A stretch of DNA of 64,000 nucleotides from Flavobacteriales bacterium (GTDB taxonomy: Bacteria; Bacteroidota; Bacteroidia; Flavobacteriales; Schleiferiaceae): contig CP051243.1 in the NCBI GenBank assembly GCA_017795025.1, positions 248,001 through 312,000 of the forward strand. Direction: 5' to 3'. The notes beneath the pieces are model-generated. The model saw only the letters and a list, made by a program, of their open reading frames with translations. It was not told where the DNA came from and did not search any database. The position numbers were made by a program, and so were the translations under genes. Positions 1 through 64,000 of this stretch are shown here, one piece after another (within the stretch, counting starts at the first letter, position 1; every line of letters starts with the position of its first letter).

Positions 1-1
1 C

Positions 2-3000
2 TTTGATGCCAGCATTTGGAGTACTCAAGGCTCTAACCAAATTTTTAATGGTTGCTATGAGCGCTCGGGTACTAATGCCCTTTCCTTAATGGGCTCACAA
101 CGTTGGGCCGAAACGGTGATGATGAACCTTAATCAAGGGGATTCAGTCGGTTTTTGGGCTTTCCCAGGCAATGGGGGCGGCACCGGTTGCGAGAACCCTG
201 ATGGTAATGAAGATTTCCACGTTCAATATCGCTTAAACGGCAGCTTCTCTTGGATTACCATTGGAACCGTTTACAATTACAATACGGCAGCAGCCTACTA
301 TTCCTTCCCCATTCCAGTGAGCGGTCAAATGCAGATTCGTTTATACCAATCTAGTTACACTGGTTCGGGTTTTGATCACTACCGGGTTGATGATTTCCGC
401 ATTGTAGGTAGTGCCGCTTCCACTTCCTTTAGTCCTTCATCGGGAAGTCTAGTCGGTGGTGACTCCACCCTAGTTTCGGGATACTTCCAAACCCAAGGGC
501 TTAATACAGGTAGCTATGCCCGAACTTTGCGATTGCAGAGTAATGACCCCGCTTTCCCCGATACTTTAGTTACGGTGAACATCAACATCTTTGGTGAGCC
601 TTATTTGCAAACCGCTAACACTTGCTTGGATTTCGATACGCTTTACACTGGCGCATCTAAAGTGGATTCGGTAATGATTGTAAATACCGGTTGCGATGAT
701 TTGAACCTTAGTTCTTATAGCCTTGGTACCAATCAATACAGTCATAGTTTAAGTCCATTAACGCTTAATCCAGAAGACACCGCTTGGATATCAGTAAGCT
801 TTGACCCTGATGGTTCGGTCTTAGGTCTCATTCGCGACACCCTCACGGTAAATAATAACGATACCCTTTGGAAGCTTTGTTTAGAAGGCTTTGCGCAAGG
901 GGCTCCCGTGGCATCGGTAAATCCTGATTCTTTATCGGTAACCGTTACCAATTGCGGCGATTCGATTAGTATCCCTATCCAATTGCGTAATACTGGCTTA
1001 AGTGCCCTTGATTATAAATACATCAGCGGACGCGGTAATGGGGGTAAAATTAACGTGGCTATAATGGGGACCAGCACCTATACTACCGAGCGTAATAACC
1101 TATACAACATAGTTAACTTAATGCCGGAGGCCAACGTGTCCATCATCTATCCAACAACTGCAGCGGCAGTTACCCAGGAATTGGATACCATGGATGTTTT
1201 AATCTTGCCCGAAGGAAGCTCCACCTTTACTAGTGGCTTATTTGCTCCTAGCTACCAAAGCTTTTTAAATGATGGCGGTACGGTGATTCTCACCTGGCAA
1301 ACCGTTTCCCATTCTACAGCCTTAAACATTATGCCTATCAGCGGCAGCTACAGTACCGGAACGCCAATTCCGATTAGTATGCCTAATCACCCTATTGCGG
1401 CGGGAATGCCTGCAGGTGGGTTATCGTATTTAAGTGCGACGCAACGTGTGGCCTACACCAATACGGCCAATTTAGATCGCATTATTGGTGCGGTTGGAAC
1501 CGATGAAGCGGTTGTGGCCACAGTACCTTACGGTGATGGTACAGCAATTCATATTGGATACGATTACTGGCAAACCAATGCCGATATCGAATTACTTCTC
1601 GAAAATGCCGTTAAGTGGGGAGCTAGTCAATCGGGTGCCCCCGACTTTATTACCGCAACTCCCGACTCTGGTGCGGTAGCGGTTAATGATTCGGTTCTGA
1701 TTAATATCGGAATCAATACTGCTGGATTAGCCAATGGTACTTATGACTACGATTTATTTTTCGAAACGAATGATCCGGCTAACAATCCCTTGCGTCTTCC
1801 ATTACACTTAGTGGTAAACGGAACGGCTAAGGCCGAAGTAGTGGATAGCAGCTGTATCAGCTTTGATCCTACCTTACAAGGAGCAGTAAAACGCGATACC
1901 TTCGAGGTGTTTAACGAAGGCTGTGATACACTGCATATTACTTCTTACACTGCAAATAATGCCGACTACTCCCTGGATAATGTTCCCATGAGCGTGGCCC
2001 CAGGTGATACCGCTAAACTTTCGGTACGTTTCTCGCCCTTCACCGTGGGTTTATCTACCGATACGATTGTGGTTAATACTAACGATACCACTGTTCACAT
2101 CTGCGTAAGCGGAAGTGGAGTCGGTGCGGCCTTACCTTTGGTAGATGCTGATACCATAAGTTATACCCTGCAGAAATGTAAGGTGATTGGCAATAAGCAA
2201 ATCCGGGTGAAGAATATCGGAATGGGTAGTATGAACTTCGATATTAAGTTTGGCCGTTACAGCGATAGTTCGCAGGTGAACTATAATGTTTCGGGAGCGA
2301 CTACCAACCATAGCTTTAGCGGATTGCCAACTACGGCCGACAGTATCAAGCTTCGTATAATTCTTAATGGTGATTATGACCTCTTCTCCGAAAGAGCCAC
2401 CTTATACTTAGATGGTAGTTACTGGCAAATCTTGTATGATAACAACCGCTATTATCAGTACGATACCCTCGACATTTTTGTGGTGGGAACTCAAGTAGGT
2501 ACTTTGTTGGCAGATGGTCAGTTGGATGTAGCCTTGTACAACTCCAGTAGTGTGGATGGCGGTACTGGTTCTTTCCACCGCGTAGAATTGGAGGTCGTGC
2601 AAACGGTAAACTGGGTTTCCGTAGTTGGGGCCAATACGGGTACCATTCCGGCCAATGACTCCGTGAACCGCAACTTGTTGTTTAATGCGGCCCTCTTACC
2701 GATTGGAACGCATTACACGACGATGATTGTCAATAACAACAGTCCTAGTCAGCCGAGCTATCGCAAACCCGTGAAGTTTAATGTAATCGCCGAACCCGAG
2801 ATGATTTTGAGCGATACCTGTGCGTATTTCTCTTTAACTCCTCTTGGCGATACCACTAATCGCACGGTAACGATTTATAATGATGGTTGTCAGCCCTTGG
2901 TGATTAGCAGCATGACTTCCACTTCCAATCAGTTTAAGATTTACCAGAGCAACGCGACCATCCCAGTGGGGGATAGTTTGGTTTTATCGATTGACTTTAT

Positions 3001-3838
3001 TCCAACATCGGTAAGTAATTTCCAAGCATCTATTTTCATTGTGAGCAACGATACCAATCGCACTATTTGCTTAAATGGACAGTCGGGAGCAATGCCTATT
3101 GCCGACTTTAGCTTTAGTGATGAGAATATCTGTATTGGTGAGGTGTCCTTTAATAACAGTAACTCGCAGTACTTTAATACTCTTTTCTGGGATTTTGGTG
3201 ATGGGATAACTTCTAATCAGAGTAACCCTAACCATATTTTCGCTGCTCCGGGTACTTATCGCGTAAGCTTGCGCACTACGAACAGCATTGGCTTCGATAC
3301 GATTAGTAAACTGGTAACGGTTAATCCATTGGTGGTCGACTTTAGCATGAGTAATGATACTATTCAGTTAAGCGATACGGCTTATTTCTATGATAGTACG
3401 GCAAATGCCACTACCTGGATTTGGGACTTCGGTGATGGAAGTACTTCTACTCAACAAAACCCAAGTCACCAGTACGCTGCTCAAGGATTGTACAACGTGA
3501 AACTTACGGTTATTGATAATCGTTCTTGTAGCAATACCCTAACGAAGCAGATCAGAGTAGAGAACAAAATCGGCCTCTTAGAGTGGCAATTGAGTCATAG
3601 TTGGTCGGCTTTCCCGAATCCGACAAGTGGTAAGTTTAGTGTTCAAATTGAAGGTGATACTTGGCAGGGGTATAGTTTCCGGATTCTCGATGCTCAAGGT
3701 CGTGTGGTGGCCAATAGAGTAGGAGAGGGTCAGGCGACGCTTGATTTCCAATTAAATCTGGCTAGTGGATTATACCATATACAGGTTTGGCAAGGAGGTC
3801 AGTTGTTGGATCAGGATCGACTGATTTTAAAGAAATAG
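2..3838 (+). CDS. Giant T9SS-secreted multidomain surface protein (5' end missing)
   Basis: The frame is open from base 2, so the gene starts upstream of the window; the first in-frame ATG (base 89) lies inside a folded domain and is not the start. About 1278 residues are visible. The first ~135 residues look like a reelin/MAM-type jelly roll. Several repeats of the choice-of-anchor-D/ASPM-SPD-2-Hydin immunoglobulin-like type follow (recurring C-x-x-F, 'VxNTGC', 'NDT' motifs), interrupted around residues 345-545 by a Rossmann-like glutamine-amidotransferase-fold segment. Two PKD domains (about residues 1034-1105 and 1113-1187, each with WDFGDG) precede a C-terminal type A T9SS sorting domain (FPNPTSGKF ... 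GLYHIQVW ... ILKK). It is therefore predicted to be exported by the type IX system and attached to or released from the cell surface, probably as an adhesin. No catalytic residues were recognised. A terminator follows the stop codon. Confidence 0.85.
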   Translation, partial: FDASIWSTQGSNQIFNGCYERSGTNALSLMGSQRWAETVMMNLNQGDSVGFWAFPGNGGGTGCENPDGNEDFHVQYRLNGSFSWITIGTVYNYNTAAAYYSFPIPVSGQMQIRLYQSSYTGSGFDHYRVDDFRIVGSAASTSFSPSSGSLVGGDSTLVSGYFQTQGLNTGSYARTLRLQSNDPAFPDTLVTVNINIFGEPYLQTANTCLDFDTLYTGASKVDSVMIVNTGCDDLNLSSYSLGTNQYSHSLSPLTLNPEDTAWISVSFDPDGSVLGLIRDTLTVNNNDTLWKLCLEGFAQGAPVASVNPDSLSVTVTNCGDSISIPIQLRNTGLSALDYKYISGRGNGGKINVAIMGTSTYTTERNNLYNIVNLMPEANVSIIYPTTAAAVTQELDTMDVLILPEGSSTFTSGLFAPSYQSFLNDGGTVILTWQTVSHSTALNIMPISGSYSTGTPIPISMPNHPIAAGMPAGGLSYLSATQRVAYTNTANLDRIIGAVGTDEAVVATVPYGDGTAIHIGYDYWQTNADIELLLENAVKWGASQSGAPDFITATPDSGAVAVNDSVLINIGINTAGLANGTYDYDLFFETNDPANNPLRLPLHLVVNGTAKAEVVDSSCISFDPTLQGAVKRDTFEVFNEGCDTLHITSYTANNADYSLDNVPMSVAPGDTAKLSVRFSPFTVGLSTDTIVVNTNDTTVHICVSGSGVGAALPLVDADTISYTLQKCKVIGNKQIRVKNIGMGSMNFDIKFGRYSDSSQVNYNVSGATTNHSFSGLPTTADSIKLRIILNGDYDLFSERATLYLDGSYWQILYDNNRYYQYDTLDIFVVGTQVGTLLADGQLDVALYNSSSVDGGTGSFHRVELEVVQTVNWVSVVGANTGTIPANDSVNRNLLFNAALLPIGTHYTTMIVNNNSPSQPSYRKPVKFNVIAEPEMILSDTCAYFSLTPLGDTTNRTVTIYNDGCQPLVISSMTSTSNQFKIYQSNATIPVGDSLVLSIDFIPTSVSNFQASIFIVSNDTNRTICLNGQSGAMPIADFSFSDENICIGEVSFNNSNSQYFNTLFWDFGDGITSNQSNPNHIFAAPGTYRVSLRTTNSIGFDTISKLVTVNPLVVDFSMSNDTIQLSDTAYFYDSTANATTWIWDFGDGSTSTQQNPSHQYAAQGLYNVKLTVIDNRSCSNTLTKQIRVENKIGLLEWQLSHSWSAFPNPTSGKFSVQIEGDTWQGYSFRILDAQGRVVANRVGEGQATLDFQLNLASGLYHIQVWQGGQLLDQDRLILKK

Positions 3839-3846
3839 ATTAGGAG

Positions 3847-3875
3847 AGACCGGCTGAGAAGTCGGTCTTTTTTTT
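3847..3875 (+). terminator. Rho-independent terminator of the T9SS surface protein
   Basis: A 6-bp stem AGACCG/CGGTCT with a ten-base loop is followed by a run of T. It starts eight bases after the stop codon of the T9SS protein. Confidence 0.85.
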
Positions 3876-3959
3876 GGGGGTGCTGCGGGGTGGATGGTTT
3901 TGTGGGGAATCGGACGGAGAGGCGCATTTGAGGGGCCTAATATTCCGGTTGGGGTTTAT

Positions 3960-4225
3960 CTGGTTGAAGTCTAGTGGGAAAGGGAACGCAGATGAAGGGA
4001 TGACTGGGTTCATATAGAATGTGTGGTGTTTGATTTTTGGTAGTGGGAAAGTGAACGCCGATGAATGGATGATAGGGTTTAGGTCTGGGTTATGGTGGTG
4101 TTTAAGTTTTAGGTAGTGGGAGAAAGAACGCCGATGAATGGATGAGAGGTGTAGGTTTGGGCTAGGGAGGTGATTAAGTTTTGGGTAGTGGGAGAGTGAA
4201 CGCCGATGAATGGATGAAAGGATTT
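3960..4225. repeat. Tandem repeat array A, ~72-bp unit, four copies
   Basis: The core GAACGCCGATGAATGGATGA (first copy GAACGCAGATGAAGGGATGA) starts at 3984, 4053, 4126 and 4198, giving periods of 69, 73 and 72 bp. Each core is preceded by TAGTGGGA-like sequence and followed by a TG-rich spacer. The core is also the right arm of the larger repeat unit that follows, so the two arrays are related. There is no plausible coding capacity. Confidence 0.85.
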
Positions 4226-4255
4226 GGAGTGAATAAGGTACTTAGGGTCAAACCG

Positions 4256-5310
4256 CTCATCTGCGTTATCCGTGTTCCCAGTTAGAATTAGAATATTGAT
4301 GATGGGATGTAGGGATAGAATAAATTAAGTTATAGGTAAAACCTACTCATCTGCGTTATCCGTGTTCCTAGTTAGAATTAGAACCCTGATGAAGAGATGA
4401 AATGTTTTGGAATGAATAAGGTCCTTGTGGTCAAACCGCTCATCTGCGTTATCTGCGTTCGTAGTGAGGATTAGAACACTGATGAAGGGATGAAATGTTT
4501 TGGAATGAATAAGGTCCTTGTGGTCAAACCGCTCATCTGCGTTATCTGCGTTCGTAGTGAGGATTAGAACACTGATGAAGGGATGAAATGTTTTGGGATG
4601 AATAAGGTCCTTGTGGTCAAACCGCTCATCTGCGTTATCCGCGTTCCTAGATGGACTTAGCACACTGATGAAGGGATCGGTATAAATTAGTTCCTAGGGT
4701 CAAACCGCTCATCTGCGTTATCCGTGTTCCCAGTTAGAATTAGAACACTGATGAAGGGATGAAATGTTTTGTAATGAATAAGGTCCTTGTGGCCAAACCG
4801 CTCATCTGCGTTATCCTTGTTCCTAGTTAGAATTAGAACGCTGATGAAGGGGTGAAGGGATGAAATAAATTAAGTCGTAGGTAAAATCTACTCATCTGCG
4901 TTATCCTTGTTCCTAGTTAGAATTAGAACGCTGATGAAGGGGTGAAGGGATGAAATAAATTAAGTCGTAGGTAAAATCTACTCATCTGCGTTATCCTTGT
5001 TCCTAGTTAGAATTAGAACGCTGATGAAGGGGTGAAGGGATGAAATAAATTAAGTCATAGGTAAAATCCGCTCATCTGCGTTATCCGCGTTCCTAGTTAG
5101 AATAAGAACACTGATGAAAGGATGAAGGGATAGAGTAAATTAAGTCATAGGTAGAATCTACTCATCTGCGTTATCCGCGTTCCTAGTTAAAATTAGAACC
5201 CTGATGAAAGGATGAAGAGATAGAGTAAATTAAGTCATAGGTAGTATTTGCTCATCTGCGTTATCCGCGTTCCTAGATGGAATTAGAACACTGATGAAGG
5301 GATGTTTAGA
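4256..5310. repeat. Tandem repeat array B, 90/93-bp unit, twelve copies
   Basis: CTCATCTGCGTTATC starts at 4256, 4346, 4439, 4532, 4625, 4708, 4801, 4891, 4981, 5071, 5161 and 5251. Spacings are 90, 93, 93, 93, 83, 93 and then 90 five times. Each unit has a left arm (TCATCTGCGTTATCCGCGTTC with its variants), a central CTAGTTAGAATTAGA, and a right arm GAACACTGATGAAGGGATGA; the arms form an imperfect inverted repeat. The copies at 4801 and 4891 are identical over 90 bp and those at 4439 and 4532 differ at one base, which indicates recent expansion. The array fills the gap between two convergent genes. A 106-codon open frame on the minus strand (4343-4663) is a by-product of the 93-bp period and is not treated as a gene. 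Confidence 0.92.
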
Positions 5311-5372
5311 TCCTTATAGAATGTGAGGTGTTTAATCTACGGCTAGGAGGAGAATGAAGGCGCTTAATTGAA

Positions 5373-6092
5373 TTAAATGGCGCCAATCATTTTTACGGCG
5401 TAGTCGATAATTTGGAATTCTACGGGCTGGTAATCTTCTAAAATCACAACCATATGAATCCATGCCCTTTCAATTTCGGGAGTGTTTTGTTTTTCGAAGG
5501 GAATAAAAAACTCGGTAATGGCCCAGTTTTTATAATGCGTGGTTTCAAAATCGTAAACAGTAGCGCTATCCAGCTTTCGTCTTTGCCAATGCATGTAGGC
5601 GAAATTGGTCCAGTCTTTCATATCGCCCCAAGTATTGCCGTATAGGGCGAGCTTAGCCACACGACAAAGAGTATCAACCCGCACTAGGGTATCTAAATCG
5701 AGATTGCAGAAATAACCTTTGGTACGATTGTAATAGGTATTGCCCCAAATGGTGTTAGTATCTACACAATGGTAAATCGAATCGTAGAAGGGGAGGCTAG
5801 GAAAGCGCCAATCGCTTTCTTCCGGGCATTCGGCTCGTAAGCCTGTAAACAGCGAATCGCCGCGATCGGCTTTAAAAGAGGCTAGTCTAAAGTCTACTTG
5901 ACCATCCCTGTCAAAATCCCACTCGCGTAGGCTGTTATCATTTCCAACCCCCATTCGCAGGGGCTCATCGTATAGGATATAGTCGTCGTGGGAGTCGTAA
6001 GTGCCTATCTTAAAGGCATAATCGGGGATTTCCGAAACCTTGCGACAAGCCACTAAACTAAGCAGAGCAATAAAGAGGGCTAACTTCTTCAT
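5373..6092 (-). CDS. Lipoprotein of unknown function with a DxDxDG calcium-loop motif
   Basis: The 239-residue product begins MKKLALFIALLSLVAC, a signal peptide with a lipobox ending at Cys16, so it should be a lipid-anchored envelope protein. Residues near 61-69 read DFDRDGQVD, which matches a DxDxDGxxD calcium-binding loop of the EF-hand/dockerin type. The rest is rich in Asp, Tyr and Trp and I recognise no family. The -7 box TATATTTG lies only five bases before the ATG, so the mRNA probably has almost no leader. The gene stands alone, between the repeat array and a T9SS substrate. Function unknown. Confidence 0.75.
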   Translation of the reverse strand: MKKLALFIALLSLVACRKVSEIPDYAFKIGTYDSHDDYILYDEPLRMGVGNDNSLREWDFDRDGQVDFRLASFKADRGDSLFTGLRAECPEESDWRFPSLPFYDSIYHCVDTNTIWGNTYYNRTKGYFCNLDLDTLVRVDTLCRVAKLALYGNTWGDMKDWTNFAYMHWQRRKLDSATVYDFETTHYKNWAITEFFIPFEKQNTPEIERAWIHMVVILEDYQPVEFQIIDYAVKMIGAI

Positions 6093-6097
6093 ATTCG

Positions 6098-6105
6098 CAA
6101 ATATA
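6098..6105 (-). promoter_or_regulatory. -7 promoter element of the 5373-6092 lipoprotein
   Basis: On the minus strand the sequence reads TATATTTG, a perfect match to the Bacteroidota -7 consensus TAnnTTTG. Only CGAAT separates it from the ATG, which predicts a nearly leaderless transcript. Confidence 0.65.
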
Positions 6106-6178
6106 CTAGGCCCTGGTTCAGAAAATCAAGTATTTAGATATGTGGTTTTTATTCTTAGATGAATGCGTCAATGACAAC

Positions 6179-6212
6179 AAAAAAAAAAGCCGTCCCAACT
6201 GGAGACGGCTTC
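6179..6212 (-). terminator. Terminator of the 6236-7273 T9SS protein
   Basis: On the minus strand AAGCCGTC pairs with GACGGCTT around a nine-base loop and is followed by about ten T residues. It lies just after the stop codon of the minus-strand T9SS protein. Confidence 0.9.
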
Positions 6213-6235
6213 GTAATATGTGTTTTTTGAAACCT

Positions 6236-7273
6236 TTATTTTTTCAAGAAACGCTCGCCAGCTACCCGCCCATCATTAAGCTCTACTTGCAAGAAGTACA
6301 CGCCTTGAGCTAAGGCTTCGATATCAATGCGATCGCCTTGTAAATAGGTACCTGATTGCATTAAGGTTCCACTGAGGTGGAAGATGCGATAGCTTGCATT
6401 CTGATTAAGCGTAAGGCTCAAACTCTTTTGGGCAGGATTAGGGTAAAAGTTGAAACTGAAGTCCTGGGAAGCTTCCATTAAGTTGAAAAAGGTTTCGGTA
6501 CTTAAAACGTAAGTATCGTACTTCTCCCATTCGTCGTTACTGTTCTTTTCGTAGAGGCTAAATTCATAAACCTCATTATTGGCATTATTCTTAACCCGAA
6601 TTTGCTCCTCAATTTCAAAGCTGAGGTTATTGCGAAGGTTAATGCTATCCAAACCACCACTTACATTTTCATAATAAATTAGGGTTTGAATAGGGTATGG
6701 CGTGCCTGCAAAAGAAATGGATACCACTAGGGAGTCGGGTTTACCTACGGCATTCCGTCGCATATTGTAAATCACCTCATCGCCAATGCCACCGCCTTGT
6801 TCTATTAAAGAAGCACTGTCGATTCCAAAGTTATTATAGAAAAGCTTGAGCTCTTGAAACTTTGTAAGGGTACCATTGCCGGAGGTATCGATGTAAATTT
6901 CCAACAGGGTGTCACGGTTCATGGCATCGCGGTGAATGCGATCTTTTTGTACTACCTGACCGCCACTTCGCATATCGGTAATATCCACCACATTTACGCC
7001 ATTTTGCATGGAGCAATTCCAAATGGTGCTTAAGCTGTCATTAACGATTTCGCGACCTTGAATGAAATTACCTTGCGCATCGCGTAAAACTTCTACCCAA
7101 CCTAGGGTGTCGAGGCTCCCCATGCTGGAATCGATGTTCAGTAAACGGTTATACGACATCAGGTAGTTGTCGAATAACATCTCTAAGTTTCGATTTATAG
7201 TAGGCGAGTAATTATAATCTTGAGCTACTAGGAAAGCAGGACTAAGAATCAGTGCTAATATTAGTTTTTTCAT
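6236..7273 (-). CDS. Secreted protein with T9SS C-terminal sorting domain
   Basis: The 345-residue product starts MKKLILALILSPAFLVAQ, a signal peptide cleaved after about residue 18. Residues ~30-260 form a beta-rich region of unknown family, with motifs such as DTSGNGTLTKFQEL that resemble the repeated text-like strands of uncharacterised Bacteroidota secreted proteins. The last ~75 residues are a type A T9SS sorting domain (FNFYPNPAQKSLSL ... GVYFLQVEL ... RFLKK). It should cross the inner membrane by Sec and the outer membrane by the type IX system, then be surface-bound or released. It is a single gene with its own terminator. No catalytic residues are recognisable. Confidence 0.85.
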   Translation of the reverse strand: MKKLILALILSPAFLVAQDYNYSPTINRNLEMLFDNYLMSYNRLLNIDSSMGSLDTLGWVEVLRDAQGNFIQGREIVNDSLSTIWNCSMQNGVNVVDITDMRSGGQVVQKDRIHRDAMNRDTLLEIYIDTSGNGTLTKFQELKLFYNNFGIDSASLIEQGGGIGDEVIYNMRRNAVGKPDSLVVSISFAGTPYPIQTLIYYENVSGGLDSINLRNNLSFEIEEQIRVKNNANNEVYEFSLYEKNSNDEWEKYDTYVLSTETFFNLMEASQDFSFNFYPNPAQKSLSLTLNQNASYRIFHLSGTLMQSGTYLQGDRIDIEALAQGVYFLQVELNDGRVAGERFLKK

Positions 7274-7330
7274 AACGGTTTGTCATTTTCACTAGCAAGA
7301 CGCTTTTCGCTGTCACTAGGTTGGATAGAA

Positions 7331-7370
7331 CAAAAATAAATAACCGCCCCGACTTTAGCCGAGGCGGTTA
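7331..7370 (-). terminator. Terminator downstream of acnA
   Basis: On the minus strand TAACCGCC pairs with GGCGGTTA around a 14-base loop, followed by the T-rich tail TTTATTTTTG. It is about 35 bases after the aconitase stop codon. Confidence 0.8.
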
Positions 7371-7403
7371 GTATTAATCTATTGAAAATCTAGACTTTAA
7401 GGC

Positions 7404-9671
7404 TTAAGACTTGTTCTCAGCTTTGATTTTGTTCAAGGCACTACCGGCGCGGAACCAAGCAATTTGACTTTCGTTGTAGGTGTGATCACATTCGATCACA
7501 TCTTCACTACCGTCGGCATGCTTCAAGCGTAAGCTGATGCTTTTACCTTCTTGGAACTCGTTCAAATCGATGGTGTCGATGGTATCATCCTCTTGGAATT
7601 TATCGTAGTCCGACTCATTCTTAAAGGTAAGACCCAGCATACCTTGCTTTTTCAAGTTGGTTTCGTGGATACGGGCAAAAGATTTTACCAATACTACACG
7701 CATGCCTAGGAATCGAGGCTGCATCGCCGCATGCTCACGACTAGAACCTTCACCGTAGTTATGGTCGCCCACAACGATACTAGGAATACCCTCGGCTTTA
7801 TAAGCACGTTGTACATCAGGCACCGAACCATATTCTCCGGTTAATTGATTTTTCACCAATCCGGCTTCATCATTAAAGTAATTGATGGCTCCAGTAAGGG
7901 TGTTATTGGAAATATTATCCAAGTGACCACGGAAACGCAACCAAGGTCCGGCCATAGAAATATGGTCGGTGGTACATTTTCCTTTGGCCTTAATAATCAA
8001 TTTCATGCCCTCAATATTATTGCCATCCCAAGGTTTGAAAGGCTCTAATAATTGCAAGCGTTCTGAGCCTTCGGCGACAACTACTTCCACATTGCTGCCA
8101 TCGGAGGCAGGCTCGTGATAGCCATTTTCTTCCACGGCATAGCCCGCTGGAGGCATTTCAATTCCTAAGGGCTCCTCTAATTTCACCTCTTCCCCTTTCT
8201 CATTTACCAAGGTATCGGTCATGGGGTTAAAGGTTAAATCCCCCGCAATGGCCATGGCGGTTACCAACTCGGGGCTGGCTACAAAGCTGTGGGTATTCGG
8301 GTTGCCGTCGTTACGCTTGGCGAAATTTCGGTTAAAGGAAGTAATGATCGAGTTGGCACGATCGGGATCGTCGGTATGACGAGCCCACTGACCGATACAA
8401 GGACCACAAGCATTCGCTAAAACTACACCTCCCATCGCATCGAACTTGCTCAACAAGCCATCACGATCGGCGGTAAAACGAACTTGCTCCGAACCAGGGG
8501 TAACGGTAAACTCAGATTTTACTTTTAGGTTTTTATCAATCGCCTGCTGGGCAATAGAAGCCGAGCGGGTTAAATCTTCATAAGACGAGTTGGTACAAGA
8601 ACCAATTAAACCGACCTCCAATTTTTCGGGCCAACCGTTTTCTTTTACCGTTTTGGCAAATTCGCTTAATGGGGTAGCGCGATCGGGAGTATAAGGTCCG
8701 TTAATATGAGGCTCTAAAGTACTGAGGTCGATTTCAATTACTTGATCAAAGTACTGCTCAGGGTTGTTATAAACCTCGGCATCACCCGTAAGGTGCTCGG
8801 CAATACCATCGGCTAAATCTGCAACCTCGGCACGACCTGTTCCTCTTAGGTATTCGCCCATTTTAGCATCGTAACCAAAGGTTGAGGTAGTAGCGCCAAT
8901 CTCAGCACCCATATTACAGATGGTCCCCTTACCAGTACAGCTTAAGGACTCGGCACCAGGACCGAAATATTCAACAATAGCTCCGGTTCCACCTTTAACG
9001 GTTAGGATACCAGCTACTTTTAAAATAACGTCTTTTGAAGCGGTCCAGCCACTTAGTTTACCGGTTAATTTAACTCCGATAAGCTTAGGGAATTTAAGTT
9101 CCCAAGGCATGCCCGCCATAACATCTACGGCGTCGGCACCACCAACACCAATTGCTACCATACCTAAACCACCGGCATTAACGGTGTGCGAGTCGGTACC
9201 AATCATCATTCCCCCTGGGAAGGCATAGTTTTCTAAAACTACTTGGTGAATAATACCTGCACCGGGTTCCCAAAAACCAATACCGTATTTATTGGATACG
9301 GATTGCAAGAAGTCGAATACTTCGGAACTCTTTTGCTTGGCATTAGCTAAGTCCTTTTTAGCGCCTACTTCGGCCTGAATAAGATGGTCGCAATGCACAG
9401 TGGAAGGAACGGCGGCTGTTTTACGACCACTCTGCATAAACTGCAAAAGGGCCATTTGCGCGGTAGCATCCTGCATCGCCACACGGTCGGGTGCAAAATC
9501 TACGTAGCTCTTGCCACGGGTATAAGGATTATCGGGAGTACCATCCCAAAGGTGGGCGTAAAGAATCTTTTCCGCCAAAGTGAGAGGCTTGCCAGTTAAT
9601 TCACGAGCCGCTTTAACGCGCTCGGGAAACTTGGCGTAGACCTCCTTGATCATTTCAATGTCAAAAATCAT
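7404..9671 (-). CDS. acnA: Aconitate hydratase (aconitase)
   Basis: Converts citrate to isocitrate via cis-aconitate in the TCA cycle. The 755-residue length and sequence fit the mitochondrial-like aconitase common in Bacteroidota. The three cysteine ligands of the 4Fe-4S cluster are present: Cys359 in GSCTNSS, and Cys422 and Cys425 in ACGPCIG. The swivel-domain motif [12 protein letters not shown], which carries the substrate-binding Ser and Arg residues, is near residues 639-650. The protein has no signal peptide and is cytoplasmic. It lies 96 bp downstream of purB on the same strand but has its own -7 box (TATTTTTG at 9697-9704) and its own terminator, so it is probably transcribed alone. 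Confidence 0.97.
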
Positions 9672-9696
9672 GTGTTCGGATTTTTCGGAAGGGTCA

Positions 9697-9704
9697 CAAA
9701 AATA
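9697..9704 (-). promoter_or_regulatory. -7 promoter element of acnA
   Basis: Minus-strand TATTTTTG matches TAnnTTTG. It is 25 bases before the acnA ATG. An imperfect stem GAGCG/CGCTC just upstream (9708-9732) may end purB transcription. Confidence 0.55.
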
Positions 9705-9767
9705 TAAAAGAGCGGAATGATAAGCCTCGCTCTATCAGGCCTATTATATTAATATTGAGTCTAAATA

Positions 9768-11108
9768 TCAAATTCCAGTGTAATTACTGGGGTTTATGGC
9801 GCGCATTTCGGCTTTCACCGACTCGCTAACCTCTAAACCTTCGATAAAGGCGGCAATGGTTTGGGCATTAATACCCTCGTTGGTGCGCGTTAATGCTTTT
9901 AAAGCTTCGTAGGGTTTGGGGTAGGCTTCGCGACGTAAGATATTCTGTATCGCTTCGGCCACTACGGCCCAGTTGGCTTCTAGGTCGGCCTCTAAAGCGG
10001 CCTCGTTTAATAATAGCTTGTTTAATCCTTTTAAGGTGCTATTGAAGGCAATAACGGTATGCGCCAAAGGCACGCCTATATTGCGAAGTACCGTGCTATC
10101 GGTTAAATCTCGCTGCAAACGTGATACGGGTAGTTTTGCTGATAGATGTTCGAAAAGGGCATTGGCAATGCCTAAGTTCCCTTCACTATTTTCAAAATCA
10201 ATGGGGTTCACCTTGTGCGGCATGGCCGAAGAGCCTACTTCGCCGGCTTTAATCTTCTGTTTAAAGTAATCCATGGATATATAGGTCCACATATCGCGAT
10301 TTAAATCGAGGATAATGGTGTTAATCCGTTTTAAGCAATCGAAGAGGGCCGCTAAATGATCGTAGTGTTCAATTTGAGTGGTGGGCCAGGAGTGTTGCAT
10401 TCCGAGGATACCTTCTACGAAAGTGTCGCCAAAGGCTTTCCAGTCATAGTCGGGATAAGCCACTTTATGCGCATTGAAGTTTCCGGTGGCACCACCAAAT
10501 TTTGCGGCGAAGGGAATGTGACGCAATAAACGCATCTGCTGATCTAAGCGCTCTACAAAAACCTGAATTTCCTTGCCTAAACGGGTAGGAGAGGCTGGCT
10601 GACCATGCGTACGTGCCAACATGGGAATATCGGCCCAACGATCGGCCATCTCCGAAAGGGAAACTACCAAATCGCCTAAAAGCGCGGTGTATTCCTGTTC
10701 AATATATTCCTTTATCGAAAGGGGAACCGAGGTATTATTAATGTCCTGAGAGGTTAGTCCGAAGTGAATAAACTCCTGGTACTTTTCCAATTCTAACTTT
10801 TCGAAATGCTCTTTGATGAAGTATTCCACCGCCTTTACATCGTGGTTGGTGGTTCGTTCAATCTCTTTAATGCGCTCGGCGTCCTTAATGCTAAAATCGA
10901 GGTAAATATCCCGAAGCTCGATAAAGCGCGAGCGATCAAAATTTTGCAGTTGAGGGAGGGGTAATTCGCAAAGCGCGATAAAGTATTCGATTTCCACCCG
11001 AACCCGATATTGAATCAGGGCGAATTCTGAAAAGTAGTTCCCTAGAGATTTGCTTACTTTGTGATAGCGGCCGTCGACCGGCGAAATCGCGCGTAATTGC
11101 TCTTCCAT
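9768..11108 (-). CDS. purB: Adenylosuccinate lyase
   Basis: Catalyses two steps of purine synthesis: SAICAR to AICAR plus fumarate, and adenylosuccinate to AMP plus fumarate. The 446-residue protein shows the fumarase/aspartase superfamily signature GSSAMPHKVNPIDFENSEGN, with the catalytic serine loop at Ser293-Ser294. Other conserved blocks are TNHDVKAVEYF, HFGLTSQDINNT and ARTHGQPASPT. It belongs to the E. coli-like PurB group. The gene is divergent from the EI24 membrane protein gene, with 35 bp between the start codons; a -7 box TACTTTTG (11126-11133) serves purB. Cytoplasmic. Confidence 0.97.
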   Translation of the reverse strand: MEEQLRAISPVDGRYHKVSKSLGNYFSEFALIQYRVRVEIEYFIALCELPLPQLQNFDRSRFIELRDIYLDFSIKDAERIKEIERTTNHDVKAVEYFIKEHFEKLELEKYQEFIHFGLTSQDINNTSVPLSIKEYIEQEYTALLGDLVVSLSEMADRWADIPMLARTHGQPASPTRLGKEIQVFVERLDQQMRLLRHIPFAAKFGGATGNFNAHKVAYPDYDWKAFGDTFVEGILGMQHSWPTTQIEHYDHLAALFDCLKRINTIILDLNRDMWTYISMDYFKQKIKAGEVGSSAMPHKVNPIDFENSEGNLGIANALFEHLSAKLPVSRLQRDLTDSTVLRNIGVPLAHTVIAFNSTLKGLNKLLLNEAALEADLEANWAVVAEAIQNILRREAYPKPYEALKALTRTNEGINAQTIAAFIEGLEVSESVKAEMRAINPSNYTGI

Positions 11109-11125
11109 ATCCGTTTAATAAGGTG

Positions 11126-11133
11126 CAAAAGTA
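11126..11133 (-). promoter_or_regulatory. -7 promoter element of purB
   Basis: Minus-strand TACTTTTG is an exact TAnnTTTG match, 17 bases before the purB ATG, in the 35-bp divergent gap. Confidence 0.6.
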
Positions 11134-11143
11134 AGGATTCTTA

Positions 11144-11905
11144 ATGTTGAAAATTCTCCAAAATTTTGGTCTTGGTTTAGGGGCCTATGGTCAGGCCCTC
11201 CCGCAGATGTTTCGTAAGGGATATCGACGTTATTTAGCCCTTCCCATTGGCGTTTATTTAGCGCTCTTAGTTGGTCTTATCTGGCTGATGGCGAACAATA
11301 TAAACCGTTGGTTAAATTTACTCCTTGGTCTTTTTGGTTACGATTTGGGTGACTTGGAGGCCTACAGTATTGTCTTGGTAATCATCTTCCAAATCCTGAT
11401 GATTTTCTTCATGGGGAGTTTATTCAAGTATACGGTCCTCATCTTATTAGCTCCTTTTATGAGCTTTTTATCGGAAAAGGTGGAAGCGGAATCTACCGGG
11501 AAATCCTATCCATTTTCGATGCTGCAATTTTTAAAAGATTTGGTGCGCGCAGTGCGGATTAACCTCTTGAACTTTGGGCGCGAGATGCTCATTACGGTTT
11601 TACTTTGGATCTTAGCCTTGGTACCGGTCTTAGGCTTGGCCAGTCCCTTTTTACTCTTCTTGGTGCAATCCTATTTTTTAGGCTATGGCCTGATGGACTA
11701 CAATGCCGAACGCTGGCGCTGGTCTTACCGCGATACAGAGCGTTGGATGCGCAAGAACCGCTCGGCCGTTACCACGGTAGGTTTGGTGTTTCACGGTCTT
11801 TTTCTGGTGCCTTTTTTAGGCTGGATTTTCGCTCCTGCTTGGGCGGTGATTGCCGGCACACGCGTGGCCCTCAATTTACGAGCGCAAGAGGGCAGCGAAG
11901 CTTAG
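11144..11905 (+). CDS. EI24-domain (CysZ-like) inner-membrane protein
   Basis: The 253-residue protein has several hydrophobic helices (about residues 33-52, 70-95, 98-115, 145-185 and 205-230) and the EI24/CysZ layout: an N-terminal amphipathic region, 'SFLSEKVE' after the second long helix, a conserved 'YFLGYGLMDY' followed by 'AERWRWSYRDTERWMRKNRS', and a C-terminal helix pair. CysZ of enterobacteria is a sulfate transporter, but the Bacteroidota homologues lack a sulfur-gene context here, so transport of sulfate is not supported by position. Its 3' end overlaps the convergent HsdR-N gene by 30 bp. Confidence 0.8.
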   Translation: MLKILQNFGLGLGAYGQALPQMFRKGYRRYLALPIGVYLALLVGLIWLMANNINRWLNLLLGLFGYDLGDLEAYSIVLVIIFQILMIFFMGSLFKYTVLILLAPFMSFLSEKVEAESTGKSYPFSMLQFLKDLVRAVRINLLNFGREMLITVLLWILALVPVLGLASPFLLFLVQSYFLGYGLMDYNAERWRWSYRDTERWMRKNRSAVTTVGLVFHGLFLVPFLGWIFAPAWAVIAGTRVALNLRAQEGSEA

Positions 11906-12340
11906 CGGTTCTTTTAAAAACTCGAGTCGAGATTCCTCAAAAAGGACCTTGGCCCAATAGGTTTCTAAACCATTGCTAATTAAGAGGTAGGGTACTTTAT
12001 AATGCAGGTTGTAACGGCAGGCTTGGTCAAAAGTATCCTGACTAATTTTTACCTGTGGGGCTTTGCATTCTCCTAATAATACTGGTTTTCCCTGCTGATA
12101 GATAAGGAGGTCGCTTCTTTGGGTTTTACCTAAAAGTTTAAAGCCACCTTCTAGGGCAAAAGCGGTGGCGGGGTAGTGCAGTTCGGATTGTAAATAGTGC
12201 ACCAAATGCTGTCGCACCCACTCTTCGGGGGTGAGCACCAACTGCTTTTTACGCAGCTGATCCCAAACCCATATTTGCTTCCCTTGTCGGGATAATTTTA
12301 AAGGCGCTGGGGGTAAATGAAGCGGGATTAATTTATCCAT
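11876..12340 (-). CDS. Orphan HsdR N-terminal-domain nuclease-like protein
   Basis: The 154-residue product matches the stand-alone HSDR_N_2 family, the PD-(D/E)XK nuclease-fold domain found at the start of type I restriction subunits. Conserved elements are SDLLIYQQGKPVLLGECKAP, giving a D-x(n)-E-C-K catalytic pattern, and YLLISNGLETYWAK. The start was placed at the ATG at 12340 (MDKLIPLHLP), five codons after an upstream ATG. There is no helicase, methylase or specificity gene nearby, so this is not a restriction system. It lies head-to-head with holA, an arrangement I recall from other Flavobacteriia, which suggests a housekeeping DNA role. Function unproven. Confidence 0.85.
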   Translation of the reverse strand: MDKLIPLHLPPAPLKLSRQGKQIWVWDQLRKKQLVLTPEEWVRQHLVHYLQSELHYPATAFALEGGFKLLGKTQRSDLLIYQQGKPVLLGECKAPQVKISQDTFDQACRYNLHYKVPYLLISNGLETYWAKVLFEESRLEFLKEPLSFAALLRS

Positions 12341-12428
12341 TGATCTAAGAGGCAACCTGTGTACTTAATGTCCGTCTAAGCCCAAAGATATGTTATATCT
12401 TGCGTCGCCCTATTTTTCAAGTCCGCGC

Positions 12429-13436
12429 ATGGATTATAATGCACTGCTAGGAGAGATTCAAAAGAAGCACTTTCGTCCCATTTATTTTTTAATGGGAGAG
12501 GAAGCCTTTTTTATTGATCAGCTAAGTAAGTTGATCGAGGAAACGGCTTTGGACGAGGCCGAGCGCAGCTTTAATCAAACCGTATTATACGGATCGGATG
12601 TTAACACCCAACAGGTGGTTTCGGAAGCCAAACGCTACCCCATGATGGCCGAGCGCGTGGTTATTATTGTGAAGGAAGCCCAGCATTTACGCGACTTAGA
12701 CAAGTTAGAGGCCTATGCCGAAAACCCACAACCCAGCACGGTATTGGTATTTGCCTACAAGCATAAAAAGTTAGATAAGCGTAAAAAAATTAGCAAGCTG
12801 CTGGCCAAGCATCACGTCTTATTTGAATCTAAAAGAATTTACGATAACCAAGTGCCCGCTTGGATTGAGCGCATGCTAAAGCAACAAGGCTATCAGGCCA
12901 ATGCCAAGGCCATTCAAATGATAGCGGAGAGCTTGGGCACGGACATGGGCCGTATTCACAGTGAGCTTAACAAGTTGAGCCTCATTGTTCCCAAAGGGGA
13001 TATTATTGATGAGCAAATTATTGAGGCCAATATTGGTATCAGTAAAGACTTTAACAACTTTGAACTGTGTAATGCCATTAACCGACGCGATTTTGCCAAG
13101 GCTATTCGCATTCAAAAATACTTTGCTGCCAATCCTAAGGACAATCCTTTGGTGGTTACCAGTGGCATCCTATACCGCAATTTCCGAATCTTGATGTTGA
13201 TGGCTCAAGCGAAGGCCAATCGGGTGCCTGAGAATGCCCTGGCTAAAGAGGCGGGGGTATCTCCCTGGCAAGCGAAAGACTACCTTCCGGCGCTAGCCCA
13301 TTTCGATGTGCGTAGAATTGCCCGAATTATGGCATATTTGCGCGAAACAGATATGCGCTCTAAAGGCGTGAATAATGCGGGAACTAGTGATGCCGATTTA
13401 TTAAAGGAACTCCTGTTTAAAATATTTTATCAATAA
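12429..13436 (+). CDS. holA: DNA polymerase III subunit delta
   Basis: Clamp-loader delta subunit, which opens the sliding beta clamp at the replication fork. The start MDYNALLGEIQKKHFRPIYFLMGEE was chosen over an ATG 13 codons upstream because family alignments begin here. The 335-residue product has the delta N-domain pattern 'PIYFLMGEEAFFIDQLSKLIEE', the 'ERSFNQTVLYGSDV' and 'RVVIIVKEAQHL' strands of the AAA+ fold, no Walker A (normal for delta), and the C-terminal collar helices. It is divergent from the HsdR-N gene and is followed 18 bp later by a TonB receptor gene, perhaps co-transcribed. Confidence 0.93.
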   Translation: MDYNALLGEIQKKHFRPIYFLMGEEAFFIDQLSKLIEETALDEAERSFNQTVLYGSDVNTQQVVSEAKRYPMMAERVVIIVKEAQHLRDLDKLEAYAENPQPSTVLVFAYKHKKLDKRKKISKLLAKHHVLFESKRIYDNQVPAWIERMLKQQGYQANAKAIQMIAESLGTDMGRIHSELNKLSLIVPKGDIIDEQIIEANIGISKDFNNFELCNAINRRDFAKAIRIQKYFAANPKDNPLVVTSGILYRNFRILMLMAQAKANRVPENALAKEAGVSPWQAKDYLPALAHFDVRRIARIMAYLRETDMRSKGVNNAGTSDADLLKELLFKIFYQ

Positions 13437-13454
13437 GCCATTTGTACTCTGCAT

Positions 13455-15785
13455 ATGAACTTTTCCAAAATTCTTCTATTCCTAAGCTTTTGCATTTTAA
13501 CCCTACAGTTGGATGCCCAAAAAGCCACCATTCGTGGTTTTATTTATGATAAAGCAACGGAAGAAGCAATTCCCTTTGCCAATGTAGTTATCGATGGAAC
13601 CACCATGGGCTCTACAGCCTCCGACAATGGTTTTTATCAAATTAATGATGTTCCGGCCGGTAAGAAAAAAGTGGTAGTGAGCTTTTTAGGTTACCAAACC
13701 ATAGAAAGGGAAGTGAGCCTAAAAGCGGGCGAAATTTTAAACCTCAATTTCTATATGGTGGAATCGTCCGAGATTTTGGATGAGGTGGAAGTTTCGGCCG
13801 AACGTAAGGAAAGGGATACCAAGGTTTTAACTTCGGTGGTTACCTTAGATCCCAAGGAGATCACCCGCTTCTCGGTGGGTGGCGATGCCGATATTATTAA
13901 GGCGGTCCAGGTGTTACCGGGGGTAATTACCACGGGCGACCAAGGTGGACAGCTTTACATTAGAGGAGGTGCACCTATTCAAAACCTGATTCTTTTAGAT
14001 GGGATGATTGTTTACAATCCCTTCCACAGTATTGGCTTTTTCTCGGTTTTTGATAATGATATTATGCGCAGCGCCGATGTATATACCGGTGGTTTTAGCG
14101 CGGAGTATGGTTCGCGAAATTCGGCGGTGATGGACATAAAAACTCGCTCCGGTAACCGTAAACATTTGGCGGGTAAGGTGAGTGCGAGTACCTATACCTC
14201 TAAACTATTGATAGAGGCTCCCCTAGGTAAGAAGAACGAACGTGGCTTCTCGGCCTCCTCCTTTTTACTCTCGGCCAAGACTTCCTATTTAGACCAAACT
14301 TCCGAATTTATTTACCCCTATGTAGAAACCGAATTCGACGGTTTACCTTTTACCTTCACTGATATCTACGCTAAATTTACTACCCAGGCCGATAATGGCT
14401 CTCAGGTAAATGCCTTCGGTTTTAGCTTTGATGATGCCGTGCGCTATGGGGCCAATAATAGCATTGATTGGAATTCTCAAGGGGCAGGCATGAACTTTAC
14501 GGTTATTCCCGCTGCTTCTAAGGTGCTCCTTTCGGGAGATGTGAGTTATTCGGTTTACGATATCTTATCCATTGAAGGGGATTTAATTCGCGAATCTTCC
14601 ATTACTGGTTTTAACGGAGGTTTAGATTTTACCTACTTCTTCCGTAAGGCCGATGAACTTAAAGTGGGTTTAGAAGCGATTACCTATTCCACCTTTTTTG
14701 ATGTAGATGCGCCGCTTGGTATTTCGGTGGAGCAGCAAGAGAATACCACCGAGTTGGGCACTTATGCACGTTACCGTTACAGCAGCAACCGTCTTATTGC
14801 CGAGCCCAGTATTCGTTTGCATTATTATGGCAGTCAGGCCGAATTAAGCGTGGAACCACGCTTAGGTTTGAAATACAATGTGAATGATTGGTTGCGCTTA
14901 AAGGCCAGTGGTGGTTATTACTCGCAAAACCTGGTAGCCGGGAACTCCGATCGCGATGTAGTGAACTTGTTTTACGGCTTTTTAAGTGCCATTCCCCAAG
15001 GCGACATTCCCTCTACCTTCCGTGGGGAGGAGCTCACCAGCACCTTGCAAAAAGCTCAGCACTTGGTATTGGGTTTTGAAGTGGAGCTTACCAAAAAACT
15101 GAGCGTTAATGTTGAAGGATACCTTAAGGACTTTAACCAGATTACCAATTTAAACCGGAACCAGATTTACGATGAAGGCAGTTTCTCGGCCCTCGGGAAA
15201 CCGGAGATTTTGGTAAAGGATTTTATTATTGAAAAGGGTTTGGCCCGCGGGATTGATATTCTCTTTAAGTACAATTCGAAAAACCTTTATCTGTGGTTGG
15301 CCTACTCCTTAGGCGAGGTAACCCGCGATGATGGGGTACGCGTTTATAATCCTAGTTTTGACCGTCGACACAACCTAAACTTTGTAGGTAACTACAGCTT
15401 TGGTAAGGATAAAACCTGGTTGCTTAGCTTACGCTATAACTTTGGAACCGGATTCCCTTTTACCCCGACCCAATTATTTTACAGTGAGCAAACCTTTACC
15501 GACGATCGCGGACAGGCAGCCTTGGATTACAACTATACGACCGAGAACGGTTCACCGGGAGTTCTTTATGGTGAGTTAAATGATCGTCGTTTACCAAACT
15601 ACCACCGGGTAGATATAAGTTTATCTAAAACTTGGAATTGGGGTGATCGTCAGAGTTTGGAAGTAAGCACCGGCGCCACCAATATTTTAAACTACGAGAA
15701 CATCTTCTATTACGATCGTACGGCCAATCGCAGGGTGAATCAATTACCGATTATGCCTACCCTGTCTTTTAGCTATAGCTTCTAA
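13455..15785 (+). CDS. TonB-dependent outer-membrane receptor with CarboxypepD_reg-like domain
   Basis: The 776-residue protein starts with a signal peptide (MNFSKILLFLSFCILTLQLDAQ). Residues ~25-110 form a carboxypeptidase-regulatory-like beta-sandwich ('RGFIYDKATEEAIPFANVVI ... GSTASDNGFYQI'). The plug domain follows, about residues 125-230, with 'IRGGAPIQNLILLDGMIVYNP', and the rest is a 22-strand barrel ending in the aromatic terminus FSYSF. It is thus an energised outer-membrane importer; the substrate cannot be told. There is no SusD partner next to it, so it is not a typical glycan-utilisation pair. It sits 18 bp after holA. Confidence 0.93.
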   Translation: MNFSKILLFLSFCILTLQLDAQKATIRGFIYDKATEEAIPFANVVIDGTTMGSTASDNGFYQINDVPAGKKKVVVSFLGYQTIEREVSLKAGEILNLNFYMVESSEILDEVEVSAERKERDTKVLTSVVTLDPKEITRFSVGGDADIIKAVQVLPGVITTGDQGGQLYIRGGAPIQNLILLDGMIVYNPFHSIGFFSVFDNDIMRSADVYTGGFSAEYGSRNSAVMDIKTRSGNRKHLAGKVSASTYTSKLLIEAPLGKKNERGFSASSFLLSAKTSYLDQTSEFIYPYVETEFDGLPFTFTDIYAKFTTQADNGSQVNAFGFSFDDAVRYGANNSIDWNSQGAGMNFTVIPAASKVLLSGDVSYSVYDILSIEGDLIRESSITGFNGGLDFTYFFRKADELKVGLEAITYSTFFDVDAPLGISVEQQENTTELGTYARYRYSSNRLIAEPSIRLHYYGSQAELSVEPRLGLKYNVNDWLRLKASGGYYSQNLVAGNSDRDVVNLFYGFLSAIPQGDIPSTFRGEELTSTLQKAQHLVLGFEVELTKKLSVNVEGYLKDFNQITNLNRNQIYDEGSFSALGKPEILVKDFIIEKGLARGIDILFKYNSKNLYLWLAYSLGEVTRDDGVRVYNPSFDRRHNLNFVGNYSFGKDKTWLLSLRYNFGTGFPFTPTQLFYSEQTFTDDRGQAALDYNYTTENGSPGVLYGELNDRRLPNYHRVDISLSKTWNWGDRQSLEVSTGATNILNYENIFYYDRTANRRVNQLPIMPTLSFSYSF

Positions 15786-15810
15786 AACCTTAAAGCCTCC
15801 TAGGCTGGAG

Positions 15811-15917
15811 GGCCTAGCAAGGGCGAGGGGCGGTTTGGGAGCAGGCCGCTATGGAGATCATGTAGCTGCGTAGCAGATCCCATGACCGAATGCGGAAGGC
15901 GAACCAAACCAAGCCTT
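15811..15917. repeat. Structured intergenic element, copy 1
   Basis: A ~107-bp GC-rich element lies between the convergent TonB-receptor and glycosyltransferase genes. It opens with GGCCTAGCAAGGG and closes with GGCGAACC ... CCAAGCCT. Inner complementary segments are GGTTTGG with CCAAACC and GGAGATC with GATCCC around TAGCTGCGTAGCA. The same end sequences bound a second copy at 56047-56168. It looks like a folded, possibly mobile, palindromic element. Confidence 0.55.
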
Positions 15918-16038
15918 AAGCTTGCAGCCCGGGAAGGGTGGCTTATTAGTACAATTGATTTACAGACGGAGGCTGATGCCCAGGGCTTAAATTCCGCTGT
16001 ATACGGTATTTGGCCTAAAGTCTTTTTCCGAAAGGAAA

Positions 16039-16761
16039 TCAGGACTTGAAAAGGTTGTATTTGAGGATGCAATAGATAGCGCGAAAGCCATCTTTCCAAT
16101 TGATTTTTTTGCCTTCTTCGAAGGTTCGGCCATAGTAGCTAATGCCCACTTCGTAAATGCGGATGCCGGGTACCCGCGAAACCTTGGCGGTAACTTCGGG
16201 TTCAAAGCCAAATCGATTTTCCCGCAACTTTAAACTTTGCAGGATATCGGTGCGGAAGAGTTTGTAACAGGTTTCCATGTCGGTTAAGTTCAGATTGGTG
16301 AACATATTAGACAGGAAGGTGAGGAATTTATTACCGATGCTATGCCAAAAGAAGAGGATGCGGTGGGCATTGCCTCCCATAAAACGGGAGCCGTACACCA
16401 CATCGGCCACGCCTTTAACCGCGGGGGCAAGCAGGATATTAAACTCCTTGGGGTCGTATTCTAAATCGGCATCCTGAATGATGGTATACTCTCCGCTGGC
16501 CCGCGCAATTCCGGTGTGTAGGGCAGCGCCCTTTCCGCGATTCACCTTATGCTTCATGTAAACAATGGGGAAATCCTGGTGCTCCTGACGGTATTTTTCG
16601 ATGGCCTCCTCCGTATTATCGGTAGAGCAATCATTTACAACGATAACCTCCTTTTCAATGCCTCCCAAAAGTTCCACCGCTCGTAATTGATCCAAGATGT
16701 GATGAATGGTTGCCCCTTCGTTATAGGCCGGAACAACAATGGATAGGGTTTTGATTTTCAT
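16039..16761 (-). CDS. Family 2 glycosyltransferase (DPM1/GtrB-like)
   Basis: The 240-residue protein has a GT-A fold: 'LSIVVPAYNEGATIHHILDQL' at the N-terminus, 'VIVVNDCSTDNTEE', 'NRGKGAALHTGI', and the metal-binding 'QDADLEYDP'. The start MKIKTLSIV at 16761 was chosen because it directly precedes the first strand of the fold. There are no long transmembrane helices, so it resembles soluble dolichyl/undecaprenyl-phosphate mannosyl- or glucosyltransferases. It probably loads a sugar on a polyprenyl phosphate at the inner membrane, but the sugar cannot be told. It stands alone. Confidence 0.88.
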   Translation of the reverse strand: MKIKTLSIVVPAYNEGATIHHILDQLRAVELLGGIEKEVIVVNDCSTDNTEEAIEKYRQEHQDFPIVYMKHKVNRGKGAALHTGIARASGEYTIIQDADLEYDPKEFNILLAPAVKGVADVVYGSRFMGGNAHRILFFWHSIGNKFLTFLSNMFTNLNLTDMETCYKLFRTDILQSLKLRENRFGFEPEVTAKVSRVPGIRIYEVGISYYGRTFEEGKKINWKDGFRAIYCILKYNLFKS

Positions 16762-16792
16762 GGAGGTTCTTTGAAGCCGTAAAAGTAGCAAT

Positions 16793-16835
16793 AAAAAAAC
16801 CGCTTAGCGCGCTAAACTAGCGGTCTAAGCGGTTT
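16793..16835 (-). terminator. Terminator of the 16854-17267 T9SS protein
   Basis: On the minus strand AAACCGCTTAG pairs with CTAAGCGGTTT around a loop that itself contains a short stem; a T run follows. It lies 19 bases after the stop codon. Confidence 0.88.
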
Positions 16836-16853
16836 GAATAGAATCTATAAGCT

Positions 16854-17267
16854 TTAAATCTTACGGTACTTGAGGAACTTTTCGCCAACGCGAACTACGT
16901 ATACACCGTTTGGTAAATGGCGAAGGTCCACTTCGGGGTCTTTTTTACCTAAGGGATCAATCTCCGAGTCGAAGAAAGCTTGTCCGGCCATATTGTAAAC
17001 CTGGATGCGTCCTTTGGTTTGCCCCCCAAGCTTAATACGTAATAGTCCGTCGCCCGGATTAGGATACAAGCTGGCTTCTTCGATTTTAATGTCGCCTCCA
17101 CCAAGCAACCCCACGGGAGGTGGAGCGTCCAAGTCCACAGGGTCTTGGATAGGAGCATTGATTTGGGTGGTGGCACTAGGCTCGGGTTGCGCTTTAGATT
17201 GGGCACTAAGGGCAGTATTTAAACTGAAGCAAAAGGCCAATGCTAGGAAGTAGGGAAGTTTTTTCAT
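16854..17267 (-). CDS. Small secreted T9SS-sorted protein
   Basis: The 137-residue product starts MKKLPYFLALAFCFSLNTALSAQ, a clear signal peptide. This ATG at 17267 was preferred over one 12 codons upstream, whose extra residues would spoil the signal peptide. A short low-complexity linker rich in Pro, Ala and Asp (~residues 24-62) leads directly to a T9SS sorting domain (EASLYPNPGDGLLRIKL ... GVYVVRVGEKFLKYRKI). There is essentially no passenger domain, so the protein is little more than a sorting signal. It could be a small surface peptide or the remnant of a larger gene. Confidence 0.8.
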   Translation of the reverse strand: MKKLPYFLALAFCFSLNTALSAQSKAQPEPSATTQINAPIQDPVDLDAPPPVGLLGGGDIKIEEASLYPNPGDGLLRIKLGGQTKGRIQVYNMAGQAFFDSEIDPLGKKDPEVDLRHLPNGVYVVRVGEKFLKYRKI

Positions 17268-17395
17268 GATGCGTGTTTTAGATGTTTTCGTTTTCTTGAA
17301 CAAAGTTCATAGGTATGACAAGGAAAGCCTTGTGCATAGTTGCCCGGCTTTTGTTAAAGAAGCGTTAAAGGCTAATTTTCAAGCATTAAGCATTA

Positions 17396-17403
17396 TATTT
17401 TTG
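17396..17403 (+). promoter_or_regulatory. -7 promoter element of the histidine kinase gene
   Basis: TATTTTTG matches TAnnTTTG and ends four bases before the ATG at 17408, predicting a leaderless or nearly leaderless transcript. Confidence 0.55.
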
Positions 17404-17407
17404 GGGC

Positions 17408-18925
17408 ATGTCGAGATTTAAACAGCAAGCTGCCAAACGCTTAAATTGGCTCATCTTGCTCATGACTTTATCACTTTTAGGTGTTACCGGGATTCAAGCT
17501 TACTGGCTCAAGAATGCCTACGACTTGCGGGAGGAAAAGTTTGAAAGTGAGGTGGGACAGGCCCTGGGGAGTGTTACCGAGCGCTTAGATAATATGGCCT
17601 CCATGCGTTTTCTCTTTAACAGCTTTAGCATGGAGCCTTTTTTCGCCGAAAGGCTGGCGCCCCATTTAGGACTTAATCCAAGCGATACCAGTGCTGGGAG
17701 TTTAAGCTTAACCATGAACTTAGGTCCGGATACGGTGGTCTTTTACAATGCCGATCCTGATGATTCCCTATTTCAAGCCATGGAGGACCGCCAAGGGGTC
17801 ATCCTCCAACCCCGTCCGGATAAAATGATGCGCAAAGGGGCCCAATTGGATATGCTGCTCCGTAAAATGGTGCGCTTTGAAATAAGTCGGCGCAATAGCG
17901 ATTCGGCCTGGATGGATCGAAAAATGCTAGATTCCTTAATTGCCTTTGAACTGCGAGCGCGAGGAATTGATATCCCCTACGAGTACGCTGTGGCCAATGA
18001 TAAGGAAATCATAATGAGTTCCCGACTTTGGGACCCCAATGATCATCAGCATACTTCCAGCTTATTCCCCAACGACATTTTAACCAATGAGGTTCTGAGT
18101 CTTTCCTTCCCCAGTAAGGCTAAGTATATTTTCCAGTCCTTATGGGTGATGGTAATAATCTCCCTACTCTTTACCATTGCCATTGTGTATACTTTTTACC
18201 GCACCCTGAGTTTCTCCTTAAAGCAAAAGCGGATAAGCGATATTAAAACCGACTTTATCAATAATATGACGCATGAGTTTAAAACACCCATTGCGACCAT
18301 AAACCTGGCCATAGATGCCTTGCGGAATCCTAAGGTACGTGGTGATGCCCAACGCGTGGAACATTACAGCGGCATGATTAAGCAGGAAAACCAAAGAATG
18401 AACCTTCAGGTGGAAAGTGTGCTGCGCATGGCGCTACTGGATAAACAAGAATTGGATTTAGACTTCCAACAAGTGGATGTGATGGAGGTGGTGCAAGGCT
18501 GCTTAGATCACATTAGTTTGCAGTTGGAATCGAAAGGCGGACGTTTACAGAAGTTCTTTAATGAGCAGGAGCTCACTTTGCAAGCCGACCCCAATCACCT
18601 GTCGAACACGATTATAAACATCCTTGATAATGCCATGAAGTATTCGGTAGGAACCCCAGAGATTAAAGTGGTTACCGAACGCACGCAAAATCATTTTATC
18701 CTCATTATTTCCGATCGGGGGATGGGCATGACCAAGGAAGAGCAGAAACACATTTTTGATCGCTTTTACCGCGTGAGTGCCGGCGATTTACACAATATTA
18801 AAGGCCATGGCCTGGGTTTGAGTTATGCGAAAGGAATTATCGAATCACATGGCGGCCGCATTGAAGTAGAAAGCGAAAAAGGCAAAGGCAGTAAATTTTA
18901 CATCTACCTCCCTATAAAACCATAA
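17408..18925 (+). CDS. Two-component sensor histidine kinase (RprX-like)
   Basis: The 505-residue protein has a transmembrane helix near residues 14-34, a ~200-residue periplasmic sensor region, and a second helix near 243-268 ('VMVIISLLFTIAIVYTFY'). The HisKA domain contains the phospho-acceptor His289 in MTHEFKTPIATI. The HATPase_c domain has N box DNAMKYS, G1 DRGMGM and G2 GHGLGLSYAKGI. It should autophosphorylate on sensing an envelope signal and pass the phosphate to the response regulator gene that begins two bases after its stop codon. The pair resembles RprX/RprY of Bacteroides. The signal is unknown. Confidence 0.93.
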   Translation: MSRFKQQAAKRLNWLILLMTLSLLGVTGIQAYWLKNAYDLREEKFESEVGQALGSVTERLDNMASMRFLFNSFSMEPFFAERLAPHLGLNPSDTSAGSLSLTMNLGPDTVVFYNADPDDSLFQAMEDRQGVILQPRPDKMMRKGAQLDMLLRKMVRFEISRRNSDSAWMDRKMLDSLIAFELRARGIDIPYEYAVANDKEIIMSSRLWDPNDHQHTSSLFPNDILTNEVLSLSFPSKAKYIFQSLWVMVIISLLFTIAIVYTFYRTLSFSLKQKRISDIKTDFINNMTHEFKTPIATINLAIDALRNPKVRGDAQRVEHYSGMIKQENQRMNLQVESVLRMALLDKQELDLDFQQVDVMEVVQGCLDHISLQLESKGGRLQKFFNEQELTLQADPNHLSNTIINILDNAMKYSVGTPEIKVVTERTQNHFILIISDRGMGMTKEEQKHIFDRFYRVSAGDLHNIKGHGLGLSYAKGIIESHGGRIEVESEKGKGSKFYIYLPIKP

Positions 18926-18927
18926 AA

Positions 18928-19620
18928 ATGAGCAAAACAACGAAAGTACTCTTAGCAGAAGATGATCCCAATTTTGGCGCAGTCCTGCGCGACTACCTCG
19001 AGCTTAATGACTTTGAAGTAGTATTGGCAACCGATGGTCTGGAAGGCCTGCGTTTGTTTAAGTCGACCGACGATTTAGACCTCTGTATTTTAGACGTGAT
19101 GATGCCCCAAAAGGATGGCTTTACCTTGGCGAGTGACATTCGTAAGATTGATCCGGATATCCCCTTGATATTCTTAACCGCCAAATCCATGAAAGAGGAT
19201 ATGCTAAAAGGTTTTCAGCTTGGCGCTGATGATTACCTCACCAAACCTTTTGATTCGGAGGTTTTGCTCTACAAGATAAAAGCTCTCTTAAACCGCAAGT
19301 TTGGGGAGGAAGAGGAGCAAATTCACTTTAAGGTGGGGCGTTACGAATACGATTCGGAAATGCGCATTTTAAAGATTGGTAAGGAGGAACGAAAACTAAG
19401 TCCCAAGGAAGGTGCTTTGCTAAAGCTTTTGGCCGAGAACAAGAACAACTTGGTGAAGCGGAGTACGGCTCTAAATAAAATCTGGAAGGACGATAATTAC
19501 TTTACCGGTCGAAGTATGGATGTGTATTTGGCCAAGGTGCGTAAGTACCTAAAAGATGATCCCAAGGTGGCGATAATAAATGTGCATAGCGAAGGTTTCC
19601 GCTTGGTAGATGATTTATAG
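18928..19620 (+). CDS. OmpR-family response regulator (RprY-like)
   Basis: The 230-residue DNA-binding regulator has a receiver domain (residues ~5-120) with the acidic pocket EDD near residues 11-13, phospho-acceptor Asp56 in CILDVMMP, Thr in 'FLTAKS' and Lys in 'YLTKPFD'. A winged-helix Trans_reg_C domain follows (about 135-228) with 'LSPKEGALLKLLAENKNNLV' and 'FTGRSMDVYLAKVRKYLK'. It is the partner of the kinase just upstream and is surely co-transcribed. The targets are unknown. It ends five bases from the convergent DUF2452 gene. Confidence 0.95.
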   Translation: MSKTTKVLLAEDDPNFGAVLRDYLELNDFEVVLATDGLEGLRLFKSTDDLDLCILDVMMPQKDGFTLASDIRKIDPDIPLIFLTAKSMKEDMLKGFQLGADDYLTKPFDSEVLLYKIKALLNRKFGEEEEQIHFKVGRYEYDSEMRILKIGKEERKLSPKEGALLKLLAENKNNLVKRSTALNKIWKDDNYFTGRSMDVYLAKVRKYLKDDPKVAIINVHSEGFRLVDDL

Positions 19621-19625
19621 GAAGC

Positions 19626-20084
19626 CTAGGCCTCTTCTCCTTTAGCGAGTACCTCCCAGGTATGGTCGGCCAATAGCTTAACCGTATACAGAAACTTCTC
19701 GAACTTCGGTTTGGCCCATTCTTCGGGGCCAATCATGGAGAGTACCTGTTCCCCTTCCTTGTTTTGGTAGAGGTGGTAGATGTGGTTAATTTCAGGTTTA
19801 AACTGTATTTGAGCTCCATAAATGAGGGCCGCCAGTTCCTTGCGATCCTGAATGGCCTTAGCTTGCTTGGCCAGTAGGTCGATTTGTTGTTTAATCTGAC
19901 GCAGTTGCATGTCGGTTTGCTCCTCCATAGCATTGAGGGCCCGACTGCGAATTACCCCTTGTTTAGTGGGTTTGATAACCGCGCCCCCCACAGTATGCGC
20001 ATAGGGCAAGGTGGAGGGGTTTTCGGTAATTTTATCGGGGTCGATAGGATTAATAAAATCCTCTTTTTCTAGCTTCTCGCTCAT
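19626..20084 (-). CDS. DUF2452 protein
   Basis: The 152-residue soluble protein matches DUF2452 as I know it: an N-terminal 'NPIDPDKITENPSTLPYAH' block, 'GGAVIKPTKQGVIRSRAL', a central helix (~residues 50-85) predicted to form a coiled coil, and a C-terminal 'IYHLYQNKEGEQVLSMIGPEEW'. There is no signal peptide or membrane segment. Its ATG overlaps the stop codon of the photolyase gene by four bases, so the two are translationally coupled. It is the last gene of a four-gene operon. Function unknown; a role linked to flavoprotein repair or light response is only suggested by position. Confidence 0.85.
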   Translation of the reverse strand: MSEKLEKEDFINPIDPDKITENPSTLPYAHTVGGAVIKPTKQGVIRSRALNAMEEQTDMQLRQIKQQIDLLAKQAKAIQDRKELAALIYGAQIQFKPEINHIYHLYQNKEGEQVLSMIGPEEWAKPKFEKFLYTVKLLADHTWEVLAKGEEA

Positions 20085-21583
20085 GCTTCTTTCTTTTGCT
20101 GCATTACCGTTTGGGTACGCTGACTAATATTGCGTTTAGCTACGGTATGCTTGCCTAAAATTCGTTTGTTCTCGGCTTTCACCGAAGGATCCGCTTTTAA
20201 TTCCCAAAGTTGCTGGCGGGCAAAGTTTGCACTTTCTGCAAAATCTACGATGGGATGGGGGTAATCTTCCCCTAGGGTGAATCCATAAAAGCCTTGTTCC
20301 ATAGAACTCAATTTCCAAGGTTCATGTTTAAAGGGAAGGGGTAAATTTTGCAATTCGGGCAGCCACTTGCTGATGAAAACCGCCTCTGCATCCTTTTCTA
20401 AGGACTGTTTTACCGGATTATAAACGCGGATGGTATTGATGCCCGTAGTGGAGCTTTGCATTTGCACTTGGGGGTAATGGATACCGGGTAGGTAATCATC
20501 AAAACAAAAGGCCAAATGTTGGGCTGCGGCTTGCCAAGGTTGCCAAAGGATATGCGACCAAAAGCTGATAACCATAGCCCGCATCCTAAAATTGAGGTAG
20601 CCGGTTTCCTTTACAGCACGCATGCAGGCATCCACCAGTGGGTAGCCTGTTTGCCCCTTTTTCCAAGCTTCTAAATATTGTGGGTTTAATTCCTGACGGA
20701 TAGTATTATAGGCGCGATTTAGATTTTCGCTCTCCATCCGCATTTCCATTTCGAACTTTTGAATGAAGTGCGAATGCCAGTGCAATCGCGAAATAAAAGC
20801 GCGTAAATCGGATTTGTATTGGGCCTGTTTATGGGCTTGAAGGGCTGCCTGATATACTTCCCGCAAGCTTAAGCTCCCCCAGGCTAGGGCCGTTGAAAGG
20901 CGAGAACAGGTTTGGCGACTAGCGGCGGGTTCACCGATTTTCGATTGATAGTTTTTGGCCTCGCTTTGAAGAAAGCGCTCTAATTGCTTTCGCGAATGTT
21001 CGCCACCAAAGGGAAGCTTTGACTCCGAAATTCGGGCTTCTACGCCCTGATCTTTAAGGGCCTGATTAAGGCGGGCCAAATTATCCTGATTTAAAAGGGG
21101 CCAGTCAGTAAGTTGGTATTTTGGAATTTCACGCTGCATATAATCGCGCCAAGCTTCATCCCAGTGCTTACGATTTTTAATGCCGCGTAATACCCCATTG
21201 TGATTGTACTCCTTAAAGGGAATGTTTTCCTTTTTAAGCAGATTACTGATGGCGATATCGCGTTGATAGGTCCACTGTAATCCATGTTCACGGTGGGCAT
21301 GTACTTCCTTAAGCCCGTGATGGGCGAGAATTTGAAAGATACTCGTAGCATCTCCCTCTAATTCTAAGAGCTGATGCGCGTAGGGGCCTAGCTCTTTGCG
21401 CATTTCTTGTAAGGCGGCAGCAATATGTTCGGCCTGCCGTGGGCTGTGATGGGGGTCATTATACCATTGCGGTTCCCAAATGTATAGGGCTAAGAGGGGC
21501 GTTTTCCCCTGCAAGGCCGCGGCTAGGGCATCATGGTCATGCCACCTTAAATCGCGCTTTAACCAAAGAACCTGAAACCTCAA
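20081..21583 (-). CDS. Cryptochrome/photolyase family flavoprotein
   Basis: The 500-residue protein has the N-terminal photolyase alpha/beta domain (residues ~1-130, starting 'FQVLWLKRDLRWHDHDAL') that holds the antenna cofactor. The C-terminal FAD-binding helical domain follows, with 'RLSTALAWGSLSLREVYQAA', 'GYPLVDACMRAVKETGYLNFRMRAMVISF' and 'WQPWQAAAQHLAFCFDDYLPGIHYPQVQMQSSTTGIN'. It is therefore a light-driven flavoprotein that repairs UV photoproducts in DNA or senses blue light. Its deviating FAD-pocket sequence puts it outside the classical class I CPD enzymes, so the substrate is uncertain. It overlaps DUF2452 by four bases and follows DUF429 with one base between. Confidence 0.93.
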   Translation of the reverse strand: MRFQVLWLKRDLRWHDHDALAAALQGKTPLLALYIWEPQWYNDPHHSPRQAEHIAAALQEMRKELGPYAHQLLELEGDATSIFQILAHHGLKEVHAHREHGLQWTYQRDIAISNLLKKENIPFKEYNHNGVLRGIKNRKHWDEAWRDYMQREIPKYQLTDWPLLNQDNLARLNQALKDQGVEARISESKLPFGGEHSRKQLERFLQSEAKNYQSKIGEPAASRQTCSRLSTALAWGSLSLREVYQAALQAHKQAQYKSDLRAFISRLHWHSHFIQKFEMEMRMESENLNRAYNTIRQELNPQYLEAWKKGQTGYPLVDACMRAVKETGYLNFRMRAMVISFWSHILWQPWQAAAQHLAFCFDDYLPGIHYPQVQMQSSTTGINTIRVYNPVKQSLEKDAEAVFISKWLPELQNLPLPFKHEPWKLSSMEQGFYGFTLGEDYPHPIVDFAESANFARQQLWELKADPSVKAENKRILGKHTVAKRNISQRTQTVMQQKKEA

Positions 21584-21584
21584 T

Positions 21585-22178
21585 TTAAATGTATATCAGT
21601 CCTTCCCGTGGATCGCCATAGGTAGAAAAGTCGCCACATTTATAGGCGAGGGCACTCATTAAAGCAAGGAGAGCATCTAAGTGATGCCAAGTGCGCACTT
21701 CACTGCAGGAGAACTCCAAGGGTCCCTTGAGGCAATTCTTAATCTGCTTGGTGCATTCTTTTAAGGCGCCTTTATTGGTTTTATAGCCGATGGACTTTAG
21801 CTCAAAACGGTTGGCGATTAAACGGGGATAGGTTTCTTTAACCTCAATATCCTGATCTTCTAAAAACTGTTTGATTTCCATAGCGCGAGCGGCCAGGCCT
21901 CCTAAAAACATGGGCGACATAGCCTTGGTATCGCGATCGGCCACGCGGAAATGGTAATCGGTAAAATCGGGTAATTGTCGATATACTCCTGGTAAACTTA
22001 GGGGCGCATCAATAAAAACCAGTTCGGGTTTAAAGTGATCTACCGCATTACGGATAAACTGATCGGCATCCACCTTGGCATCTACATCCATAAAATAAAT
22101 TTGATGCTCCTTAAGGATGGCAATCACCGTATTACCAGAAAGTTTACTTCCGTAATCTATTCCAAATACAATCCCCAT
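21585..22178 (-). CDS. DUF429 protein, predicted RNase H-fold nuclease
   Basis: The 197-residue product begins GIVFGIDYGSKLSGNTVIAI, with an acidic residue (Asp8) on the first strand, then 'LVFIDAPLSLPG' with a second acid, and 'HHLDALLALMSALAY' near the C-terminus with a third. This is the DUF429 pattern, which has been predicted to adopt an RNase H-like fold with a carboxylate triad. No activity has been shown to my knowledge. Single-base gaps join it to the SRPBCC gene upstream and the photolyase gene downstream, so the three should be one mRNA. Confidence 0.83.
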   Translation of the reverse strand: MGIVFGIDYGSKLSGNTVIAILKEHQIYFMDVDAKVDADQFIRNAVDHFKPELVFIDAPLSLPGVYRQLPDFTDYHFRVADRDTKAMSPMFLGGLAARAMEIKQFLEDQDIEVKETYPRLIANRFELKSIGYKTNKGALKECTKQIKNCLKGPLEFSCSEVRTWHHLDALLALMSALAYKCGDFSTYGDPREGLIYI

Positions 22179-22179
22179 A

Positions 22180-22629
22180 TTATTTCAAAAGGTCTTTTAA
22201 AACCAGCTGACGGTGCTTAAACATATTATTCAGTTGCCGCTTCACTAAAATAGAATGTCCCAATTTACTGAGGGGCTCTAGTGGAAGCTTGTAGTGTAGG
22301 TCATCTATAATCAATGTCCCTCCATTTTGTTCTTTAAAACGGTGCTGGTGGTGCCATAGTTTAAATGGGCCTTCCAACATGGTATCTACGAAGTAGCTTT
22401 CTTCTTCAACAGCGGTTATTTCCGAAGTCCAATTTAAGGGGATTCCCAAAAGCGGAGAGACCTGGTATCGGATGATCATCCCAGGGTACATCTTGGCTTC
22501 CGGCTTTTCGAGCACCGACATCTTCATGTGCTCGGGCGTAATTTTTAATAAATTCTCGCCTTGCGAAAAAAAATCCCAAACCTTGGCTATCGGTTGGTCA
22601 ATCCACTGTTCTTCGTAAAGATGATACAT
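22180..22629 (-). CDS. SRPBCC (START-like) family protein
   Basis: The 149-residue protein has the helix-grip layout of polyketide-cyclase/SRPBCC proteins: 'EEQWIDQPIAKVWDFFSQGENLLKITP' at the N-terminus, 'PGMIIRYQVSPLLGIPLNWTSEITAVEE', and 'FKLWHHQHRFKEQNGGTLIIDDLHYKLP' towards the end. Such proteins bind hydrophobic ligands in a deep cavity. It is the first gene of the photolyase operon. The ligand is unknown; a flavin or pigment is imaginable but not shown. Related proteins next to photolyase genes are often annotated as cell-division inhibitors of the SulA type, a label I do not adopt. Confidence 0.85.
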   Translation of the reverse strand: MYHLYEEQWIDQPIAKVWDFFSQGENLLKITPEHMKMSVLEKPEAKMYPGMIIRYQVSPLLGIPLNWTSEITAVEEESYFVDTMLEGPFKLWHHQHRFKEQNGGTLIIDDLHYKLPLEPLSKLGHSILVKRQLNNMFKHRQLVLKDLLK

Positions 22630-22682
22630 GTTAATGCTAACAGCAGAGTAGGAAGTCGGTTCGCAAGCCTCTAGGGAAATTC

Positions 22683-22714
22683 AAAAAAAAACCGCCGAAA
22701 TTAAATTCGGCGGT
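22683..22714 (-). terminator. Terminator of the universal stress protein gene
   Basis: On the minus strand ACCGCCGAA pairs with TTCGGCGGT around a six-base loop, followed by nine T residues, 25 bases after the stop codon. Confidence 0.9.
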
Positions 22715-22738
22715 GCTTAATATCAAAAGGAGAATCTT

Positions 22739-23620
22739 TTAGAAGGAATCCCACATCTTATCGTACTTCACCGCTTTTGGGGTAATGCACATCACCGGAA
22801 TTTCACTGTGGTAAATCACACTTTGAAGCTCATTACCTAAAATGTAATCGGTAATATCGGTTGGACCAGCTTCTTCGGTAATGATGACTAAATCTCCTTC
22901 TGCTTCGTAGGCATGATTTAGAATATTACGCACGACACCACGACGCTTCGGATTTTCGATAATCTTATGGCTGCATTCAACCCCGTGGTCACGGATAAAG
23001 GATTCCACCTGATTTACATGGCCGCGTAAAATATTGGCCTGACTTTCGGCTTCCTTAACGGCCACCACTAGAACTTTGGCCCCAAAGATGCGCGCATATT
23101 CGAGGGTGGGTCCCACTTTCTCCTTGCTATGGCGATCCATAAGTAGTGGAAAAATGATGGTTTCAATTTTATCAATCGTACGCACCCCTTTAATGGTTAC
23201 CACCGGAGGCTTCACGAGTACCGCGGTACGGTAGGCATTGGAGCCAATAAAGCGCTTGCTGAGGTTTTGAGGTTTACCGTTGGTACCCATCACCACCAAA
23301 TTGGCATCGATTAGGCTGCTTACGCGCGCTATTTCCTCATATACAACTCCTTCGGCCACCATGGTGTTGGTGGGGATATTGTAATCTTTTTGAAAGTTTT
23401 CTGCAATTTCTTTGAGTTTTTTACTCACTTGCCCGTGTAACTCCTCGCGGTTAATGTTAGGGCTAAACATCTTGCTGAAAAAACCACCTTCTTCAATTAC
23501 CGATAGCAGAGTAATGCTTGCGTTTTCGGTAGCTTTGGCAAAAATTGAAGCTTGGTTTAGGGCAGTCAACGATTGTTCAGAGAAACCAATCGGAACTAAG
23601 ATTTTGAATGAATCAGACAT
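22739..23620 (-). CDS. Tandem-domain universal stress protein
   Basis: The 293-residue protein has two Usp domains. The first (residues ~5-145) starts 'FKILVPIGFSEQSLTALNQA' and contains 'LVVMGTNGKPQNLSKRFIGSNAYR', a variant of the ATP-binding G-x2-G-x9-G-S motif. The second (about 153-285) starts 'IETIIFPLLMDRHSKEKV' and is more degenerate, lacking the glycine motif. It may bind nucleotide through the first half only. It is a monocistronic gene with its own -7 box and terminator. Regulation by stress is inferred from the family. Confidence 0.9.
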   Translation of the reverse strand: MSDSFKILVPIGFSEQSLTALNQASIFAKATENASITLLSVIEEGGFFSKMFSPNINREELHGQVSKKLKEIAENFQKDYNIPTNTMVAEGVVYEEIARVSSLIDANLVVMGTNGKPQNLSKRFIGSNAYRTAVLVKPPVVTIKGVRTIDKIETIIFPLLMDRHSKEKVGPTLEYARIFGAKVLVVAVKEAESQANILRGHVNQVESFIRDHGVECSHKIIENPKRRGVVRNILNHAYEAEGDLVIITEEAGPTDITDYILGNELQSVIYHSEIPVMCITPKAVKYDKMWDSF

Positions 23621-23642
23621 ACGGGATCTAGAATTAATGCCT

Positions 23643-23650
23643 CAAATTTA
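23643..23650 (-). promoter_or_regulatory. -7 promoter element of the universal stress protein gene
   Basis: Minus-strand TAAATTTG matches TAnnTTTG, 22 bases before the ATG, in the divergent gap with the nucleoside phosphorylase gene. Confidence 0.5.
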
Positions 23651-23674
23651 AACTAATCCCCGAAGAAGACAATT

Positions 23675-24517
23675 ATGCTAGCATCCGAAATAATTTTAAA
23701 CCCTGATAACAGCGTATATCACCTCCATTTAAAGAATGGCGATATCCCCGAAAAGTTAATTACAGTAGGCGACCCCGAGCGCATTGACCTGTTTTTACCA
23801 CACTTTGATGAGGTATATTTCGATCAGCAGTTCCGTGAATTTCGCAGTTTAAAGGGAAGGATAGGATCTAAAGATTTAATGGTTATTTCTACCGGTATTG
23901 GAACCGATAATGTAGATGTGGTTTTAAATGAATTACACCTAGCTTACCAATGGGATTTAGTAGAACGGAAGAAACTTGAAGAAGAGAAACCTCCTTTACA
24001 GGTTTTACGCCTTGGCACCAGTGGTACCCTGCGCAGTTCGATTCCGGTAGATAGTTTACTCCTTTCGGAGGGGGCATTAGGTTTTGATTATTTGATGTAC
24101 TACTATCACTGGCAGGACTTCCGCAACTTAGAGGGGCTCGAGCAATTTCCGCAGCCGTATTTTGCTGGGGCAGATGTGGGTTTAGCCCGTCACTTTCGAA
24201 GCATGGTGGACTATACTGGTATCACCGTTACGGCCAATGGCTTTTACGGACCCCAAGGGAGAAATGTTCCTTTGCCAGCCCGAAATGCGCAATGGTTGGA
24301 GGTATTAGCCGCTCAGGAGGTAAATGGTTTTCCGGTAACAAACCTCGAGATGGAAACGGCCGGAATTTATGCCCTAGGGGAATTGCTTGGCATGCGCTGT
24401 TTATCCATTTCGGCCATCTTAGCCAATCGTAAGGAACATCGCTTCAGTAAAAAGCCCGAACAAATCGTAAAAACGATGATTGCTCGGGCTCTTGAACTTT
24501 TTAGGGTAGCGGATTAA
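23675..24517 (+). CDS. Nucleoside phosphorylase (uridine phosphorylase-like)
   Basis: The 280-residue protein is a member of the PNP/UDP phosphorylase family: '[18 protein letters not shown]' carries the phosphate-binding GDPxR, followed by '[16 protein letters not shown]', '[29 protein letters not shown]' and the ribose-binding '[19 protein letters not shown]' with the Met-Glu pair. It should cleave nucleosides to base and ribose-1-phosphate in pyrimidine or purine salvage. It differs from E. coli Udp in having a ~15-residue KKLEEEKPP insert near residue 100. Its 3' end overlaps rny by four bases, the two stop codons sharing TTAA. Confidence 0.9.
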
Positions 24518-26052
24518 CGCGCGACGTTTACCGCTCGGGTTTCGCGAATTACCGTAATCTTCACCTGACCGGGATAGGTCATTTCGTTTTGAATTTTTTG
24601 ACTGATGTCAAAGCTGATTTTAGCCGCGTCGGCATCGCTCACTTTATCACAGTCAACAATAACCCGTAATTCTCGTCCGGCCTGAACCGCGTACGCTTGC
24701 GTTACTCCGTTTTGAGAAAGGGCTAATTGCTCGAGATCTTTCAAGCGCTGCATATAGCTCTCGGCAATCTGGCGACGTGCGCCAGGGCGGGCACCCGAAA
24801 TACCATCACAAACCTGAATAATAGGGGAGATGAGGCTATTCATTTCAATCTCATCGTGGTGAGCCCCAATGGCATTGCATACTTCCGGTTTTTCGCCGTA
24901 CTTCTCGGCCATTTTCATTCCTAAAATGGCATGCGGCAATTCACTTTCCTCGGAGGGTACTTTGCCAATATCATGCAGTAAGCCGGCACGTTTGGCCAAT
25001 TTGGTATTTAAGCCCAGCTCGGCGGCCATAATGCCACAAAGGTTGGCCACTTCACGAGAGTGTTGCAATAGGTTTTGACCATAAGAGGAACGGTATTTCA
25101 TGCGACCGACCATCCGAACTAATTCGGGATGCAAGCCATGAATACCTAGGTCGATGGTGGTACGCTTACCCACTTCAAAGATTTCCTCTTCAATTTGCTT
25201 GCGGGTTTTATTACATACTTCCTCAATACGAGAAGGATGAATTCGGCCATCCGAAACTAATTTATGCAAGGATAAGCGAGCAATTTCTCTACGCACCGGA
25301 TCAAAGCAGCTTAGGATAATCGCTTCTGGGGTGTCATCAACAATGATTTCCACTCCTGTTGCCGCTTCTAAGGCCCTAATGTTTCGGCCTTCCCGACCGA
25401 TAATGCGACCTTTAACATCGTCGTTTTCGATGTTAAACACCGAAACTGAATTTTCTACTGCTTGCTCGGTCGCTACCCTTTGAATAGTTTGGATAACCAC
25501 TTTACGTGCCTCCTGATTGGCGGTCATTTGCGCTTCCTCCATGGTAGTTTGGATGAAGGCCGCGGCATCGGTTTTCGCTTCTTCCTTAAGCGCTTCTAGT
25601 AGTTGGTTTTTGGCGTCTTCCGGACTTAGTCCTGAGATTACTTCCAATTGCTCCACTTGCTTGCGGTGCATTTTTTCCAACTCCTTACTACGGGCTTCGG
25701 TGGCTTCTAATTTCTTGTTAAGCTCTTCCCGCAGTTTTTGGTTTTCCTTGTAATTCTTTTTGTTGTTCTCGGCGTGGTCGCGAGCGCGTTGCTCCTTTTC
25801 CTTTAGGTTGTTGGTGCGATCATTGAGCTTTTGCTCTCTTTTGTTGATCACCTTTTCATGCTCTGCTTTAAGCTCTAAGAACTTTTCTTTAGCCTGAAGA
25901 ATCTTTTCCTTCTTAATGGCCTCTCCCTCTTTTTCGGCTTCCGCCAAAATAGCCTGGTTCTTTTTCTTAAGCACCAGCATATTAAGGATCATGGCTAAGC
26001 CGAATCCTCCGGCCAATGCCGCCACAATGGCAATAATTGTTGTTGTTTCCAT
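24514..26052 (-). CDS. rny: Ribonuclease Y
   Basis: Membrane-anchored endoribonuclease that starts mRNA decay. The 512-residue protein has an N-terminal transmembrane helix ('[21 protein letters not shown]'), a long Lys/Glu-rich coiled coil (~residues 25-190), a KH RNA-binding domain ('[22 protein letters not shown]'), and an HD catalytic domain with LLHDIGKVP. The start METTTII at 26052 was chosen since the ten extra upstream residues would precede the membrane helix and lie in the 6S RNA tail region. It is downstream of zapA and the 6S RNA candidate on the same strand. Confidence 0.96.
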
Positions 26053-26067
26053 TTGTAAAATAGGTTC

Positions 26068-26235
26068 AAAAAAAACCCGCACCCTTTTCGTGTTTCGTCT
26101 AAACTCCGTTTAGACAGGTTCGGAGTTCACCGGATAATTTCGACCTTCCACTCGAGGGAGGCATGGTCTAGAAAACCCGAGCTAAACTCCTATTATGTTA
26201 GTGTTGAGTTTAGCAAATACAGGAAAGGATGCGGG
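26068..26235 (-). ncRNA. ssrS: 6S RNA candidate (SsrS)
   Basis: The zapA-rny gap contains a ~160-nt sequence with the layout of 6S RNA. Its ends form a long interrupted stem: minus-strand CCCGCATCCTTTCCTGTATTT pairs with its counterpart ending GGGTGCGGG, followed by eight T residues as a terminator. Inside is a large internal region with small hairpins GCTAAACTC/GAGTTTAGC (26181-26214) and GTCTAAAC/GTTTAGAC (26097-26115), and an apical GC-rich part around CCTCCCTCGAGTGGAAGG. Linkage of 6S RNA to zapA is known in other bacteria. 6S RNA traps housekeeping RNA polymerase by mimicking an open promoter. The identity rests on structure and position; a covariance-model search would settle it. Confidence 0.7.
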
Positions 26236-26260
26236 AAAAAATTGTATTAAAAGAACGTTG

Positions 26261-26551
26261 CTAACCGATTGCTTGCTTAATTTTTTCGGAAAGCTTATCA
26301 ATTTGTAAACCTACTTCATCGCCATTAACCAATTGATCAACCTGGATTTTCTCGAGGCGTGAAGCGAGCTGCAAAGCACACATGGCCAAGAGGTCCTGTT
26401 TATCCCGCACAGCAAAACCATCTTCATAACGATGCAAAATGGCTTCTATGCTTTTGGCGGCCTTACGAATATTCTCTTCTTCATCGCGACGGATGGTGAG
26501 AGGGTAAACCCGATCGGCCAAGGAAACTTTTATTTTCAGTAAGTCTGACAT
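26261..26551 (-). CDS. zapA: Cell division protein ZapA
   Basis: The 96-residue protein matches ZapA: N-terminal beta region 'LKIKVSLADRVYPLTIRRDEEENIRKAAKSIE' and a C-terminal coiled-coil helix ('DKQDLLAMCALQLASRLEKIQ'). ZapA binds and cross-links FtsZ filaments at the division ring. It follows a coiled-coil protein gene by 21 bp on the same strand and precedes the 6S RNA candidate. Confidence 0.92.
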   Translation of the reverse strand: MSDLLKIKVSLADRVYPLTIRRDEEENIRKAAKSIEAILHRYEDGFAVRDKQDLLAMCALQLASRLEKIQVDQLVNGDEVGLQIDKLSEKIKQAIG

Positions 26552-26572
26552 TTCTAAAGCTTTCGAGAAAAA

Positions 26573-26863
26573 TCACTCATTTAACAAGGCAATACAGCGA
26601 TCAATTTCCCGCATTAAGGAGCCCAATTTCGCTTTGGCTGCTTTAGCCTCTTCCGGGTCACCGGCTAGGCCACGAGCAAGTCGTAAGCGTTCTACTTCAG
26701 CTCCTAAGTTTTGGATTTTCTCCTCGCCCGAGTTCAGTTGACCCTCCAATTTAAGAACCTCTGCTTTGAGTTGTGCATTTTCCTTTTGCAACACAACATA
26801 ATCGCTGATTAAATGGTTAATCAGTTGCTCGAGATTTTTAATCTTGGCTTCAATCGCTTTCAT
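26573..26863 (-). CDS. Small coiled-coil protein upstream of zapA (ZapB-like)
   Basis: The 96-residue protein is almost entirely a predicted coiled coil: heptads through 'IKNLEQLINHLISDYVVLQKENAQLKAEVLKLEGQL' and 'KIQNLGAEVERLRLAR', then a Gly/Pro break (AGDPEE) and a short helix. There are no Cys or transmembrane segments. Size, coiled-coil nature and the 21-bp gap to zapA suggest a functional counterpart of ZapB, which in E. coli binds ZapA at the division site. This is inference; sequence similarity to ZapB is not evident to me. Confidence 0.72.
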   Translation of the reverse strand: MKAIEAKIKNLEQLINHLISDYVVLQKENAQLKAEVLKLEGQLNSGEEKIQNLGAEVERLRLARGLAGDPEEAKAAKAKLGSLMREIDRCIALLNE

Positions 26864-26990
26864 TCAGGACGGAAAAACTCCAATGGCCAAAGTTAGCAAG
26901 CCACATTGGGATTGCAAACTCCTTTTTCAAAGCGGAAAAAAAACTGCTAAAGCCCTTATAAGCACTGTGATTATACCTTACCTTTCGCTT

Positions 26991-28718
26991 ATGCGAACAA
27001 TCTTTTTAGCCTCCCTAGCGCTTTTATTTGCCGGTTCCATGGCAGCGCAATCCGATTATCCGCAGGACTATTTTCGGAGTCCGCTCAGCATTCCTTTAAT
27101 TTCTTCGGGCACCTTTGGTGAGTTAAGGGGAAATCACTTTCACTCGGGATTAGATATTAAAACCCAAGGGCGAATTGGTCAAGCGGTATTAGCGGCAGCA
27201 GAAGGTGATATTGTTCGGATAAAAGTTTCCCCCTACGGTTTTGGGAAGGCGCTTTATTTGCGACATCCCAATGGCTACACCACGGTGTATGCTCACCTTG
27301 ATAGCTTTCATCCCGATATTGAAGCCTGGGTGATTGCCGAAATGAGGCGCAAGCAGAGTAATGAAGTTGATCTTTTTCCGCCAGCCGGCAAGTTTAGCTT
27401 TGCCCAAGGGGAAGAAATTGCTAAAAGCGGCAATAGCGGTGGAAGTGGTGGACCCCATTTGCATTTCGAAGTGCGCGATACCCGTACCGAGAAAATCATA
27501 AATCCCTTGCTATTTGGTTTCGATGTAGCCGATAGTCGCCCTCCCGAAATAGGTCCACTCCAGGTATATTACTTCTCTGATAAAGGAGTGCCTACGGGAC
27601 AAAAGGAATATCGTTCCATCAAAATAGAAGGCAGTCAATACGGATTAGTGGGCGAAGGAATTGTGGAGGCCTCAGGGGCCCTTTCTTTTGGTTTATACAG
27701 CATTGACCGTCAGGATGGCGCCTACAATAAAAACGGCGTTTTCGATTTAAAGCTCTTTGTGGGCGAGGAGCTTCATCATCGTTTTAATATGGAAACCTTT
27801 GCCTTTGCCGAAACCCGATTTATTAATGCCCATATCGATTATGGCCTTAAGGCTTGTTGCAATCGCTCCTCCCACCGTTTGTTTCGAGAGCCTGGAAATG
27901 CCTTGTCCGTATACCCCAATAAAGCCGAAGCGGGTCATTTGCATTTTGACCGCGATACGGTAGTCCCTATTCGAATAGAAGCTGCGGATGTTGCGGGTAA
28001 TGTTTCGGTCTTGCAGTTTGATCTGCATTATCGGGCCCAAGCAGGCCTGTCGGAACCTGAGGTGAGTTCAGAGCTCGCGGGAGAAAATCAGCAGCAGCTG
28101 TATTTCAATCAGGCCGATATTATCCAAGGGACAAACTATGAACTCGCTTATAAGCAAGGTAGTTTTTACCGGGATTATACGATTCAGGTGGAAAGTGAAG
28201 ATCTAGGTGAGGCTTATAGTCGTCTCTTTACTTTTGGATCGCGAGAGGTTCCGGTGCATCGATACTTCGACCTCAAGTTGCGGGCCACCCATCTGCCGAA
28301 AGGCTTAAACCCCAGTAAGTTATTTATTGCCAGCTATAAAGATGGCAAGTACGATGATTATGAAGGAGGCTACTACGCCAATGGCTGGGTAACTTGCCGC
28401 ACCCGACAGTTGGGGTCCTTCGCAATCTTGGCCGATACAACGGCTCCCACGGCGAGTTTAATTAATTACAAATCGAGAGGATCCATTCCTGAAACCCTCC
28501 AGATTCGAGTAGGCGATGATTTAAGTGGGGTGGAAGAATATAATGCTTGGGTCGACGGCGTGTGGGTTCCGATTTATTACGATGCTAAAACCCGGCGTTT
28601 ACTTTTAAATACGACCTATTGGCCCGAGAAGGAAGGATTAAAATATGTGTTAAAATTGGTCCTAGAGGACGATAAAAAGAACCGAAGCGAACAAAATTGG
28701 GATCTATTTATTCCTTAG
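26991..28718 (+). CDS. M23-family peptidoglycan endopeptidase
   Basis: The ATG at 26991 gives a clean signal peptide (MRTIFLASLALLFAGSMAAQ), so it was preferred over one 49 codons upstream that would overlap the divergent gene. The 575-residue protein has an M23/LytM domain in residues ~40-175: zinc ligands His51 and Asp55 in HSGLDIKT, and the HLHFEV motif with His156 and His158. The C-terminal ~400 residues are beta-rich and of unknown type. It should cut peptide cross-links of peptidoglycan in the periplasm. Head-to-head with the zapA operon, which hints at a role in division or cell-wall remodelling. Confidence 0.92.
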   Translation: MRTIFLASLALLFAGSMAAQSDYPQDYFRSPLSIPLISSGTFGELRGNHFHSGLDIKTQGRIGQAVLAAAEGDIVRIKVSPYGFGKALYLRHPNGYTTVYAHLDSFHPDIEAWVIAEMRRKQSNEVDLFPPAGKFSFAQGEEIAKSGNSGGSGGPHLHFEVRDTRTEKIINPLLFGFDVADSRPPEIGPLQVYYFSDKGVPTGQKEYRSIKIEGSQYGLVGEGIVEASGALSFGLYSIDRQDGAYNKNGVFDLKLFVGEELHHRFNMETFAFAETRFINAHIDYGLKACCNRSSHRLFREPGNALSVYPNKAEAGHLHFDRDTVVPIRIEAADVAGNVSVLQFDLHYRAQAGLSEPEVSSELAGENQQQLYFNQADIIQGTNYELAYKQGSFYRDYTIQVESEDLGEAYSRLFTFGSREVPVHRYFDLKLRATHLPKGLNPSKLFIASYKDGKYDDYEGGYYANGWVTCRTRQLGSFAILADTTAPTASLINYKSRGSIPETLQIRVGDDLSGVEEYNAWVDGVWVPIYYDAKTRRLLLNTTYWPEKEGLKYVLKLVLEDDKKNRSEQNWDLFIP

Positions 28719-28752
28719 ATGCTATTTTCGCCAAATCATCGTTAGAGAGCTA

Positions 28753-29391
28753 ATGAAATACTTCTATACATTACTTTTCTTTGTTTCTAGCCTAAATCTA
28801 GTTTTTGCGCAGGAGGAAATTCAGCCGGTGCAAATAAGTGGTTTGGTCTTGAGTAATGATAGTATTCCTAGGCCGATTCCTTTTGCGCACGTTTATGTTG
28901 GCCAAGGAAAGCGGGGTACGATGACCGATAAGGATGGCTTTTTCTCTTTTGCCGCGATGCCTAAAGATAGTATTCGTTTTTCCTGTATCGGCTTTCAGAA
29001 GGAAGTGCTCTTTGTTCCGGATACCTTAAATAAAACCGCCTATTTGGCGCGGGTGATGATGAAGCGAGACACCTTGCTTTTAGAAGAAGTTCCACTGTAT
29101 CCTTGGCCTACCCCTGATCGATTTAAAGAAGCTTTTTTAGCCACTAATATTCCCACTACCCAAAATGATATCGCTATGCGAAATTTAGCTATTCAGGCCT
29201 TACAAGATCGTGCCGCGGCTATGAACTTAGATCCTGAAGAAGCAAAAGACCTGGCGATTATGATGCAAAATCAAAGTATTTACGACCATGGGCGCTATCA
29301 GATTTTTGATAACGGGGCAACCGCAATTTTGGGTGCTTTGAGTAATCCCTTTGCTTGGCAACAACTCTTCCAATCTTTTAAGAAAAAGTAA
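28753..29391 (+). CDS. CarboxypepD_reg-like domain protein
   Basis: The 212-residue protein has a signal peptide (MKYFYTLLFFVSSLNLVFAQ) followed by one carboxypeptidase-regulatory-like beta-sandwich (residues ~28-110: 'QISGLVLSNDSIPRPIPFAHVYVGQGKRGTMTDKDGFFSFAAMP'). The C-terminal half is helical. There is no plug or barrel, so it is a free-standing periplasmic version of the domain that begins the TonB receptor encoded six bases downstream. The two genes are almost certainly co-transcribed. Its role may be to assist that receptor. Confidence 0.82.
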   Translation: MKYFYTLLFFVSSLNLVFAQEEIQPVQISGLVLSNDSIPRPIPFAHVYVGQGKRGTMTDKDGFFSFAAMPKDSIRFSCIGFQKEVLFVPDTLNKTAYLARVMMKRDTLLLEEVPLYPWPTPDRFKEAFLATNIPTTQNDIAMRNLAIQALQDRAAAMNLDPEEAKDLAIMMQNQSIYDHGRYQIFDNGATAILGALSNPFAWQQLFQSFKKK

Positions 29392-29397
29392 GCTTCA

Positions 29398-31884
29398 ATG
29401 CGCTTAGTGCTCGCGGCAATTAGCCTCCTCTTTGTTTCCTTTTCCAGCTTTGGTCAAACCCAAATATTTGGTCATGTTACGGATCCGGCCGGCCGACCTA
29501 TTGATGGCGTTAGAGTAGGGGTGGGCGACTACTACACCTTGTCGAACGACTCGGGTTATTATGAATTGGATTTAGTGCATGGCAAGCGCTTATTGGTCTA
29601 TTTCATCAATTTCGGATACGAGCCCGATACCCTTTACATAGGACTGGAAAAAAATGAAAAGAAGGAAATTAACCGGGTCCTCTTTTTAATTCCCAATATT
29701 CTTGATGAGGTAAGTCTGGTCGATAAGAAAGGGCGTTTCGATGGACAAATTCAAGTGGGGGTGAAGTCGATTGAGTCTTTTGTGGGTCCCAACTCCGGGG
29801 TCGAAGGTATCATCAAAACCTTACCGGGGGTAAGCTCCTACAGCGAACTATCCTCTCAATATTCGGTGCGCGGGGGTAACTTCGATGAGAACTTGGTTTA
29901 TGTTAATGGTATAGAAGTGTATCGCCCATTTTTGGTTCGTAACGGTCAGCAGGAAGGGATGAGTTTTATCAATTCCTCCATGGTTTCCAATGTGCGCTTT
30001 TCGGCCGGAGGTTTCGAGGCCCGTTATGGCGATAAAATGGCATCGGTTTTAGATATTACTTATCGCAAACCCACCGGCTTTGGTTTAAGTGTAGAAGGCA
30101 GTTTATTAGGAGGGAATTTGGTTTACGAAGACCGTATGGCCAAAGATCGCTTGTCGATACTGCTTGGAGCTCGCTATCGCACCAATCAATTACTCCTAGG
30201 CTCCTTGGACACCGAAGCGGATTTCCTCCCCCGGTTTACCGATGTACAAGCTTACATTGCTTATGATCTAACCGATGAATGGGAATTGAACTTTTTGGGG
30301 AATTATTCCCGCAATCTCTATCAAGTAATTCCAGAAAGTCGAAGTACTGATTTTGGAACCATTCAGGAAAGCTTGCGCTTAAACGTGTTTTTCGACGGTC
30401 GTGAAGATTACGACTTCACCACGCGCTTTGCGGCCTTTGGCGCAAATTACCGACCCCGAAAAGACCTTCGACTTACCTTCCAAAGTTCGGTGTTTCAAAC
30501 TACCGAGCAAGAGTATTTCGATGTAATTGGGGCTTATCGTCTGGGGGAGCTTAATACCAATTTGGGAAGTGATCAATTCGGAGAAATAAGTTTCACCCGA
30601 AGCATTGGCGCCTTTCAAAATTATGCCCGAAATTACTTAGATGCGATTGTGGCCAATGTAAGTCATCGCGGAATTTTAGAGCAGGGTAAGGTTACTTGGC
30701 GCTGGGGAGCAAAATTGCAGGTTGAAGATATCCTCGATCGCTACAAAGAGTGGGAGCGTATCGATTCGGCCGGCTTTAATGTGCCTAATGGCAGTGGCTT
30801 TAATTACGATTCCTTAATTGTAACCGCGGTTGATGGTGCTGGAAATCCAGTAGCGGGAGATGTGTACACTTCCATTTTGGAGGAAGACGAGTTGCAGCTC
30901 TTTGAAAGCTTTGCAAGTAGAATCTCGGTAAATAGCATTCGTGCGACAGCCTATGTAGAGCGTAGCGCTTTAATTCCCATCGATTCGGCTGGCGATTTAT
31001 TTTACAATGTCGGCCTTCGCAGTCATTATTGGAGTTTTAATAATCAAAACGTAATTAGCCCCCGGGCCAGTTTAAGTTATAAACCAGCTTGGGAGTCGGA
31101 TATGGTTTTCCGCGTATCGGCTGGTTTTTATTATCAACCTCCTTTTTACCGAGAAATGCGGAATCTCGAAGGTGGCTTAAATGAAGAGATTCGCGCCCAA
31201 CGTTCCATTCATTTGGTTTTAGGTAACGATTATCAATTGCGGATTTGGAATCGACCCTTTAAAATGGTGACGGAGGTGTATTATAAGGATTTCGCCAGTT
31301 TAATTCCTTATGATATGGATAATGTGCGAATCCGTTATCGCGCAGTAAACAATGCCCGCGGTTATGCAACTGGTCTTGATTATCGCATTAACGGGGAGTT
31401 TGTACCAGGCATAGAGTCATGGGCTTCGCTTTCGCTGATGACCATCCGTGAGGATATTGAAGGAGATGGCGCCGGGTTTTTACCACGACCTACCGATCAA
31501 CGTCTCAATTTTAAAATTTTCTTTCAAGACTACTTACCCAATGATCCCAGCTTTCGCGTGAGCTTAACTTTGGCTTATGGCACGGGTTTGCCATTTGGAC
31601 CACCCCAAGCAACTGCAGCAGAACGAGTGTTTAGGCTTCCTGATTACCGAAGGGTAGATATCGGTTTCTCCAAAGTGCTAAAAAGCGAGTCGCGCGAGTA
31701 TGACTGGAAGTTCTTGAATAACTTCCGTAGCCTGTGGGTTGGATTGGAAGTGTTTAACTTATTGGATATAACCAATACCATTTCTTATTTATGGGTGAAG
31801 GATATTAGCACTGCGAGAGAATATGCTGTACCCAATTACCTTACACCACGCCTGCTCAACTTAAAATTAGTTGCCAAGATTTAA
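29398..31884 (+). CDS. TonB-dependent outer-membrane receptor
   Basis: The 828-residue protein has a signal peptide ending near 'SFSSFGQT', a CarboxypepD_reg-like domain (residues ~22-105, 'IFGHVTDPAGRPIDGVRVGV'), a plug domain (~120-225, with 'YSVRGGNFDENLVYVNGIEVYRP') and a 22-strand barrel. It follows the small CarboxypepD-like gene by six bases. No SusD homologue is present. Substrate unknown. Confidence 0.92.
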   Translation: MRLVLAAISLLFVSFSSFGQTQIFGHVTDPAGRPIDGVRVGVGDYYTLSNDSGYYELDLVHGKRLLVYFINFGYEPDTLYIGLEKNEKKEINRVLFLIPNILDEVSLVDKKGRFDGQIQVGVKSIESFVGPNSGVEGIIKTLPGVSSYSELSSQYSVRGGNFDENLVYVNGIEVYRPFLVRNGQQEGMSFINSSMVSNVRFSAGGFEARYGDKMASVLDITYRKPTGFGLSVEGSLLGGNLVYEDRMAKDRLSILLGARYRTNQLLLGSLDTEADFLPRFTDVQAYIAYDLTDEWELNFLGNYSRNLYQVIPESRSTDFGTIQESLRLNVFFDGREDYDFTTRFAAFGANYRPRKDLRLTFQSSVFQTTEQEYFDVIGAYRLGELNTNLGSDQFGEISFTRSIGAFQNYARNYLDAIVANVSHRGILEQGKVTWRWGAKLQVEDILDRYKEWERIDSAGFNVPNGSGFNYDSLIVTAVDGAGNPVAGDVYTSILEEDELQLFESFASRISVNSIRATAYVERSALIPIDSAGDLFYNVGLRSHYWSFNNQNVISPRASLSYKPAWESDMVFRVSAGFYYQPPFYREMRNLEGGLNEEIRAQRSIHLVLGNDYQLRIWNRPFKMVTEVYYKDFASLIPYDMDNVRIRYRAVNNARGYATGLDYRINGEFVPGIESWASLSLMTIREDIEGDGAGFLPRPTDQRLNFKIFFQDYLPNDPSFRVSLTLAYGTGLPFGPPQATAAERVFRLPDYRRVDIGFSKVLKSESREYDWKFLNNFRSLWVGLEVFNLLDITNTISYLWVKDISTAREYAVPNYLTPRLLNLKLVAKI

Positions 31885-31908
31885 GGCTTTCCTTTGCCAT
31901 AAATAGGC

Positions 31909-31916
31909 TATTTTTG
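31909..31916 (+). promoter_or_regulatory. -7 promoter element of the 31936 TPR gene
   Basis: TATTTTTG matches TAnnTTTG, 19 bases before the ATG, so this gene and the PBP downstream can be transcribed apart from the TonB receptor. Confidence 0.5.
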
Positions 31917-31935
31917 CGGGCCAAAATCGATTTCA

Positions 31936-32451
31936 ATGTTCAGTAAATATTTACGCTTAGGATTAACAGCCCTCTTTTTTGGATTGTCGGTATGGCAATT
32001 TATTGAAGTAGAGATTGGCAATGGCATTATGTGGTTGCTTTTAACGGGTTTGGTGATATTCACTTATTTCCGGAATGAGCGCATCTTACAAGCCTTTTGG
32101 TTCCTCCGTAAAAACGAAATGGATAAGGCTGAAAAGGCCCTTAATAAAATCAAGAACCCCGAACAATCTTTAATCAAAGGTCAGCTAGCTTACTATTATA
32201 TGCTACAGGGGATGGTGCAATCTCAAACCGGAATTGGTAAGGCCGAAACCTTTTTGCGCAAGGCTTTAAAAACCGGTTTGCGCCAAAAGCATGATCAGGC
32301 CATGGCCAAATTACAACTCGCAGGTATTGCCTTAGCTAAACGTCGCAAGCGTGAGGCACAGGTGCTCTTAACCGAAGTGAAAAAGCTGGATAGTCGCGGC
32401 ATGCTTAACGAGCAGGTTCGCATGCTTAAACAGCAAATGAAGCGAATCTAA
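31936..32451 (+). CDS. Small membrane protein with TPR-like repeats
   Basis: The 171-residue protein has two hydrophobic helices at the N-terminus (about residues 8-22 and 30-46, 'GIMWLLLTGLVIFTYF') and then helical repeats with TPR character ('MDKAEKALNKIKNPEQSLIKGQLAYYYMLQGMVQ', 'GIGKAETFLRKALKTGL', 'AMAKLQLAGIALAKRRKREAQVLLTEV'). The repeats should face the cytoplasm. It precedes the class A PBP gene by nine bases and may help position that enzyme. I know no named family. Confidence 0.78.
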   Translation: MFSKYLRLGLTALFFGLSVWQFIEVEIGNGIMWLLLTGLVIFTYFRNERILQAFWFLRKNEMDKAEKALNKIKNPEQSLIKGQLAYYYMLQGMVQSQTGIGKAETFLRKALKTGLRQKHDQAMAKLQLAGIALAKRRKREAQVLLTEVKKLDSRGMLNEQVRMLKQQMKRI

Positions 32452-32460
32452 AAGAAGCCA

Positions 32461-34782
32461 TTGCCTCCAAAAAAGAGAAGTAAAAAGTCGAAGTCAACTC
32501 GCGCTAAGCGCCCCAAGAAGATGAAACTTGGGAAGCGCATCTTCCGCGGTTTTTTAAAGCTCGGATTGTTAGCCGTTTTGGCCTTAACGCTTTTTGTGAG
32601 CTCGGTTTATCTCGGTTTTTGGGGCCCATTACCCGATGCAGAGGAATTAGCAGGACTGCAGAAATCTAGGGCAAGCTTGGTGTATGCCCAGAAGGGGGAG
32701 CTTATTGGCAGTTATTATAGCATTAATCGCGACCCTGTTTCCTATCAAGAACTTCCCGAACATCTTTTAGAAGCCTTAGTCGCCACCGAGGATGAGCGAT
32801 TTTACGAGCATGCCGGTATCGACTGGAGGAGTTTACTGCGCGTGGCCTTTAAATCGGTATTGATGGGAGATGCCTCCGCGGGGGGAGGCTCCACCTTAAC
32901 ACAGCAATTGGTTAAAAACCTATTTGGTCGTCCCGATTATGGCCTGCTGAGTTTACCCGTGAATAAAACCCGAGAAATCCTCTTGGCCTACCGACTGGAA
33001 TCAGCCTTTTCGAAACAGGAGCTATTAGCACTTTATTTTAATACCGTTAGTTTTTCAGAAAACACTTACGGTATCGCTGCGGGAGCCCGGCGCTTTTTTA
33101 ATTGCCAACCGGCTGATCTCAAAATGGAAGAAGCCGCGGTGCTCGTGGGCTTATTAAAAGCCAATACCTATTACAATCCCCGTTTAAATCCCGACTGGTC
33201 CTTAAAGCGCCGCAATGTGGTATTCGCACAGATGCAACGTAATGGCTATTTAAATGAGGCGGAGTATGATTCCCTAAGTGCCCTACCTCTAGAGCTAGAT
33301 TACCGCAATTTGGACATTGAAGGTCCGGCCCCCTATTTCCTTGCTCAAGTAGAGAAGGAATTGGCTCAAGTTTTAAAGGGCAAGGTAAAGGCCGATGGCA
33401 GTCCTTGGGACCCTAAGAAAGATGGATTGCGTATTTATACCACCTTGGATGCTCGTAAGCAAGCTAATTTGAGACGTTCCTATCGTCGGCATTTGGCACA
33501 GTGGCAAAAGAAATTTGATGCCCATTGGTCAAGGCAAGACCCTTGGTCAGCAAAGCCGAGTTTTTTTGATAAAAAGTTACAGGCCACACCTCAGTATCAG
33601 CAATTAGCCGCTCGATCATGGTCGGATGAAAAAATCTTAAGCACCCTTTCCAAGGAGCGAAATATGGAATTATTTCATCCAGCTGGGATGGTGGAAGGAG
33701 CCTATTCGATGCAGGATTCCTTGCGGCATTATCTGCGCTTATTACGGGGGGCTTCTATGCTTTTAAATCCGAAATCGGGCGCGATTGAAGCCTGGATTGG
33801 TGGCCCTGATTACCGGTATTTACCCTACGATGCCCTACAGGCCCCTCTTAGTATGGCCTCCACGGTAAAGCCCTTTATAATGGCGGCTGCTTTGGAAGCG
33901 GGCGCTCAGCCATGCGATTATCTATCAGCCGAAAGGCGGGAGTACCCTGAGCACCAGAACTGGAGCCCACGGAACTACGATGCCCAATACGATGGCCTTT
34001 ATAGTATGGCCGGTGCCTTAAAGAAATCGATAAATACCGTAACGGTAGCCTGGTTTTTTAAAGTAGGGGAGCATAAGGTAAAGGAGCTTGCCGACGATTT
34101 AGGATTAGCTGAAAATTGGCCGGATGGCCCCACCGCTGCTTTGGGTACTGCTGCCGTGCGCCCCATCGATTTGGCCCAGGCTTATGCTGTGTTTGCCAAT
34201 GGTGGAGAAAAGGTGAGTGCCTATTTCATTGAGAAAATTGAAACGGCAGAAGGGGATTTGCTTTATCATCGCGAAGCAGCTCCGAGAGAAAGAATCATCA
34301 GCTCCGAAACAAGTCAATTGATCAATACCATGTTGCAAGGGGTAAGTGCAGAGGGGACGGCCAGAAGTCTTTCTTCGGTTTATGGTTCTAAATACCCATG
34401 GGCGGCGAAAACCGGTACGGCACAAAATTATAGCGATGCCTGGTTTGTCGCTTATCGCCCGGATGTGGTTTCGGTAACCTGGATGGGCGGCGTGAGTCCC
34501 CTAATTCATTTTAGAAGCGGTGCCTATGGATCAGGATCTACTATGGCGCTACCCGTATTTGGCTATAGCCTTAAGGAACTCGAAAAAACTAGCCCCGCTT
34601 GGCCAAGGCTTGATGAGTCGCTGCTGTTAAAATTAGATTGCCCAGACTATCGCGAGGAAAATCTCTTGGACGGAATTATCGGTTTATTTGAGAAAGAAGC
34701 CGGTGAGAAGGTGAAGACCAAAGAAGATACTGCGGAGGGCAGTAGTCCCTGGTGGAAACGCATTTTTAAGAAGAAAGACTAG
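32461..34782 (+). CDS. Class A penicillin-binding protein (bifunctional PBP1A-like)
   Basis: The 773-residue protein polymerises and cross-links peptidoglycan. A basic cytoplasmic tail and one transmembrane helix (~residues 30-55) lead to a GT51 glycosyltransferase domain with catalytic Glu110 in ATEDERFYEH and the GGSTLTQQLVKNL motif. The transpeptidase domain has Ser467 in STVK, an SxN motif in 'KKSIN', and Lys650 in KTGTAQ. The gene appears to start at TTG (32461), nine bases after the preceding stop; an ATG 20 codons later (32521) is the alternative. The last two bases of the stop region overlap the convergent DUF4197 gene. Confidence 0.95.
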   Translation: MPPKKRSKKSKSTRAKRPKKMKLGKRIFRGFLKLGLLAVLALTLFVSSVYLGFWGPLPDAEELAGLQKSRASLVYAQKGELIGSYYSINRDPVSYQELPEHLLEALVATEDERFYEHAGIDWRSLLRVAFKSVLMGDASAGGGSTLTQQLVKNLFGRPDYGLLSLPVNKTREILLAYRLESAFSKQELLALYFNTVSFSENTYGIAAGARRFFNCQPADLKMEEAAVLVGLLKANTYYNPRLNPDWSLKRRNVVFAQMQRNGYLNEAEYDSLSALPLELDYRNLDIEGPAPYFLAQVEKELAQVLKGKVKADGSPWDPKKDGLRIYTTLDARKQANLRRSYRRHLAQWQKKFDAHWSRQDPWSAKPSFFDKKLQATPQYQQLAARSWSDEKILSTLSKERNMELFHPAGMVEGAYSMQDSLRHYLRLLRGASMLLNPKSGAIEAWIGGPDYRYLPYDALQAPLSMASTVKPFIMAAALEAGAQPCDYLSAERREYPEHQNWSPRNYDAQYDGLYSMAGALKKSINTVTVAWFFKVGEHKVKELADDLGLAENWPDGPTAALGTAAVRPIDLAQAYAVFANGGEKVSAYFIEKIETAEGDLLYHREAAPRERIISSETSQLINTMLQGVSAEGTARSLSSVYGSKYPWAAKTGTAQNYSDAWFVAYRPDVVSVTWMGGVSPLIHFRSGAYGSGSTMALPVFGYSLKELEKTSPAWPRLDESLLLKLDCPDYREENLLDGIIGLFEKEAGEKVKTKEDTAEGSSPWWKRIFKKKD

Positions 34783-35486
34783 CCTTGCCAGCCGAAAACT
34801 CTCTTGAGAATGGCGCTTATCCGAGCCGCAGGATCTTGTCGAATTTTTGCCTCTTCCTCAGCGAGTAGACTAAATAGTCCGTCTAAGGTTCCTTCCAAGA
34901 CATAATTGCTGAGATCAGGATTTACGGGTTGCACAAAGGGAATACGGTTATAATTACTGGCAATAGGCTGCCAATACTTCGTTAATTCCACCTTTTGCAA
35001 AGCTTCATCAATAACTGGTTTAAAGGCGGCTTTAAGTTGGGGAGTGGTTTGTGCTTTGAGGTATTGGGTGGCCGCATCTTCATCTCCGCGCCAAATAGCA
35101 TAAACATCTTGAAAACTCATTTCACTTATTGCAGTGGCAAATATGGGACTTGCTTTCGCAGATGCTTGCTCTGCACCGTGGTTTAAGGTCTCTACAAAAT
35201 CGTCGACTACCTTCCCAAGGCCTAAGTCACGTAGAGTATTGGCGGCTCGCTCCGCTTCGGGGGGAAAGGGAATTTTAATTTTAGGATTAAGGTAAAAGCC
35301 GTTCCGCTGAGAACTGCGTTCGATAGCCTTTTGGATGCCCACTTTTAAAGCTTCCCGGAGTCCTTGATTTATTTCCGAACGACTAGGTTCCAGGTTGGCT
35401 TGACCTGCTTCGGCCATTTGAAGGAGGGCATCGCAAGAACTTAGGAAACTAATTCCGAGGATTAGGATGAGGGTCTTAAACTTCAT
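34779..35486 (-). CDS. DUF4197 lipoprotein
   Basis: The 235-residue protein has a lipoprotein signal ending LSSC (Cys18). The remainder matches DUF4197: 'GLREALKVGIQKAIERSSQ', 'GFYLNPKIKIPFPPEAERA', 'DFVETLNHGAEQASAKASPIF', and 'RGDEDAATQYLKAQTTPQL'. The family is widespread, helical and uncharacterised. It is a single gene on the minus strand that ends in a four-base overlap with the PBP stop codon. Confidence 0.88.
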   Translation of the reverse strand: MKFKTLILILGISFLSSCDALLQMAEAGQANLEPSRSEINQGLREALKVGIQKAIERSSQRNGFYLNPKIKIPFPPEAERAANTLRDLGLGKVVDDFVETLNHGAEQASAKASPIFATAISEMSFQDVYAIWRGDEDAATQYLKAQTTPQLKAAFKPVIDEALQKVELTKYWQPIASNYNRIPFVQPVNPDLSNYVLEGTLDGLFSLLAEEEAKIRQDPAARISAILKRVFGWQG

Positions 35487-35549
35487 GGGGGCTTCGATTT
35501 TAGCCCATTAAATTAGCGAATTATGGGCTAGTAGGCTGCAATTAAAAAT

Positions 35550-35557
35550 TAACTTTG
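35550..35557 (+). promoter_or_regulatory. -7 promoter element of cinA
   Basis: TAACTTTG matches TAnnTTTG and lies 23 bases before the cinA ATG. Confidence 0.55.
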
Positions 35558-35580
35558 CCCCTTTCTATATTTTCCCGTAA

Positions 35581-36828
35581 ATGCAGGCAGAAATTATTGC
35601 GATTGGCGATGAAATATTGATTGGTCAAACTATTGATACCAACTCGGTTTTTATTGCTGCTCAACTCAATTTACAAGGTATTCGGGTGCTACAGAAAAAA
35701 GTGGTTGCCGATACTGCCGAGGCTATTCGTGCGGCATTGGATACTGTGCATCCCGATACGCGCTATGTATTTATGACTGGTGGCTTAGGCCCCACTAAAG
35801 ATGATATCACCAAGAAGACCCTCTTAGAGTACTTTGGCGGTAGCATGGAGTTTAATGAGGCCGTATGGTCTCAAATTCAAAGCCTATTTAAGGGATTTAA
35901 CCGCGAACCTAAAGAAGTTCATCGTCAGCAAGCTTTTGTACCAAGTTCGTGCACGGCTATTGTTAATGATACCGGTACGGCCCCTGGAATGCGTTTTGAG
36001 AAGGACGGTCGATTTTACTTTTCTACGCCTGGAGTTCCCTATGAAACGGAGCACTTAGTGGGAGATAAAATAATCCCTTGGATTACCGAAACGCAAATCG
36101 AAGGGAAGCTTTATCATAAAACTTTAATCACCCAGGGAATTGGCGAAAGCGATTTAGCGGAGATTTTAAAGGATTGGGAGGATCAACTAGGCGATTCGCT
36201 CAAATTGGCTTATTTGCCTTCTCCCGGATTGGTGCGATTGCGACTTAGCGGTCAGGCTAAAAGCAAAGCAGAAAGCAAAAATTTAGTGGAGCAGGGAATC
36301 GCCGAAATGCGCGCCTTGCTTGGCGATTTAATATTTGGGGAAGATGTGAGTTCCCTAGAGGAAATCGTAGGTAAATCCTTGCAGGTGCGAAATTTAAGTT
36401 TGGCCACCGCCGAAAGTTGCACCGGCGGTTATATTGGTCATTTGATTACCAGCATTCCCGGAAGTTCGGAGTATTATTTGGGTGGCCTGGTGGCCTACAG
36501 TAATGCTTTAAAGGTGGAGTATTTAGGCGTTAAGCCGGAAACCATCGAAGCCCATGGAGCGGTGAGTGAAGAAGTAGCCCTCCAGATGGCGGAAGGGGTG
36601 CGTAAAAGATCGGGTAGTGACTTTGGCTTAGCCACTACGGGGGTCGCTGGACCAGGTGGTGGCAGTGCCGAAAAGCCCGTGGGAACAGTATGGATTGCCG
36701 TAGCTGGACCACAGGGGTCTAAGGCGAAACGATACCACTTTGGAAATCATAGACAAAGAAATATTCGGCGTAGTGCTTTAATGGCCTTGGACCGATTACG
36801 AAAAGAAGTGCAGAAAATTGAAATCTAG
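35581..36828 (+). CDS. cinA: CinA: competence/damage-inducible protein, NMN deamidase and ADP-ribose pyrophosphatase-type
   Basis: The 415-residue protein has the two standard CinA domains. The N-terminal MoCF-like domain (residues ~1-170, 'IIAIGDEILIGQTIDTNS' and 'FMTGGLGPTKDDITKKTL') is linked to pyrophosphatase activity. The C-terminal domain (about 255-410) carries 'TAESCTGGYIGHLITSIPGSS' with the catalytic serine and lysine region of nicotinamide-nucleotide amidase, and 'ATTGVAGPGGGSAEKPVGTVW'. It is full length and probably recycles NMN in NAD metabolism. It is followed by the ribosomal protein operon but that has its own promoter. Confidence 0.95.
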   Translation: MQAEIIAIGDEILIGQTIDTNSVFIAAQLNLQGIRVLQKKVVADTAEAIRAALDTVHPDTRYVFMTGGLGPTKDDITKKTLLEYFGGSMEFNEAVWSQIQSLFKGFNREPKEVHRQQAFVPSSCTAIVNDTGTAPGMRFEKDGRFYFSTPGVPYETEHLVGDKIIPWITETQIEGKLYHKTLITQGIGESDLAEILKDWEDQLGDSLKLAYLPSPGLVRLRLSGQAKSKAESKNLVEQGIAEMRALLGDLIFGEDVSSLEEIVGKSLQVRNLSLATAESCTGGYIGHLITSIPGSSEYYLGGLVAYSNALKVEYLGVKPETIEAHGAVSEEVALQMAEGVRKRSGSDFGLATTGVAGPGGGSAEKPVGTVWIAVAGPQGSKAKRYHFGNHRQRNIRRSALMALDRLRKEVQKIEI

Positions 36829-36829
36829 G

Positions 36830-36860
36830 TTTGTACGACTGTAATATTTACTTACTTTTG
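36830..36860 (+). promoter_or_regulatory. Promoter of the rpmB-rpmG-DUF4295 operon
   Basis: TTTG (36830-36833), 19 bases, then TACTTTTG (36853-36860): an exact match in both boxes and spacing to the Bacteroidota housekeeping promoter. The predicted start of transcription is near 36865, giving a ~24-nt leader. Confidence 0.8.
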
Positions 36861-36888
36861 CAGACCCAAAATTTAAGAAGCGAGAACC

Positions 36889-37128
36889 ATGTCAAGAGTA
36901 TGTGAGCTTACCGGAAAGAAAGCGATGAGTGGAAACAATGTTTCCTTCTCAAATAAAAAGAACAAGCGTAAGTTCAATGTGAACTTAATGAAGAAGCGTT
37001 TTTACTTAGCAGAGGAAGATCGTTGGATCACCTTGCGGGTATCTGCTTCCGCCTTGAAGAATATTAATAAGAAAGGTTTGGCTGCGGTTATCAAGGAAGC
37101 CCGTGCCAATGGACATCTCACCAAATAA
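36889..37128 (+). CDS. rpmB: 50S ribosomal protein L28
   Basis: The 79-residue basic protein starts SRVCELTGKKAMSGNNVSFS, the typical L28 opening, and contains 'NKKNKRKFNVNLMKKRFYL'. It is a component of the large ribosomal subunit. The zinc-binding cysteines of some L28 forms are reduced to Cys5 here. First gene of an operon with rpmG and a DUF4295 gene. Confidence 0.97.
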   Translation: MSRVCELTGKKAMSGNNVSFSNKKNKRKFNVNLMKKRFYLAEEDRWITLRVSASALKNINKKGLAAVIKEARANGHLTK

Positions 37129-37140
37129 GAATTTTAGGTA

Positions 37141-37323
37141 ATGGCTAAGAAAGGTAACCGAGTACAAGTAATCTTGGAGTGCACCGAGCACAAAGACAGT
37201 GGTATGGCCGGAACTTCTCGTTATATCACCACCAAGAACAAGAAGAATACTCCCGATCGTATGGAACTTAAGAAGTACAATCCAATTCTTAAGCGTCACA
37301 CGGTTCATAAAGAAATCAAGTAA
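37141..37323 (+). CDS. rpmG: 50S ribosomal protein L33
   Basis: The 60-residue protein ([20 protein letters not shown] ... '[24 protein letters not shown]') is L33 of the large subunit. It is the form without the second CxxC, thus zinc-independent. It lies 12 bp after rpmB. Confidence 0.97.
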
Positions 37324-37334
37324 AACATTAAGCG

Positions 37335-37487
37335 ATGGCAAAGAAAGTAGTAGCGACTCTTAAGTCTGGCGACTCCGCTCAATTTACCAAAGTGGTTCGC
37401 ATGGTGAAATCCGACAAGTCCGGTGCTTACACTTTTGAAGAAAAAGTAGTAAACAAGGAGCACATTAAAGATTTCTTTAATAGTTAA
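37335..37487 (+). CDS. DUF4295 small basic protein
   Basis: A 50-residue ORF begins ATGGCAAAGAAAGTAGTAGC and encodes a basic protein (MAKKVVATLKSGDSAQFTKV ... EEKVVNKEHIKDFFNS). It matches DUF4295, which in Bacteroidota regularly follows rpmG and precedes ftsY. Eleven bases separate it from rpmG. Its size, charge and operon all suggest a ribosome-associated protein; I believe structural work on Flavobacterium ribosomes found an extra small large-subunit protein but cannot confirm it is this family. A terminator follows. Confidence 0.9.
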   Translation: MAKKVVATLKSGDSAQFTKVVRMVKSDKSGAYTFEEKVVNKEHIKDFFNS

Positions 37488-37508
37488 GCGTCGCTTATCC
37501 GAAAGTAT

Positions 37509-37542
37509 AAACCCTGGCCTCTTGCGTCAGGGTTTTTTTTTT
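37509..37542 (+). terminator. Terminator of the rpmB-rpmG-DUF4295 operon
   Basis: AACCCTG pairs with CAGGGTT around an eleven-base loop and is followed by about eight more T residues. Confidence 0.88.
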
Positions 37543-37604
37543 AAGCTTTTGGACTTGTCGCGCGACGGGGCATTTTTAGGATATTTGCCGATATTTTTTG
37601 CTTC

Positions 37605-38555
37605 ATGGGATTATTCGGAAAACTGTTCTCCAAAGAAGAGAATCAAGATAAAATCGAATCGGGTTTACAAAAAACCCGCGAAAGCGTTTTTGCCAAGTTA
37701 AGTAAGGCCGTAGCTGGAAAGAGCAAGGTTGACGATGAGGTTTTAGATGACCTAGAGGAGGTGCTGATAAGCTCCGATGTTGGGGTTGATACTACCGTTA
37801 AAATTATTGAAGCCATCGAAGCGCGAGTGGCCAAGGATAAATACCTGGGCACCGCCGAGCTGAATCAGATCTTACGCGAGGAGATTGGTGAACTTTTAAA
37901 AGGAGATAATCCGGAAACCGGATTTGAGCTTCCTAAAAAGAAACCTTATGTTCTAATGGTCGTGGGCGTAAATGGGGTTGGGAAAACCACCACCATCGGT
38001 AAATTGGCACATCAATTTAAACAAGCGGGTTTATCGGTAGTCTTAGGGGCAGCAGACACCTTCCGAGCGGCAGCAGTTGATCAGCTGGAAATCTGGAGTG
38101 AAAGGGTAGGGGTTCCTATCGTGAAGCAAGCCATGGGTTCCGATCCGGCCTCAGTAGCTTTTGATGCGGTTCAATCGGGAATTTCTCGAGATGCAGATGT
38201 GGTGATTATTGATACCGCCGGACGTTTGCATAATAAGGTGAACCTGATGAATGAGCTTTCAAAAATTAAAAGGGTGATGCAAAAGCTAGTGCCCGATGCC
38301 CCGCATGAAGTACTTTTAGTATTAGATGCTTCTACGGGTCAAAATGCTCTAGAGCAAGCCAAACAGTTTAGCAAAGCCACCGAAGTAACAGCCCTCGCGC
38401 TTACCAAATTGGATGGAACAGCCAAGGGAGGCGTGGCCATCGGGATTTCAGATCAGCTGCAAATCCCAGTTAAGTATATCGGAGTAGGAGAAGGAATAGA
38501 AGACCTAAGAGTCTTTGATAAAGAAGCTTTTGTAAATAGCTTATTTGAGAAGTAA
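37605..38555 (+). CDS. ftsY: Signal recognition particle receptor FtsY
   Basis: GTPase that docks SRP-ribosome complexes at the inner membrane. The 316-residue protein has a short N-domain with no long acidic A-domain, as usual in Bacteroidota, and the NG GTPase domain: P-loop GVNGVGKTTT with Lys127, 'DTFRAAAVDQLE', 'DTAGRLHNK', and 'TKLDGTAKGG'. The stop and the start of rimO share one base (TAATG), so the two are translationally coupled. Confidence 0.97.
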   Translation: MGLFGKLFSKEENQDKIESGLQKTRESVFAKLSKAVAGKSKVDDEVLDDLEEVLISSDVGVDTTVKIIEAIEARVAKDKYLGTAELNQILREEIGELLKGDNPETGFELPKKKPYVLMVVGVNGVGKTTTIGKLAHQFKQAGLSVVLGAADTFRAAAVDQLEIWSERVGVPIVKQAMGSDPASVAFDAVQSGISRDADVVIIDTAGRLHNKVNLMNELSKIKRVMQKLVPDAPHEVLLVLDASTGQNALEQAKQFSKATEVTALALTKLDGTAKGGVAIGISDQLQIPVKYIGVGEGIEDLRVFDKEAFVNSLFEK

Positions 38556-39862
38556 TGCGGACGAAACACCGAAAGAAGAATAAAATCAATATCGTTACCC
38601 TAGGTTGTTCGAAAAACCTCTATGATAGTGAGGTTTTAATGGGGCAGTTAAAGGCTAACAATAAAGAAGTAGCGCACGAGGAAGAAGGCAATATTGTGGT
38701 TATCAATACCTGTGGCTTCATCGAAAACGCCAAAGAAGAATCGGTAAATACCATTCTGGATTTTGTACAGCGTAAGGAAGAAGGAGAGGTAGATCAGGTG
38801 TTTGTCACCGGTTGTTTATCGGAACGCTACAAACCCGATTTAGAAAAGGAAATTCCCAATGTAGATCGGTACTTCGGAACTCGAGACCTCCCCTTGCTAC
38901 TGAAGGCTTTAGGCGCTGATTACAAGAAGGAGTTAGTAGGGGAGCGTTTGAGTACCACCCCACAGCACTTTGCCTATTTAAAAATCGCTGAAGGCTGTGA
39001 TCGCCCTTGTAGTTTTTGTGCCATTCCTTTAATGCGCGGTGGTCATAAATCAACTCCAATCGAAGACTTGGTCACGGAAGCCGAAAAGCTCGCTGCTAAG
39101 GGGGTTAAGGAGCTTTTGCTTATTGCGCAAGACCTTACTTACTACGGCTTAGATTTGTACAAGAAACGGGCTTTGGCCGACTTGCTTAAAGAGTTGGTGA
39201 AAGTAGAGGGAATTGAATGGATTCGTTTACATTACTTGTTTCCTACCGGGTTTCCAGAGGAGGTATTGGACTTAATCCGTGAGGAGCCCAAAATTTGTAA
39301 TTACATCGATATTCCGCTACAGCATATTGCGGATCCAGTGCTTAAATCCATGCGCCGCGGTACCACTAAAGATCGCACCGACCGTTTGCTGCGATTGATG
39401 CGGGAGAAAGTTCCGGGGATTACCATTCGAACTACCTTGATTGTGGGCTACCCCGGCGAAACGGAGGAGGATTTTGAAGTTCTAAAAGATTGGGTTCGTG
39501 AAATGCAGTTCGAGCGCTTGGGAGTATTTACTTATTCCCATGAGGAAAACACCCACGCCTTTAATTTAGAAGACGATGTACCGGCAGAGCTGAAACAAGC
39601 TAGGGCAGATGAGGTGATGGCGATTCAACAGAAGATATCATCGGCTCATAATGCTTCCATGGTTGGTAAACGATACCGCGTGCTGATTGACCGTAAGGAA
39701 GGTGACTTCTTTGTAGGCAGAACGGAATTTGACTCTCCTGATGTGGATAATGAGGTTTTAGTTGAAGCCGAATACCTACCGGTTGGTCAATTTGTGGAGG
39801 TGGAAGTTACCGGATCTGAAGACTATGATTTGTTTGCCGTTCCGGTAGAGGCCTTGGCCTAA
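38555..39862 (+). CDS. rimO: Ribosomal protein S12 methylthiotransferase RimO
   Basis: Radical SAM enzyme that adds a methylthio group to the conserved Asp of ribosomal protein S12. The 435-residue protein has the UPF0004 domain (residues ~10-120, with cysteines in 'LGCSKNLYDSEVL', 'NTCGFI' and 'TGCLSERY' for the auxiliary cluster), the radical SAM CxxxCxxC at Cys148, Cys152 and Cys155, and a C-terminal TRAM domain (about 370-432). It overlaps ftsY by one base and is convergent with ribH, ten bases away. Confidence 0.97.
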   Translation: MRTKHRKKNKINIVTLGCSKNLYDSEVLMGQLKANNKEVAHEEEGNIVVINTCGFIENAKEESVNTILDFVQRKEEGEVDQVFVTGCLSERYKPDLEKEIPNVDRYFGTRDLPLLLKALGADYKKELVGERLSTTPQHFAYLKIAEGCDRPCSFCAIPLMRGGHKSTPIEDLVTEAEKLAAKGVKELLLIAQDLTYYGLDLYKKRALADLLKELVKVEGIEWIRLHYLFPTGFPEEVLDLIREEPKICNYIDIPLQHIADPVLKSMRRGTTKDRTDRLLRLMREKVPGITIRTTLIVGYPGETEEDFEVLKDWVREMQFERLGVFTYSHEENTHAFNLEDDVPAELKQARADEVMAIQQKISSAHNASMVGKRYRVLIDRKEGDFFVGRTEFDSPDVDNEVLVEAEYLPVGQFVEVEVTGSEDYDLFAVPVEALA

Positions 39863-39872
39863 GGAATACCCT

Positions 39873-40364
39873 TTAACCGATAATTTTTCGCAGCCCGGCC
39901 ATCTTTAAAGCGGCCACGGCTGCTTCAATGCCTTTGTTGCCATGTACACCTCCAGAGCGAGCGCGACTCTGCTCGATGTTATTATCGGTTAGTACACAAA
40001 AAATAACCGGGGTATCAAACCTTAAATTGAGCTCGGTTATCCCTTGCGTTACACTATTGCAAACAAAATCGAAGTGCTTGGTTTCCCCTTGAATAACATT
40101 ACCGATAGCGATGATAGCGTCAAACTTTTCGCTCTGACAAAGGCGTTTGGCAGCGTAGGTAAGCTCCACCGCTCCCGGCACCTTAACTTGAGTTACGTCG
40201 TGTCCTGCCGCTCCACAAGCTAATAGGGTGTTTTTAGCACCTTCATAAAGGGCCGAGGTAATTTCATTATTCCATTCAGATACCACACATGCGAACCGCA
40301 TTCCCGTGGCAGAGGGTAGTTCCTCGGGGTTGAATTGAGAAAGATTGTTTCCGGCCGTAGCCAT
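39873..40364 (-). CDS. ribH: 6,7-dimethyl-8-ribityllumazine synthase
   Basis: Penultimate step of riboflavin synthesis. The 163-residue protein shows the lumazine synthase motifs: 'FACVVSEWNNEITSALYEGA', 'VKVPGAVELTYAAKRL', 'AIGNVIQGETKHFDFVCNSVTQGI' with the catalytic His, and 'NIEQSRARSGGVHGNKG'. The protein forms pentamers or capsids. It starts two bases after the stop codon of the TPR gene upstream and is co-transcribed with it. Confidence 0.97.
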   Translation of the reverse strand: MATAGNNLSQFNPEELPSATGMRFACVVSEWNNEITSALYEGAKNTLLACGAAGHDVTQVKVPGAVELTYAAKRLCQSEKFDAIIAIGNVIQGETKHFDFVCNSVTQGITELNLRFDTPVIFCVLTDNNIEQSRARSGGVHGNKGIEAAVAALKMAGLRKIIG

Positions 40365-40366
40365 AC

Positions 40367-41050
40367 TTATAGTTTTGCTTCCATGCGACCAATATAACGG
40401 TCGATATCTAAGGCCTGACGAGAATCTGGATACTCGGTTTTGATTCTTTGATACTGCTCTAAAGCCGCCTCGTAGTCTTCCAAAATCTCAGCCGCAAGGC
40501 CCGCCTTTAATAGGACAAAAGGAATAACAAACTCATTATTATTTACAGCTGCAGCTTTCTGATAATATTCAAAACCATCCTTTGGTTGATCTAATTCCAT
40601 AAAGGCATCACCAATGGCTGCAACGGCATTTACCGCTAAAATGGGATCATCGGTATGGAACTCGTCAAGGATGCGAATGGCATTTTCAAATTCACCTAGG
40701 CGGAGGTAAGAAATACCCGCGTAGTAGTTTGCCAGGTTACCGGCGTTTGTTCCGTTGTAATCAGCAGCTACATCTAGGAAACCTAGTTTATCACCCTGAC
40801 CATTTACGGCAGCGGCAAAAGAATCTACCTCGAACCACTGCTGGGCCTGGTAAATTGCATTTTGAGCTTCGAGCTCCAAAGGCTCTTGGTAATATTTAAT
40901 ATATCCAATATATCCCGCAACAATTGCGAAGATTGCCGCAAGGGCGATGGTTACATTACGACCATTCTCTTCAAAGAATTGCTCCACCTTACTAATGGAT
41001 TGCGTAACGTCTACTAATACTTCTTCTTCCTGCTTGTTCTTTTTAGCCAT
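40367..41050 (-). CDS. Membrane-anchored tetratricopeptide repeat protein
   Basis: The 227-residue protein has a basic N-terminus (MAKKNKQEEE), a transmembrane helix (about residues 35-55, 'VTIALAAIFAIVAGYIGYIKYY') and TPR-like repeats up to the C-terminus ('AGISYLRLGEFENAIRILDEF', 'DAFMELDQPKDGFEYYQKAA', 'AGLAAEILEDYEAALEQYQRI'). The layout is that of the YfgM/TPR_21 type: helix then periplasmic repeats. The ATG at 41050 was chosen over a TTG three codons upstream. It is divergent from recF and forms a pair with ribH, an arrangement I recall from other Flavobacteriia. Confidence 0.85.
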   Translation of the reverse strand: MAKKNKQEEEVLVDVTQSISKVEQFFEENGRNVTIALAAIFAIVAGYIGYIKYYQEPLELEAQNAIYQAQQWFEVDSFAAAVNGQGDKLGFLDVAADYNGTNAGNLANYYAGISYLRLGEFENAIRILDEFHTDDPILAVNAVAAIGDAFMELDQPKDGFEYYQKAAAVNNNEFVIPFVLLKAGLAAEILEDYEAALEQYQRIKTEYPDSRQALDIDRYIGRMEAKL

Positions 41051-41073
41051 GCTTGCCAAATTCTAATAGTCGG

Positions 41074-41081
41074 CAAAAGTA
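41074..41081 (-). promoter_or_regulatory. -7 promoter element of the TPR-ribH operon
   Basis: Minus-strand TACTTTTG is an exact TAnnTTTG, 23 bases before the ATG at 41050. Confidence 0.55.
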
Positions 41082-41139
41082 AAAAAATTCCTTTCCGTGT
41101 CGAGTCTATCGGTGAACGATGATGCATTATTTTAGCAAA

Positions 41140-42237
41140 ATGCATTTACGCAAGCTACATCTCCTCAATTTTAAGAGTTGGACCGAGGCTGAATTTGATT
41201 TAGGCCCTAAGTTAAATTGCTTTGTAGGGCTTAACGGTAGCGGCAAAACCAACTTGCTAGATGCGATTCATTACCTCTGCCTCACTAAAAGTTATTTCGG
41301 CAATCGCGATCAGCGAAATATTCGACATGGATCCGACTTTTTTATGATTGAGGCCCAAGTAGCTCGAAAAGAAGAAGAGGAGCATCTTCATCTTTCCTTA
41401 AAAAAGGGAGCAAAAAAAATCTTGAAGCGCAATAAGAAGGAGTATGAAAAGCTTTCGGAGCATATCGGGTCCTTTCCAGCGGTTGTTATCTCACCTTACG
41501 ACCGCGATTTAATAATTGATAGCTCTGAAACCCGTCGTCGTTTTTTAGACAATGTTATTAGCCAGGGGAATGCCCAATACCTCTTTCACCTAATGCGCTA
41601 TCAAAAGGCATTACAACAACGTAATAGCTTGTTGAAGTTCTTTGCCGCCAATCACACTTTTGATAAGGAGGCTATAGATTTATATGACCAGCAATTGGTG
41701 GAGCATGGGGCTTATATCGCGGAGGCCAGGAATGCCTTTAGTCGGGAACTCAATCCGCGCATTCAACATTATTACGAATGGCTAAGTGAAGGAAAGGAGC
41801 AGGCTATCTTAGAATACCGTAGTCAGTTTAATGAAAATCCATTAGATGCTTTACGCGAGCGACATGAGAAGGATCGGGTGCTGCAACATAGCTCATGGGG
41901 CGTGCATCGGGATGACTTGCGCTTTTTGATGAATGAGCGCTTGGTCCGCGAATATGCCTCCCAGGGACAGCAAAAGTCATTTTTAATTGCTTTAAAACTG
42001 GCACAGTATGAATTTATTCGCGATCATCAGCAGATAGAGCCGGTTTTGCTTTTAGATGATATTTTCGATAAACTAGATGAACAGCGGGTTGCCCGTTTGG
42101 TATCGCTGGTGCACGACGCGAATTTTGGTCAGATATTTATTACCGACACCCATGAAGACCGCACGGGACCTTTATTAAAGCAAATCGATCCGGAGGCTAA
42201 AATTATTAATGTAAGTACGCTAAACAATGGAGGATAA
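41140..42237 (+). CDS. recF: DNA replication and repair protein RecF
   Basis: SMC-like ATPase that helps load RecA at single-strand gaps. The 365-residue protein has Walker A GLNGSGKTN with Lys36, the signature region 'EYASQGQQKSFLIALKLAQ', and Walker B LLLDDIFDKLD. The ATG at 41140 (MHLRKLHLLNFKSW) fits the family start; an upstream ATG would add seven residues. It overlaps the DUF721 gene by 11 bp. Confidence 0.95.
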   Translation: MHLRKLHLLNFKSWTEAEFDLGPKLNCFVGLNGSGKTNLLDAIHYLCLTKSYFGNRDQRNIRHGSDFFMIEAQVARKEEEEHLHLSLKKGAKKILKRNKKEYEKLSEHIGSFPAVVISPYDRDLIIDSSETRRRFLDNVISQGNAQYLFHLMRYQKALQQRNSLLKFFAANHTFDKEAIDLYDQQLVEHGAYIAEARNAFSRELNPRIQHYYEWLSEGKEQAILEYRSQFNENPLDALRERHEKDRVLQHSSWGVHRDDLRFLMNERLVREYASQGQQKSFLIALKLAQYEFIRDHQQIEPVLLLDDIFDKLDEQRVARLVSLVHDANFGQIFITDTHEDRTGPLLKQIDPEAKIINVSTLNNGG

Positions 42238-42520
42238 CACCTATAAATTAGGCGATGCCATTGGGGCCTTTTTAAAAGGTCACCATTTGGAGGAGCGCTT
42301 TTATGAGGCTATCTTAAAATCCGATTGGCGTAAATTAATGGGGGATAAGGTGGCCGATAAAACCAATGACCTCCATCTGGATAAGGGCTGCTTAATCTTG
42401 TATTTATCCAGTGCCCCGCTGCGACAACAGTTGAGAATGAAGCAGCGTAAAATGATGGAGTACCTCAATCAGAAAATTGGTAGAGGTCAATCTCCGATAC
42501 GTCAGGTCTTAATTCGCTAA
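42227..42520 (+). CDS. DUF721 (DciA-like) protein
   Basis: The 97-residue protein carries DUF721: 'LGDAIGAFLKGHHLEERFYEA', 'DWRKLMGDKVADKTNDLHLDKGCLILYLSSAPLRQQLRMKQRKM'. DciA, the characterised member of this superfamily, loads the replicative helicase in bacteria that lack DnaC. It overlaps recF by 11 bp, which fits a replication role. The Bacteroidota form is short and lacks a clear extension, so helicase loading is only suggested. Confidence 0.88.
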   Translation: MEDNTYKLGDAIGAFLKGHHLEERFYEAILKSDWRKLMGDKVADKTNDLHLDKGCLILYLSSAPLRQQLRMKQRKMMEYLNQKIGRGQSPIRQVLIR

Positions 42521-42522
42521 AT

Positions 42523-42550
42523 AAAAAACCCCAACCAAAATGGTCGGGGT
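42523..42550 (-). terminator. Terminator of ndk
   Basis: On the minus strand ACCCCGACC pairs with GGTTGGGGT around a five-base loop (one G-T pair), followed by six T residues, 24 bases after the ndk stop codon. Confidence 0.85.
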
Positions 42551-42573
42551 AAATATCTTTAAGCAAGTATTGC

Positions 42574-42993
42574 TTAGTAGCGATCGCGGCTAGAGAAGAA
42601 GAAGTTTCCTTCAATGGCAGCGTTTTCGTCTGAGTCACTTCCGTGAATTGCATTAGCAGCAATGGAAGTAGCGTATAATTTACGGATGGTTCCCTCTGCT
42701 GCTTCGGCAGGATTGGTTGCCCCAATTAAGGTACGGAAATCGGCTACCGCATTGTCTTTTTCAAGGATTGCCGCTACTATATGACCAGAAGTCATATAGT
42801 CTACAAGCTCACCAAAGAAAGGACGCTCCTTGTGAATTGCGTAGAATGCCTCAGCGTCTTTGCGCGATAAGGCGGTCATTTGCATTGCAACGATGCGAAA
42901 TCCGCCTTCGTTGATTTTAGCTAAGATTGCACCGATGTGGCCATTTTCCACCGCATCGGGTTTGATCATGGTAAAAGTTCTGTTGCCAGCCAT
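42574..42993 (-). CDS. ndk: Nucleoside diphosphate kinase
   Basis: Keeps nucleoside triphosphate pools balanced by phosphate transfer from ATP. The 139-residue protein contains the family opening '[20 protein letters not shown]', '[15 protein letters not shown]', and the phospho-acceptor His117 in [12 protein letters not shown]. Length is normal. It is monocistronic, with a -7 box 24 bases before the ATG and a strong terminator. Confidence 0.98.
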
Positions 42994-43016
42994 TACTTAG
43001 AAATTATAGTGGGCGG

Positions 43017-43024
43017 CAAAATTA
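43017..43024 (-). promoter_or_regulatory. -7 promoter element of ndk
   Basis: Minus-strand TAATTTTG matches TAnnTTTG, 23 bases before the ndk ATG. Confidence 0.55.
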
Positions 43025-43130
43025 TTCCTTCTTATTTGGGTGAACAAGACTTTTGTTAAAATCATTTTAATATCCTTTTATATCCTTAATTTCGCAGTCA
43101 TTAATTCAACAAATCATAAACAGATTACTT

Positions 43131-43997
43131 ATGAAAATCCGCAATTTCCTACGCTTTGCTCTTGCAGGTGTTTTTGCTTTAAGCTTTACCGCTTGTGAAG
43201 AGGATGACGACAGCTCCTTAGGTGCTTCTTTAATTGTTACTGAAACTGGTACCGGTTCTACTGGAGGTGCTATGAGCATTACCCAAGGTAGCAGCTTGGT
43301 GTTTGTTTGGGATGCGCGTAAAGGTGATTCCGATATGGAAACTTTTGCGGTTAGCATTACTGGAACCAATACCCCAAACCCAATTCCTACTAGCTTAGGT
43401 GGAAATACTTTCCCATACGATATCGCTAATGCTGATGATGAGACCTACATCGATACCTTAATTTTCCCAAATGCCGGAATTAATTTAGGGGTTACCTCTT
43501 ACACTTTTAGCGTTACCGATCGCGATGGAAATACCGATCAAGTAAGCTTTACCGTAACCGTTGAAGCCAATGCAACCCCCATGAACAATGAGGTTAATGG
43601 TGCATTCTTCCACATTGCAGGTTCCTTAGAAGGCGCTTACGACTTAGTTAGCGGAAATGTAGTTTCAGCTAGTCAGCCTGACGATGCCAAAGACATGGAA
43701 AATACCGATGCTGCTGGTGCGGCTTTCACTGGAAGCTGGGCGGCGCAAAACGCTACTATGTTTGTTAAGGATAATGGTTTCGACTATGACAATGCTACAG
43801 TAGAAGCTGCTACTGCCGCTTACAATGGTGGAACTCCTGCCGCTAGCGTATCCAATCCAAGTGCAGGTGATATTTACATCGCCAAGTTACGCGGTGGTTC
43901 AACTTATGCGGTTATCAAGATTGTTGAGGTAGATCCTAGCGACAACTCTTGTAACTGCGGAAATACTGGAAAGATTACTTTTGACTTTAAAAAGTAA
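43131..43997 (+). CDS. Putative surface lipoprotein with Ig-like fold
   Basis: The 288-residue protein has a lipobox ending FTAC (Cys22) followed by EEDDDSS, an acidic stretch that matches the Bacteroidota lipoprotein export signal, so it should be flipped to the cell surface. The central part (residues ~50-150) has the strand pattern of a bacterial Ig/cadherin-like domain ('TFAVSITGTNTPNPIPTSLG', 'SYTFSVTDRDGNTDQVSFTV'). The C-terminal part has 'VNGAFFHIAGSLEGAYDLVSG' and an NCNCG cysteine pair near residue 277. Monocistronic with a terminator; no known function. Confidence 0.78.
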   Translation: MKIRNFLRFALAGVFALSFTACEEDDDSSLGASLIVTETGTGSTGGAMSITQGSSLVFVWDARKGDSDMETFAVSITGTNTPNPIPTSLGGNTFPYDIANADDETYIDTLIFPNAGINLGVTSYTFSVTDRDGNTDQVSFTVTVEANATPMNNEVNGAFFHIAGSLEGAYDLVSGNVVSASQPDDAKDMENTDAAGAAFTGSWAAQNATMFVKDNGFDYDNATVEAATAAYNGGTPAASVSNPSAGDIYIAKLRGGSTYAVIKIVEVDPSDNSCNCGNTGKITFDFKK

Positions 43998-44014
43998 TTG
44001 GTCTTAAACTGAAC

Positions 44015-44060
44015 AAAAGCTTGTTTTGGGCCTTTTAGGTTCGAAACAAGCTTTTTTTAT
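44015..44060 (+). terminator. Terminator of the 43131 lipoprotein gene
   Basis: AAAGCTTGTTT pairs with AAACAAGCTTT around a ~17-base loop, then a T run; it ends eight bases before bshB1. Confidence 0.85.
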
Positions 44061-44068
44061 TTTCCCTC

Positions 44069-44794
44069 ATGAAACTAGATATCCTTGCCTTTGGGGCTCA
44101 CCCCGACGATGTAGAGTTGAGTTGCTCCGGGACTCTTGCGAAACAAAATGAATTAGGCTCCTCCTGTGGGGTGGTTGATTTAACCCAAGGGGAATTAGGT
44201 ACTCGCGGTACTGCCGAGATTCGATTGCAGGAAGCGCAAGAGGCAGGTAGAATCATGGGTTTAAAGGCTCGTCATAATTTGGGTTTTCGCGATGGGTTTT
44301 TCGAAAACGACGAAGCGCATCGTTTAAAGGTTATTGAGCAAATTCGTCGCTTTAAACCAGAGATTGTTATTGCCAATGCGCCAACCGATCGGCATCCCGA
44401 TCATGGACGTGCCTCCTTTTTATTGAAAGAAGCGAGCTGGCTTTCGGGACTCAAGAATATTAAAACAACTTGGGAAGGAGAGGAGCAAGAAGCCTGGAGG
44501 CCACAGTTGCTACTGTACTACATTCAATTTCAAAACTTGAAACCCGATTTCATTGTCGATATTGGTGATCATATTAAAACCAAGGTGAAGTCTATTGAAG
44601 CTTACCGCTCGCAGTTTTACGACCCCAATAGTAAGGAGCCCAAAACGGTAATTAGCTCTAAGAATTTTATGGATTCTGTTACTTACCGCGCCCAAGATAT
44701 GGGGCGCTTAATTGGGGCAGAATACGGAGAAGGTTTTATTACGGCTCAAGATCTTGGCCTTCAAGATTTAATGCAATTGAAGGGCGTACGCTAA
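44069..44794 (+). CDS. bshB1: Bacillithiol biosynthesis deacetylase BshB1
   Basis: Zinc-dependent enzyme that deacetylates GlcNAc-malate, the second step of bacillithiol synthesis. The 241-residue PIG-L/LmbE-family protein has zinc-binding AHPDD (His11, Asp13, Asp14), 'GELGTRGTAEIRLQEA', 'GFRDGFF', and 'TDRHPDHGRAS'. The BshA and BshC genes are not in the window. The 3' end overlaps the convergent glycosyltransferase gene by 56 bp, unusually long, though both frames look intact. Confidence 0.93.
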   Translation: MKLDILAFGAHPDDVELSCSGTLAKQNELGSSCGVVDLTQGELGTRGTAEIRLQEAQEAGRIMGLKARHNLGFRDGFFENDEAHRLKVIEQIRRFKPEIVIANAPTDRHPDHGRASFLLKEASWLSGLKNIKTTWEGEEQEAWRPQLLLYYIQFQNLKPDFIVDIGDHIKTKVKSIEAYRSQFYDPNSKEPKTVISSKNFMDSVTYRAQDMGRLIGAEYGEGFITAQDLGLQDLMQLKGVR

Positions 44795-45887
44795 GGTATA
44801 CTTGTATAAATTCTTGAGCAATCGCCTCAAAGGAATAACGCGAACGAGCTTGAATTGATAGCGCTGTTTGGTCGTAATGCGCATAGTTTGCTTTTAGCTG
44901 AAGAAAAGCTTGAGCCAACCCTGCTTCATCCTCAGAGTCGATTAAAATTCCCTGTTCCTTAGCAATGTATTCCGGGATTCCCCCAACCCGAGTGGCAATT
45001 ACCGGTCGGCCAATGCAAAGGGATTCCAAAAGAACCACTGGTTGGTTTTCAATAAAACTAAATAATACGAATGCTTCGCTCTCCGCAATTTCATGAGCCA
45101 CTTCCATGCGGCTCATAGCTGGTAAAATCCGGTAGTTCTCTGGCGGTATCGCCCGTTCTTTAATTATATCTTTTAGTTTATTGATATCGCCATCCCCTCC
45201 AATGCTGAGGTTCAATTGAGGGTCTTGTTTTAATGCCAAAGCAAATCCACGCAAGAGGCCTTCAATATTTTTTGTTTCCTGTTGCAGGGAGGAGATGTGG
45301 ACAAATCGAAAAAAGCCCTCCCGTCGGGTGGGGGCTTGGTATTGAAAGATATCGCTATCTACTACATTACCAATAACCTCAATGGTACTTTTAATGCCAA
45401 AATCCCTTAAAGAATCGGCGAGTTGTTGGGAGACCGGACAAACTACCTGGGCTCGGTTTAAAATTCGCTTGGCCATTTGTTGAGCCAAGCGACTCCATTC
45501 CGATCGTCTTTTGGCTTGATAGCCCGAATAATGTTCGGTGATGATATAGGGTAGATCTTTCAAAAACCCCTGAAAGGCAATTCCGGAGGGCCAACTAACG
45601 TGTAAATGCGCCATTTTAAAATGGTGCCCCAGCTGTTGTAGTCTTCGATAACCATCTTCCAGAGCTTTATAATGACTTTGAACCGGCCATTTTTTACGGT
45701 ATAAAACCTGAAGGTGTAAAAAAGGCTCTTCTTCAATGCGGATGTCATCCTCATGGTGTTCGAAGGCGGTTAACAGAACTACCGGCAGCTGTCGGTGGAT
45801 GGCCTTAAGATGCTCTTCCACAAAGTTTCCTAGGCGGGGGTCGGAAGGATTGGGATACCAACTGGCTATGTGTAATATCGGCAACAT
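44739..45887 (-). CDS. Family 4 glycosyltransferase
   Basis: The 382-residue protein has a GT-B fold. The N-terminal domain has 'LPILHIASWYPNPSDPRLGNFVEEHLKAI' and 'YIITEHYSGYQ'; the C-terminal GT1 domain has 'RFVHISSLQQETKNIEGLLRGFALAL', 'LSIGGDGD', and 'ENQPVVLLESLCIGRPVIATRVGGIPEYI' with the E-x7-E nucleotide-sugar motif. It presumably builds a surface polysaccharide. It is not BshA, which has a distinct N-terminus, despite the neighbouring bshB1. The last ~18 residues lie in the overlap with bshB1 and are probably non-conserved. Confidence 0.88.
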   Translation of the reverse strand: MLPILHIASWYPNPSDPRLGNFVEEHLKAIHRQLPVVLLTAFEHHEDDIRIEEEPFLHLQVLYRKKWPVQSHYKALEDGYRRLQQLGHHFKMAHLHVSWPSGIAFQGFLKDLPYIITEHYSGYQAKRRSEWSRLAQQMAKRILNRAQVVCPVSQQLADSLRDFGIKSTIEVIGNVVDSDIFQYQAPTRREGFFRFVHISSLQQETKNIEGLLRGFALALKQDPQLNLSIGGDGDINKLKDIIKERAIPPENYRILPAMSRMEVAHEIAESEAFVLFSFIENQPVVLLESLCIGRPVIATRVGGIPEYIAKEQGILIDSEDEAGLAQAFLQLKANYAHYDQTALSIQARSRYSFEAIAQEFIQVYLSVRPSIALNLEGQDLEP

Positions 45888-45909
45888 GGAGTAGAGCCTA
45901 CAAAGGAAT

Positions 45910-45942
45910 AAAAAAAGGCCATCTGTTTAACAGATGACCTTT
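45910..45942 (-). terminator. Terminator of tRNA-His
   Basis: On the minus strand AAGGTCATCTGT pairs with ACAGATGGCCTT around a three-base loop (one G-T pair), followed by a T run. It begins two bases after the tRNA 3' end. Confidence 0.88.
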
Positions 45943-45943
45943 G

Positions 45944-46018
45944 GGTGACTAATGGGGTTCGAACCCACGACCTCTGGAACCACAATCCAGCGCTCTAACC
46001 AACTGAGCTATAGTCACC
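45944..46018 (-). tRNA. tRNA-His (GTG)
   Basis: The minus strand folds as a full cloverleaf: acceptor GTGACTA/TAGTCAC, D arm with AGCTCAGTTGGTTAGAGC, anticodon arm CTGGA-TTGTGGT-TCCAG with anticodon GTG, and T arm with GTTCGAACC. An additional 5' G opposite C73 is the G-1:C73 pair unique to tRNA-His. The CCA end is not encoded. A terminator follows directly, so it is a single-gene unit. Confidence 0.97.
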
Positions 46019-46093
46019 ATAAATAGCTCCTTCGTTTAGGGTCGGCAAATTTAAACATTGCTAATTAATCGCAGGTAATAATTTTTGAAAAAA

Positions 46094-46555
46094 TTAAGGC
46101 CTTCCTTTTCGACGTCCTAACATTTCCATGAGGTGCCGATGAAACTCAAGCTCCAAGCGGTAAAAAGTGGCGGCCTTCCGGGAGCCAACTGCGGCTTCGA
46201 ATTTTTCAAAATAAGCGCGTTTTAGGGCCGCAATGTCTGCTTGGTTTTGCAATTCCTGTAAAGCAATGGCTCGCAATTCGGCATCTTCCAGTTCCTCCCA
46301 TTGTTCTTTAATTTCTTTACGGCTAAGGCCATCTTTTCGGCGCTGATGTATTTCTTTAATCTTTTTGGTGTATTCATTATAAACTGGCCAAAACTGCTGT
46401 GCTTCTTCGGGGCTCAGGTCCAGTTTATCGGTTATGAATTTCACTTTATAGGCTTCCACCTTTTCAAATTCGGCTCCCTCCATGGGTGGGCCGGGTTGTG
46501 CGCTTAAGACCACACTAAACAATAGAAGGCTAATGCTGAGGTAAAGACTTTTCAT
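46094..46555 (-). CDS. Spy/CpxP-like periplasmic protein
   Basis: The 153-residue product starts with a signal peptide (MKSLYLSISLLLFSVVLSAQ). The ATG at 46555 was chosen over an upstream one because the latter adds 27 residues that overlap the anti-sigma-like gene. The mature part is helical and charged: 'KVKFITDKLDLSPEEAQQFWPVYNEYTKKI', which resembles the LTxxQ-like repeats of Spy/CpxP proteins, then 'RRKDGLSRKEIKEQWEELEDAELRAIALQELQNQADIAALK'. Family members are called sensors of ECF sigma factors in Flavobacteriia. It is the last gene of a three-gene ECF operon. Confidence 0.8.
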   Translation of the reverse strand: MKSLYLSISLLLFSVVLSAQPGPPMEGAEFEKVEAYKVKFITDKLDLSPEEAQQFWPVYNEYTKKIKEIHQRRKDGLSRKEIKEQWEELEDAELRAIALQELQNQADIAALKRAYFEKFEAAVGSRKAATFYRLELEFHRHLMEMLGRRKGRP

Positions 46556-46556
46556 A

Positions 46557-46943
46557 TTAAAGATATTCGAGGGGTAAATATTGTTCATTAAGGTAACTGT
46601 CAATGGTTTCCAACTCCAGGGAGAAAGTGCTGTCAAGCGCTTCTTGGGGCAAATCTTGAATAAAGCTTTCGGGGTAGATGGCGTTCGGATCTTCCACTAA
46701 AAACTGAATAACTTCTTCTTGTTTTAACTCCGAGTAGCTTAAGCTAGCGGGGGGCTGAATGCTGGAAGAGGGGCGAAATAACCAAATGCCTATGATTACT
46801 AGGGCTGCCGCGACGTATGCATACCAAGGCCTAAAGGTTCTTTTGTTAGGATTTCTTGCCTCCGAACTTTGTGCAATCGCCTTGAGGCTTTCCTTCTTCT
46901 GCTCGAAGTAATGATCAGGTATATTAAATCCCTTGTTTTCCAT
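46557..46943 (-). CDS. Single-pass membrane protein, putative anti-sigma factor
   Basis: The 128-residue protein has an N-terminal cytoplasmic segment ('FNIPDHYFEQKKESLKAIAQ'), one transmembrane helix (about residues 40-57, 'AYVAAALVIIGIWLF') and an acidic outer domain. It follows the ECF sigma gene by 13 bp and precedes the Spy-like gene by one base. Position and topology suggest an anti-sigma factor. It lacks a recognisable zinc-binding ASD motif (no HxxxCxxC), so the assignment is from context. Confidence 0.7.
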   Translation of the reverse strand: MENKGFNIPDHYFEQKKESLKAIAQSSEARNPNKRTFRPWYAYVAAALVIIGIWLFRPSSSIQPPASLSYSELKQEEVIQFLVEDPNAIYPESFIQDLPQEALDSTFSLELETIDSYLNEQYLPLEYL

Positions 46944-46956
46944 AGCACTTTTAGGA

Positions 46957-47490
46957 TTACTTAAGTTCCTTAAGGTTTAATTGGTTCTTGATTTTTTCAT
47001 TGGCATGATGATAAGAGGCCTTTAGGGCACCCACCGAAGTGTCGAGAAGCGCGCTCATCTCCTTAAACGGCATCTCTTGGAAGTATTTTAACTTGAAAAC
47101 GGTTTGTTGTTTTTCGGGTAAGGTCGCAATGGCCTCTATAAGTAACTTTAGCGCTTCATCACCATTAAAATAGGGGTCCGCTTCTAGTTTAAAGTCCAAG
47201 GCACCCTCGTGTAATTGAAAGCGTCGTTCCTTTTTAAGCAAGCTTAAGGATTCGTTGGTGGCAATGCGATAGAGCCAGGTATAAAAAGCCGAGTCCCCTC
47301 TAAAATTAGGCAGGGCCATCCAGGCTTTAATAAAACTTTCTTGTAAGACATCATCACTCCAGTCGTGCCGGGCCAAAATGCTACGGATATGCCAATACAG
47401 ACGCTCGGTGTAGGCTTCTACCAAGCTATTGAATAGCTGCTGGTGGCTACCATTATGAAGTTGGATTTTCCAAATTTCCGGCTCTTGCAT
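46957..47490 (-). CDS. ECF-family RNA polymerase sigma factor
   Basis: The 177-residue protein has sigma region 2 (residues ~20-90, 'RLYWHIRSILARHDWSDDVLQESFIKAWMALPNFRGDSAFYTWLYRIATNESLSLLKKE' type pattern, with the DDVLQE and WLYRIATN elements) and region 4 (~115-170, 'LPEKQQTVFKLKYFQEMPFKEMSALL' type, ending 'GALKASYHHANEKIKNQL'). It heads an operon with a membrane protein and a Spy-like protein. It diverges from the first of five paralogous lipoprotein genes, 212 bp away. Whether it controls those genes is not shown; their -7 boxes look like housekeeping ones. Confidence 0.93.
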   Translation of the reverse strand: MQEPEIWKIQLHNGSHQQLFNSLVEAYTERLYWHIRSILARHDWSDDVLQESFIKAWMALPNFRGDSAFYTWLYRIATNESLSLLKKERRFQLHEGALDFKLEADPYFNGDEALKLLIEAIATLPEKQQTVFKLKYFQEMPFKEMSALLDTSVGALKASYHHANEKIKNQLNLKELK

Positions 47491-47661
47491 GCTTCAAAGT
47501 TCGTCCTTTTGAGGGGCCTTTTAAAGAAAGGTTTAATTCTAATCCTACATCGTTCTTTTTCAATGATAAAAAAACGCAGCGAGCTAAATAAGGTTAATGT
47601 AAAATGCTGAAAATTAGTGACGAGTAATTGAATTCACTTGAAATTATACTGGTAAAAATTC

Positions 47662-47688
47662 TATATTTGCCTTTAGTTTCTATTACCC
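47662..47688 (+). promoter_or_regulatory. Promoter and CTATTACCC leader of lipoprotein paralogue 1
   Basis: TATATTTG (47662-47669) matches TAnnTTTG. CTATTACCC (47680-47688) follows ten bases later and ends 14 bases before the ATG. The same nonamer follows the -7 box of paralogues 2, 3 and 4. Confidence 0.65.
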
Positions 47689-47702
47689 AAACACAAAAGA
47701 CA

Positions 47703-49055
47703 ATGAAAAAAATTACACTTTTTGCCGCTGCAGCCTTGTTTTTAGCAAGCTGTAACCGCGACACTACAGACGTAAGCACCACAGCTCCGGCCGAGAGCCG
47801 CACTAATGTGGTTCACTTCGAGCAATCTGATTTAGACGGCATGTTAATTCCAATGTCTCAATCCTTTAATGTTTCTTCTAAGGCTGCGGTGCAGTTAAAC
47901 TACACCTACCGCGCTTATGCAGAGCCTGTAACTATTGCTGGTCATACTATGGCTGCCTCAGCAATTTACGCTGAAGGCGATATGGTATTTGTAACCTGGC
48001 ATTCCGTTTCTGGTCCTGTTCCTGCGGGAGCTAGCACTTCATTAGCGGGTTCTATCTGTGCGTACAAACAAAGTGGAATCGGTCAGTACACCTTTACCGA
48101 TCGTATCGACTTTACTGACGCCGATTACCATGAGATTACCGCTCATACCAATTCGACCACTGGTCACATCGAGGTATTTGCTGTAGGTCAGCGTGCCATG
48201 ACAAGCGGTTATTTATTAGCCGGTCATAATGGTGCGGTTGTAACGCGTGTTGATTATGATTACATCAACGATGAGTTTTGGGAGCCAGGTGTAAAAGAAT
48301 TACCACTTCCAGGTGTTTCAGCTAACGACATTGAAGCCGGTGCTTCTCATTTATACATTGTTACTGGCGACGGACTAGGTGGTTCAGACGGTGGTGTATA
48401 CGAGATCGATCGTTCTTTAGCTCAAGTAAAAAAGGTTGACAATTCAATTAACGATGGTGTGGCGATTATTGCTGATGTTACTAATACCTCTGTGAGCGGA
48501 AGTAGCATGTATGTTTTAGATCGCGATGCTTCTGATAAATACAGTGTTTATCAATTCTCAACTACCTATGGTGGCGGTTCTAGCACTTCTTGGTCCAGCA
48601 CAATGAATTTTGTAAGTGATGGAACTATTTCTTCTTCTATCGACCGTGAGCGTAGCGATATGACTTGGGCACAATGGCGTGGTGGTGCATCTGATCCCCA
48701 GGATTCTTTGATCATCAGTGCTGGCTTAAACGGAATTTACCGTGCAGGTATTGGTGCTAATGGTATCACCAGTGTGAAAGATTTAGGTCCTTGTTTGTCT
48801 ACTACTTTTGATCCAGGTTTATCAGTTCTTTACTACGCTGACGGCGACGACGGTGTTTATGTATTAGCTATGGATAACTTTGAAGGCGGTGCGCTTATCA
48901 ACACTTATGATATTATTGGTCAGTTTGTACCTCCAACCGGTGGTGTTTTCCCAAGCGATTTCTTAGTAAAAGAAATGACCGTTTATCAAACGCGTAACAT
49001 TGCTTTAGCAACCGGTACTGCAGGAGTTTACTTCATGCAGCGCGACAAGAACTAA
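47703..49055 (+). CDS. Paralogous surface lipoprotein 1 of 5 (CNRD family)
   Basis: The 450-residue protein starts MKKITLFAAAALFLASCNRD, a lipoprotein signal with Cys17; NRD and nearby acidic residues may act as the export signal that puts it on the cell surface. The ATG at 47703 was chosen because it gives the signal peptide; an in-frame ATG 25 codons upstream does not. Motifs shared by the five paralogues include 'MVFVTWH', 'GIGQYTFTDRIDFTDADYHE', 'VTRVDYDYINDEFWEP', 'KELPLPG', 'VLDRD', 'LSVLYYADGDDGVYVLAM' and the C-terminal 'GVYFMQRDKN'. Repeating short Gly/Asp-rich strands suggest a beta-propeller. No known family was recognised. Confidence 0.85.
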   Translation: MKKITLFAAAALFLASCNRDTTDVSTTAPAESRTNVVHFEQSDLDGMLIPMSQSFNVSSKAAVQLNYTYRAYAEPVTIAGHTMAASAIYAEGDMVFVTWHSVSGPVPAGASTSLAGSICAYKQSGIGQYTFTDRIDFTDADYHEITAHTNSTTGHIEVFAVGQRAMTSGYLLAGHNGAVVTRVDYDYINDEFWEPGVKELPLPGVSANDIEAGASHLYIVTGDGLGGSDGGVYEIDRSLAQVKKVDNSINDGVAIIADVTNTSVSGSSMYVLDRDASDKYSVYQFSTTYGGGSSTSWSSTMNFVSDGTISSSIDRERSDMTWAQWRGGASDPQDSLIISAGLNGIYRAGIGANGITSVKDLGPCLSTTFDPGLSVLYYADGDDGVYVLAMDNFEGGALINTYDIIGQFVPPTGGVFPSDFLVKEMTVYQTRNIALATGTAGVYFMQRDKN

Positions 49056-49075
49056 GCTTCTTTGAACCTTATCTT

Positions 49076-49105
49076 AAAAGGCTCCTCCAACGAGGGGCCT
49101 TTTTT
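49076..49105 (+). terminator. Terminator of lipoprotein paralogue 1
   Basis: AAAAGGCTCCTC pairs with GAGGGGCCTTTT around a four-base loop, followed by a T run, 21 bases after the stop codon. Confidence 0.9.
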
Positions 49106-49116
49106 GTTGGTTGTTT

Positions 49117-49143
49117 TTCACCGACTTAAATCTGACGTTCGTA
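49117..49143 (+). promoter_or_regulatory. Putative 21-bp-phased regulator site upstream of paralogue 2
   Basis: TTCACC at 49117 and TTCGTA at 49138 are degenerate copies of the TTCGTC half-site found upstream of paralogues 3 and 5, with the same 21-bp period. The second half-site begins 80 bp before the -7 box. Confidence 0.45.
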
Positions 49144-49217
49144 ATAAAATTAAGGTGTAATTTCCTGTTTTTCAGGTGAAATTGAAAATGGGTGCTATTA
49201 ATATCGATATAAATAAA

Positions 49218-49238
49218 TATATTTGTAGCCTATTACCC
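49218..49238 (+). promoter_or_regulatory. Promoter and CTATTACCC leader of lipoprotein paralogue 2
   Basis: TATATTTG at 49218-49225 matches TAnnTTTG. CTATTACCC at 49230-49238 starts four bases after it and ends 14 bases before the ATG. No TTTG is seen at the expected -33 position, so an activator may be needed. Confidence 0.65.
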
Positions 49239-49252
49239 AATTCAATTTGACA

Positions 49253-50653
49253 ATGAAAAAAATTGCAACAATCTTAAGCGTAGCTCTGGTAGCTGTAGCT
49301 TGTAACCGTGACAACGACCCTGTAGCGGCCGCTCCGGTTGATGCTAAAAGTGCTGGAGTAGTACACTACAACCCAAGTGACCTTCCAGGAAGTGTTCAAA
49401 ACTTGAATGAGTCATTCAGTATTTCTGCCAAGGCAGCTGGATCTCAATTAAACTACACCTACCGCGGTTATGCCAAGCCGGTAGATAACGACGCTACTCC
49501 TTTCAATAGCGATGATTTATCTGCAGCAGCCATCTTCGCTGTGGATGATGTAGTGTTTGTATGCTGGCATACCAATGGCAATGCCGGTAGCCCATTAAAC
49601 AATACTAATGCCTACGGAGGTTCTATCGCTGCTTACAAATTAAGCGGTATTGGTCAGTATACCTTTATGGACCGCGTTGACTTCCCAGAGCATGACTTCT
49701 TTAAGATGTCGGCTCATAAGAATACCTCTACTGGCAACATCGAGGTTTTCGTGGCTGGTCAGCGTAATCCCGATAACTCAGGTTACCTATTAGCTAACCA
49801 CGCGGGTGCAACGGTTACTCGTATCGACTATGATTACATCAACGATGAGTTTTGGGAGCCTTCTTTCGAAGAATTGCCTTTACCAGGCGTTGCGGCTACC
49901 GATATTATCGCTTTGGCACAACACTACTTTGTTCTTACCGGAAATGGTGAAGGAACTAACAACGGTGGTATTTTCGAAGTAAACCGTTCTTTAGACTATG
50001 TTCTTAAAGCAGATCAAGGAAATGTTGAAGACGGTATTGCCTTAGCAACCGACCCTTCTAACCTTTCTACTTTCTCAGGAGACCTTTATGTTTTAGATCG
50101 CGCAGGTGCTACCTACCGTGTTCAAAAAGCAACTGGTGTTACTAGTGGTGCTACTTCTACTACTTTCTCGGCACTAAGCTCTCATAGTGATAACACTGCG
50201 GGTGGTTCTGCCATTTCGCCTATCAACTACGAGCGTGGTGATTTAGCTTTTGCTAAAGGCCGTTGGTCTGCAATCGGTTTAACTGATTCTCTTATCCTAG
50301 CGGTAGGATCTAATGGTATCTTCGAAGCAGGTAGTGGTGCCGGTGGTATTACTGCGGCAGTAAATAATGGTGCTTGTACCGGAATTGCTTACGATGCTGG
50401 ATTAGGCGTAATGTATTACTCTGCCGGTGAAGGTGGTATGTGGGTACTTGCCATGGGTGAGTACGCTGGAAATGCAGGTCCTCTAGTAAGCCTTTACGAT
50501 AACATCGGTCGCTTTGTTCCTCCTAGCTCAGTAGGTGGTGTGGCTGGCCCGATCCCATTTAATGTAAAAGACATTAGTGTGTATCAAACTCGTCATATTG
50601 CTTTAGCCTCTGGTGACGGTGGTGTATATTTCTTACAGCGCGACAAGAACTAG
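49253..50653 (+). CDS. Paralogous surface lipoprotein 2 of 5 (CNRD family)
   Basis: The 466-residue protein starts MKKIATILSVALVAVACNRD with lipid-bearing Cys17 followed by NRDNDP. It is by far closest to paralogue 3: the first ~55 codons are nearly identical at the DNA level. Shared motifs are 'LNYTYRGYAKPVDNDATPFN', 'VVFVCWHTNGN', 'GIGQYTFMDRVDFPEHDF', 'VTRIDYDYINDEFWEPSFEE', 'LDYVLKADQGNVEDGIAL', 'INYERGDL', and the end 'GDGGVYFLQRDKN'. It has its own promoter and terminator. Probably a surface beta-propeller; ligand unknown. Confidence 0.85.
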   Translation: MKKIATILSVALVAVACNRDNDPVAAAPVDAKSAGVVHYNPSDLPGSVQNLNESFSISAKAAGSQLNYTYRGYAKPVDNDATPFNSDDLSAAAIFAVDDVVFVCWHTNGNAGSPLNNTNAYGGSIAAYKLSGIGQYTFMDRVDFPEHDFFKMSAHKNTSTGNIEVFVAGQRNPDNSGYLLANHAGATVTRIDYDYINDEFWEPSFEELPLPGVAATDIIALAQHYFVLTGNGEGTNNGGIFEVNRSLDYVLKADQGNVEDGIALATDPSNLSTFSGDLYVLDRAGATYRVQKATGVTSGATSTTFSALSSHSDNTAGGSAISPINYERGDLAFAKGRWSAIGLTDSLILAVGSNGIFEAGSGAGGITAAVNNGACTGIAYDAGLGVMYYSAGEGGMWVLAMGEYAGNAGPLVSLYDNIGRFVPPSSVGGVAGPIPFNVKDISVYQTRHIALASGDGGVYFLQRDKN

Positions 50654-50673
50654 TATCTTGCCGAATAATATTG

Positions 50674-50704
50674 AAAGGCCCCTCATTTGAGGGGCCTTTT
50701 TTTT
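50674..50704 (+). terminator. Terminator of lipoprotein paralogue 2
   Basis: AAAGGCCCCTC pairs perfectly with GAGGGGCCTTT around ATTT, followed by more T residues, 20 bases after the stop codon. Confidence 0.93.
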
Positions 50705-50715
50705 ATTGTAGTTAT

Positions 50716-50742
50716 TTCGTCGTCAAAAATCGAGCATTCGTC
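50716..50742 (+). promoter_or_regulatory. Putative 21-bp-phased regulator site upstream of paralogue 3
   Basis: TTCGTC occurs at 50716 and again at 50737, two helical turns apart. The second copy starts 80 bp before the -7 box of paralogue 3. Half-sites with a 21-bp period are typical of LytTR-type regulators, but the regulator is not known. Confidence 0.5.
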
Positions 50743-50816
50743 ATTAATTGGAAAATTAAGTATCTGTTTATCAGTAGTGAAAGGTTTTTGGTTGTTTTAT
50801 TATTGATATAAATAAA

Positions 50817-50838
50817 TACATTTGTCTTTCTATTACCC
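50817..50838 (+). promoter_or_regulatory. Promoter and CTATTACCC leader of lipoprotein paralogue 3
   Basis: TACATTTG at 50817-50824 matches TAnnTTTG. CTATTACCC at 50830-50838 starts five bases after it and ends 15 bases before the ATG. Confidence 0.65.
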
Positions 50839-50853
50839 AATTTATATAGAACA

Positions 50854-52251
50854 ATGAAAAAAATTGCAACCATCTTAAGCGTAGCTCTAGTAGCTGTAGC
50901 TTGTAACCGTGACAACGACCCAGCTGCGGCCGCTCCGGTTGATGCTAAAAGTGCAGGAGTTGTACACTACAACCCAAGTGACCTTCCAGGAAGTGTTCAA
51001 AACTTGAATGAGTCTTTCGGTATTTCAGCGAAAGCCTCTGGCACTCAATTGAATTATACCTACCGCGGTTATGCCAAGCCGGTAGATAACGATGCCACTC
51101 CATTTAATAGTGATGATTTAGCAGCTGCTGCCATCTTTGCTGTTGATGATGTAGTATTCGTTTGCTGGCATACCAACGGAAATGGTGGTAGTACCTTAGG
51201 TAATACCAACCCTTACGGAGGTTCTGTGGCAGCTTATAAATTAAGTGGCATTGGTCAGTATACCTTTATGGATCGTGTGGATTTCCCAAATCACGATTTC
51301 TACAAGATGTCGGCTCACAAGAATACCTCTACTGGTAACATTGAGGTTTTCGTTGCTGGTCAGCGCGATCCCGATGAGTCAGGTTATTTATTAGCTAACC
51401 ACGCCGGTGCTACCGTTACTCGTATCGACTACGACTACATTAACGATGAGTTCTGGGAGCCTTCTTTCGAAGAATTGCCTTTACCCGGTATTGCTGCGAC
51501 TGATATTGTTGCTGCTGCTAGTCACTACTTTGTATTAACCGGAAACGGTGAGGGTACCAACAATGGTGGTTTATTTGAAGTGAACCGCTCTTTAGATTAC
51601 GTGCTTAAAGCGGATCAAGGTAATGTTGAAGATGGTCTTGCTCTTTGTGTAGACCCTACCAACCTTACACCTACTTCAGCTGATATTTACGTATTAGACC
51701 GTGCTTTAGGAACCTACCGCGTTCAAAAGGCCTCTGTTAGCTATGCAGGTGGTGCTTCTACTTCTTTCTCTACCTTAAGTGCTCATAGCGATAACACCGC
51801 TGGTGGAGCAGGTAGTGCTCCAATCAATTATGAGCGTGCCGATATGGAATTCGCTTTAGGTCGTTCTTCTTCAACCGATACCGATTCACTTATCCTTGCG
51901 ATGGGTGCTGGTGGTGTATTTGAAGCTGGCTTTGGCGCCGGAGGTATTTCTCGTGCCTTTGATAATGGTATAGTTACCGGAATCGCTTTCGATCCAGGTT
52001 TAGGAGTATTGTACTACTCATTAGGAGAAACTGGAATGTATGTAGCGGCTATGGGCGAGTATGCGAATAACGCAGGTCCACTAGTGAGTCTTTATGATAA
52101 CATCGGACGTTTTGTACCTCCTAGCTCTGTAGGTGGTGTAGCGGGTCCAATTCCATTTAACGTGAAGGATATTAGCGTATTCCAAACCCGTCATATTGCC
52201 TTAGCATCTGGCGACGGTGGTGTATACTTCTTGCAACGCGACAAGAACTAA
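50854..52251 (+). CDS. Paralogous surface lipoprotein 3 of 5 (CNRD family)
   Basis: The 465-residue protein starts MKKIATILSVALVAVACNRD, identical in its signal peptide to paralogue 2. Most blocks agree with paralogue 2, while the segment around residues 265-350 ('DLTPTSAD'-like to 'GAGGVFEAGFGAGG') is much more divergent, which marks the variable part of the fold. It ends 'GDGGVYFLQRDKN' like paralogues 1 and 2. Independent promoter and terminator. Surface lipoprotein by its signal; function unknown. Confidence 0.85.
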   Translation: MKKIATILSVALVAVACNRDNDPAAAAPVDAKSAGVVHYNPSDLPGSVQNLNESFGISAKASGTQLNYTYRGYAKPVDNDATPFNSDDLAAAAIFAVDDVVFVCWHTNGNGGSTLGNTNPYGGSVAAYKLSGIGQYTFMDRVDFPNHDFYKMSAHKNTSTGNIEVFVAGQRDPDESGYLLANHAGATVTRIDYDYINDEFWEPSFEELPLPGIAATDIVAAASHYFVLTGNGEGTNNGGLFEVNRSLDYVLKADQGNVEDGLALCVDPTNLTPTSADIYVLDRALGTYRVQKASVSYAGGASTSFSTLSAHSDNTAGGAGSAPINYERADMEFALGRSSSTDTDSLILAMGAGGVFEAGFGAGGISRAFDNGIVTGIAFDPGLGVLYYSLGETGMYVAAMGEYANNAGPLVSLYDNIGRFVPPSSVGGVAGPIPFNVKDISVFQTRHIALASGDGGVYFLQRDKN

Positions 52252-52273
52252 TCAAACCTTTGGATATAGTATT

Positions 52274-52303
52274 AATCCCTCACCATTGGTGGGGGATTTT
52301 TTT
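52274..52303 (+). terminator. Terminator of lipoprotein paralogue 3
   Basis: AATCCCTCACC pairs with GGTGGGGGATT (one mismatch-like G-T pair) around ATT, followed by T residues. Confidence 0.88.
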
Positions 52304-52353
52304 ATGATAGGGGATAAGAAAAGAGAAATTTGACTGTTTCTTTTAAGATTGCT

Positions 52354-52375
52354 TACTTTTGTAAAACTATTACCC
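52354..52375 (+). promoter_or_regulatory. Promoter and CTATTACCC leader of lipoprotein paralogue 4
   Basis: TACTTTTG at 52354-52361 matches TAnnTTTG. CTATTACCC at 52367-52375 starts five bases after it and ends only five bases before the ATG, so almost the whole leader is the motif. No phased TTCGTC pair is seen upstream. Confidence 0.65.
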
Positions 52376-52380
52376 CCAAT

Positions 52381-53781
52381 ATGTTACGATTCAACAAATT
52401 ATTCACTTTTGCGATTGCTGCTAGCCTGCTGCTAGCCTGTAATCGTGATTTACCCGAGGAAGACAATACAACTCCCACACCGGAACCCAATGATGTAGTG
52501 ATGAATGGCTACAGCTTTGGTGACCTTCAAGGACAACTTGTTAACCTTAACGACACCTTTGTTTTAAATAATAAGAATGCCAACGAGCAATTGGAATACC
52601 TCTACCGCGCTTATGCCGAGCCGGTAACTTTCCAAAACGGTGCTTCTACAACTACCTTATCAGCTACCGCTATCTATGCGATTAATGATATGGTATTTGT
52701 TACTTGGCATATTCCCAGTGCCACATATGGCGGTGCTATTTGCGCCTACAAGCAAAGTGGTATTGGCCGTTACACCTTTACCGATCGGGTAGATTTCCCC
52801 GAGGCCGATTACAACGAATTAGCGGCTAGTGAGAATAGTGGCGATGGTTACTATGAAATATTTATGGTAGGCCAGCGCGACCCCGATTTGTCGAATTACG
52901 TTTTGGCGGACCACAGTGGAGCGGTAGTCACCCGAATCGACTACGATTTTATTAATGATGAATTTTGGGAGCCTTCGGCCAAAGAATTACCCTTACCTGG
53001 CCATTCGGCTAATGACATTATTCCTGCTGCAGCTCACTATTATGTGCTTACGGGAGATGGTACAGGAGGCAGCGGAGGCGGACTCTACCAAATTGACCGC
53101 AGTATGTCGATGGTAGAGAAAGCAGACCGCGGAAGTATAGATGATGGTATTGCTTTAATTACCGATCCCACCACTTTAAGTGTTAATCCAGGGCTAAGTT
53201 CGGATGCCACCATTTATGCTTTAGATCGCAGTGGCTCAGAGTATCGCATTCATAGTGCCGCGGTTAGCTATGATTATGTAAGTGATCAAACCAATTTTAC
53301 GGTTTTAAGTCAACATAGTACCAACAACGGCGGACCTACCATTACCCCAATCGATGGCGAAAGGGGAGACCTTACCTGGGTTCAAGGTTATGGCGCCAGC
53401 AGTACCAAAACCGACTCCTTAATCATAGCGGTTGGATTAGAAGGAACTTTCGAAGCAGGCGCCACCGCTGGTGGAACCTTTAATTCGGCAGTGAACTTTG
53501 GTCCCTGTTTAGCTACTGAGTTTGATGCCGATTTAGGTGTATTGTATTATGCCGATGCTAATGATGGTGTTAAAGTAGTGGCATTAGGAGCCTATACCCA
53601 GGGCAATACCCTTAACGTTTACGACTTAATAGGGAACTTTGTACCCCCTACCGATAACAATGCCGGTACGGTATTACCAAGTACTTTTTACATCAAAGAG
53701 ATTTCGCTTTACCGTTCTCGAAATATCGCCTTGGCGACCGGTGATGCCGGAGTGTATTTCCTACAGCGGAATAAGCAATAA
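52381..53781 (+). CDS. Paralogous surface lipoprotein 4 of 5 (CNRD family)
   Basis: The 466-residue protein starts MLRFNKLFTFAIAASLLLAC (Cys20) followed by NRDLPEEDN, an acidic stretch fitting surface export. The ATG at 52381 was preferred over one 17 codons upstream, since that one lies before the -7 box. It keeps the family motifs: 'LEYLYRAYAEPVTF', 'MVFVTWHI', 'GIGRYTFTDRVDFPEADYNE', 'VTRIDYDFINDEFWEPSAKE', 'LYQIDRSMSMVEKAD', and 'GVYFLQRNKQ' at the end. It is clearly more distant from 2 and 3 than they are from each other. Confidence 0.85.
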   Translation: MLRFNKLFTFAIAASLLLACNRDLPEEDNTTPTPEPNDVVMNGYSFGDLQGQLVNLNDTFVLNNKNANEQLEYLYRAYAEPVTFQNGASTTTLSATAIYAINDMVFVTWHIPSATYGGAICAYKQSGIGRYTFTDRVDFPEADYNELAASENSGDGYYEIFMVGQRDPDLSNYVLADHSGAVVTRIDYDFINDEFWEPSAKELPLPGHSANDIIPAAAHYYVLTGDGTGGSGGGLYQIDRSMSMVEKADRGSIDDGIALITDPTTLSVNPGLSSDATIYALDRSGSEYRIHSAAVSYDYVSDQTNFTVLSQHSTNNGGPTITPIDGERGDLTWVQGYGASSTKTDSLIIAVGLEGTFEAGATAGGTFNSAVNFGPCLATEFDADLGVLYYADANDGVKVVALGAYTQGNTLNVYDLIGNFVPPTDNNAGTVLPSTFYIKEISLYRSRNIALATGDAGVYFLQRNKQ

Positions 53782-53800
53782 AGGTTCGAACAAACCAATA

Positions 53801-53830
53801 AAGGGGGCTCAAATGAGGCCCCTTTTTTTT
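53801..53830 (+). terminator. Terminator of lipoprotein paralogue 4
   Basis: AAGGGGGCTC pairs with GAGGCCCCTT around AAAT (one mismatch region), followed by a T run. Confidence 0.88.
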
Positions 53831-53840
53831 GCTCTTGTCA

Positions 53841-53867
53841 TTCGTCGAAGAAAAACGACCGTTCGTC
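53841..53867 (+). promoter_or_regulatory. Putative 21-bp-phased regulator site upstream of paralogue 5
   Basis: TTCGTC occurs at 53841 and at 53862, again 21 bp apart, with the shared pattern TTCGTCG-N4-AAAA-x-CGA between. The -7 box of paralogue 5 is not clear, so the distance cannot be fixed. Confidence 0.42.
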
Positions 53868-53996
53868 TATAGGTCGATTCTTTGGAACCACTTATCTAAA
53901 ATGACAAAGCTTACACCTTATTATAAAAGACTTTCGTGGTACAAATTAGGATAGCGGTATAGAAGGGGAAATCATACTAAATCCAAAACTTGTGCT

Positions 53997-55376
53997 ATGA
54001 AAAAGTTAGTTTATTTATTTGCAGCCGGCGCCTTATTGGCAAGCTGTAATCGCGATTTATCGGGATTGGAAGATCCATCTTTGGAGAATCGCGTAAGCAT
54101 TACTTCGGGCAGTGCCCTTAGTGGTGAATTAAAAACATTAGGCGAGTCCTTTACCCTAAGTGGTAAGGCCGGGCAAAACCTATCGTACACCTATCAAAAT
54201 TTTGCAGAGGCTCCTACTACCTTGGCTTATACCGAGGAATTACCAGGAGGAGTGGTTACCGGAACTTCACATTTAGCGCAAGCTACTTCGGTTACTGCAA
54301 ATGGTGAGATGGTATTTGTTACTTGGCACTTAGAGGATTCTCGCTATGGCGGATGTATCTCTGCCTATAAATTGGTAAATGGTTCTTACCAATATACAAG
54401 TCGTATCGACTTTGATGATACCGATTGGCATGAAGCGGAAGTAAACCGCAATACCGCAACCGGTAACTACGAAATTTTTGCTGTAGGTCAGCGCTCACCT
54501 TCTACCAGTGGTTATGTATTAGAAGGCCACCGTGGCGCTATCGTTGGTAAGATTTTATACAACTACATCACCGACGAATTTCAACCTGCCCATACCTATA
54601 AGGAACTTCCTTTACCTGGCTATGGTGCTAACTCAATCATTACTTCCGCTGGAAAGTATTACATCGTAACCGGTAACGGCATTGGTTCGGTAACCTGGGA
54701 TGCGCGCAGCGGCCTGTACGTTACCGACTACAACTTAACCAATGTGTCCGAAGCGATGACCATTACCGATGGTATCTTTATTGAAGCGGATCCATTTAAC
54801 AGTAGTCCTGCAAATGTGGATTACGCCCTGTTAGACCGTACCGCTTCGGATAAAATCCAGGTTCGTCGCAACATGAATACCTCGCAAACCGTATCCAATG
54901 GTATGTCTTATGTAATTGATTATATCAGCGGTTCAGGAATCCCATCCTTAGAGCGTGAGCGTGGCGGTATGGCCTTTGTTCCATACAGCTATGCCGGTAA
55001 TAGTGTAGCCAGTACTGAGTATGTATTAGCGCTTGGTCAAGAGGGATTATACAGTCAGAACGATGGTCACGTGAACAACCACGTACCTTACGCTTTGGCC
55101 GTTACCCACGATCCTTCTGCCCGCGTACTTTATGTAGCGGCTGGCGACCAGGGAATGCGTGTTGTAGCCGGACACGGTTACCACGGAGGAGCTTTAATTG
55201 ACGCCTTCGATCTCGTTGGAAACTTTGTACCTCCTACCAATGCCTTGATTAGCGGCTTTAACGTAAAAGACGTTTCGGTATACTTCTCTAACTACATTGC
55301 TATGGCAGTGGGTGGAACCGATGTAAGTGGTAGCGTAGCCCGTCGCGGTGGCGTGTACTTCGTACGTCGCAACTAA
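53997..55376 (+). CDS. Paralogous surface lipoprotein 5 of 5 (CNRD family, most diverged)
   Basis: The 459-residue protein starts MKKLVYLFAAGALLASCNRD (Cys17) and keeps the family plan in diluted form: 'MVFVTWHLEDSRYGGCISAY', 'YTSRIDFDDTDWHEAEVNRN', 'GYVLEGHRGAIVGKILYNYI', 'YKELPLPGYGANSI', 'LERERGGM', 'DLVGNFVPPTN' and 'VKDVSVYFSNYIAMAVGG'. Its end, 'GGVYFVRRN', replaces FLQRDKN. It has no CTATTACCC motif and no clear -7 box in the expected place, so it is probably regulated differently. Confidence 0.83.
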   Translation: MKKLVYLFAAGALLASCNRDLSGLEDPSLENRVSITSGSALSGELKTLGESFTLSGKAGQNLSYTYQNFAEAPTTLAYTEELPGGVVTGTSHLAQATSVTANGEMVFVTWHLEDSRYGGCISAYKLVNGSYQYTSRIDFDDTDWHEAEVNRNTATGNYEIFAVGQRSPSTSGYVLEGHRGAIVGKILYNYITDEFQPAHTYKELPLPGYGANSIITSAGKYYIVTGNGIGSVTWDARSGLYVTDYNLTNVSEAMTITDGIFIEADPFNSSPANVDYALLDRTASDKIQVRRNMNTSQTVSNGMSYVIDYISGSGIPSLERERGGMAFVPYSYAGNSVASTEYVLALGQEGLYSQNDGHVNNHVPYALAVTHDPSARVLYVAAGDQGMRVVAGHGYHGGALIDAFDLVGNFVPPTNALISGFNVKDVSVYFSNYIAMAVGGTDVSGSVARRGGVYFVRRN

Positions 55377-55440
55377 GATCCTAAAGCATAGCACACAATA
55401 TTTAAAACCTGAATTATTTTTAGATTTGGTTGTTTGTGAG

Positions 55441-55469
55441 CCCACAGCGTAATGCTGTGGGTTTTTTTT
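55441..55469 (+). terminator. Terminator of lipoprotein paralogue 5
   Basis: CCCACAGC pairs with GCTGTGGG around a five-base loop, followed by eight T residues, 64 bases after the stop codon. Confidence 0.9.
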
Positions 55470-55480
55470 GATCTATGAGT

Positions 55481-55540
55481 GGTGGTTTGGTGGACTGGTG
55501 GACTGGTGAAATGGTTGAATGGTGAAATGGTGGAGTGGGT
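55481..55540. repeat. Short GT-rich tandem tract
   Basis: TGGTGGAC and TGGTGAAATGG-like words are repeated over ~60 bp (TGGTGGACTGGTGGACTGG, then ATGGTTGAATGGTGAAATGG). The opposite strand would read as PFNH/HST-like peptides, a pattern seen in spurious ORFs of Bacteroidota. It is non-coding. Confidence 0.7.
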
Positions 55541-55547
55541 TTTGTGC

Positions 55548-55764
55548 GATTGCTTCAACGCAGAGCCTTGCTCGCCGTACAGAACTTTGGCAGGCGATGC
55601 CCTGCCGCCGGACGAGCCTTTGGCAGATGAGCCTTGCTCGTCGTACAAGACTTTGGCAGGCGATGCCTTACTCGTCGTACAAGACTTCGGCAGGCAAGAA
55701 CCCAGTGAATAAAGAGATTCGCGGAGGGTATTCCTTTTGAGTATAATATCAGCTTAAGGAGACG
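55548..55764. repeat. Dispersed intergenic repeat, long copy with internal duplications
   Basis: This begins GATTGCTTCAACGCAGAGCC and ends TTTTGAGTATAATATCAGC-TTAAGGAGACG. A ~34-bp inner unit (TGCTCGTCGTACAAGACTTT followed by GGCAGGCGATGCC) is repeated near 55568, 55636 and 55669. A second, shorter copy with the same ends lies at 56214-56319. No gene is visible. Confidence 0.7.
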
Positions 55765-55884
55765 TCCCCTTCAAGGGTTTACGTGCTGTAATACAGGGTA
55801 GTTGCAATTGATTTTTCTTAAGGAGTTTTATTAGTTAGCTTTCCACCTCATTTTTCGAATCTAGGAAGTTAACCCTACCCCGTC

Positions 55885-55925
55885 TTCCGACCTACGTCGG
55901 AATCCACCCCTTCGTCGCACGAAGG
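55885..55925. repeat. Paired palindromes in the intergenic region
   Basis: TTCCGAC/GTCGGAA (55885-55902) and CCTTCGT/ACGAAGG (55909-55925) form two adjacent hairpins separated by TCCACC. Paired hairpins of this style recur between genes in Bacteroidota. Confidence 0.6.
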
Positions 55926-56046
55926 GAATGTTCCTCCGGAGTAAATGTTTGTTTTATTGGTTAACTGGTTTTTGGATGATTCACGATAGCTGCACTCGAA
56001 CTCCAAAGGTTTTCATTTCAATCCAAAATTCTGTGAGGAGGTATTT

Positions 56047-56168
56047 GGCCTAGGAAGGGTAGCCGAAAAAATGAAAGTAGACGACTAGCTGAGTTGGGTT
56101 GCGACGCTAGGAGCTCGCCCACCGAAGCAGGAGACTAGAAACACTTTTGAGGCGAACCTTCCAAGCCT
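56047..56168. repeat. Structured intergenic element, copy 2
   Basis: This ~122-bp element starts GGCCTAGGAAGGG and ends GGCGAACCTTCCAAGCCT, so its ends pair (GGAAGG with CCTTCC). The end sequences and an inner ACCGAA-x-GC-x-GGA match copy 1 at 15811-15917; the middle parts differ. Confidence 0.55.
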
Positions 56169-56213
56169 CGAATACTTTAAATCCCATTTAGGTGGATTTC
56201 TTGGATTGCTTCA

Positions 56214-56319
56214 ACGCGGAGACGCAGAGCCTTTCTCGTCGCACAAGGCGATGGCAGGGGAGTTTAAAGAGTTTCGTGGAGAGTGCTCCTTTTGAGTACA
56301 AACTCAGCTTAAGGAGACA
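56214..56319. repeat. Dispersed intergenic repeat, short copy
   Basis: It begins GATTGCTTCAACGCGGAGAC and ends TTTTGAGTACAAACTCAGCT-TAAGGAGACA, matching the ends of the 55548-55764 element but with a single inner unit. Rest of the 55377-56486 gap holds only the other repeats listed here and no gene. Confidence 0.65.
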
Positions 56320-56434
56320 TAGGATTATCCTTTGAAAGTAGAATGGTAGTACTAAAGAATGATATAGTCTCACAGGGAGCACCGCGACCGATCTCACGTC
56401 TCAAATCTCAAATCTCACGTCTCACCTCTCCCCC

Positions 56435-56463
56435 AAAAAAAAAAAGCCCCAAACAGGGGCTTT
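56435..56463 (-). terminator. Terminator of the YaiO-type gene
   Basis: On the minus strand AAAGCCCC pairs with GGGGCTTT around a short loop and is followed by a long T run, 24 bases after the stop codon. Confidence 0.9.
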
Positions 56464-56486
56464 AATAATAACTATGCGCTTCAATC

Positions 56487-57779
56487 TTATATCCGGTACC
56501 CAAGGGTTAAACCCAAGGAGATGATGCCTAAGAAATCGTCTTGACGACCAAAACTTTCCTGCCGTGTAAAAATTAAGTCTACCCGTGTGTAAAGCTTTGG
56601 ATTGGCTAATTTTTGGTAACTCACACCAATGTACTGGTTGGAGAGCTGCACGTTATCATCGGCCGATAATTGGTTAGCCACGGATAAAATACGTTCGTCG
56701 GGTACCATACCAAAGCCTGCGGTAAATTGCAGGAAGTCGCCTTTTCCGCTGTAAAACTTGCGGTAAAGGAAGTTATAAGTCGTTCCCCAGCCATTAGCAT
56801 CTACAATTACAAAAGGGCGGAAAGAAGCGTACTCGTTCCCCCAATAATAGCCTACAGAGCCCGTATACATTACAACTTGGTTAAGTAGGAAGTCCAAGTA
56901 TCGGAAACCTAGGGAGCCTTCAAATTTGCTGCTGCCCAACATGGTGTAATATTCCATGCCAATACGGAAGCTCGGGAAGATTTCGGAAGGAGAGTAGCCG
57001 ATATTTACATAACCGTAAGAATTGCGACTAATACGCGGGTAAATATCAATTTCTCCCTGCACTCCAAAGCTGGTGAAATCTTGATTACGATCGCCGTAAT
57101 TTATTCTGCCTATAATAGCACCGATTTTAGTTTGCCGGCCATATTGTAAAAAGCCAAAATACCAAGGTCGATAGGTTTTGGTAAAGTAATCAACCCTTCC
57201 GCCTATAGCAATACCATCAACAATTAGCTGATTGAGCAAAAAGGTTTTTAATTGCTTTAATTCATTGTTTTCAGGATACTTCTCGAGGGCTTCATCTACC
57301 GTTTTAAAGGCTTCTCGAGGGTCGTTCGCCGAAGTGAGCGCCTGGGCCTTGGTAACGTAGAAATACTCGTTATTATCCGGAAAGCGCTTGATGCCATCAT
57401 CGCAATACAAAAGGCAGAGCGCAGTCTGCTTCGCAAAACGTTCGTTCTGTACTCTTAATTCGTAAATCGCATAAGCATTGGTATCCTCTACCAACAGGTT
57501 GCGAATGAGGTTCCGGGCATTTTCGTACTTCTCATCCCAAACGAAGGTTCGGGCTTTAAACAAGCGATATTGGTAATTCCCTGGATCCTCAATAAGAAGG
57601 AGGTCTAAAACCTTACGCGAAGTTTGGAAGTCACCATCATAGGCCAATTGTCGGGCTTGCGCGAAAGCCGAGTCGGGATCTGCAGAGATCATTACTACCG
57701 GAGCTTGGGTGGTGTCTTCTTGGGCGAAGAGACTCCCAAAACTGAGCGCTAGTGTTAAAATGAATAAAATCCTTTTCAT
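56487..57779 (-). CDS. YaiO-family outer-membrane beta-barrel protein with TPR domain
   Basis: The 430-residue protein starts with a signal peptide (MKRILFILTLALSFGSLFAQ). Residues ~30-190 are TPR-like helices ('AFAQARQLAYDGDFQTSRKVLDLLL', 'YENARNLIRNLLVEDTNAYAIYEL', 'DPREAFKTVDEALEKYPENNELKQL'). The C-terminal ~240 residues alternate in the manner of a YaiO-type beta-barrel ('GFLQYGRQTKIGAIIGRINYGDRN', 'GSLGFRYLDFLLNQVVMYTGSVGYYWG') and end LTLGYRI. YaiO-type proteins are often tied to envelope polysaccharide export. A monocistronic gene. Confidence 0.85.
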   Translation of the reverse strand: MKRILFILTLALSFGSLFAQEDTTQAPVVMISADPDSAFAQARQLAYDGDFQTSRKVLDLLLIEDPGNYQYRLFKARTFVWDEKYENARNLIRNLLVEDTNAYAIYELRVQNERFAKQTALCLLYCDDGIKRFPDNNEYFYVTKAQALTSANDPREAFKTVDEALEKYPENNELKQLKTFLLNQLIVDGIAIGGRVDYFTKTYRPWYFGFLQYGRQTKIGAIIGRINYGDRNQDFTSFGVQGEIDIYPRISRNSYGYVNIGYSPSEIFPSFRIGMEYYTMLGSSKFEGSLGFRYLDFLLNQVVMYTGSVGYYWGNEYASFRPFVIVDANGWGTTYNFLYRKFYSGKGDFLQFTAGFGMVPDERILSVANQLSADDNVQLSNQYIGVSYQKLANPKLYTRVDLIFTRQESFGRQDDFLGIISLGLTLGYRI

Positions 57780-57866
57780 GGTTTCGACATTGAAAGCCTA
57801 AAAGTACTGGCCTTCAGTAAAAAACACTTTAGCTTTCGCTGTAAGGCCGAAATATTTCGCTGAACG

Positions 57867-58820
57867 TTATTTACGCTTCAGTACTTTTTTAGCCGCCTCT
57901 ACAATAGCAGGACTGCTTAAGCCATACTTTTCAAGTAACTCTTCGGGCTTTCCACTCTCACCAAAACTATCGTTTACGGCTACAAATTCTTGTGGAGCAG
58001 GATGTTTTCGGGCCAATACCCCCGCTAAGCTTTCGCCAAGCCCACCAGCCATTTGATGTTCTTCGGCCGAAACTAAAGCTCCAGTTTTACGGATAGAGTT
58101 TAACAGCGCCTCTTCATCCAATGGTTTAATCGTGTGGAAGTTTAATACCTCGGCACTAATCCCTTGAGCGGCTAAGCTTTCGGCTGCTTCCAGTGCTTTC
58201 CAAACCATGTGCCCGGTTGCCGCAATGGTAACATCCGTTCCTTCTTGTAAAAGGAGTGCCTTGCCAATTTCAAATTTTTGATCGGCCGGTGTGAAGTTGG
58301 CTACTTTCGGGCGACCAAAACGCAGGTATACCGGACCATCGTAATCGGCGATAGCAATAGTAGCCGCTTTGGTTTGATTAAAATCACAGGTATTGATTAC
58401 CGTCATGCCAGGTAGCATTTTCATCAAACCGATATCTTCTAGAATTTGATGAGTGGCTCCATCTTCACCTAGGGTAAGACCCGAGTGACTGGCACATATT
58501 TTTACATTCTTGCCCGAATAGGCAATCGATTGACGAATTTGATCGTATACCCTGCCGGTGGAGAAGTTGGCAAAGGTGCCGGTAAAAGGAATTTTCCCTC
58601 CAATCGTTAAACCGGCGGCAATTCCCATCATATTGGCTTCCGCAATCCCAACTTGATAAAAGCGCTCTGGATGTGCATCGGCAAAAGCGTTCATCTTAAG
58701 GGAACCCGTAAGATCGGCACAAAGGGCCACTACATTGGGATTCGTTTTCCCCAATTCACTTAGTCCGGCTCCAAATCCGGAACGCGTATCTTTTGCGCCT
58801 TGGTCGGTGTACTTTTTCAT
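57867..58820 (-). CDS. Transketolase, C-terminal subunit
   Basis: The 317-residue protein is the pyrimidine-binding and C-terminal half of transketolase: 'DTRSGFGAGLSELGKTNPNVVALCADLTGS', 'RFYQVGIAEANMMGIAAGLTIGGKIPF' with the conserved Glu that activates thiamine, and 'HSGLTLGEDGATHQILEDIGL'. It pairs with the N-terminal subunit encoded 1.4 kb upstream. Together they transfer two-carbon units in the pentose phosphate pathway. Unusually, a VWA-domain gene lies between the two halves, ending two bases before this gene. Confidence 0.93.
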   Translation of the reverse strand: MKKYTDQGAKDTRSGFGAGLSELGKTNPNVVALCADLTGSLKMNAFADAHPERFYQVGIAEANMMGIAAGLTIGGKIPFTGTFANFSTGRVYDQIRQSIAYSGKNVKICASHSGLTLGEDGATHQILEDIGLMKMLPGMTVINTCDFNQTKAATIAIADYDGPVYLRFGRPKVANFTPADQKFEIGKALLLQEGTDVTIAATGHMVWKALEAAESLAAQGISAEVLNFHTIKPLDEEALLNSIRKTGALVSAEEHQMAGGLGESLAGVLARKHPAPQEFVAVNDSFGESGKPEELLEKYGLSSPAIVEAAKKVLKRK

Positions 58821-58821
58821 A

Positions 58822-60210
58822 CTATTTAAGTTTTACGATGGTCGTAGTGCCCGAGTTAACTGTAAATTCTTCGGCCACACTGTATAGGCTTTTTTGTGAT
58901 GATTTAGGTCGAAATATTACCCGATACGTTCCGGGTTGTAATTGAAAACTTTGTCGGGATTTAGCGTCGTTTAAATCGCAAACCCATATCCATTCCCCTT
59001 CTTGAAGGATAAGGATGCTGCCAAATCCAGGGGAAGAACTTTGCAGGTTAACCACGCCCGCCGGAGCAATACTAATATTGGTGGTTTTGCCGGCATCAAT
59101 GCGTACCGCTTCTAAATAGGTTCGCGGGAGCGTTAGAATCTGAATGTCATAATTGCCTTCGAGGTAATCCACTTTGCTGTTAAACTCCTGAACATGCAAG
59201 GGGTGTTTTTCGCCAGGTCTATAAATAAGGGCTTGCAGTTCATCACCTCCTCTTGCTTGATTTTGCAGACGCAGGCTGCCACGTGCCAAGTCGAGGCCAA
59301 TAATATTATGTTGTCCAGCAGAGATGCGAATATCTTCTAATGTAGTTTCGGGGATCGAATGAACGGTGAGGTTATAAGTAATGAGGGGATCGAGGTAAAT
59401 GGTATCGGGTAGTCCTTTATTATTAAGGGTATGCACCATTTGGGCCTTAAGCTTACCGCTTACCACATCATAAAAGCTCATCGCTACATTGGTTTCGGTA
59501 GGTAGGCCATTACCATCCAAAAGGTTGATTTGCGCAGAGGTATTATCTAAGGCTTGTGAGATCACAATGCCCAATACATTTTCGAAAGTTTCTTCGTCAG
59601 CAGCATCGAAATAGGTACCCACACATTCGAAGGTTTTTTGAAATTCCTTATCCAAACCAATCCCAATCACAAAGGGCTTTAAAGCAATACCTTTTTGCTG
59701 TAGAAGGCGGGAAGCGGCACAGGGATCTTCATCACAAGCTTCTACACCATCGGTAATGAGGATAATGATGTTTCGACAATTATCGCAGTCGCCAAAATCG
59801 TAGGCGGCCCGTTCCAAAGAGCGGGCAATAGGGGTTGTACCTTTGGGGCTGATGCCGTTTAGGGTACGTTTAATACTGCCGTAGTTGTTTTTACCGAAGG
59901 GTACCTCCAAGCGCGTATCATTGCAGTCTTGCGGGGGAACCGGTTTTTGGTGACCATATACCCTTAGGGCCAGCTCGAGATTATCTTGGTTTAAAGACTG
60001 CAAACTGTCAAGCATCTTACCCATCAGACGTTGGGCCACGTCAATTTTTTGACCACTTTCCCAGCGCGCATACATACTTTGGGAACCATCGAATACAAAG
60101 AGTATGCGGGTGGTTATGGGATCGGGCTTGGGCTCCCTTTGCGCTTGCGCAGAAAGGCTGAGCACCAAAAAGAAAAATATATATCGAAAAAAGCTCAAAT
60201 TAATAGTCAC
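58822..60210 (-). CDS. Secreted von Willebrand factor A-domain protein
   Basis: The GTG start at 60210 gives a clean signal peptide (VTINLSFFRYIFFFLVLSLSAQA, the GTG being read as Met), so it was preferred over an ATG 19 codons upstream that would overlap the transketolase gene by 68 bp. The 462-residue product has a VWA domain (residues ~35-215) with the MIDAS motif DGSQS (Asp41, Ser43, Ser45) and 'IILITDGVEACDEDPCAASRL'. The rest has repeats of beta-sandwich type. It should bind a metal and a protein ligand in the periplasm or on the surface. It overlaps the transketolase N gene by 11 bp and ends two bases before the C gene, so all three share a transcript. Confidence 0.85.
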   Translation of the reverse strand: MTINLSFFRYIFFFLVLSLSAQAQREPKPDPITTRILFVFDGSQSMYARWESGQKIDVAQRLMGKMLDSLQSLNQDNLELALRVYGHQKPVPPQDCNDTRLEVPFGKNNYGSIKRTLNGISPKGTTPIARSLERAAYDFGDCDNCRNIIILITDGVEACDEDPCAASRLLQQKGIALKPFVIGIGLDKEFQKTFECVGTYFDAADEETFENVLGIVISQALDNTSAQINLLDGNGLPTETNVAMSFYDVVSGKLKAQMVHTLNNKGLPDTIYLDPLITYNLTVHSIPETTLEDIRISAGQHNIIGLDLARGSLRLQNQARGGDELQALIYRPGEKHPLHVQEFNSKVDYLEGNYDIQILTLPRTYLEAVRIDAGKTTNISIAPAGVVNLQSSSPGFGSILILQEGEWIWVCDLNDAKSRQSFQLQPGTYRVIFRPKSSQKSLYSVAEEFTVNSGTTTIVKLK

Positions 60211-61048
60211 CAAGCGTTTCTTCCAATTGGCCAAGCGCTGCCGCCAATTGTTCGTCGTTGGGAGCAATACCGTGCCATTCGTGGGTTCCGGCCATAAAAT
60301 CTACTCCGGCACCCATGTCTGTTTTTAAAATAACCGCTACGGGTTTGCCTTTGCCGGTGCGGGCCTTAGCCGCTTCTAGACCTTCAACCACGGCGGCCAT
60401 ATCGTTTCCTTTGTCTACACTTAAAACATCCCAACCAAAGGCTTCAAATTTTTGGGCTAGATTACCCATAGGTAACACATTATCTGTGGCGCCGTCAATT
60501 TGCTGACCATTGGCATCGATGGTTGAAATCAGGTTATCTACTTTATGGGCGGCAGCAAACATGGCGGCCTCCCAAATTTGTCCTTCTTGTAATTCACCAT
60601 CACCATGCAGGCTGAATACCAGATGGGGATCTTGATTCTGCTTTTTGCTAAGGGCAGCACCAATCGCTACCGACATCCCTTGACCTAAAGAGCCACTGGC
60701 AATTCGAATACCAGGTAGACCTTCGTGGGTAGTGGGGTGTCCCTGTAGGCGAGAATCAATTTTACGGAAGGTGTTAAGCTCGGAAACAGGGAAGAAGCCC
60801 GCCCGACTTAAAACGCTGTAATAAACGGGACTGATATGACCATTGGAAAGGAAAAAGAGATCCTCGTTTTTACCATCCGGATCGAATGGACTGGCTTTAT
60901 ACTCCATAATATGGTGGTATAAGGCAACAAAAAACTCGGTACAACCTAAGCTTCCTCCGGGGTGGCCGGATTGAACGGCATGCACCATGCGTACAATATC
61001 CCGACGTGTTTGGGAGCTAATTTTCTGAAGGTCTTTAATATCAGTCAT
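60200..61048 (-). CDS. Transketolase, N-terminal subunit
   Basis: The 282-residue protein is the thiamine-diphosphate-binding half: 'VQSGHPGGSLGCTEFFVALYHHIM', 'GSLGQGMSVAIGAALSKKQ', the cofactor motif HGDGELQEGQIWEA with its metal ligands, and 'IDANGQQIDGAT'. It needs the C subunit for activity. A -7 box TAATTTTG lies 17 bases before its ATG, so it heads the operon transketolase N - VWA - transketolase C. Confidence 0.93.
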   Translation of the reverse strand: MTDIKDLQKISSQTRRDIVRMVHAVQSGHPGGSLGCTEFFVALYHHIMEYKASPFDPDGKNEDLFFLSNGHISPVYYSVLSRAGFFPVSELNTFRKIDSRLQGHPTTHEGLPGIRIASGSLGQGMSVAIGAALSKKQNQDPHLVFSLHGDGELQEGQIWEAAMFAAAHKVDNLISTIDANGQQIDGATDNVLPMGNLAQKFEAFGWDVLSVDKGNDMAAVVEGLEAAKARTGKGKPVAVILKTDMGAGVDFMAGTHEWHGIAPNDEQLAAALGQLEETLGDY

Positions 61049-61065
61049 TTATTCGCTTTGAGCTG

Positions 61066-61073
61066 CAAAATTA
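61066..61073 (-). promoter_or_regulatory. -7 promoter element of the transketolase N-VWA-transketolase C operon
   Basis: Minus-strand TAATTTTG matches TAnnTTTG, 17 bases before the ATG. Confidence 0.6.
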
Positions 61074-61173
61074 TTGAATCTCAACCGCCTATATAGGTGT
61101 ATGTTGATAAAATGTGAAAAAGCAAGCAAGGGCTTGATTGCATTTAAACCTTTAGTAATGCTTTATGAATAGG

Positions 61174-61181
61174 TATCTTTG
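61174..61181 (+). promoter_or_regulatory. -7 promoter element of ychF
   Basis: TATCTTTG matches TAnnTTTG, 18 bases before the ychF ATG. Confidence 0.6.
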
Positions 61182-61199
61182 CCGCCTTAAATAAAAAGC

Positions 61200-62291
61200 A
61201 TGAAGTGTGGTATTGTTGGACTTCCAAATGTTGGGAAGTCAACCTTGTTTAATTGTTTGTCGAATGCCAAGGCCCAATCGGCTAATTTTCCCTTTTGTAC
61301 CATCGAGCCTAATGTAGGGATGGTAAATGTGCCCGATGAGCGATTGGATCGTTTAGAGGAGCTCGTGAATCCTCAGCGCGTGGTGCCAGCCACGGTCGAA
61401 ATTGTGGATATCGCGGGCTTAGTGAAAGGTGCTTCTAAAGGTGAAGGGCTAGGAAATCAGTTTTTAGGGAACATTCGCGAGTGTAATGCAATTCTGCACG
61501 TCCTGCGTTGCTTCGAGAATGATAATATCACTCATGTGGATGGTAGTGTAGATCCCATTCGCGACAAGGATACCATTGATACGGAATTGCAGTTCAAAGA
61601 TTTGGAAACGCTGGAGAAGCGACTCGATAAACACCGCAAAGCCGCTAGAGCAGGGAGTAAGGACGAGAATCGCAATGTGAGTCTTTTGGAGGACCTTCTA
61701 AAGCATATTGAGGCTGGTAAAAATGTGCGCTCCTTTGAGCGTGATGAAGAGGCGGATGAGCTTCTAAAGGAAATTCAGTTCTTAACCGACAAGCCCGTAC
61801 TTTATGTATGCAATGTGGATGAAGCCGCGGCCAAAGGTGGAAATGATTGGGTGGAAGAAGTACGGAAAATGGCTGCCGCAGAAGGGGCTGAGGTGATGCA
61901 TCTCGCCGCTGCTACCGAAGCAGATATTGCCGAGTTAGAAACTTATGAAGAACGCCGAATGTTCCTCGATGATTTAGGATTGGAGGAAGCGGGCGTAAAT
62001 CGCTTAATCCGTAAAGCCTACGAATTGCTAAACCTTCAAACCTACTTTACCGCTGGGGAAAAGGAAGTGCGTGCCTGGACCATCAATAAAGGCTTTACTG
62101 CACCACAAGCGGCGGGAGTGATTCATACTGATTTTGAAAAAGGATTTATACGCGCTGAGGTTATTCACCTCGCTGATTATCTCAGTTTAGGTTCGGAAGC
62201 GGCCGTGCGTGAAGCGGGAAAATTACGCGTGGAAGGAAAGGAATATGTTGTGGCCGATGGTGATGTGATGCATTTCCGCTTTAATGTTTAA
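61200..62291 (+). CDS. ychF: Redox-regulated ATPase YchF
   Basis: Obg-family P-loop protein that prefers ATP and is linked to ribosomes and oxidative stress. The 363-residue protein has GLPNVGKSTLFN (P-loop), 'DIAGLVKGASKGEGLGNQFL', the degenerate G4 'YVCNVDE' that gives ATP preference, and a C-terminal TGS domain. Full length. It follows a ~151-bp divergent gap with the transketolase N gene and precedes parE by 90 bp. Confidence 0.97.
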   Translation: MKCGIVGLPNVGKSTLFNCLSNAKAQSANFPFCTIEPNVGMVNVPDERLDRLEELVNPQRVVPATVEIVDIAGLVKGASKGEGLGNQFLGNIRECNAILHVLRCFENDNITHVDGSVDPIRDKDTIDTELQFKDLETLEKRLDKHRKAARAGSKDENRNVSLLEDLLKHIEAGKNVRSFERDEEADELLKEIQFLTDKPVLYVCNVDEAAAKGGNDWVEEVRKMAAAEGAEVMHLAAATEADIAELETYEERRMFLDDLGLEEAGVNRLIRKAYELLNLQTYFTAGEKEVRAWTINKGFTAPQAAGVIHTDFEKGFIRAEVIHLADYLSLGSEAAVREAGKLRVEGKEYVVADGDVMHFRFNV

Positions 62292-62381
62292 GCTCTTAAT
62301 AAAATGTGTAAAAATTCCCCTTTCTAAGAATCAGACTTCGCAGGGCTATCGCTATTTTTAGCCTTCATCCTTTCCCGCATT

Positions 62382-64000
62382 ATGGCTACAGAAACCAGCA
62401 ACTACAACGAAGATAATATACGATCCCTCGATTGGAAAGAGCATATTCGCCTTCGTCCCGGTATGTATATCGGTAAATTAGGGGATGGCAGCTCTTCGGA
62501 TGATGGGGTTTACATTTTACTAAAGGAGATTATCGACAACTCGATTGATGAGTTTGTGATGGGCTCCGGCAAAACCGTGGACATCTCTATTAAAGAAGGA
62601 GAAGTTACCGTACGGGATTACGGCCGAGGCATTCCCCTAGGTAAGGTGGTAGATGTAGTTTCTAAGATCAATACCGGAGCGAAATACGACTCTAAGGCCT
62701 TTAAAAAATCGGTAGGTCTTAATGGAGTAGGAGCCAAGGCGGTTAATGCCTTGAGTGATTACTTCATGGTGCAGTCGGTGCGCGATGGTCAAACCAAAAT
62801 AGCCCGCTTTGAGCGTGGGGAGCTGGTGGAGGATGAGCCTATAAAAGACTCCTCTCTTAGAAAAGGAACCAAGATTTCCTTTAAGCCCGATAACAGCGTT
62901 TTTAAAAATTACCGCTTTGTTCAGGAGTACGTCGAAAAGATGCTCTGGAACTATTGTTATCTCAACCCGGGATTAACGATTGTTTTAAACGGTCAGAAGT
63001 TCTATTCCGAGAATGGACTAAAAGACCTGTTGAACGATAATATTGATCACAACTTTTTACATGATATCATTCACCTCCGCGGTGATGATATTGAAATAGC
63101 GATCACCCACAGTGAAAGGAGTCAAAGTGATATGTACTACTCCTTTGTGAACGGACAGCATACCACCCAGGGTGGAACCCACCAAAATGCCTTTCGTGAA
63201 GCTTTGGTAAAAACCTTAAGGGAGTTTTACAATAAGAATTTTGACGCTTCCGATATTCGCGATTCGGTGGTTGCAGCGATTGCCATTAAGGTGATTGAAC
63301 CCGTATTTGAATCGCAAACAAAAACGAAATTAGGTTCGAATGATATTGGTCCGGAAGGCCCTACCATACGGACTTTCGTAAACGACTTCGTAAAGCGGGA
63401 GCTAGATAACTTCCTGCATAAGAACGAAGAAATTGCCGAAACCATTTACCGCAAAATCTTACGGGCTGAAAAGGAACGTAAAGAGTTAAGCGGCATTAAA
63501 AAATTGGCGCGGGAGCGTGCGAAAAAAGCCAGTCTCCACAACCGGAAACTACGGGATTGCCGCATCCACTACAATGATCAAAAGGACGAGCGTCGCTTAG
63601 AAACCACCCTTTTTATCACCGAGGGAGATTCGGCCAGTGGTTCGATCACCAAAAGTAGGGATGTAAATACCCAGGCGGTATTTAGTTTAAAAGGAAAACC
63701 TCTAAACTGCTATGGACTGACCAAAAAGGTAGTTTATGAAAATGAGGAGTTTAACCTATTACAGGCCGCCCTTAATATTGAAGACGGACTGGAAAACCTG
63801 CGCTATAATAATGTGGTGATTGCCACCGATGCGGATGTGGATGGTATGCATATTCGCTTATTGCTGATTACCTTCTTCTTGCAGTTTTTCCCCGATTTAG
63901 TGCGGGAAGGGCATCTTTTTATTTTACAAACCCCGCTCTTTAGGGTTCGAAATAAGAAAGAAACCCATTATTGCTACAGCGATGAAGAGAAGCGTGCCGC
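62382..64000 (+). CDS. parE: DNA topoisomerase IV subunit B (3' end outside window)
   Basis: The gene starts at ATG 62382 ([18 protein letters not shown]) and stays open to the window edge, giving about 539 residues. It has a GHKL ATPase domain with 'LRPGMYIG', the Asn of 'IIDNSIDEF', '[10 protein letters not shown]' and '[15 protein letters not shown]'. A transducer domain and the start of the TOPRIM domain follow with 'EGDSASGS' and '[11 protein letters not shown]'. It unlinks replicated chromosomes with ParC. The Bacteroidota ParE subtype '[19 protein letters not shown]' in place of the usual AKQGRD motif distinguishes it from GyrB. Confidence 0.93.

Follow-up and report, generated by a model that had tools for sequence, protein, structure and literature searches.

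An ordered tandem array of paralogous lipoproteins with a predicted beta-propeller fold in a Flavobacteriales bacterium

Results

Organization of the array

A head-to-tail run of five paralogous lipoproteins of 450-466 aa is encoded on the + strand at positions 47703-55376 of the window, the whole 64,000-nucleotide stretch of DNA that was analysed. The genes are designated g1 to g5 and their lineages A to D.

47703-49055, + strand: g1, lineage A lipoprotein, predicted propeller, 450 aa (ORF, tree, AlphaFold2 model)
49253-50653, + strand: g2, lineage B lipoprotein, predicted propeller, 466 aa (ORF, tree)
50854-52251, + strand: g3, second lineage B copy, 465 aa (ORF, tree)
52381-53781, + strand: g4, lineage C lipoprotein, predicted propeller, 466 aa (ORF, tree)
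53997-55376, + strand: g5, lineage D lipoprotein, predicted propeller, 459 aa (ORF, tree, AlphaFold2 model)

The mechanical ORF of g4 opens at a TTG codon at 52330. The ATG at 52381 was adopted instead because the TAnnTTTG element at 52354 falls within the TTG extension. Pairwise identity among the five proteins is 35-53%, except for g2 and g3, which are 84-85% identical. All five have a hydrophobic N terminus closing in [SA]CNRD, as expected of bacterial lipoproteins. The LPAM_1 profile was matched by g1 alone among the five, at 18.8 of 20 bits, just short of its cut-off. The ORFs, the pairwise identities and the CNRD end present in every protein confirm the tandem array of five paralogous CNRD lipoproteins reported in the first-pass annotation. 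The common run of motifs described there holds verbatim throughout the array for CNRD, ELPLPG and GVYF, but not for the others: FVTWH (FVCWH in g2 and g3), GIGQYTFxDRxDF and DYDYINDEFWEP are each found in three of the five proteins, and VKDxSVY in two.

One flank of the array carries an ECF sigma factor gene and small divergent genes, and the other the gene of a YaiO outer-membrane barrel, which adjoins the array in G000, G014, G015, G017, G018 and G019. The flanking genes lie on the opposite strand and are not co-transcribed with the array. Beyond the ECF genes is a group-1 glycosyltransferase gene (44739-45887); other polysaccharide synthesis genes were not found beside the window array. Among the complete ORFs listed, part of which were profile-scanned, none longer than 505 aa stands beside the array at window positions 44000-60000, in loci L009 and L049, or in L051, the homologue of G022. 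A TonB transporter is therefore unlikely to adjoin the array. A TonB receptor gene does adjoin a distant paralogue at 2.33 Mb, but the G017 orthologue of that paralogue follows a different gene, and a TonB-transporter partner was dropped as a candidate. In G019 the contig begins just upstream of the corresponding orthologue.

Terminators, promoters and leader sequences

A strong intrinsic terminator (-16.1 to -21.7 kcal/mol) was located within about 90 nt past the stop codon of each of the five genes. As a control, 502 non-overlapping 110-nt windows were taken from the + strand of the rest of the 64 kb; one reached -16 kcal/mol and three reached -8 kcal/mol. Upstream of g1 to g4, a TAnnTTTG promoter element of the Bacteroidota type lies 27-41 nt ahead of the start codon and is followed by CTATTACCC. 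Neither sequence was found in the upstream region of g5.

Terminators (terminator scan):
49076-49103, + strand: terminator of g1
50673-50700, + strand: terminator of g2
52274-52298, + strand: terminator of g3
53800-53826, + strand: terminator of g4
55438-55464, + strand: terminator of g5

Promoter elements and leaders (motif search):
47662-47669, + strand: TAnnTTTG promoter element of g1
47680-47688, + strand: CTATTACCC leader of g1
49218-49225, + strand: TAnnTTTG promoter element of g2
49230-49238, + strand: CTATTACCC leader of g2
50817-50824, + strand: TAnnTTTG promoter element of g3
50830-50838, + strand: CTATTACCC leader of g3
52354-52361, + strand: TAnnTTTG promoter element of g4
52367-52375, + strand: CTATTACCC leader of g4

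The interval given in the first-pass annotation begins at 47662, with the first TAnnTTTG. With 33 copies of this element along the + strand of the window, chance would place roughly half a copy in the five gaps, which total 953 nt. All four copies of CTATTACCC in the window are array leaders. Five matches to TTTG-N3-14-CTATTACCC were found in the genome, four of them within the array, against two for the reversed control; the fifth falls within the coding region of a 240-aa ORF, and a genome-wide CTATTACCC regulon was rejected. Taken by itself, TATTACCC is no commoner in the genome than its reversed control (151 vs 169 matches). In the distant paralogue and its orthologues CTATTACCC lies at the 5' end of the coding region, where it is read as S-I-T-P or T-I-T-P, which makes a leader role there doubtful. 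A generic sigma-70 scan gave no excess of sites (15 vs 17.2 in shuffles), and terminator-like sites in the same scan numbered 14 vs 8.3 (sd 2.9).

The leader is retained in the sister species for lineages A, B and C; in G014 and G015, however, the C gene has no exact TAnnTTTG. Gene 3 of these two genomes gave no terminator match with loops of up to 8 nt. By eye, a longer-loop hairpin followed by a T run is present there. In one sister species, G018, four genes only 18-46 nt apart form an operon-like run in which no internal terminators were detected. In the window, the terminators and the promoter and leader sets of g1 to g4 agree with the earlier view of each gene as an independent transcription unit; for g5 the evidence is the terminator that precedes it. 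Differential expression of the array genes is plausible in view of their own promoters and the different region upstream of g5.

Direct repeats of the form TTCGTC-N15-TTCGTC were noted in two gaps as leads to possible LytTR sites.

50716-50742, + strand: direct repeat upstream of g3, possible LytTR site
53841-53867, + strand: direct repeat upstream of g5, possible LytTR site

The motif was picked after inspection of the gaps, and the AlgR box prompted its reading as a LytTR candidate. The degenerate 21-bp repeat shows no enrichment: it matches the genome at 12 places (10 distinct, owing to redundant contig ends), compared with 11 for the reversed control, and the three window matches with at most one mismatch were equalled by 8 of 100 shuffles. 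The two array copies are the only exact TTCGTC pairs among the genome matches. In the upstream regions compared, the 21-bp spacing scored highest in g2, g3, g5, G017_4 and G019; in G014_4 and G015_4 it was level with 17 bp, and for lineage B in G014, G015 and G017 it was not best, or at most tied. A search for LytTR regulators gave 12 rows, 11 of them distinct. Repeats 12 bp apart are described for LytTR in PMC6193735.

Predicted fold and family assignment

AlphaFold2 models were made for g1 (mean pLDDT 81.0, pTM 0.85) and g5 (mean pLDDT 79.8, pTM 0.84). In the g1 model, from which alone the blades were counted manually, two N-terminal strands precede 28 strands that make up seven blades of four. 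Foldseek and VIA comparisons of both models returned WD40 propellers, the best VIA alignments being Z 31.0 (2.8 A over 293 residues) for g1 and Z 29.6 (2.4 A over 285 residues) for g5. The array proteins are thus probably seven-bladed propellers, as far as these models indicate, and the earlier suggestion of a beta-propeller is supported.

No Pfam or NCBIfam model was matched at its cut-off by any of the five proteins, a PDB sequence search gave no significant match, and no paper on this lipoprotein family was found in the open-access literature with limited search terms. The first-pass annotation had called the family undescribed and had proposed structure prediction and profile search as a check; so far the family remains undescribed, with a predicted propeller fold and no named family assigned. 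Matches below cut-off were set aside. For the window proteins they included DELLA, FATC, DUF7250 and TipJ-like models, among others; L054 matched the LIC11966 family lipoprotein model at 18.6 of 200 bits (E 0.0014), and the G022 homologue matched NCBIfam YncE (E 0.019). PHROGs gave a best E of 0.095. A viral fold library returned 65 matches at E <= 0.001; the 50 listed were giant-virus proteins, phage proteins and many unnamed proteins, with query TM-scores up to 0.47 and nothing specific among them.

Orthology, selection and divergent sector

Homologues were detected in seven of 88 genomes of the taxonomic family, in a search for the family and its copy number of the kind earlier proposed: G014, G015, G017 and G018 carry four-gene sets, and G022, from another genus, carries a single homologue flanked by the same neighbours. 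At the level of one genome per species, lineages A-B-C-D are one-to-one orthologous and stable in order in three sister species (G014, G015, G017), each of which contributes one gene to every lineage. Support is 100/99 for A, 100/100 for C and D, and 88/98 for B, or 100/97 with a Balneolaceae sequence added. The window genome has one extra B copy (g2, g3). The fragmented G019 assembly holds at least three array genes. None was found in G016, where the YaiO contig stops about 0.4 kb past YaiO and the genome is 89% complete. Since G022 has a single homologue at the same site, growth of the array probably took place within the genus; the set is ordered and, by the gene comparisons, looks old.

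Identity between species is 67-79% per lineage, against 35-53% among A to D. dN/dS was 0.012-0.195 in 11 of 13 pairs (two were not computable), with silent sites near saturation in most between-species pairs. Judged by these ratios, lineages A to D are under purifying selection, which argues against fast antigenic variation. The first-pass annotation had linked such arrays to ligand or antigen variation; stable orthologues and low dN/dS speak against the fast form, and slow ligand diversification is compatible with a divergent sector in A and B. In these two lineages divergence is focused in residues 241-330: ortholog identity in blocks 241, 271 and 301 is 0.40-0.56 for A and 0.46-0.53 for B, compared with 0.57-0.87 and 0.64-0.91 outside them. 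The sector is weak in C (0.68-0.72) and was not found in D (0.75-0.89 in blocks 241-301). Parts of 291-330 are less certain in the g1 model (pLDDT 59-70). H100 is kept in all 16 rows of a diverse alignment that reaches distant homologues, and R164, H175 and E199 in 15 each. Silent divergence between g2 and g3 is low at the 5' end (pS 0.18-0.31 vs 0.34-0.77 elsewhere), a pattern compatible with gene conversion.

Discussion

We tentatively favour, with somewhat less than even confidence, the view that the array encodes locally amplified, ordered outer-membrane propeller lipoproteins that bind ligands or partners without a linked TonB transporter. The set would trace back to one ancestral gene at the site, which was duplicated within the genus to give lineages A to D, each kept by purifying selection, and B would have doubled again in this genome. 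The N-terminal lipid would tether each propeller at the outer membrane, and a ligand or partner might be bound at a site in blades 1-3 made up of the conserved H100, R164, H175 and E199, although these residues may have a structural role. The paralogues could differ in the accepted ligand or contact through the sector around blades 4-5, although the divergence in A and B could also reflect relaxed constraint. Separate promoters would place A, B and C under one leader-linked control and D (g5) under another, possibly a LytTR regulator. By analogy, the role would resemble that of XusB or BtuG, namely ligand capture at the outer membrane. A bolder version, which we consider improbable, is a modular panel with a shared core, each member taking a different ligand (e.g. 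related siderophores, cobamides or glycans) via the blade 4-5 edge and feeding transporters encoded elsewhere; its members would be switched separately, A, B and C through the leader they share, and D together with part of B through a LytTR-type site, so that the cell could tune its capture proteins.

It is less likely, but deserves consideration, that the paralogues serve different clients instead of capturing ligands at the surface. The residue following CNRD in g1 to g5 is T, N, N, L and L, leaving one acid after R. According to PMC5080379, KDD is a functional surface export signal in Capnocytophaga and KD alone is not. CNRD therefore lacks the two acids that the C. canimorsus rule needs, but the host genus may use a signal of its own; two SusD-like proteins of the same genome have CEKYLD and CEKMLE from the lipobox cysteine onwards. 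The kept neighbours are envelope-like and the g5 model also matches periplasmic YncE, yet those neighbours are not co-transcribed with the array, and the restriction of the lipoprotein family to few lineages is unlike a core assembly factor.

A link to glycans, in which the propellers would bind the cell's own or foreign polysaccharide for attachment or exopolysaccharide handling, seems unlikely. Among the Balneolaceae-like homologues (f25), present as one gene per genome, those of L054 and L055 immediately follow genes for a family-2 glycosyltransferase and a response regulator, but those of L052, L053 and L095 have different neighbours, the HlyD match in L055 falls below its cut-off, and the window array adjoins no polysaccharide synthesis genes save the group-1 glycosyltransferase.

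Redundant copies of one function, retained for high expression, would suit the 84-85% identity of g2 and g3 and the leader common to g1 to g4; we think this quite improbable for the array, because each of A to D has been kept at 67-79% despite mutual identity of 35-53%, which suggests distinct roles. That the copies recombine and diversify fast at the surface, as phage receptors, antigens or a means of grazer escape, is very improbable, since the tandem layout, the divergent sector and the 5' end of g2/g3 are outweighed by stable order and orthology across G014, G015, G017 and the window, by the low dN/dS, and by the finding that, besides g2/g3, no within-genome paralogue pair exceeds 0.79 nucleotide identity in any 30-codon window.

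The preferred reading, a locally amplified set of binding propellers, concerns a family that is so far unnamed but whose kind is known. No curated model fits it, yet one genus maintains an ordered set of four to five genes, and another keeps a single-copy relative at the same site. The locus is thus a clean case for array formation, separate promoter gain and division of work among lipoprotein genes. If the panel of different binders were true, this Flavobacteriales branch would have one more capture device.

Comparison with known systems

The WD40 propellers RACK1/Asc1 and beta'-COP share the fold of g1 (Z 29.6-31.0 among the 50 matches listed), but at 5-13% identity among these matches the fold is all they have in common; no WD40 Pfam model was matched up to E 10 by the array proteins, which are secreted lipoproteins. 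YncE-type propellers are similar in fold to g5 (Z 28.8), with no sequence match in NCBIfam for the window proteins. LVIVD propellers (PF08309) gave weak matches in four of eight relatives scanned (E 0.022-0.14, all below cut-off) and no Pfam match for the five window proteins. The f25 homologues match the N-terminal half of the array proteins (hhalign probability 99.3, E 1.3e-20, 220 columns), the C-terminal half being unaligned; they are single-copy and have other neighbours.

BtuG is a beta-propeller, and like XusB, also of Bacteroides, it resembles the array proteins in being lipid-anchored. XusB is described as seven-bladed and siderophore-binding, and BtuG as paired with a TonB transporter, in PMC13142918. 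XusB belongs to DUF4374, whereas hmmscan up to E 10 gave the array proteins neither DUF4374 nor a related family, and no other Pfam model at its cut-off. The fold listings for g1 and g5, capped at 50 matches, contained no XusB or BtuG entry, which does not speak against a resemblance. XusB and BtuG are surface lipoproteins; the CNRD end falls short of the Capnocytophaga rule, which may not apply in this genus. Uptake lipoproteins of the XusB/BtuG type go with a co-encoded TonB-dependent transporter, whereas the array probably has none beside it; and unlike XusB and BtuG, the array consists of four to five tandem paralogues.

The array and its surroundings

Five open reading frames in the same direction (g1 to g5) code for lipoproteins of 450-466 residues, and the signal peptide ends in CNRD in all of them. 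The features of the locus are as follows.

46094-47490, divergent from the array: genes for an ECF sigma factor, a 128-aa protein and a 180-aa protein
47703-55376, one direction: the five lipoprotein genes
55480-55695, right behind the array: tandem repeats, with 8/16-bp units resembling TGGTGGAC and 3.9 copies of a 33-bp unit

ELPLPG and GVYF are present verbatim in all five proteins, FVTWH, GIGQYTFxDRxDF and DYDYINDEFWEP in three each, and VKDxSVY in two. The motif list of the first-pass annotation thus describes the family, and several of its entries are not verbatim throughout the array. Identity was 84-85% between g2 and g3 and 35-53% across lineages A (g1), B (g2 and g3), C (g4) and D (g5).

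The divergent genes have counterparts by position at three other loci (L009, L049 and L051). The 128-aa protein, for which no Pfam match was found, may be a candidate anti-sigma factor. TGGTGGATTGG stretches resembling the repeats behind the array were also seen near 2.334 Mb (L062). The source genome, G000, is a single contig of 3.44 Mb, of which the window covers positions 248001-312000. Matches near one end of the contig come back near the other, each time 3,383,583 bases away (10496/3394079; 51768/3435351; LytTR rows 51813/3435396). This suggests that its ends are redundant over at least 41 kb, with a true circular length probably close to 3.38 Mb.

Predicted fold and conserved core

AlphaFold2 models of g1 (mean pLDDT 81.0, pTM 0.85) and g5 (79.8, 0.84) were predicted from a 16-sequence alignment. 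Two N-terminal strands followed by 28 strands, or seven blades of four, were counted by hand on the predicted structure of g1. Foldseek returned 560 PDB chains at E ≤ 0.001 for g1, most of the best-ranked being WD40 propellers, and VIA-align gave Z scores of 31.0 for g1 (2.8 Å, 293 residues) and 29.6 for g5 (2.4 Å, 285 residues). Sequence identity among the matches listed was only 5-13%, which indicates that the likeness to WD40 propellers is one of fold only. Pfam and NCBIfam scans of the array proteins gave no model at its cut-off, and the best match in PDB sequence searches had an E of 0.3. The earlier proposal of an undescribed beta-propeller family is so far supported by these models and searches: the array proteins form a new, unnamed family of predicted propeller lipoproteins.

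Conservation was read from 16 diverse rows, comprising four window genes, gene 1 of G017 and four genes of G018 (both of the source genus), a Balneolaceae locus, the homologue in G022 (another genus of the family), a distant paralogue and four proteins of f25, a family that looks Balneolaceae-like. Positions kept in all 16 rows include H100, G116, F137, G162, G177 and P201; R164, Y170, H175, A178 and E199 were kept in 15. A profile comparison with the f25 set (five rows) gave a probability of 99.3 and an E of 1.3e-20 over 220 columns, confined to the N-terminal half. We read blades 1-3 as holding a putative functional or structural core.

The distant paralogue is an ORF of 677-680 aa (L057:4787-6820 and L092:6060-8102), with a propeller part and an unmatched C-terminal region of about 250 residues. 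A TonB-dependent receptor gene (L057:2224-4659; G000 about 2326223-2328658) lies between a 542-aa gene and this paralogue in the source genome and is absent there in G017, through either insertion or loss.

Transcription units

A hairpin (−16.1 to −21.7 kcal/mol) with a T run was found 3' of each array gene, whereas among 502 control windows elsewhere on the + strand one reached −16 and three reached −8. The Bacteroidota-type promoter element TAnnTTTG, followed by the leader CTATTACCC, was present in four of the five upstream gaps. Neither occurred in the g5 gap, and no further copy of CTATTACCC was found in the window beyond the array leaders. A generic sigma-70 scan showed no excess over shuffles. 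Because of the terminators and promoter elements, separate transcription of g1-g4 in the source genome is likely. Five independent transcription units had been claimed; the sequence supports this for g1-g4, which each carry terminator, element and leader, and for g5 the support is the terminator before it. In sister species A, B and C genes retain the leader, but no exact TAnnTTTG precedes the C gene in G014 or G015. The G018 array has gaps of 27, 46 and 18 nt and a single TAnnTTTG/CTATTACCC set before gene 1; no internal terminator was found there, the 18-nt gap being too short for the scan.

TTCGTC-N15-TTCGTC lies upstream of g3 and g5. The degenerate form has 12 matches in the genome, and only these two are exact pairs; the genome has 11 distinct LytTR genes. 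A degenerate form is retained 152-156 nt ahead of the D gene in five species; the spacing for B genes of sister species was not clear. The degenerate repeat was not enriched genome-wide (12 versus 11 in the control), and 8 of 100 window shuffles reached its count. LytTR repeats are described in PMC6193735 as mostly 12 bp apart. Judged by sequence, the repeats upstream of g3 and g5 are candidate LytTR sites as a lead only.

Distribution and history

The loci closest to the array belong to Flavobacteriales and Bacteroidetes MAGs, one of them UBA7878; PMC7214798 places the GTDB placeholder genus of that name in Schleiferiaceae. Of 88 genomes in the family, 7 matched a five-row profile: the source, five more of its genus (G015, which carries the array, among them) and G022. 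G016 was the only one of the seven genomes of the genus without a match. An even draw of the order gave the same seven (of 395), and a phylum draw gave six of 395, namely the source, four in f25 and one in another family, with at most four candidates scored per genome in both draws. In f25 itself, 6 of 92 genomes matched. The search of Flavobacteriales that had been suggested finds the family in few genomes. Besides the five genes of the source, there are four tandem genes in each of G014, G015, G017 and G018, and at least three in G019, in pieces on short contigs.

In a tree of 26 rows, from which four f25 rows were excluded as too distant, g1, g2 with g3, g4 and g5 each grouped with a single gene from each of G014, G015 and G017, in identical order. 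Support was 100/99 for A, 100/100 for C and for D, and 88/98 for B, or 100/97 once a Balneolaceae sequence falls inside. The g2/g3 duplication was seen only in the source genome among those compared. Genes 1 and 4 of G018 were placed near D, and its genes 2 and 3 next to A-B-C; these placements come with long-branch warnings. A Balneolaceae MAG contig of 3.5 kb (L011:133-3297, JAGYJQ010000040.1) carries a 500-aa B-like member with 43-44% identity to g2/g3, next to a 512-aa ORF that we take to resemble a transposase; this member reflects either gene transfer or a misbinned contig.

The YaiO gene adjoins the array in G000, G014, G015, G017, G018 and G019. G022 has a single 411-aa homologue with what appears to be the right flank of the array (YaiO barrel, then the 317-aa gene), and its three divergent left-flank genes (155, 135 and 151 aa), paired by position, size and start sequence, apparently match those of the array. 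The simplest history would start from a single gene here that was later amplified in the genus; alternatively, G022 lost copies.

Sequence divergence

Nei-Gojobori dN/dS was 0.012-0.195 in 11 of 13 pairs and not computable in the other two, both involving g4, where silent sites were saturated. Silent divergence between g2 and g3 (pS) was 0.18-0.31 at the 5' end versus 0.34-0.77 elsewhere, and over codons 271-390 their amino-acid identity drops to 0.57-0.70. Three orthologues were compared for each lineage, from the window, G017 and G015, with g2 standing for B. Identity in blocks 241-330 was 0.40-0.56 for A, 0.46-0.53 for B, 0.68-0.72 for C and 0.75-0.89 for D; outside these blocks it was 0.57-0.87 for A and 0.64-0.91 for B. 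The g1 model is less certain in places within this sector, where parts of 291-330 have a pLDDT of 59-70. The pattern in A and B looks like slow divergence of one propeller side, or relaxed constraint. Given the dN/dS range and the stable order of orthologues, antigen variation exceeds the evidence, which does not indicate fast variation.

Location and comparison with known systems

PMC5080379 gives the Capnocytophaga export signal as C-X-K-(D/E)2, KD alone being insufficient. After the Cys, the array proteins have N, R and a single D, and the next residue across the five is T, N, N, L and L; the Capnocytophaga rule may not be that of this host. Two SusD-like proteins of the source genome begin CEKYLD and CEKMLE, and the lipoprotein at 43131 has CEEDDD. 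The first-pass observation was real and its main description right, but its surface and antigen-variation reading goes past the evidence.

In two f25 genomes (L054:6247-11930 and L055:5831-11973) a family-2 glycosyltransferase, a response regulator with a TackOD1 domain and a small protein form a run that the propeller lipoprotein closes, behind the glycosyltransferase and response regulator. A possible HlyD-like gene lies further up in both, below the cut-off in L055. The run is possibly an exopolysaccharide system, and the glycosyltransferase neighbours are a hint of a glycan link; at three further f25 loci the neighbours are different. We tentatively regard the array proteins as ligand- or partner-binding outer-membrane propellers, a reading we hold at somewhat less than even confidence. 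The interest of the family lies chiefly in a history that can be read from the genomes and in its likely separate units of expression.

XusB is described in PMC13142918 as a seven-bladed, siderophore-binding propeller lipoprotein next to a TonB transporter, and BtuG as an analogous partner in B12 uptake. The array family differs from both in sequence family and has no likely linked transporter among the neighbouring ORFs listed, but resembles them in fold, as predicted for the array, and in its lipid anchor.
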